From a virus: DNA of 21,418 nt. This document shows positions 1 to 21,418 of this stretch, piece by piece. The stretch spans positions 1-21,418 of the IMG/VR virus record IMGVR_UViG_3300033149_005798; one strand, written 5' to 3'. The notes below the pieces were generated by a model that saw only the letters and a list, made by a program, of their open reading frames with translations, ran no database searches and was not told where the DNA came from. Within the stretch, counting starts at the first letter, position 1. Each line of letters begins with the position of its first letter. Both the position numbers and the translations under genes were made by a program.

Positions 1-539
1 GTTAAATATTGATAACCATTAACCACTGGATCAGTTAATGAAGTAAATTCTAAATCACCTAATGATATATATACAGGCCACCCACGTTCATCTAAATTAA
101 CAGTTTTTCCATCTGATAAAATATGGTTACACGATACCTCAGAATCACAAATTGACTCTTTGTCGACAACCAATAACTCCAATTCTTTATTATCGCCTAT
201 CAAGCGTCTAATTTTACGAATAATAATTTCTTCATCAGCATCAAATTCATACTCAGCAGGATAAGTTATATTGTGAAATAATGATGGAGCTGAACCATGG
301 GTGGGAGCTGATAACGAACTTTCAGCGCCTGTTGAAGTGTTATAATAAGATGATTTATACCATATGCTATCAGTACCTTCCAAATGCAAATATTCATAAG
401 TAGAAACATGGGGCTGTAACGAAATTGTATCTAAAAGAGTGTATACTCCTTCCTTAGCATCTGATGTATAAATACGTATAGTATTATAAATTTGAATAAC
501 TGTATCAATATCAGATACTTGAATTGTTAACTTTATCAT
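1..539 (-). CDS. Fibronectin-like head-completion/neck protein (partial)
   Basis: The reading frame is open from an ATG at 539 to the window edge, about 179 codons, so the C-terminus is missing. The start is preceded by an AGGAAA ribosome binding site. Residues from about 1 to 85 resemble a fibronectin type III or Ig-like beta sandwich: alternating hydrophobic strands, a tryptophan-tyrosine pair in WYKSSYYN, and a late SSLSAP strand. The rest is a separate, unrecognised domain. The position, two genes after the major capsid protein once the inserted genes are discounted, suits a head-completion, adaptor or neck component. The fold call is by eye; the role is inferred from gene order, and a tail or fibre component is possible. 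Confidence 0.5.
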   Translation of the reverse strand, partial: MIKLTIQVSDIDTVIQIYNTIRIYTSDAKEGVYTLLDTISLQPHVSTYEYLHLEGTDSIWYKSSYYNTSTGAESSLSAPTHGSAPSLFHNITYPAEYEFDADEEIIIRKIRRLIGDNKELELLVVDKESICDSEVSCNHILSDGKTVNLDERGWPVYISLGDLEFTSLTDPVVNGYQYL

Positions 540-559
540 AATATTAATTTTCCTATTTA

Positions 560-1030
560 TTATCTTCTAGTCAATTCAAGTTCTTGTATACGCTTACGCA
601 ACATTCTACATAAAGTTTCTTTATGAGCTAATTGATTAGCTTCCCTATATGCATATTTTAATAATTTAATATCAGTTATCTTATTTAATTCTTGACGAGC
701 TTTTCTAACTGGCATATAAACAATGTCTTTCACGTCCAATTCTTTCTTAACAAATGGTGATGTTAAATCAGGGCTATCTATATCAATTTGACTACCATCT
801 TCAATTTTAGAATCATTTTTAACTTCATCTTCAAAAACAATTTCCCAAACATCAGCATCTCTCAGTTTAACATTTCGTAGCCAATCCACAAACTCTTTAT
901 TTTCAGAAAGATCATGTTTTTTACCGTACTGTTCGTATAACTCATCCAATGAAACCTTTGCACCTGGACCGATAGATCTTTTAAGTGCGTGTCTCCAAAC
1001 ATTGCTTTTATTCTTAATATAACCTTTCAT
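560..1030 (-). CDS. Conserved head-module protein of unknown function
   Basis: This is a 156-residue, highly charged protein. It starts at an ATG with a strong AGGAGGA site ten bases upstream and ends about 20 bases before the next start. It has no signal peptide or membrane segment. The N-terminal 50 residues are basic and contain tryptophans (VWRHALKRS, VDWLRNVK). The middle is acidic and the C-terminal third is predicted helical with many Lys/Arg (KARQELNK, CRMLRKRIQELE). I do not recognise a family. Its place between the capsid gene region and a probable head-completion gene suggests a small structural or assembly protein. The leader upstream carries a tnpB-derived insertion remnant. Confidence 0.6.
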   Translation of the reverse strand: MKGYIKNKSNVWRHALKRSIGPGAKVSLDELYEQYGKKHDLSENKEFVDWLRNVKLRDADVWEIVFEDEVKNDSKIEDGSQIDIDSPDLTSPFVKKELDVKDIVYMPVRKARQELNKITDIKLLKYAYREANQLAHKETLCRMLRKRIQELELTRR

Positions 1031-1079
1031 CTTCCGTCTCCTCCTTTATTGAATTAGTGCCGCTTCCAACAAAAACAGA

Positions 1080-1174
1080 GTGAATGCTCCCCGCAGCAAG
1101 TTGCAGGGCTTCTAGGCCAAAACTAAGCCCTGCATCCCCAGGGCCAAAATATTTTTCGCAGCGTTGACATCTCT
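1080..1174 (-). mobile_element. tnpB/omega-RNA right-end remnant, copy 1
   Basis: On the minus strand, 1174-1112 encodes a TnpB C-terminus (RDVNAAKNILALG, then MQGLVLA and a TAG stop), matching the zinc-ribbon tail typical of IS605/IS607-family TnpB. Just before and after the stop lie two hairpins also present in the copies near 8044 and 15027. One is GCCCTG...CAGGGC. The other is CCCTGCA...TGCGGGG, followed by GGAGCATTCAC, where similarity to the other copies ends. No left end or N-terminal tnpB part is visible; the upstream boundary runs into the DUF1360-like gene. In active elements this right end forms the guide-RNA scaffold. It is an immobile remnant unless something uses it in trans. 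Confidence 0.8.
1112..1174 (-). pseudogene. tnpB: TnpB C-terminal fragment
   Basis: Twenty codons plus TAG read RDVNAAKNIL ALGMQGLVLA. The RDVNAAKNIL block is the diagnostic C-terminal motif of TnpB, containing part of the RuvC-III active-site region with its Asp. In-frame sequence continues a few codons upstream (I-I-V-Y) but overlaps the end of the DUF1360-like gene in another frame. The rest of the roughly 400-residue nuclease is absent, so this cannot make an active protein. Confidence 0.8.
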
Positions 1175-1493
1175 ATAAACTATGATTAGAGTCCAACCTA
1201 TCGATAATAAAATGTAAAATATTAGATAATCTATGCAATACAATTGCCATAAAAAACAACGCCAGTATAGAAGGTAATAAACTTTTATTATATAATTTAT
1301 ACATAGCCATTATAAACATGGCAACCCATACTGACGTACAATAAGGACAATCTAAAATTTTATGTATAAGTTTAAATACCAATCGATTAGATGTAAAGCA
1401 ATACTTACGTACAGGCTCAAAAATAGCAGACTTAGATAATATATTAGTTAACGCTTCAATTAAAATCACACTAACAATTATTTTTAAAATCAT
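1173..1493 (-). CDS. Small DUF1360-like membrane protein
   Basis: This 106-residue protein has three probable membrane helices: residues 2-19, about 50-66 and about 73-92. Between the first two is the motif CPYCTSVWVA, which matches the cysteine-containing signature of the DUF1360 family of small membrane proteins found in Bacilli and their phages. The function of that family is not known. The start ATG at 1493 has a GAGGAT site and sits 2 bases from the stop of the preceding endonuclease gene, so the two are probably co-transcribed. Its last codons overlap the tnpB remnant at 1112-1174, which suggests the gene's 3' end was reshaped when the sequences were joined. Confidence 0.65.
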   Translation of the reverse strand: MILKIIVSVILIEALTNILSKSAIFEPVRKYCFTSNRLVFKLIHKILDCPYCTSVWVAMFIMAMYKLYNKSLLPSILALFFMAIVLHRLSNILHFIIDRLDSNHSL

Positions 1494-1495
1494 AA

Positions 1496-2986
1496 CTAAT
1501 CCTCTATACTATATACATATGTTCTATGACCACAATCCCATATCCTATCATATCCTTGTCTAAGTCTCAATTTAAATTCTGTCAAACCTGGTTTCCTTTC
1601 CTCAGCCGTTTTACGTAAAGATATATTTCGAAATCTTTTCCCATTCTTTATATAATGAGGAGTATATTTTGTGTAATCAATCAAATTAAAACCCACTACT
1701 TCATAAATATGATTAAAAATATTAGAATATCGCATATCACAATAAGATTTTATAGTACTTAAATTATTAAGTTTGCAGTATTCTTTTATGACTTTAAATA
1801 GTTTAGAAAATCCGCTCGCTACAGTAACATAATTTTTAGTACAAAACCTCTTTAACTCTATAACACCATCTGACGAAGTATGTTTTCTGATAACTTTACC
1901 TATACTTACTGCTTGTAATAATTGATTACTGTAAAATAACCCCCATGATTTAATCGCTTGTGTAGAACCCTGTATATGATACAACTTATAAAATTCATTA
2001 GCTTCTTCATTCGTTATCTCTTTAATATTACATTGACTAGCATAGTATTTTTTATCAATTAAATTCAAAGCTGTTAATATCCTAGACATAACTATATCAA
2101 ATTTATTATTAATTTCATCTTCAAAAACAGTTATCAAACGTATACCTTTTTTATAACACTCCATTAATTTATCATAGTGGTACGATTTAGGCGTATTTCC
2201 AGAAATTTCACTATGCCAATACAAACCACATATCTCCACAGCGATTCTATACTCTGGAAAATATAAATCCAACTCTTTAGGCGCTATCTGTCTACGGTCA
2301 CAATGAACTAATTCAAGATTTGGATAATGCTCTTTAAAATAATCTAACACTTTTTGTTCTGGTTTAGACGTATAATTATTCGACACATAACAACGAAAAC
2401 ATCTAGCTGATGCGTCCTTAAATCTATGAAATGTTGTTTCCCATTCATGCCCTTCTGGACATAACAGCTTTATAGGAGTATCATTATTAACGTATTCATT
2501 AGATAATAACTTATAGCCAAACTGTTCTACATACTCACGTACAAAATCTATAGTATGTTTGTGAAACCCTTTAGGAATATATTCTTTATCTATGTTGTGT
2601 ATCTCACGGTATTTAATTGCCTTACGTAACCTACAAAGCTCTTTATTATTTTCATAATATTTTCTATACTTAATTCGTGAATATTCTTTACCAAGCCTTT
2701 TATAAATTTTCTGGTTCTTCCTACAGATGCGTTCTTTCTCACACTCTTCTGATCCACAATAACGTTTTTTACTATAATAAGTAGTAAATTCTTTACCGCA
2801 TGCTTCACATTTTCTATGGTACTCTTTATACCCATACTTTTTTCTATTTCTACGCCTATCCCTAATTCTAGCTAATTGTTTAGTTCCTTCTTCTTTACAT
2901 TTATCAGAACAATATCTCTGATTTGGATTAATAGGTTTAAATAAGCTACCACATATTTTACAATGCTTTTTACGATAATTCACCAT
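1496..2986 (-). CDS. Vsr/EDxHD-type homing endonuclease with zinc fingers
   Basis: This 496-residue protein has two N-terminal treble-clef zinc fingers (C9-C12-C26-C30 and C60-C63-C77-C82). A third metal site follows (C176, H180, C196, C199, in LLCPEGHEW). The nuclease core from about 205 to 300 contains PKELDLYFP (E238, D240), then AVEICGLYWHSE (E251, H258) and the LITVFEDE strand. This is the arrangement of Vsr-like EDxHD homing endonucleases such as I-Bth0305I and relatives in T4- and SPO1-like phages. The C-terminal 180 residues are an additional unrecognised domain. It is free-standing, not inside an intron that I can see, and follows another homing endonuclease. The likely role is to cut genomes lacking the insertion and so spread itself. 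Confidence 0.8.
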   Translation of the reverse strand: MVNYRKKHCKICGSLFKPINPNQRYCSDKCKEEGTKQLARIRDRRRNRKKYGYKEYHRKCEACGKEFTTYYSKKRYCGSEECEKERICRKNQKIYKRLGKEYSRIKYRKYYENNKELCRLRKAIKYREIHNIDKEYIPKGFHKHTIDFVREYVEQFGYKLLSNEYVNNDTPIKLLCPEGHEWETTFHRFKDASARCFRCYVSNNYTSKPEQKVLDYFKEHYPNLELVHCDRRQIAPKELDLYFPEYRIAVEICGLYWHSEISGNTPKSYHYDKLMECYKKGIRLITVFEDEINNKFDIVMSRILTALNLIDKKYYASQCNIKEITNEEANEFYKLYHIQGSTQAIKSWGLFYSNQLLQAVSIGKVIRKHTSSDGVIELKRFCTKNYVTVASGFSKLFKVIKEYCKLNNLSTIKSYCDMRYSNIFNHIYEVVGFNLIDYTKYTPHYIKNGKRFRNISLRKTAEERKPGLTEFKLRLRQGYDRIWDCGHRTYVYSIED

Positions 2987-3008
2987 AATACAAATCCCTT
3001 AAAACACA

Positions 3009-3830
3009 TTAACTGTTACATTTAAATTTTGCCAAATTTACAAATGAACACTCATCTTTATGTGCATAAACCTTATGGCATTCTTTACAGCATGCTATAC
3101 CATTATCTGGATCTAAAGCTAAATATGGATTAATTTTCTTTGGTATTATATGGTGAGCCACTTCAGCCCTCTTACCACAATATATACATTTATAATCGTT
3201 TTTTCGTAATACTTCATTTGACCATATACGTAAATCACTTATAGTAAAATACTCATTATTCTTAATTAAACTATCAATACGTTTATTAAAAACAGTGCAT
3301 TTTCCCTTACATTCATCAGAACAGTAAAATCTAGACTCCCTAGTAATATTACCCTTAATAAACTGCGCTCTAGCTTCAACCCTTGTTCTTTTAGGTACAA
3401 ACCATTTTTTACACACTGTACATCTAACCTCTAAAATTCCATTCTTATTTCTAACCTCTTCAACCGGGATTAATTGTTCAGAATATGTATTAAATAGTGG
3501 TAAATTTTTCTCAACCACTCCACCTTTAGACATTCTTTGTTTAATTAATAATCGCTCTTTTAAACTTCTCTTATGTCCCTTTAATGACGCTGAAATTTTA
3601 TTTCGTACTTCAACACTCTTTGAAGCACATTCTTTAGAACAATATTTTGTAGGATAAGTTATACGCATAAAAAAAGCTTCGCCACATTCTTTACAAGCAG
3701 GTATAAATTTGTAATATAAATTCTTACGCCTAAAAACATCTCTGCTAGGAATATATGTATACTCGTCTAAAACCTCAAACCCATCAATATCATATTTTAT
3801 CTTCATTTTGAAGCAACCAAAGAATCCCAC
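3009..3830 (-). CDS. HNH homing endonuclease with zinc fingers and NUMOD3 motif
   Basis: The protein has 273 residues. In order it has a zinc finger (C46, C49, C64, C68), a NUMOD3-like DNA-binding helix (VRNKISASLKGHKR, 76-88), a second zinc finger (C137, C140, C170, C174) and a C-terminal HNH domain. The HNH residues are the CIYC pair (215/218), H226-H227, N243, and C248/C251 with H252. All expected HNH catalytic positions are present, so it may be active. Neither the ATG at 3830 nor the in-frame ATG nine codons in (MKIKYD, 3806) has a clear ribosome binding site, so the start is uncertain and expression may be weak. It lies directly after the capsid gene, a common intron-less homing site in phages. 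Confidence 0.85.
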   Translation of the reverse strand: MGFFGCFKMKIKYDIDGFEVLDEYTYIPSRDVFRRKNLYYKFIPACKECGEAFFMRITYPTKYCSKECASKSVEVRNKISASLKGHKRSLKERLLIKQRMSKGGVVEKNLPLFNTYSEQLIPVEEVRNKNGILEVRCTVCKKWFVPKRTRVEARAQFIKGNITRESRFYCSDECKGKCTVFNKRIDSLIKNNEYFTISDLRIWSNEVLRKNDYKCIYCGKRAEVAHHIIPKKINPYLALDPDNGIACCKECHKVYAHKDECSFVNLAKFKCNS

Positions 3831-3865
3831 ATTTTAAAGTTTTTAAACCATAAAATACACGTTTT

Positions 3866-3902
3866 TAAGTTATGCCCACGTTAAAAATGTGGGCATAACT
3901 TA
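3866..3902. repeat. Perfect 14-bp palindromic hairpin after the capsid gene
   Basis: TAAGTTATGCCCAC at 3866-3879 and its exact complement at 3889-3902 enclose a 9-base loop. It begins 9 bases downstream of the capsid stop. The stem is long enough to act as a transcription barrier or as an mRNA 3'-end stabiliser, but no T-run follows on either strand, so it is not a standard intrinsic terminator. It separates capsid from the HNH gene and could also mark the junction of the inserted DNA. Confidence 0.7.
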
Positions 3903-3911
3903 TTGAAATTA

Positions 3912-4982
3912 CTACAATGATCTATCAATTACTCCAAGACCTAACATCCTTGGGTCTAAAATTGCAAAACCACACTCTTGCCATCCAAAAAACCCTTGCT
4001 TTTGTACACGAAGTAAAGTCGGATCATCGTAAGCTTCATACTCTTTCCTAATAGGCATCACCAATGAATCATTCACACTCAGATCAAAACCAATAATCTG
4101 AGTTTCACCTAAAGTACTAACAGTACCATCGGCAGCTGTAATATTAGGATTATCAAGTTTATAAGCATTAAAATTATTAGATCCATCAGCTATAAATTTA
4201 CCATAAGCTGAACCATTTCCATTAATATTATACAAACCAGTTGCTCCTAAATGTTGCACCTCGTGCAATGTCACATTCCAAATAGATCCCATACCAGCAG
4301 CCTGAAAAATTTCCCTTCTAGTAACGGGGTCAATATCAGTGTCGGTCCATTCACGGATATCAGCCGCATCTTCAGGTGAAACATAAAGATCGGTCAATGT
4401 TCTACCTATCCGTTTAAATCCAACAATCATTTTATTGATCAATTCTTTAGACAAATACCCAGCACCAGTAGATGCAGGATTAATTTCATAAATAGGAGCA
4501 GGCCTAGAACCTAATAAACCTTTACCATGGAAATTAGAAGTAGCAGCCGGTATAATAACCCGCCAACCACACTCTTCTTCATAATCAGCAATAGCCTTAG
4601 CAGCTTTTTCGGCAGCCCTGGCTGGTATATCGATCCTAGAATCTCTAGCATAACTAAGTTTCCAATCGCCAGAAGCATCAATACTAAAAGTAGGCACGTA
4701 GACTTCTTCCCCTATACCTTCAATAAAATTCTGAGCAACATAACCAAGTCCTGGCAATACCCACACCGGAATTTCAAAATCCTCCGCTACTGGATAAGAC
4801 GCTTGTGCCCCAGGACCAAGCCTCTCAACAGTAAACAACTGTCGCATAATAGACTGACGCTCAATAGCTTGAAGGATAGGAGTAGTTAAAGCTGCCGCAA
4901 AAGCCTTATAAGCCATTAAACCCTCAGGGGTATTAATAGCAGCTGTAGCTTTAAACAATTCTCTCATTTCTCTCTCATCCAT
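3912..4982 (-). CDS. Major capsid protein
   Basis: With the start at ATG 4982 the protein has 356 residues (MDEREMRELF...). This start has GAGGAGG nine bases upstream. An in-frame GTG at 5021 would add 13 residues but has no ribosome binding site. The protein is balanced in composition with long helical N-terminal stretches, then a mixed alpha/beta body ending in GFFGWQECGFAILDPRMLG, as expected of an HK97-fold capsid subunit. It follows prohead protease, scaffold and a small structural gene, the classical order. The role rests mainly on size, fold-like pattern and position. It was probably the most strongly expressed gene here, given its leader hairpin and strong site. The N-terminus could be trimmed by the protease encoded at 6917-8014. 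Confidence 0.85.
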   Translation of the reverse strand: MDEREMRELFKATAAINTPEGLMAYKAFAAALTTPILQAIERQSIMRQLFTVERLGPGAQASYPVAEDFEIPVWVLPGLGYVAQNFIEGIGEEVYVPTFSIDASGDWKLSYARDSRIDIPARAAEKAAKAIADYEEECGWRVIIPAATSNFHGKGLLGSRPAPIYEINPASTGAGYLSKELINKMIVGFKRIGRTLTDLYVSPEDAADIREWTDTDIDPVTRREIFQAAGMGSIWNVTLHEVQHLGATGLYNINGNGSAYGKFIADGSNNFNAYKLDNPNITAADGTVSTLGETQIIGFDLSVNDSLVMPIRKEYEAYDDPTLLRVQKQGFFGWQECGFAILDPRMLGLGVIDRSL

Positions 4983-4990
4983 ATTTAACA

Positions 4991-4997
4991 TCCTCCT
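4991..4997 (-). promoter_or_regulatory. Ribosome binding site fixing the capsid start
   Basis: GAGGAGG on the minus strand lies nine bases before ATG 4982. It is inside the frame that would be used if translation began at the GTG at 5021, so it argues for the shorter 356-residue capsid protein. Confidence 0.75.
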
Positions 4998-5006
4998 CAA
5001 TAGTTT

Positions 5007-5035
5007 AGGATGCGCAATCACAGCGCATTAATCCT
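5007..5035 (-). promoter_or_regulatory. Hairpin in the capsid gene leader
   Basis: On the minus strand ATGCGC at 5028-5023 pairs with GCGCAT at 5015-5010. The stem is extended by AGG/CCT after a four-base bulge, and the loop is seven bases. It ends about ten bases before the capsid ribosome binding site and begins just after the stop of the preceding gene. There is no T-run, so it may be an RNA-processing or stability element rather than a terminator. No protein binding is implied by the sequence. Confidence 0.45.
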
Positions 5036-5045
5036 ACAAATTATA

Positions 5046-5621
5046 TTACTTCAAAAGTTTAACTCTAATAGGATATAAAGTAGTGTTATTCTCATTAGCA
5101 GTTACTTGAGCAGAAGAAGCGCCTTTAAGCACAATAGCAACAGATTTATTAGACGTTCTACTATTCATATCACCGCTTTGCCCAGTAAGCTCTGACATAC
5201 TGTTTTTTCGCACCCCTAAAATAGTGCCAGCATTCAAAGCATTACCGCCATTATTATAATGAATTGTATCCCAAATACCTAAATGCGCAACGCCAACAGG
5301 AGCTGGCTTAGTACCAACAATCCTACCATTGTTATTATATTTAGGTTGGGCAATAACATCAGATGATCCAAGATCGCCTGGAAGAACAAATCCTACAGGA
5401 TGTATTGAATGGTATCCAGCTTTAACTTTCTGCATCAAAAATCCAAAACATTCCTTATCTTCATCAGCTGCAAAAATTTTAACAGTTGAATCAACCTGTC
5501 CATCATCTAAATAACACGCAGCACCAGCATACGCTAACACATCACCCGTACCGCCTGAAATAGTAGTTTCTGCAAACTGACAAAATTGATTTTCTACAAC
5601 AGGATGTCTAGGAATAAACAT
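5046..5621 (-). CDS. Probable minor structural or capsid-decorating protein
   Basis: This 191-residue protein is rich in Gly, Ala, Asn, Val and Thr, with little predicted helix, which points to a beta-rich structural protein. It has two cysteines near residues 14 and 36 and a Lys-rich tail (PIRVKLLK). The start has a very strong AAGGAGGA site, consistent with high expression. It lies between the scaffold and major capsid genes, where many phages encode a capsid cement, decoration or stabilising protein. I do not recognise the family by sequence; the role is positional inference. A non-capsid structural protein is an alternative. Confidence 0.55.
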   Translation of the reverse strand: MFIPRHPVVENQFCQFAETTISGGTGDVLAYAGAACYLDDGQVDSTVKIFAADEDKECFGFLMQKVKAGYHSIHPVGFVLPGDLGSSDVIAQPKYNNNGRIVGTKPAPVGVAHLGIWDTIHYNNGGNALNAGTILGVRKNSMSELTGQSGDMNSRTSNKSVAIVLKGASSAQVTANENNTTLYPIRVKLLK

Positions 5622-5653
5622 AATTACGGTTCCTCCTTAATAATATTTTACTA

Positions 5654-6403
5654 TTACTTCTTTTCAAAACGCTGGGCTAACGCCTCGCCTAATTTCTTAT
5701 ATTTACTTAACATATCCTCGTTAGGCACAGCATTTAAATTTAATAATGATGCTACAGCATGCATTGTGTCATAAGATGCTACATCCACATCATCATCAGA
5801 TGCTGTATCAGGTGTGGCTACGTCTGGCGCATCAGTTTGTGTATCACTATTTACAGCCTTATTGTCATCTGATACAGTGTTAGTTTTATCTGTAGTAGCA
5901 TTTTGCTCTAACTGTGCCAACAACTGATCACGTAATTCAATTCTTTCTTGTTTATAAGCAGCAAACTCTTCATCACTCATTTCCCTTAACTTAGCCAATT
6001 GAGCTTCTTTAGCATCATCAGTAGAAGCAGCTACAGTTTCAGCTTCAAGTTCGGCAAAACGAGCTCTAGCTAACTGATCCTTCTTCATACTTTCCAACTC
6101 TTTTTCAGCCTCTTCAGCCCTTTTAACCAATCCTTCTTTTTCGGATTCAAAAGTTGCTTTTTCTTCATTCAATTCTTTAACTTTCTCAGTTAATTCTGTT
6201 ACGGTCTTCTCTAATTCTTCCACAGAGGCCATCAATTGAGTAACTTCCTCGTCTTTCGCCTCCAAAGATGCCGTCAACTCAGTAATTTTTTCAGCTGATT
6301 GAGTTAATGCTTCTTCAGTTTCCTTACGCATAGCAGCTTCTTCTTGCTGTTTAAAAATAGCGTCTACAATTTCTTTAACCTCTTGAACTAATTTATCAGG
6401 CAT
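5654..6403 (-). CDS. Capsid scaffolding protein
   Basis: This 249-residue, Glu/Lys/Ala-rich, acidic protein has an almost unbroken heptad pattern from about residue 5 to 165, for example ITELTASLEAKDEEVTQL and VKELNEEKATFESEKEGL. An Asp/Thr/Ser-rich linker follows, then a short C-terminal helical region with basic residues (YKKLGEALAQRFEKK). A coiled-coil rod with a small basic C-terminal domain, encoded between the prohead protease and the capsid gene, is the standard layout of a head scaffold. The basic tail would bind the inner surface of the capsid subunit, and the protein is probably digested by the protease at 6917-8014 during maturation. The start has an AAGGAGG site. Confidence 0.85.
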   Translation of the reverse strand: MPDKLVQEVKEIVDAIFKQQEEAAMRKETEEALTQSAEKITELTASLEAKDEEVTQLMASVEELEKTVTELTEKVKELNEEKATFESEKEGLVKRAEEAEKELESMKKDQLARARFAELEAETVAASTDDAKEAQLAKLREMSDEEFAAYKQERIELRDQLLAQLEQNATTDKTNTVSDDNKAVNSDTQTDAPDVATPDTASDDDVDVASYDTMHAVASLLNLNAVPNEDMLSKYKKLGEALAQRFEKK

Positions 6404-6429
6404 GAAACTAAACCTCCTTAATTGATCTT

Positions 6430-6459
6430 AATATAGCCAACCTCGTTTAATAAAAACAA
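6430..6459 (-). promoter_or_regulatory. Possible weak sigma-A promoter before scaffold gene
   Basis: The 90-base gap upstream of the scaffold gene is the largest in the head module not filled by an insertion. On the minus strand it contains TTGTTT (6459-6454), an 18-base spacer and TATATT (6435-6430), about 26 bases before the scaffold start. The -10 box is good and the -35 box poor. In AT-rich DNA such matches arise by chance, so this is only a candidate for boosting scaffold and capsid expression. Confidence 0.2.
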
Positions 6460-6493
6460 ATAAAAACTACAAACCTTTTCCTAGTCCAATTCA

Positions 6494-6898
6494 TTACTTT
6501 CTATTCCAAATTTGATTAGAATCCTCAGCAGTATACTCTACACCACTGCCCATAAACACTAAAACATCAAATTCAGCATCATCACTTGCAGCGGCAGTAG
6601 ACACTATCTTAACCACATTATTTACATCGTTCTTATCGATATAAAAGGTCAAATTAGCAGCAGTAGCTGATAATGGTGTAGCCAACACATGTCCATCAGC
6701 TACTTTATGCTCATTAAATTCTACTCCGCTGGACACTACAACTTCAGTAGTGCCGGATGCCAACGTTACTGTAGCACCCCACAAAAATGGTACCCGCCTA
6801 CCATTGCCAAGATTTTTATACAACACAGCTTCCCCATCACCGGCATTAACTCGTACCACTTTTGGGATACTTCTTGATTTTAAAATTGCTTGTGGCAT
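6494..6898 (-). CDS. Small beta-rich structural protein of the head module
   Basis: This 134-residue protein has a basic N-terminus (MPQAILKSRSIPK) followed by repeated Val/Thr/Ala strands and no helical stretches, resembling Ig-like or head-decoration folds. Examples are the segments GATVTLASGTTEVVVSSGV and NLTFYIDKNDVNNVVKIV. It has no cysteine, signal peptide or membrane segment. It sits between prohead protease and scaffold, with a GGAGGA site seven bases from its ATG. A decoration, head-fibre or other virion protein is likely from composition and place. The family is not recognised. Confidence 0.5.
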   Translation of the reverse strand: MPQAILKSRSIPKVVRVNAGDGEAVLYKNLGNGRRVPFLWGATVTLASGTTEVVVSSGVEFNEHKVADGHVLATPLSATAANLTFYIDKNDVNNVVKIVSTAAASDDAEFDVLVFMGSGVEYTAEDSNQIWNRK

Positions 6899-6916
6899 AA
6901 GCGTTCCTCCATTTCA

Positions 6917-8014
6917 TTAACTATTTTTTAATAAAGCCTTCAACTCTGCTAAAAGATTGCCTCGTTTATCTCTAGCAGATACGGCTTCCATTTTAGTATT
7001 TGTATAATCTTTAGTTATCTCAATAATTTTACGTCGCAAACAATCAGGATGCGTAGCTTCACGTGACGGAGAAGTACAAGCTCTATCATATAACATACAC
7101 CAATCTTCATGCAAAACTTTTACGTCTGGGCCTTCATATGTAGCATCAATTACACGCTTTTTATAGCTCACGCACACACCAATAGACGTTTGATTAAGCA
7201 CGTCCCGTCCATTAAGACCGCCTGGATCAGTAGACGGGCTGTTAAACTCTTGCGCCTTATCTTTACCAACATTATCCAAATCTATTATTAATTCGTTCGC
7301 CCCATCTAACTTGTTTGCAGTTTCGAGAATTAATGATCGCGGATTAGCGGGATTTTTAACTAAACCACATCCAGAAAACAACAAATTCCTAAGAACTTTG
7401 GTAACCTTACCGCTGGCCACTTCAGTTCCATTTTTAATTATTTTAGCAGCTTTACCAAAAACACTTTCGTCAAGTAAGCCTAAAGCTTCCGCTTCTTTTC
7501 TAGGTAAAATCGTAGAGCCTATTTTCACATCATAATCTTGATAATATGTTTCCATCGACAATTTCCATTTATTGTCTTTAACCTCTTTAGCTAGCTCAGG
7601 AAAACGGCTCTTATATAAAATACCGCCTATTAAAATATCCAAACTCATTCTGTTTAATTCTGCAATATTTTTATTTCTAAGCTCTTCTATGTCTAATTTA
7701 TTCCCTTCTTGATCTATAATTGAACATGAATAAATATGCCCAACTATTTCAGATTCATCGTGTTCTATATCCAATGCCTTATTTGGTATAGTAGCGTACG
7801 CCTTAACTAATTCTTCTGGTAAAAAATAACTTTTATTCAAATTTTCACCTGACGACACAAATATACCAGTAAAAAACAACAAATCAGGTGTTTTATTTTC
7901 AGGCAAATCCACAACAGACGCTACTTCTTGTAAAAGTTCGTCAGTTTCTTCAACTAATTCTATCTGCGCCTCAATTTCTATCGGTTTGTCCTTATAAGAA
8001 TTATCTCGCTTCAT
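6917..8014 (-). CDS. Prohead (capsid maturation) serine protease
   Basis: This 365-residue protein has a protease core from about 45 to 225. It contains FFTGIFVSSGENLNKSYF, then a likely catalytic His in LDIEHDES (H85) followed by VGHIYS, and a likely catalytic Ser in KLSMETYY (S153). The His-to-Ser spacing of 68 residues and the ending FSGCGLVKNPANP fit the herpesvirus-like or T4 gp21/HK97 U9-S78 type of prohead protease. The C-terminal 130 residues hold a Cys-rich segment (GVCVSYKK, WCMLYDRACTSP, HPDCLRRK) that might bind metal and is unusual for the family. It would digest scaffold and trim capsid before DNA packaging. The start has AGGAGC. A tnpB-derived element ends about 30 bases upstream. 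Confidence 0.75.
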   Translation of the reverse strand: MKRDNSYKDKPIEIEAQIELVEETDELLQEVASVVDLPENKTPDLLFFTGIFVSSGENLNKSYFLPEELVKAYATIPNKALDIEHDESEIVGHIYSCSIIDQEGNKLDIEELRNKNIAELNRMSLDILIGGILYKSRFPELAKEVKDNKWKLSMETYYQDYDVKIGSTILPRKEAEALGLLDESVFGKAAKIIKNGTEVASGKVTKVLRNLLFSGCGLVKNPANPRSLILETANKLDGANELIIDLDNVGKDKAQEFNSPSTDPGGLNGRDVLNQTSIGVCVSYKKRVIDATYEGPDVKVLHEDWCMLYDRACTSPSREATHPDCLRRKIIEITKDYTNTKMEAVSARDKRGNLLAELKALLKNS

Positions 8015-8043
8015 TTTAAGCTCCTAAAATTAATTCTTTTAGT

Positions 8044-8255
8044 GTGAATGCTCCCCACAGCAAACTGCGGGGCTTTTAGGCCGAAGCCAAGCCCTGCATC
8101 CCCAGGGCCAACCAAGCAAATTTACGGTCTTCAAGGAAATGATTGTAAAGCCAGCGTTTTCATAGTGTTTATACTATACAAACTATCGTTCTAAAAACAA
8201 GGTGTTTTAACCATTCAGCCCCTCACTAAAGTGAGAGGTTTTCTGGTTGGGAATT
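8044..8255 (-). mobile_element. Miniature IS605-type element (PATE-like), copy 2
   Basis: This 212-bp element seems to have both ends. On the minus strand it starts after TTTAT (8260-8256) with AATTCCCAACCAG and an imperfect left-end hairpin at 8219-8238 (CTCACT/AGTGAG core, one mismatch). An ATG at 8163 followed by AAAAC marks the tnpB start. Sequence then jumps to CTGGCTTTACAATC, and again from AAATTTGCTTGG to the tnpB 3' end LALGMQGLASA and TAA. It ends with the right-end hairpin CCCCGCA...TGTGGGG and GGAGCATTCAC. It fills the space between portal and prohead protease. Taking it out would leave portal stop and protease start about 40 bases apart, as elsewhere in the operon. It has no transposase, so would have moved in trans. 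Confidence 0.8.
8219..8238 (-). repeat. Left-end subterminal hairpin of copy 2
   Basis: CTCACT at 8222-8227 pairs with AGTGAG at 8230-8235, extended by CC/GG beyond one mismatched A. Imperfect subterminal hairpins like this are the site bound by single-strand Y1 transposases (TnpA) in IS200/IS605 elements. The other two copies do not have it. Confidence 0.65.
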
Positions 8256-8262
8256 ATAAATG

Positions 8263-10197
8263 TTATCTATACGATTTAGAAAAAAACCCTTCTAAAACTG
8301 CATTAAATTGCTCTTCATTTAAATTAGATTTTAGTATAGTTAAAACATCATATACATTAGCAGTTTGACTTTGTGGAGCAGGTTGTTGGCTAGGTGCTTG
8401 ATTAGGAACTTTAGCTTTTGGTTTAGTATTTTTACTTTTTGGTTTTGCTACTTTTCCCTTAGGCCTACCAGCAGAAGGTGCACCAGTTGGTTCCCCCTGT
8501 TTAGGCTGTACCAACGGACCAACTCCCATTTTAGCCTGCTGAAACGGACTACCAATAATACCAAAAATTCCATCCAATACCATAGGTAACTCGTCTTCCA
8601 TATTCGCTGATTCAGTCGGAAAATCAAATCCTAATTCTTCCAACGCTGTTCTATAAGAAAGCATTCTACGATCTACTAACTGTGAAATTGTACTCATATA
8701 AAGAATAATATCCCTAAGTATAGTATTATCCCACCTAACTCTAGGAAATCTATCAAAACCCATAGCTTCTGCTATTTGTCTATATTCTTTATAAATCCAT
8801 CTTTCAACCAACCTACGTGCATAATTAATTTCTTCTATAACAGCTTTAACTATTAAACCAGCTTCAGCAGTATTTACGTTCTGCGTACCATCTATCAATG
8901 CTCTAGACATAGCAATGGCACCAGTAATATCTTCATTAACCTGAGCATATTTATCTTGTCCTAAAATACTCTCAATTTCAGGAGAAACTATCTTTTCTAT
9001 CTTTAATGTATGATTCCATACTACATCAAAAGATTTTGAAGGCGTGTTAAATAATTGAGCGACTGCCTCTAATTGGCTTTGATCAGTACATGGATATTCA
9101 TCGTTACCTACAGTAATCTTAAGAATATAATTAGAAATACCGTCTAATGTACTTAAATCAGCTTCCCTCAATGCTTTTTTATATTCTAGTGACTCAAAAG
9201 CTTTAATGCCTCTAGGTTTAGAATAAAGCTCATACGGCTGTTTTCTATAGTCTATTTCTCCAACAAAAAGAGGGTCAAGTTCAATCTTACCTTTTTCAGC
9301 CTGTTTTTTAAAATCGGTTGGTAACAGCTTTAAAATTAATTTCTCATCGTCAGTTAATTCAGATGCAGGTTTTTGCAATAATTTTTTAAGCTCATCAGAT
9401 GCATCTAAAATTACTTTACTTTTATTAAACAATAAACTTCCTTCTAATGTTACCAATAAGGGGTTTAAAATAGTATAGGCTATAGGCATATAGCCTTTTG
9501 ACCATATCTTCTTCTTTGCCGATAATTCATACTTAATAAATCTATCTTCAAGTTTACGCCCATCTAATTCTTTAAGTCTTTTATTAATAATCCTTAATTT
9601 CTGTTGCCTAACTCGTTCAGCTTTCTCGCCAAATTCTTTTAATAAAGCACGCTCTTTCTTCTTCCCAGGAATGTTTGATAAATAACTTACACCAGGCTCA
9701 TACTTACCAATAATTTTATAAGTTCTAACCATGCCAACACGAAATAAATCAAAAAATATCCAATCTAAAACTTCGTGAAATCCAACATCAAAATTCCAAA
9801 CGTCATAAAATAATTTTATTTCTGGATCATCAATATCATTCTCAAATCCTTTAGACGCAAAATTGGATAAAATGTCTATATGTGCACCATAAACATCAAA
9901 TTCATAATAATACTTAATTGCATCTTTATAAAGCTCTTTTGGATCTTTATTGCTAGGCGACGTTTTTATCAAATCTAAAGAAGAGCGGCTTATCGTGTCT
10001 CTCTTAATCATAGAAGCCTTATCAAATCGAAGATGCCCAACCTTATCAGACGGTAAGCCGGCTAAAACTCTGTTATTAGGCGTCAAATAAAAAGTCGATT
10101 GTCCTGTTTTCTCATCCACCTCAATACTTTTAATTCCCAAATCTGGATATCGTTCTTTCAATATAGTTGTTATATTCTCTAATTTATTGTTTTCCAT
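8263..10197 (-). CDS. Portal protein
   Basis: From the ATG at 10197 the protein has 644 residues. This start has GGTGGA five bases upstream. An in-frame ATG at 10212, which overlaps the preceding stop as ATGA, would add five residues (MMVDY) and cannot be excluded. Size, place between terminase and protease, and helical segments such as YYEFDVYGAHIDILSNF near the N-terminus and RWIYKEYRQIAEAMGF near residue 480 fit a dodecameric portal. The last 70 residues are low-complexity, rich in Pro, Lys and Gln (KPKSKNTKPKAKVP, QQPAPQSQ), probably a flexible tail, followed by a short helix. It forms the DNA entry channel, docks the terminase and nucleates head assembly. The family call is from size and context more than motif. 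Confidence 0.8.
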   Translation of the reverse strand: MENNKLENITTILKERYPDLGIKSIEVDEKTGQSTFYLTPNNRVLAGLPSDKVGHLRFDKASMIKRDTISRSSLDLIKTSPSNKDPKELYKDAIKYYYEFDVYGAHIDILSNFASKGFENDIDDPEIKLFYDVWNFDVGFHEVLDWIFFDLFRVGMVRTYKIIGKYEPGVSYLSNIPGKKKERALLKEFGEKAERVRQQKLRIINKRLKELDGRKLEDRFIKYELSAKKKIWSKGYMPIAYTILNPLLVTLEGSLLFNKSKVILDASDELKKLLQKPASELTDDEKLILKLLPTDFKKQAEKGKIELDPLFVGEIDYRKQPYELYSKPRGIKAFESLEYKKALREADLSTLDGISNYILKITVGNDEYPCTDQSQLEAVAQLFNTPSKSFDVVWNHTLKIEKIVSPEIESILGQDKYAQVNEDITGAIAMSRALIDGTQNVNTAEAGLIVKAVIEEINYARRLVERWIYKEYRQIAEAMGFDRFPRVRWDNTILRDIILYMSTISQLVDRRMLSYRTALEELGFDFPTESANMEDELPMVLDGIFGIIGSPFQQAKMGVGPLVQPKQGEPTGAPSAGRPKGKVAKPKSKNTKPKAKVPNQAPSQQPAPQSQTANVYDVLTILKSNLNEEQFNAVLEGFFSKSYR

Positions 10198-10208
10198 ATA
10201 ATCCACCA

Positions 10209-10568
10209 TCATGTCTTATCCATAGGGGTCATATCATCATTTTTCTTTTTCCAAACCTGTGCCACTTGAAACGTCCCTTTAAGACCCATAATAATTCCCA
10301 AAATAGATGCAAACTGAATATTTGTTATCTTCCCTAAATATAATAAAACCGTAATTAAACCTATAATCCAAATCTTAACAGAAATAAACTGAGCAAACAA
10401 TTTCTGAAACCATAAATCCCAATATTCATTTTTACAAATAAAATAACCACGTGAACGTAAAGGCTTGTCTTTAAAATATTGTAAATCCTCATCAATTTTT
10501 TTCTCTAACTCATCTATTCTTACAGAAATCTTTTCTTGTATTTCTTCAATATTAACTTCACTCGACAT
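10209..10568 (-). CDS. Small two-helix membrane protein between terminase and portal
   Basis: This 119-residue protein has an N-terminal heptad-like helix (residues 5-33). Two membrane helices follow (about 60-78, VKIWIIGLITVLLYLG, and about 84-102, IQFASILGIIMGLKGTF) and the tail is basic (WKKKNDDMTPMDKT). The start has GGAGAC six bases upstream. Its stop overlaps the longer candidate portal start as ATGA, implying translational coupling. Two helices with a charged tail resemble a holin, but there is no lysin next to it and the location is unusual. A membrane anchor for head assembly is another possibility. The function is unknown. Confidence 0.6.
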   Translation of the reverse strand: MSSEVNIEEIQEKISVRIDELEKKIDEDLQYFKDKPLRSRGYFICKNEYWDLWFQKLFAQFISVKIWIIGLITVLLYLGKITNIQFASILGIIMGLKGTFQVAQVWKKKNDDMTPMDKT

Positions 10569-10619
10569 ATTAAGTCTCCATATAGATAGTTCTCTATTAT
10601 TAATAGTTAGTTAATTTTA

Positions 10620-13600
10620 CTATTTCTGTTTTAACAAAGCTCCATCAAAACTATTTCCTTTATAGTTAGATATATTAAATTTAGCACCAACTTGGTGCGG
10701 CCTCACCAATCCTGTAGCACTTAATTGTTTAACTGGTTCTTGTTGTTTACGACTCACTTCTTTAATGCCCCACGCAGCTAAAACTAGAGCTGAATACAAA
10801 TCTTTGTTTTGATCTTTTTTAGGAGTATCAAAGTGTGCTACTCCACGAGAAGTTTGTGTAACCACTATATTAACAAGTTGTGATTTTAATGTTTTAACCT
10901 CATCATAAATTTTCTCCGCTCTAGGGTCAGCAGACAATGGTAATTCAGGAAACAATAAATTTTTATTTTCTAACAACGCTAACAAATTAAAGTTTGCATC
11001 AGATATCCATTGAGATGTTGGATTTATTAAATGTAAAATTCTTTTACCCTCTAGATGAGTGTTGTGCTTATCATCCACATCTAAAATTTTAACGTTATTA
11101 TCATAACCTTCTTGTAATAAGTCTCTCCATGCCTTACCCCCACCCATTGAATCCATAAAAACACCTATTATATTAAACGACTTCAATAGCTCATAAATTT
11201 TTAATACATTTGCCTGCGTAGTTTTTTCATGTGCTCCTTCGACATACACAACACGATGTGGCGGGCCTATTTCAAGAATAACCAAACCAGCAGCAGCTCT
11301 TCCAGCTTGGTTTGGATCTACCCCTAATATATATTTACCTTCTCTATGCCCTCTAGATATAACAGTAAAACCAGTTTTAGTGCTGCATTCTTCTATTAAT
11401 GATGCCTTAAAAAATCCACTACTATCAGAAACCATAGCAGCTTCATATTCCATCATAAATTCAATAGTTGACATAGTACGTTTTGCCTCTTTAATATTCT
11501 CCTCATCCAGAAACCCTTTTGGTAATAACTTATAAGAAACTTGATGGACAGCATATTTATTATCTTCCCCCTCTTCAATTGCCTTCCAATAAGATTTCAT
11601 CCTTTCCCACATATGGTTAAATTTAAAATAACCAGAAGAAGTCATTATCATTTTATTAGCCATATTATCAATAAAATCTTCCTCGCTTGCTAAACCTAAT
11701 TCTATTAATTCGCGCTGACGTTCTAATTCACGAACTCTTTGCATAGGTTCTAATGTTACAGCTGCCATCGGCCTAACAACTAGATCTATTATTTCAGCCG
11801 GCATTTGAGCCAATTCATCTATTTCAATAAGATAAAACCTAGATCCTCTAATCTTAGCGCCATCAACACCAACAGGCAATGCTTCTATATAACTACCATT
11901 AGTTCTATCTGTACCCTTAAATTGTAAATAACAAATATCAGCCCCTCTTACAGGCTTCTTTTCTGTCGCTTCTCTAACTATTGAAGATCTTCTATATAAT
12001 TTTTCTATTTCAGAAAAAATCATTTTAGAATTATGATTGATAAACCCATTACACCAATATACGTCTTCAGCATCAACCTCAATATCTATAGTATCAGCAA
12101 TAAAGTATTCTTTATCAATAACTCTAATAAAATAAAAATTATATCTAACTATATCATCAAAAATATAATATTCACTACATTTAAAGTTATGTTCATCAGC
12201 AATATTTAATAGTTCTTTAATTTGATGTTTAGAAAAATTAGTCTTTTTATAAAACTTATCTTTACTAATTAATTCAAATTTATCGATACCAATACCTTTA
12301 GCTAACTTATCAACAAACTTATTCCCGATAACAAATGAATCTGGTATTGTGTTATTATACGCGGGTTTTACTAAACTCTTTATATACTGCAATAATCTAT
12401 CCTGTTTTCTACTTAAATTAAATCCAATCTCATTATAAAACTTTTTAATATTATCAGTACCATTAATACATAATTTATATATTTTCTTACAATTAACCTT
12501 TTTACCTTGTATCTCTCCAACACAAGCGTCTGATTTGGTAGTTAACGAAGATAATATGCCAAAATTAAGCAACACTGCCTGCAATACTCTGCATAACGCC
12601 TCACTAGTAGATACATATTCTATAGTACATGATTTATATTTATCATTATCTATTACATAACAACACCCATCAGTATCATATAGGCCTCTTAAAAACCACT
12701 TCCACCTTTCTTTGCTACATTTGTACAAAACACTAGGAATTATTTTATCAGACGCTGTCTTATCTGACATTCCAAAAGATTTAAACAATTCCCATAACTT
12801 TTTATTGTATATTTCAGCTGCCCAAGTATTATCTCCTCTTTTTCTAACAGTAACGTTTAAATCAAACAATCTACGCATTATTTCAACAAATGTATCTATA
12901 ACTTCTTTATCAGCATTATACAGACAGATAGTATAAGATCTATGTTTTAACCGCTCATTTTCTATATAACCGTCACCACAAATTAATCCTAAACAATAAG
13001 CCAAGTCGTTAGTAATTATTGTATCTTCAACAGAATCCTCAACAAACTGCTGCATTCCTAATCTTAATACTATATAATCATTTTCACTTATATTTTTCAG
13101 TCCTTTATAAATAAAACTGTTACCGTCCCAAACTAGAACTTTATGGTTTTCATCGCCTTCTAACTCAAATCCTTTTTCACACTTTAACCGTACACAATTC
13201 CTATCATAATTAATCCATTTATTACTAATTTGATTAAACTCTCTTAATGAAAAAATACTATCCCCAACATCAATTACATTATTAAGTTCGTTAGTAGAAC
13301 ACACTAACCCTTTTGATGTTATAAAAACAAATACTTTATCAGACAAAACGAGGCATTGGCGAAAAGACGGGGCTATTAGACCTATTCTATAACCAGGATA
13401 TAATAATGCGTGTAATAATGCATTTACACCTAATAAAAATGTATTATGATTTATAAAACCATTCGAAAAATAATTAGGTTCTATATTATTAGGCATTTCT
13501 AATTCAAAATCATAACAATCTCCTTCCCAATCCTCAATACTAGCTACCTCATCTAAAAAATAATCTTTAATGCCATATCCAGATATCACATTTACAGCAT

Positions 13601-14495
13601 CATTCCTAATTACTAATTTATATTTACCATCAAACCGCTCTAAACTAGCAATGATGCCAAAATTTAACAACATAAGCTGAATTACAGATAATACATTATA
13701 TGAATTAACTATATATATGCTATCTTTATCTTCACGTTCCGATACTTCAAAAAACCCACTTAAAAACATACTTATAACATCAGCACTGGAAGAGCGTATT
13801 ATTTTAGGTACAAAAATAAATGGTTTGGTATATTTATCCAACCCATATTTATATAAAATATCGCCAGCTTTAACACTATAAAAAACATCTTTATCTCCAC
13901 CTACTATTTTACCTAATATATAAGCGTCTTCCAATGATATATTAGTTTTACCAAATACATTACTCCCCCGCTGCAGGCACACTAAATCGCCAATCTCAAA
14001 TTCATCTAACCGTTTAAAAACAAACTTGCCGTTTTTATCTATAGTTAACAAACGATGATGGTTACTTCCTTTATTTACAAACCCATACTTTGTAACCAAC
14101 CTTTTACCTTTAATTCCCTTTTCCAAACTCAAATATTTAGTTTTAACAAACCCTTCACTACTATAAATTTCATTTTCAAATTTAATTACATCATCCTCTC
14201 CGCTACGTAAATATGAAGGTATACTAGGCAATGCCTCATGTAGATACATTAACCCAACATCTTTAAAATAAACTAAGCTATCAACTGATTGGCTTTTACC
14301 AAAACCTCTTGAAGCAACAGTAATAACAAAATTCCTAAACCACATATCACGAAGCACAATTCTCTGTATAGGTGCTAAATCAACGTTTAACAAATCTATA
14401 GCAGCTATGACAGGGTCATTCCTATAAAACTGTATTAGCTCTGTGCCTCTATCTAATAATAGTTCTAAATCATCGTAATCGTCTACTTTAATCAT
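10620..14495 (-). CDS. terL: Large terminase subunit (ATPase-nuclease) interrupted by two inteins
   Basis: The precursor has 1291 residues; without its two inteins the terminase is 565 residues, normal for the family. Joining residues 1-67, 352-380 and 823-1291 restores a Walker A (ASRGFGK+T), then GLIAPSFRQ+SKMIF. Further motifs are Walker B with catalytic Glu (FYLIEIDE, 887-894), the coupling motif MTSSG (951-955) and the RNase H-like nuclease aspartates D1060 (GVDPN), D1115 (FMDSMGGG) and D1232 (KDLYSALVLA). It drives DNA into the prohead through the portal and cuts concatemers. The start is two bases from the small-terminase stop and has only a distant AGGTGA site, so translation is probably coupled. 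No packaging ATPase can form until the first intein is removed, because it splits the P-loop. Confidence 0.95.
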   Translation of the reverse strand: MIKVDDYDDLELLLDRGTELIQFYRNDPVIAAIDLLNVDLAPIQRIVLRDMWFRNFVITVASRGFGKSQSVDSLVYFKDVGLMYLHEALPSIPSYLRSGEDDVIKFENEIYSSEGFVKTKYLSLEKGIKGKRLVTKYGFVNKGSNHHRLLTIDKNGKFVFKRLDEFEIGDLVCLQRGSNVFGKTNISLEDAYILGKIVGGDKDVFYSVKAGDILYKYGLDKYTKPFIFVPKIIRSSSADVISMFLSGFFEVSEREDKDSIYIVNSYNVLSVIQLMLLNFGIIASLERFDGKYKLVIRNDAVNVISGYGIKDYFLDEVASIEDWEGDCYDFELEMPNNIEPNYFSNGFINHNTFLLGVNALLHALLYPGYRIGLIAPSFRQCLVLSDKVFVFITSKGLVCSTNELNNVIDVGDSIFSLREFNQISNKWINYDRNCVRLKCEKGFELEGDENHKVLVWDGNSFIYKGLKNISENDYIVLRLGMQQFVEDSVEDTIITNDLAYCLGLICGDGYIENERLKHRSYTICLYNADKEVIDTFVEIMRRLFDLNVTVRKRGDNTWAAEIYNKKLWELFKSFGMSDKTASDKIIPSVLYKCSKERWKWFLRGLYDTDGCCYVIDNDKYKSCTIEYVSTSEALCRVLQAVLLNFGILSSLTTKSDACVGEIQGKKVNCKKIYKLCINGTDNIKKFYNEIGFNLSRKQDRLLQYIKSLVKPAYNNTIPDSFVIGNKFVDKLAKGIGIDKFELISKDKFYKKTNFSKHQIKELLNIADEHNFKCSEYYIFDDIVRYNFYFIRVIDKEYFIADTIDIEVDAEDVYWCNGFINHNSKMIFSEIEKLYRRSSIVREATEKKPVRGADICYLQFKGTDRTNGSYIEALPVGVDGAKIRGSRFYLIEIDELAQMPAEIIDLVVRPMAAVTLEPMQRVRELERQRELIELGLASEEDFIDNMANKMIMTSSGYFKFNHMWERMKSYWKAIEEGEDNKYAVHQVSYKLLPKGFLDEENIKEAKRTMSTIEFMMEYEAAMVSDSSGFFKASLIEECSTKTGFTVISRGHREGKYILGVDPNQAGRAAAGLVILEIGPPHRVVYVEGAHEKTTQANVLKIYELLKSFNIIGVFMDSMGGGKAWRDLLQEGYDNNVKILDVDDKHNTHLEGKRILHLINPTSQWISDANFNLLALLENKNLLFPELPLSADPRAEKIYDEVKTLKSQLVNIVVTQTSRGVAHFDTPKKDQNKDLYSALVLAAWGIKEVSRKQQEPVKQLSATGLVRPHQVGAKFNISNYKGNSFDGALLKQK
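12030..13355 (-). other. Intein 2 in large terminase, intact LAGLIDADG endonuclease
   Basis: This intein covers residues 381-822 of the precursor (442 residues), inserted between GLIAPSFRQ and SKMIFSEI. It starts with Cys381 (CLVLSDKVFVF) and ends in WCNGFINHN with Ser823 as the +1 nucleophile; the penultimate His and terminal Asn are present. The block B region is GDENHKVLVW with H451. Two well-formed LAGLIDADG motifs, LAYCLGLICGDGY (acidic D508) and FLRGLYDTDG (D607, D609), indicate a potentially active homing endonuclease. All splicing residues are present, so it should splice. Confidence 0.92.
13443..14294 (-). other. Intein 1 in the large terminase P-loop, degenerate endonuclease
   Basis: This intein covers residues 68-351 of the precursor (284 residues). 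It starts with Ser68 (SQSVDSLVYF, matching the block A pattern S1...D5-x-L-V) and ends SNGFINHN with Thr352 at +1. The ligated junction reads GFGK-TFLL, a proper Walker A, which fixes Ser68 rather than Gln69 as residue 1. Block B is GSNHHRLL (H146/H147) with Ser in place of the usual Thr. The endonuclease part is worn: AYILGKIVGGDKD and FLSGFFEVSE stand where LAGLIDADG motifs should be, and the second lacks its acidic DxDG end. It probably still splices but may no longer cut DNA. Confidence 0.9.
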
Positions 14496-14497
14496 GA

Positions 14498-14995
14498 TTA
14501 ACTATCAATATCACCTTTATTACCTTTAAAAAATTTTGATTTTTCTCTCTTTAATTTTTCCTCTTCTTCCTTTAATTTTTTAGCTTTATCATACATTTCA
14601 GCCTTTTTATCTATATCAAAACGAACTGCTAAATCAACTATAGATAGTCCAGAATGCTTTTTAGGGTCTATTCTATCTCTACGCCGCGCTGCCAAATTTT
14701 CTTTTAATTTTTCCGTTTGCTTACGTAACCTCTCCACTGCCGCAGAAATTTCTAAATGTCTAGTAGGATCTTCTTTACTAGTTTTTAAAAGCCTCATTTC
14801 TAAAACTTTATTCATAGCAATGCCCATTAAATCATCCATATCATGAGCACTTAACTGTTTTTCATCAAAATCATTCAAATAAACACTGATTAAACCTTCA
14901 TACATTTCACGTTCGTCTTTATCAAATATCTCATCAACAGGAAGATATTTTTTTAACATATCTTTTATTTCTGGCGGTTTTCTAGGCCTTCCCAT
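14498..14995 (-). CDS. terS: Small terminase subunit
   Basis: This 165-residue protein begins MGRPRKPPEI, an AT-hook-like basic start that also occurs in phage small terminases. A helical region with acidic and hydrophobic stretches follows (residues 20-70). A long charged coiled coil comes next (about 85-125, AAVERLRKQTEKLKENLAARRRD), and the protein ends in a Lys/Glu-rich helix (MYDKAKKLKEEEEKLKRE). The central coiled coil would form the oligomer and the ends would contact DNA and the large subunit. Identification comes from size, pattern and position two bases before terL. The ATG has AAAGGAC six bases upstream, and the leader is occupied by a tnpB-derived remnant. Confidence 0.75.
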   Translation of the reverse strand: MGRPRKPPEIKDMLKKYLPVDEIFDKDEREMYEGLISVYLNDFDEKQLSAHDMDDLMGIAMNKVLEMRLLKTSKEDPTRHLEISAAVERLRKQTEKLKENLAARRRDRIDPKKHSGLSIVDLAVRFDIDKKAEMYDKAKKLKEEEEKLKREKSKFFKGNKGDIDS

Positions 14996-15026
14996 AAAAT
15001 TGTCCTTTTATATAATATAGTTATGT

Positions 15027-15270
15027 GTGAATGCTCCCCACAGCAAGCTGCGAGGCTTCTAGGCCGGAGCCAAGCCCTGCATCCCCAGGGCCAACCAAGC
15101 AAATTTACGGTCTTCAAGAAAGCGATTGTAAAGCCAGCGGCAAGCATCCAAAGTCTGATTCAATTTCCTGATTTGTGCCTTGCTCGGAAAAAGCCTATAT
15201 TTAAATGTTTTTTCATAGTGTTTATACTGTACAAACTATCGTTCTAAAAGATAAGATGTTTTAATGATTG
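15027..15270 (-). mobile_element. Internally deleted tnpB element, copy 3
   Basis: On the minus strand similarity to copy 2 begins near 15270 (TTAAAACATCTTAT, then TTTTAGAACGATAG). It runs through a tnpB start region (ATG at 15216), a 49-codon in-frame tnpB N-to-C fusion ending at TAG 15061-15059, the hairpins GCCCTG...CAGGGC and CCTCGCA...TGTGGGG, and GGAGCATTCAC. The left-end hairpin found in copy 2 is missing, so this copy looks immobile. It occupies the leader of the small terminase gene; only about 30 bases separate its right end from the terminase ATG. Confidence 0.85.
15059..15208 (-). pseudogene. tnpB: TnpB N-terminal/C-terminal deletion fusion
   Basis: The frame reads TFKYRLFPSKAQIRKL, NQTLDACRWLYNRF and LEDRKFAW, which is the classic TnpB N-terminus. 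It then joins LALGMQGLAPA and the stop, the TnpB C-terminus, leaving out about 300 central codons. The frame is unbroken for 49 codons, but the ATG at 15216 is out of frame by two bases. Six A residues follow it, where copy 2 has four, and four would restore MKTFKYR. No other in-frame ATG, GTG or TTG start is seen nearby. It lacks all RuvC catalytic residues and cannot be a nuclease. Confidence 0.85.
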
Positions 15271-15274
15271 CTTT

Positions 15275-15365
15275 TTTCTGCATGGAAGGTGTAAGGATTT
15301 TAATTATTATCAAAAAGACAGCAAGACGGCTTACACTATGTGTTGGGCCTCACCTTTAAAAAAGG
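15275..15365 (-). other. Unexplained intergenic sequence with competing stems
   Basis: This is the remaining gene-free stretch between copy 3 and the upstream gene. GTGTAAG (15336-15330) pairs with CTTACAC (15295-15289). Alternatively AAGGTG (15356-15351) pairs with CACCTT (15291-15286). The two pairings share three bases, so they cannot both form fully. A TCTTTTTGAT run follows the middle. I recognise no known riboswitch or small RNA class. Confidence 0.3.
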
Positions 15366-15381
15366 AAAACCAATACAAAAT

Positions 15382-15789
15382 CTATTCTGATCTCAACTTC
15401 TGTAAAACCTCCTTTATTAAAACCAAAAATTCGGGCGTCATTTGATGCCCGAATAAATTTTCAATCTCAGAACCAAAATATACTTCAAGCTGTTGTAAAT
15501 TATTCAACCTCCTAGTACTCATCACGTTTTCTGTAGAATCTATTTCATCCTTATTATCAACAATCCAATCAATAGCTTCATCTGAAATATACAAGTACTC
15601 ATCCTTAATACTTTTAGATAATGAATCCCTTTGCCTAAAATATGCCTTCAACGATCTAGAAATCTTGTTTCTAGTCTCCAAACTATGACAAGTACCTAAT
15701 CTTTTTAAACGAATTTTATTTTTACTCTCCTCACTTAATTTATAGCCAACAGGCCTACCACGTTTACGGACTATTTTAACATCCTCCAT
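15382..15789 (-). CDS. Small AT-hook/NUMOD3 DNA-binding protein
   Basis: This 135-residue protein has an AT-hook-like RKRGRPVGYK at residues 8-17. It also has two NUMOD3-type helices, SEESKNKIRLKRLG (19-32) and SLETRNKISRSLKAYF (36-51), which in homing endonucleases contact the minor groove. No nuclease motif follows. The C-terminal half is acidic and helical with no recognised domain. It starts 7 bases after the NusG-like gene's stop, with only an AAGGGA site about eleven bases upstream. Being the last gene before the terminase pair, it might be a DNA-recognition or regulatory protein for packaging or late transcription. It could also be a domesticated remnant of a homing endonuclease. The function is inferred only from motif types. 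Confidence 0.55.
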   Translation of the reverse strand: MEDVKIVRKRGRPVGYKLSEESKNKIRLKRLGTCHSLETRNKISRSLKAYFRQRDSLSKSIKDEYLYISDEAIDWIVDNKDEIDSTENVMSTRRLNNLQQLEVYFGSEIENLFGHQMTPEFLVLIKEVLQKLRSE

Positions 15790-15795
15790 ACCATA

Positions 15796-16272
15796 TTATT
15801 TCCCTTCCATTAAGATATCATCAACTGAACATTTAACAAGCCTATCTGAACCAAATAATTCCACAGCTACTATAACTTTATCATCGTTAATACTAACAAT
15901 TCTACAAAACATTCCTTTAAACGGAGTCGATTTTAATTTATAATAATTACCAACCGCTAGTTTATCACTAACTAAAATTTCTTCATAAGTTTTTTCACTT
16001 AATTTTGATATTCTTTCAATTTCATTTTCGTCACACTCGCCTACATAAGTAAAAAAATAAGGGTTATTTAACAAAGTATTCAAAATTACATTGTTATTCT
16101 TATACTTTAAAAATAAATAGTTAGCGTACAAAGGCACTTTAGTTTCACCATTCTTCCTTTTAGTCTCTACTAAAGGGTAAAACACATCTTCTATATCCTC
16201 TAAATTCCTAACAAAATTTAAAGCTTGTTTGTATCGCTGTTGATTAATCGCCCATACATGCCATCCTACCAT
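15796..16272 (-). CDS. Phage NusG-type transcription elongation/antitermination factor
   Basis: This 158-residue protein has a NusG N-terminal (NGN) domain at about 1-98: WHVWAINQQRYKQALNFV, then the strand PLYANYLFLKY (47-57), the equivalent of LFPGYVFV in NusG, then PYFFTYVG. A KOW domain follows at about 105-155 (VGNYYKLKSTPFKGMFCRIVSI and the VAVELFGSDRLVKCSVDDI strands). NGN binds the RNA polymerase clamp and helps it read through pauses and terminators. Specialised paralogues such as RfaH and LoaP act on single long operons. Lying three genes before terL, it may act on the phage's own late operon. The start has AAAGGTGG six bases upstream. It is somewhat shorter than housekeeping NusG (about 175 residues). 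Confidence 0.85.
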   Translation of the reverse strand: MVGWHVWAINQQRYKQALNFVRNLEDIEDVFYPLVETKRKNGETKVPLYANYLFLKYKNNNVILNTLLNNPYFFTYVGECDENEIERISKLSEKTYEEILVSDKLAVGNYYKLKSTPFKGMFCRIVSINDDKVIVAVELFGSDRLVKCSVDDILMEGK

Positions 16273-16273
16273 C

Positions 16274-16540
16274 TTAATCCACCTTTACTACCTGTGTTAC
16301 TTTTTTACAAGAAGGACATATCATCATAACAGTATTTTTAGGCGCTGACAACATATAGCCACATTTTTCACAACAAAAACATTCATTTAATTTTGGACGC
16401 CTTGGTTTAGAAAAAGTAAACGGTAATTTCTTATACTCATCAGCAAACTTACTCTCTCTATGTATCCTCTCACGATATTTTTGTAAACCACCATCAGGAA
16501 TCCATCTCCGTCCAGTAGAACCAGCGCTTAACTCACCCAT
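16274..16540 (-). CDS. Small zinc-ribbon protein
   Basis: From the ATG at 16540 the protein has 88 residues (MGELSAGSTGRR...). GGAGG sits five bases upstream of this start. An ATG at 16552 would add four residues but has no ribosome binding site. The C-terminal third is a zinc ribbon: CFCCEKCGYML then MICPSCKK, with the CxxC pairs about 18 residues apart. The N-terminal part is basic and has no recognised fold. Its first codons overlap the end of the HD gene, so the two are probably translationally coupled. The ribbon could bind nucleic acid or RNA polymerase, or be part of a protein contact. Transcription-related work is plausible beside the NusG-like gene, but unproven. Confidence 0.7.
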   Translation of the reverse strand: MGELSAGSTGRRWIPDGGLQKYRERIHRESKFADEYKKLPFTFSKPRRPKLNECFCCEKCGYMLSAPKNTVMMICPSCKKVTQVVKVD

Positions 16541-17111
16541 CATATCCTCCATCAGCCAAACTAACCTTAATAAACCTTCTACTAGCTATATAATCAGCAA
16601 TATACACAGCCAGCTCAGTCATTGTGTACTCAGTTAGTGGCTTTCTATACTTTTCAATTGTCCATGGACCATAATGATAAAAAACAGCAAAATAAATTAG
16701 TAAAGCAGACTCTCTATCTAATTTATTAACAAACTCAGCTTTATAAACATCTGCTATTAATCTAGCCATTATCTGCGGATGATCCTTTACTGTATGCCCA
16801 TACTTCTTAATACCCTGTTTAGCTAAATCATGCAAAATAGCAGCCGCACAAACTTCGTCTTTATACCTCACACAATTCAACCCATTGATTAATTCCATAG
16901 CAACAGCTACTACTTTTTTTGTATGAACAATAGTACCATCGCCTCCAAGTTCATTAATACTATGGTATTTCCCAGTCGAACTAGCAGGACAATCATAAAA
17001 CACATAATCAGGCGCAGCTTTAATACATGCTTCAGTAAATGTTCTTACATCATCTCTACTAATAAAACTTAATTCTCGCTCAAATAATTCTAACCTCTTT
17101 TTATAATCCAT
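16533..17111 (-). CDS. HD-domain phosphohydrolase
   Basis: From the ATG at 17111 the protein has 192 residues. AGGTGAGG lies six bases upstream, better than the GTG at 17123 that overlaps the preceding stop. The HD motif residues are in order (counted from the GTG): H67 in GTIVHTKK, H98-D99 in AAILHDLAKQG, and D177 in VYIADYIASRR. Additional histidines at H110 and H115 and YHYGPW at 149-154 resemble helices of nucleotide-hydrolysing or YqeK/RelA-like HD proteins. These enzymes use metals to hydrolyse phosphate esters of nucleotides. Beside the dNMP kinase, a role in nucleotide pool control or in destroying a host alarmone is reasonable. The substrate cannot be read from the sequence. Confidence 0.8.
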   Translation of the reverse strand: MDYKKRLELFERELSFISRDDVRTFTEACIKAAPDYVFYDCPASSTGKYHSINELGGDGTIVHTKKVVAVAMELINGLNCVRYKDEVCAAAILHDLAKQGIKKYGHTVKDHPQIMARLIADVYKAEFVNKLDRESALLIYFAVFYHYGPWTIEKYRKPLTEYTMTELAVYIADYIASRRFIKVSLADGGYDG

Positions 17112-17119
17112 AATATACC

Positions 17120-17353
17120 TCACCTAGCCCTAATATATGGCGTATCTACAGAAAGATTAACAGTTTCCACAAAAACAACTGGTGATTGTGTATTATAACC
17201 AGGCCGTGGCCTCATTCTCCAATGTCTATTTGGTTGGTTATTGTATTGTAATTCCATACAATCAAATAAATGTCTATCATCGCGCTCCAATGTCGCACCG
17301 TACGGAATTTTAATCCAATAAGGGTTAGTAAATGCAGTCTCTGGCAACGGCAT
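17120..17353 (-). CDS. Hypothetical protein
   Basis: This 77-residue protein begins directly after the preceding stop (TAG then ATG) with AGAGG about ten bases upstream. It is rich in Pro, Asn, Arg and aromatics (NPYWIKIPYG, QPNRHWRMRPRPGYN) and has no clear helix, membrane segment or metal motif. The stop overlaps a GTG of the HD gene. I do not recognise it. Its tight packing into the operon supports that it is real. Confidence 0.6.
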   Translation of the reverse strand: MPLPETAFTNPYWIKIPYGATLERDDRHLFDCMELQYNNQPNRHWRMRPRPGYNTQSPVVFVETVNLSVDTPYIRAR

Positions 17354-17635
17354 CTAACTTAACCTCTTCTTAAATTGGTCATACTCTATCTCTAAAGCTT
17401 TTCTAGTCTCAACATCTAAATCACTATTCGCCTGCACCCACTGCATAAGCATTAAAACAAATTCTGGAACTTGTGCACCTTTCCACTCATAAGAAATTGA
17501 CACATACTCATCATCATTCTTTTTAACTCCCACACGAGCATATTTATAATCGCCGTTCCTCATGATTTCCGAACCTATAATGTCGTCAGTCTTTATTGAT
17601 ATTGTTATAGTACCAGCTTTACTCTTACTAGCCAT
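17354..17635 (-). CDS. Hypothetical protein
   Basis: This 93-residue protein has a GGAGGG site eight bases before the ATG. The N-terminal half is beta-like (TITISIKTDD, YARVGVKKN, EYVSISYEW) and the C-terminal half helical (VPEFVLMLMQWVQANS, ETRKALEIEYDQFKKRL), a compact alpha/beta layout. It has no cysteine. It lies between the dNMP kinase and an unknown gene, with the next start immediately following. No family is recognised. Confidence 0.6.
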   Translation of the reverse strand: MASKSKAGTITISIKTDDIIGSEIMRNGDYKYARVGVKKNDDEYVSISYEWKGAQVPEFVLMLMQWVQANSDLDVETRKALEIEYDQFKKRLS

Positions 17636-17639
17636 TATT

Positions 17640-18221
17640 CTATCCCTCCAAATATATAATAAACTCAGCCGTTTCTTTGGCTATTAAACGTAAATCATCC
17701 AAACTTTTATTGTTTTGTATTACTAAATCAAAAACATCATCACTAAAACTATCTAATGAACACTCAGATGGGTGGTCAGAACCATGAATCTTTGGTGCTC
17801 TATCTCTACAAATACGAATCAACACGCCGCCATTATCCTTAATATAACTCAATTCATTAGGATACCTTACATCAGTAATAATAATATCAGTATTGCCACT
17901 GTCCTTAATAGCCTTATCTAATGCTTCAACCCAATAATCAAAATGTATACTCCTGTACAACTCACCAACAGCTTGCATTATTTCCCTAGCCGTCCAAAAC
18001 CCACCGCTACCTTTAGTATATCGCTGATCAATCTCTTCCTTAGCTGAACCCCATAACTGTTCATAAGACAAATTAAAATGCCAACCACATAAATATTTTA
18101 ACTCATCAGCAAATGCCATTAATTCAAACTCACGCTTAAAATTGCTATAAAACGCATCAACTAAAAAATCAGCAAAAGTATTTTTGCCGGACCTAGCTTT
18201 GCCTGATATACCTACAATCAT
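17640..18221 (-). CDS. Deoxynucleoside monophosphate kinase
   Basis: This 193-residue protein starts MIVGISGKARSGKNT. It carries a P-loop (GKARSGKNT, 7-15) followed by a helix FADFLVDAFY and the FELMAFADELK segment that in T4 gp1-type enzymes contacts the nucleotide base. A later segment, IIITDVRYPNELSYI (about 113-127), matches the conserved TDVRxPNE motif of phage dNMP kinases and is followed by IRICRDRAP. Length and motif order agree with T4 gene 1-like and related kinases. It would use ATP to turn dNMPs, including ones salvaged from host DNA, into dNDPs for phage replication. The start has GTGAGG; the end is four bases from the next gene. Confidence 0.85.
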   Translation of the reverse strand: MIVGISGKARSGKNTFADFLVDAFYSNFKREFELMAFADELKYLCGWHFNLSYEQLWGSAKEEIDQRYTKGSGGFWTAREIMQAVGELYRSIHFDYWVEALDKAIKDSGNTDIIITDVRYPNELSYIKDNGGVLIRICRDRAPKIHGSDHPSECSLDSFSDDVFDLVIQNNKSLDDLRLIAKETAEFIIYLEG

Positions 18222-18228
18222 ACTAGCC

Positions 18229-18474
18229 TCACTTTAATCTAATAATCTTAGATAAATCCTTAAGTTGCTTTCCAAACTTCTCCATACCGTTTACAAACTT
18301 ATAAACATCCTTTTCAAACTTACCACTTCTATATAAAATTTCTTTACTACGATCAATAGGTATTAATTTCACAAGATATTCTTTACAGTTTTTTATACTC
18401 TTAGGCTTTTCTTTATGACATTTTTTAATTTCGCCTTCATCATCAAACTCTATCCAATATTTAAAAAGAAGCAT
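18229..18474 (-). CDS. Hypothetical small Lys-rich protein
   Basis: This 81-residue protein starts at an ATG that shares one base with the preceding stop (TAATG), a mark of translational coupling. It is rich in Lys, Ile and Glu. The N-terminal third looks beta (LLFKYWIEFDDEGEI) and the C-terminal half is a basic amphipathic helix (FGKQLKDLSKIIRLK). It has three scattered cysteines or histidines but no recognisable metal site. Family and function are unknown. Confidence 0.55.
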   Translation of the reverse strand: MLLFKYWIEFDDEGEIKKCHKEKPKSIKNCKEYLVKLIPIDRSKEILYRSGKFEKDVYKFVNGMEKFGKQLKDLSKIIRLK

Positions 18475-18938
18475 TAACTTTTATCGCCTCCAGAAATAGT
18501 TGCACTCCAATACGCTTGGTGGATTTTATAATCTAAAGTTTTTATATCTAACCGCAATTCATTTATTAAATCAAGTAAAGTTTCAATATCTATAACAAGA
18601 TGGTTACTTTTCTGTTCCAAAGCATTGTTATAAATATAACTAACATCGTTTAATTTCTCAACTAACGAATCCCTAAATATTAAAGCTTCGCCTAATGTTA
18701 CAGTCGTATCATTAAATTGTATATTAATAGAAGCTTTTGCCTTTTCTATAACCGCCAAAAACTTTTGGTATTTTTTATACAAAACCTGTAACTCATCAAA
18801 CCGCTTTTTCAAATCCTTTTCTAACAATTTAATATCTCTTTCATCCTCAGTAGCCAATAAATTAGAAATGTGTTTCCTAATTAATTGAATTTGTCCTTTA
18901 ACATAATCCTTTTCCAATACAGCCTCTATTAAATACAC
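18474..18938 (-). CDS. Hypothetical helical protein
   Basis: This 154-residue protein starts at GTG 18938 with AGGAGG five bases upstream, so GTG is well supported. It is almost wholly helical with heptad-like repeats. Helical runs are HISNLLATEDERDIKLLEKD and FDELQVLYKKYQKFLAVI, then a beta-like NIQFNDTTVTLGEAL, then LLDLINELRLDIKTLDYKI. That layout resembles DIP1984-like or septum-like coiled-coil proteins, but I do not assign it. It lies between the cold-shock protein and the kinase cluster. Confidence 0.6.
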   Translation of the reverse strand: MYLIEAVLEKDYVKGQIQLIRKHISNLLATEDERDIKLLEKDLKKRFDELQVLYKKYQKFLAVIEKAKASINIQFNDTTVTLGEALIFRDSLVEKLNDVSYIYNNALEQKSNHLVIDIETLLDLINELRLDIKTLDYKIHQAYWSATISGGDKS

Positions 18939-18949
18939 AACAGCCTCCT

Positions 18950-19168
18950 TTATTCAGGAACAACTTCTTGTGCTTGTATTCCTTTTTCAGTCTCTACAAG
19001 CTTAAAAGTTACTTTCTGACCAGGCTTCAACGTTTTATAGCCATTCATAATAATATAAGAATAATGTGTAAAATACTCGTTCTTATCATCACCATCCTTA
19101 ATTATAAAACCATACCCACGTTCTGAAGAAAACCACTTCACAACCCCACTAACTCTATCATCTGCCAT
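18950..19168 (-). CDS. Cold-shock-domain nucleic-acid-binding protein
   Basis: This 72-residue protein is the full length of a single cold-shock domain. It has VKWFSSERGYGFI, which contains RNP1, then DEKNEYF-type RNP2 in the form EYFTHY where CspA has VFVHFS, then LKPGQKVTFKLVE and the closing strand GIQAQEVVP. The RNP2 motif is less canonical than in host CspA proteins: Val-Phe-Val-His is replaced by Tyr-Phe-Thr-His. CspA-type proteins bind single-stranded RNA and DNA and melt secondary structure. Here it may serve translation or antitermination of phage transcripts. The start has AGGAGG. Confidence 0.88.
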   Translation of the reverse strand: MADDRVSGVVKWFSSERGYGFIIKDGDDKNEYFTHYSYIIMNGYKTLKPGQKVTFKLVETEKGIQAQEVVPE

Positions 19169-19193
19169 TCTAAAACTACCTCCTATAAATAAA

Positions 19194-20186
19194 CTATAAA
19201 ATAGCTGCCATCAAACACCCGTGTGCCACACAAGTCATAGGGTCTGATGCAAGCCGTATTTCACTAATTTTAAACGGAAACTGCCGAGTCTTCAACTCCA
19301 ACTCTAACTTTTCTTTAAAGTTTTTTGCTAAACTTAACCCACCAGCCAAAACAACAGGCAGCGGATTTCTAAACGACGGTAGTTTAGCCTGTTCCAATTT
19401 ATACAAAATATTGTCCAACAAATACCTCATCAATATTCCATAGTAAACAGTTACAGCCTCCTGTATTTTACCTTTAGGATCTAAAAGATCTATCTCTGAC
19501 TCTTCTTTCTCCACCTGAACCAACGATGGAGTAAGATCTAATGCGGTAGCTACCGACTGATCAATCCAATCTCCACCTTTTGTTACTGAAAACTGCACAA
19601 TAGGGTCACCTTCAAAAATTACAGCCGCATTTAACATTCCAGCTCCGCAGCTAACAGTAACTCCGGTCAAATTATCATCCAATAATTCTGAAAATGCTAT
19701 AGCAAAAGCTTCGTTTATAGAAGAAGAATCAAACCCCATCTCACGTAAATAGGTCTTCATCATTGCTTCATGATAAAAAATATCAAAACTAGCATCTACA
19801 GGCTCAGCAGGAATAGAAAATACTAATTTCTCAATTCCTTGTTCTTGGCCAATAAGACTTTTGATGAGTAGCCGTATTATCGGCAAAGCATCTTTCTCTT
19901 TTGGTGATAAAACCCCCCTCTGCATTGGCCGCCTCGCCGCTACATTACGTTCGTTAGCCATATGAATAGCATCCTCACCAACTACTATAAAATCATTGCC
20001 ATCTATAATAAAATTAGCGTGGCGACTTTCTAAAGACATTCTAATACTTTTCTTATTAACTTCTGATTTAGGAGTAAGTTTAAAAAAAGCATCCCTCTCT
20101 TTTTTATATATAGGCTGGCCACCATCACCCATAAATGCAGCTACCAACATATTCGTACCTATATCTAATCCTACACCTTTCTTCAT
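19194..20186 (-). CDS. Actin-like ATPase (MreB/ParM superfamily)
   Basis: This 330-residue protein shows phosphate-1 GLDIGTN (6-12, D8), a helix with INEAFAIAFSE (157-167), phosphate-2 VSCGAGMLNAAV (178-189) and the adenosine motif VVLAGGLSLAKNF (278-290), in the correct order for the actin/Hsp70 fold. The usual Asp of phosphate-2 (DxGxG) is Ser179. From memory a bacterial MreB-like family has similar SxGAGM, so this may be a family feature rather than decay. The length fits a single actin domain without large insertions. Phage actins build filaments that segregate or position DNA, or organise replication. It starts with AGGGGG six bases upstream, nine bases after the stop of the coiled-coil gene, a likely partner. 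Confidence 0.85.
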   Translation of the reverse strand: MKKGVGLDIGTNMLVAAFMGDGGQPIYKKERDAFFKLTPKSEVNKKSIRMSLESRHANFIIDGNDFIVVGEDAIHMANERNVAARRPMQRGVLSPKEKDALPIIRLLIKSLIGQEQGIEKLVFSIPAEPVDASFDIFYHEAMMKTYLREMGFDSSSINEAFAIAFSELLDDNLTGVTVSCGAGMLNAAVIFEGDPIVQFSVTKGGDWIDQSVATALDLTPSLVQVEKEESEIDLLDPKGKIQEAVTVYYGILMRYLLDNILYKLEQAKLPSFRNPLPVVLAGGLSLAKNFKEKLELELKTRQFPFKISEIRLASDPMTCVAHGCLMAAIL

Positions 20187-20195
20187 AAAAACCCC

Positions 20196-21068
20196 CTATA
20201 ATTTCAACAACTTTCTAAGTTTAGAAATATCCTCCTCTACACTTCGCCTTATTTCTTTGCGCTCTTCCTTCACATCTATATGTGTATCTAAATCAGCCTC
20301 TTTTTTCCGTATAGTATCATCCAAAGGATCAATAAAAATACGGTCTTCTAATTCTGGTTTAGGTATTTTACTTCCTACCAACGGGCTAATCGACCCATCA
20401 GCTATTTTTTCATACAACCTATCTAGTTTTTCCTGAAGTTTATCAACAATTTCAACCGATTGATTGTTATTCAATAATGTCTGTAGCTCAGTAATCTTAA
20501 GGTCTCTAGTATGTAATTCATTTTTAACAGCATTAACCTCGCTTTGTAAATCAGAAACAATTTGCTTAGTTTGCACTAATTCATCAGTCTTCTCCCTTAA
20601 CTGCTTATCTTTTTCTTCCAGTTGAATTTTTAATGAATCAATAGTATTTTTAAATTTTTCTATTTCCTTTTCTGAAACACCTTTCTGTCCGGTTAATATA
20701 TTATTCAATCTATTAATTTCAGCATTAGCATTTATAAGCTGCTCTTCAGCCGCTGCAGCTTTTTTTCTCATTTGATTCAATTGATCATTCAAATTTTTTA
20801 AACCACTCTCGTATCTTTTACGTTCTTCTTCACGTACAACATCAACAGCTTCTTCTATTTTCTTTCTAACTTCATCTAATGATAAATACTGCGACGAATC
20901 AACTTCAGTTTGCATCACATCATTAGCAGATTCAACTGAAATTATCGGTGTTAAATGCTTGTACGTTTCTTGTTCCCGCAAAACTTTTTGTTTTAATTGA
21001 ATATCTCTTGGTCCACGTCCCATTAAAATTCTTCCTGGCTTCTCCTTATTATACCTAATCTTAACCAT
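20196..21068 (-). CDS. Long coiled-coil protein next to actin
   Basis: This 290-residue protein starts MVKIRYNKEKPGR with GAGGGA five bases before the ATG. Residues about 65-235 form a near-continuous heptad repeat (KIEEAVDVVREEERKR, LKNLNDQLNQMRKKAAA, IQLEEKDKQLREKTDEL). A linker with Pro/Gly follows (VGSKIPKPELEDR), then a charged C-terminal helix. No enzyme motif is present. A rod between ClpP and an actin, in one operon, could be an adaptor or filament cross-linker, but only position and coiled-coil character support this. It is packed two bases after the ClpP-like gene's stop. Confidence 0.7.
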   Translation of the reverse strand: MVKIRYNKEKPGRILMGRGPRDIQLKQKVLREQETYKHLTPIISVESANDVMQTEVDSSQYLSLDEVRKKIEEAVDVVREEERKRYESGLKNLNDQLNQMRKKAAAAEEQLINANAEINRLNNILTGQKGVSEKEIEKFKNTIDSLKIQLEEKDKQLREKTDELVQTKQIVSDLQSEVNAVKNELHTRDLKITELQTLLNNNQSVEIVDKLQEKLDRLYEKIADGSISPLVGSKIPKPELEDRIFIDPLDDTIRKKEADLDTHIDVKEERKEIRRSVEEDISKLRKLLKL

Positions 21069-21069
21069 T

Positions 21070-21418
21070 CTAATCCCTCGATATTAATACTTTATCTATA
21101 ACACCATATTTTTTAGCTTCAGATGCGGACATATAATAATCACGATCAATATCTTTTTTAAGCTGTTTTAAAGATATTCCTATGTTCTTAGCTAACTCTT
21201 TACATAAAAGCTCATTTAACTCTTCTGCCTCTTTAATACGCCGTTTCATATCCTCAATATGACCTTTAGTACCACTAGAAACTTGATGTAACATAATTCT
21301 TGAATTTTTTAACGCAAAACGTTTACCTTTTGTACCAGCACTTAAAAGAAAAGCTGCTGCGCTAGCAGCTTCTCCAATACAAACTGTAGATATATCTGGT
21401 TTGATATACCTCATTGTA
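21070..21418 (-). CDS. clpP: ClpP-type serine protease subunit (N-terminus outside window)
   Basis: This is 115 visible residues of a reading frame that continues off the window. The codon before ATG 21414 is ACA, and TMRYIKPD matches the middle of ClpP (T-M-x-Y-I-K-P), so that ATG is internal and roughly 75-90 N-terminal residues are missing. The catalytic triad is visible: Ser in CIGEAASAAAFLL (S18 of the visible frame, where ClpP usually has GMAASMGAF), His in MLHQVS (H43) and Asp in RDYYMSASEAKKYGVID (D92). ClpP forms a barrel that digests unfolded proteins with a Clp ATPase. Phages carry ClpP-like enzymes mostly as head proteases. Here the prohead protease is separate, so another target is likely. 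Confidence 0.9.
   Translation of the reverse strand, partial: TMRYIKPDISTVCIGEAASAAAFLLSAGTKGKRFALKNSRIMLHQVSSGTKGHIEDMKRRIKEAEELNELLCKELAKNIGISLKQLKKDIDRDYYMSASEAKKYGVIDKVLISRD

Follow-up and report, generated by a model that had tools for sequence, protein, structure and literature searches.

Three protein-less IS200/IS605-type elements with an intact predicted omega-RNA core in a phage head operon, probably hitch-hiking mini-elements

The OMEGA literature mentions stand-alone IscB omega-RNAs as well as PATEs that carry omega-RNAs. Core-deleted IS605 derivatives without any protein (PATEs, terminal-only elements) were described in Haloquadratum walsbyi; they have near-terminal palindromes, one of them (HqIRS71) retains tnpB C-terminal sequence, and PATEs are thought to be mobilised in trans (PMC3119063). 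The three elements described here, found in the window (the whole stretch of DNA analysed, an IMG/VR record of 21,418 nt, G000), are likewise probable core-deleted IS605 derivatives that encode no protein, and the earlier note's suggestion that they represent something not described was therefore too strong. They differ from PATEs in lying in a phage late operon, in the lack of a left end in copy 1, and in retaining the whole omega-RNA core with its pseudoknot, the 2011 PATE paper (PMC3119063) predating omega-RNA. They resemble the omega-RNA (reRNA) of ISDra2 in the scaffold formed from the tnpB 3′ end and the right end, in stem 1 and the hairpin, in the pseudoknot with the 3′ end of the right end, and in the position of the flank as a guide (PMC8612924, PMC10097598). 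Unlike ISDra2, they have no tnpB in cis, their probable TAM is TTTAT instead of TTGAT, and the stem-1 loop is short, at 6 nt. In the TnpB gene drive of plasmids (PMC11870625), the shared logic would be the cutting of sites that lack the insertion, but there TnpB is encoded on the element itself, whereas the window copies would need it in trans. Phage TldRs, which are TnpB-like RNA-guided repressors (PMC13418256), are also a case of TnpB-derived RNA guides in phages; however, TldR is a phage-encoded protein, while the window copies are RNA only. We consider it quite probable that non-autonomous, PATE-like mini-elements of the IS200/IS605 type, which lost tnpB and kept the omega-RNA unit, inserted recently at the three sites.

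The operon, including the three copies, is encoded on the minus strand, and every copy terminates in GGAGCATTCAC. The earlier reading of three tnpB/omega-RNA remnants with a common right end is confirmed by the repeats themselves and by an independent covariance model, which was derived from ten other viral elements with the window left out; scanning the window, the model found only these three sites, each at full length (E 2.2e-11, 9.6e-11 and 4.9e-10). A 115-nt repeat (D1) is present in all three copies, with identities to copy 2 of 94% for copy 3 and 62% for copy 1, and a further 40 nt (D3) are common to copies 2 and 3 at 98% identity. The right-end motif GAAGCC...GGGGAG...TTCAC is common to the copies, to TnpB-linked viral elements and to Desulfosarcina, with the variant AAAAGCC in copy 2. 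The claim that the copies lie close upstream of gene starts in the direction of the operon also holds, the distances from the right end to the next start codon being 49, 29 and 31 nt for copies 1, 2 and 3, all three co-directional. The copies have no match in Rfam at the gathering threshold, and copy 3 as a DNA query gave none in phage and plasmid collections. The same phage has a second, longer record (G001, 67,051 nt), with 99.97-100% identity wherever the two overlap; position 1 of G001 falls exactly inside copy 2, as expected if assemblies of this phage break at the repeat. Both records are fragments of the phage genome.

Table 1. Coordinates of the three copies, their parts and the genes downstream of them in the window.
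Feature	Position	Strand	Remark
Copy 1	1080..1174	-	Right end of IS200/IS605 type that keeps the final 20 tnpB codons (RDVNAAKNILALGMQGLVLA, then stop); no left end
TTTAT directly 5′ of copy 1	1175..1179	-	Probable target motif/TAM; relative L013 has it at the homologous site
Copy 1 omega-RNA stem 1 and loop	1126..1145	-	GGCCCTG-GGGATG-CAGGGCT
Copy 1 right-end hairpin and CATTC	1082..1108	-	CATTC predicted to form the pseudoknot with the loop of stem 1, including one G-U
Copy 2	8044..8255	-	Core-deleted mini-element in which the left-end hairpin is followed by N-terminal and the last 11 codons of tnpB and then by the right end
TTTAT directly 5′ of copy 2	8256..8260	-	Probable target motif/TAM
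Copy 2 left-end hairpin	8219..8238	-	CCTCTCAC-TTTA-GTGAGGGG; the 77-nt left end has a folding z of -2.6
Copy 2 omega-RNA stem 1 and loop	8090..8109	-	
Copy 2 right-end hairpin and CATTC	8046..8072	-	CATTC as pseudoknot partner
Copy 3	15027..15255	-	Core-deleted mini-element, deletion junction as in copy 2; left boundary uncertain
Copy 3 conceptual TnpB remnant	15062..15205	-	37 N-terminal and 11 C-terminal codons fused; not in frame with the ATG that shortly precedes them
Copy 3 omega-RNA stem 1 and loop	15073..15092	-	
Copy 3 right-end hairpin and CATTC	15029..15055	-	CATTC as pseudoknot partner
Extra 126 nt	15256..15381	-	Separates the NUMOD3 gene from what is recognisable of copy 3; relatives lack it
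156-aa gene	560..1030	-	Downstream of copy 1
Putative prohead protease gene (by position)	6917..8014	-	Downstream of copy 2
Putative small-terminase gene (by position)	14498..14995	-	Downstream of copy 3

The anatomy of the copies is not uniform. Both ends are present in copy 2, copy 1 consists of the right end only, and in copy 3 no left end can be recognised. Copy 1 begins at RDVNAAKNIL right behind TTTAT and has no N-terminal part of tnpB; lacking a left end, it could be what decay has left of a complete element, as opposed to a mobile unit. In copy 3, an ATG and a frameshifting A-run are followed by FKYRLFPSKAQIRKLNQTLDACRWLYNRFLEDRKFAW (37 N-terminal TnpB codons), which passes directly into LALGMQGLAPA (the last 11) and a stop. 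The N-terminal part of this remnant matches Pfam HTH_OrfB_IS605 (PF12323; E 2.6e-12) and the NCBIfam model guided_TnpB (E 4.9e-7). Copy 2 has the same junction plus one more deletion, and the identity of the tnpB junction implies that one core-deleted form gave rise to both. The sharing of TnpB C-terminal codons, as first noticed, thus stands for the last 11 codons in copies 2 and 3, but the longer stretch is confined to copy 1, and N-terminal codons are kept in copies 2 and 3 as well. TTTAT precedes copies 1 and 2; none was seen at copy 3, and the comparison included no identical empty site. The extra segment ahead of copy 3 matched nothing in any of the loci compared.

Related phages mostly have shorter leaders at the corresponding places. 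The gaps that hold the copies measure 386 nt in the window versus 14-82 nt in 32 relatives, 248 nt versus mostly at most 117 nt in 61 relatives (the portal-protease gap exceeding 120 nt in 13), and 142 nt versus 18-62 nt in 59 relatives. The element was absent, by profile, from all 80 related loci. The covariance model that matched the three window sites gave, among 51 related records, no match besides the second record of the same phage. The DUF1360 leader of the closest relative (L013) carries TTTAT at the site of copy 1. Since relatives with the same gene order have mostly short leaders, in which no copy was found, the three are, on sequence comparison, recent insertions of something from elsewhere.

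All three copies keep the omega-RNA core, namely stem 1, the pseudoknot between its loop and the right end, and the right-end hairpin. In viral elements, stem 1 has 7 bp and a 6-nt GG loop and lies inside the last tnpB codons. It covaries at 7/7 pairs, in the TnpB-linked and TnpB-less sets alike. The proportion of paired cells in stem 1 was 95.5% in TnpB-less and 96.3% in TnpB-linked elements against about 54-56% in shuffles, percentages that are inflated by the choice of the hairpins for pairing, the two-sided changes being the point. In the pseudoknot, the last five bases of the loop pair with five bases of the right end, those just before its terminal AC. The pseudoknot covaries across the family. 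Counting G-U, it is perfect in 32 of 39 TnpB-linked elements (9.8 expected from shuffling) and in 21 of 25 TnpB-less ones (8.9 expected), and in each window copy 5/5 pairs are predicted, including one G-U. The folding energy of the copies is ordinary for their composition (z 0.6 to -1.5); such single-sequence z-scores are uninformative, and it is covariation that argues for a structure. The predicted fold is thus intact in all three copies, and the proposed arrangement of an omega-RNA scaffold followed by the gene leader in the place of a guide is borne out at the sequence level in each of them.

The orientation of the copies, to which the earlier note had attached meaning, carries little weight, since comparable elements are oriented at random. 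If orientation were random, three of three co-directional copies would occur with p = 0.125. A general co-orientation of such elements with the downstream gene was rejected, the counts of same and opposite orientation, by a simple ORF heuristic, being 21 and 24 for full-length TnpB-linked elements and 18 and 18 for the 36 scoreable TnpB-less ones. Random orientation, which had been named beforehand as speaking against a functional reading, is thus what comparable elements display.

TnpB is usually, though not obligatorily, encoded in cis with an omega-RNA. By PF07282, no TnpB was found in either record of this phage, both being fragments, and none at the family cut-off in 50 related records; no TnpA was found in the 24 records tested, which included both of this phage. 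Among 84 related loci, there was no guide target at up to 3 mismatches of 16. Homing against known relatives is thus not supported, no sampled target being closer than 4 mismatches in 16. The element pattern had no match in GTDB contigs, and of 186 pattern matches in a peptide scan (P0001) of GTDB, 0 were confirmed, so that these scans revealed no autonomous relative, host, or source of TnpA or TnpB. A role of the copies for the phage is not supported by these results.

We propose that a TnpA acting in trans, from the host or another element, would move these short elements behind TTTAT by peel-and-paste, and that the packed head operon would tolerate them at intergenic sites only. Late-operon read-through would then yield RNAs with the omega-RNA core and the gene leader as the guide, and if a matching TnpB were present in trans, it could take up these RNAs and cut the same sites where they lack the element. 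The copies are most likely tolerated passengers, which need not serve the phage; in other words, they are probable hitch-hiking mini-elements and not a proven new phage device. An unlikely alternative is that the RNAs function as trans guides: they would arm a TnpB, supplied by the host or by a co-infecting element, against phages without the insertion, so that carriers gain from a homing or gene-drive effect. The intact core in all three copies is consistent with this, as are the precedent of IS+ plasmids, for which TnpB acts as a gene drive (PMC11870625), and the sufficiency of a 116-nt scaffold for ISDra2 (PMC10097598). However, no TnpB was found in either record and the guides match no sampled relative, and in copies as young as these the preservation of the core may just reflect lack of time. 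If trans use were true, whether a phage may replicate would depend in part on the TnpB of the host, and tiny transposons would spread TnpB guides in the manner of spacers. If the RNAs are not so used, the copies show how IS200/IS605 elements decay in phages, leaving ends that can be mistaken for regulatory RNA. What began as a vague remnant is, on either account, a defined and testable object, a protein-less TnpB element with an intact predicted guide-RNA fold.

The strong co-directional hairpins 29-49 nt ahead of the start codons could also suggest leader RNA structures that tune the expression of the downstream capsid genes. We regard this as highly improbable, as no relative that shares the gene order has the copies, comparable elements have no orientation preference, and the folding energies are ordinary. 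The origin of copies 2 and 3 by recombination or duplication within the phage, and not by transposition of a core-deleted element, would account for their common junction, for their divergence of only 6% and for phage records without TnpA; but a left-end hairpin and TTTAT belong to copy 2 itself, and the flanks of the two copies differ on both sides, which makes this origin distinctly unlikely. Transposed mini-elements remain our preferred reading.

When viral contigs were scanned for the right-end pattern, 49 TnpB-linked and 45 TnpB-less distinct copies were obtained, by our own classification. The TnpB-less ones do not look like stumps left at random. Stem 1 is kept in 31 of the 45 TnpB-less copies (about 69%), against 11% of control windows, and in most of those that keep it the tnpB homology stops 0 to about 25 codons upstream of stem 1, out of about 370; five TnpB-less copies have longer truncations or frameshifts instead. 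The retention of stem 1 and the position of the deletions would both be expected of trans guides, but the pattern would be given by selection for the guide RNA or by a deletion bias towards hairpins or short ends. A sigma-70-like site with at least 10/12 matches lies just upstream in six families of TnpB-less elements. Promoter-like sites were present in 7/45 of these elements versus 1.8% of random windows, a strong enrichment, but one that was spotted by eye before testing and that reaches only p = 0.01-0.03 against intergenic windows. On the relevant strand of window copies 2 and 3, nothing convincing as a strong promoter of their own was seen. It is doubtful, albeit conceivable, that guide-only elements are widespread in phages, each consisting of an omega-RNA gene, in some cases with its own promoter, and the ends, with TnpA and TnpB supplied in trans and selection keeping exactly the scaffold; the window copies would then be one instance, feeding a host TnpB against phages without the insertion.

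Several individual elements of this set deserve mention. Promoter-like sites just upstream of stem 1 (for example, TTGACT-17-TATAAT and TTGACA-17-TATTAT) occur in L149, L222, L229, L116, L123 and L130. Paired, near-identical TnpB-less right ends lie in L174 (2364-2399 and 5939-5974) and L197 (93-127 and 1054-1088), where mini-elements are apparently multiplying in phages. L237 contains, at about 13500-13676, a clean mini-element of less than 200 nt, with a left-end hairpin fused to NAAINI codons, the omega-RNA core and the right end.

The names of the neighbouring head genes, as used in the earlier note, derive from position. Neither the 156-aa protein nor the putative small terminase matches anything in PHROG or Pfam, the putative protease has only a weak match to a PHROG of unknown function, and the major head protein had no match among named phages. 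The gene order itself is kept in dozens of related viral contigs, running from the NUMOD3 gene through the putative small terminase, large terminase, portal, putative protease, major head protein and DUF1360 genes to the 156-aa gene.

Further features of the window are likewise on the minus strand. The 1291-aa large terminase (10620-14495) is split by two apparent inteins with LAGLIDADG domains (by Pfam, Intein_splicing and two LAGLIDADG_3 stretches), one or both of which are missing in many relatives. Homing-endonuclease-like genes are located at 1496-2986 (a 496-aa homing endonuclease), 3009-3830 (HNH) and 15382-15789 (NUMOD3 motif); the former two recur in some relatives only, between the head protein gene and DUF1360. 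Near the head genes, a reading of the letters alone suggests a cold-shock-domain-like protein (18950-19168), an actin/ParM-like ATPase (19194-20186) and a ClpP-like fragment (21070-21414), again on the minus strand.
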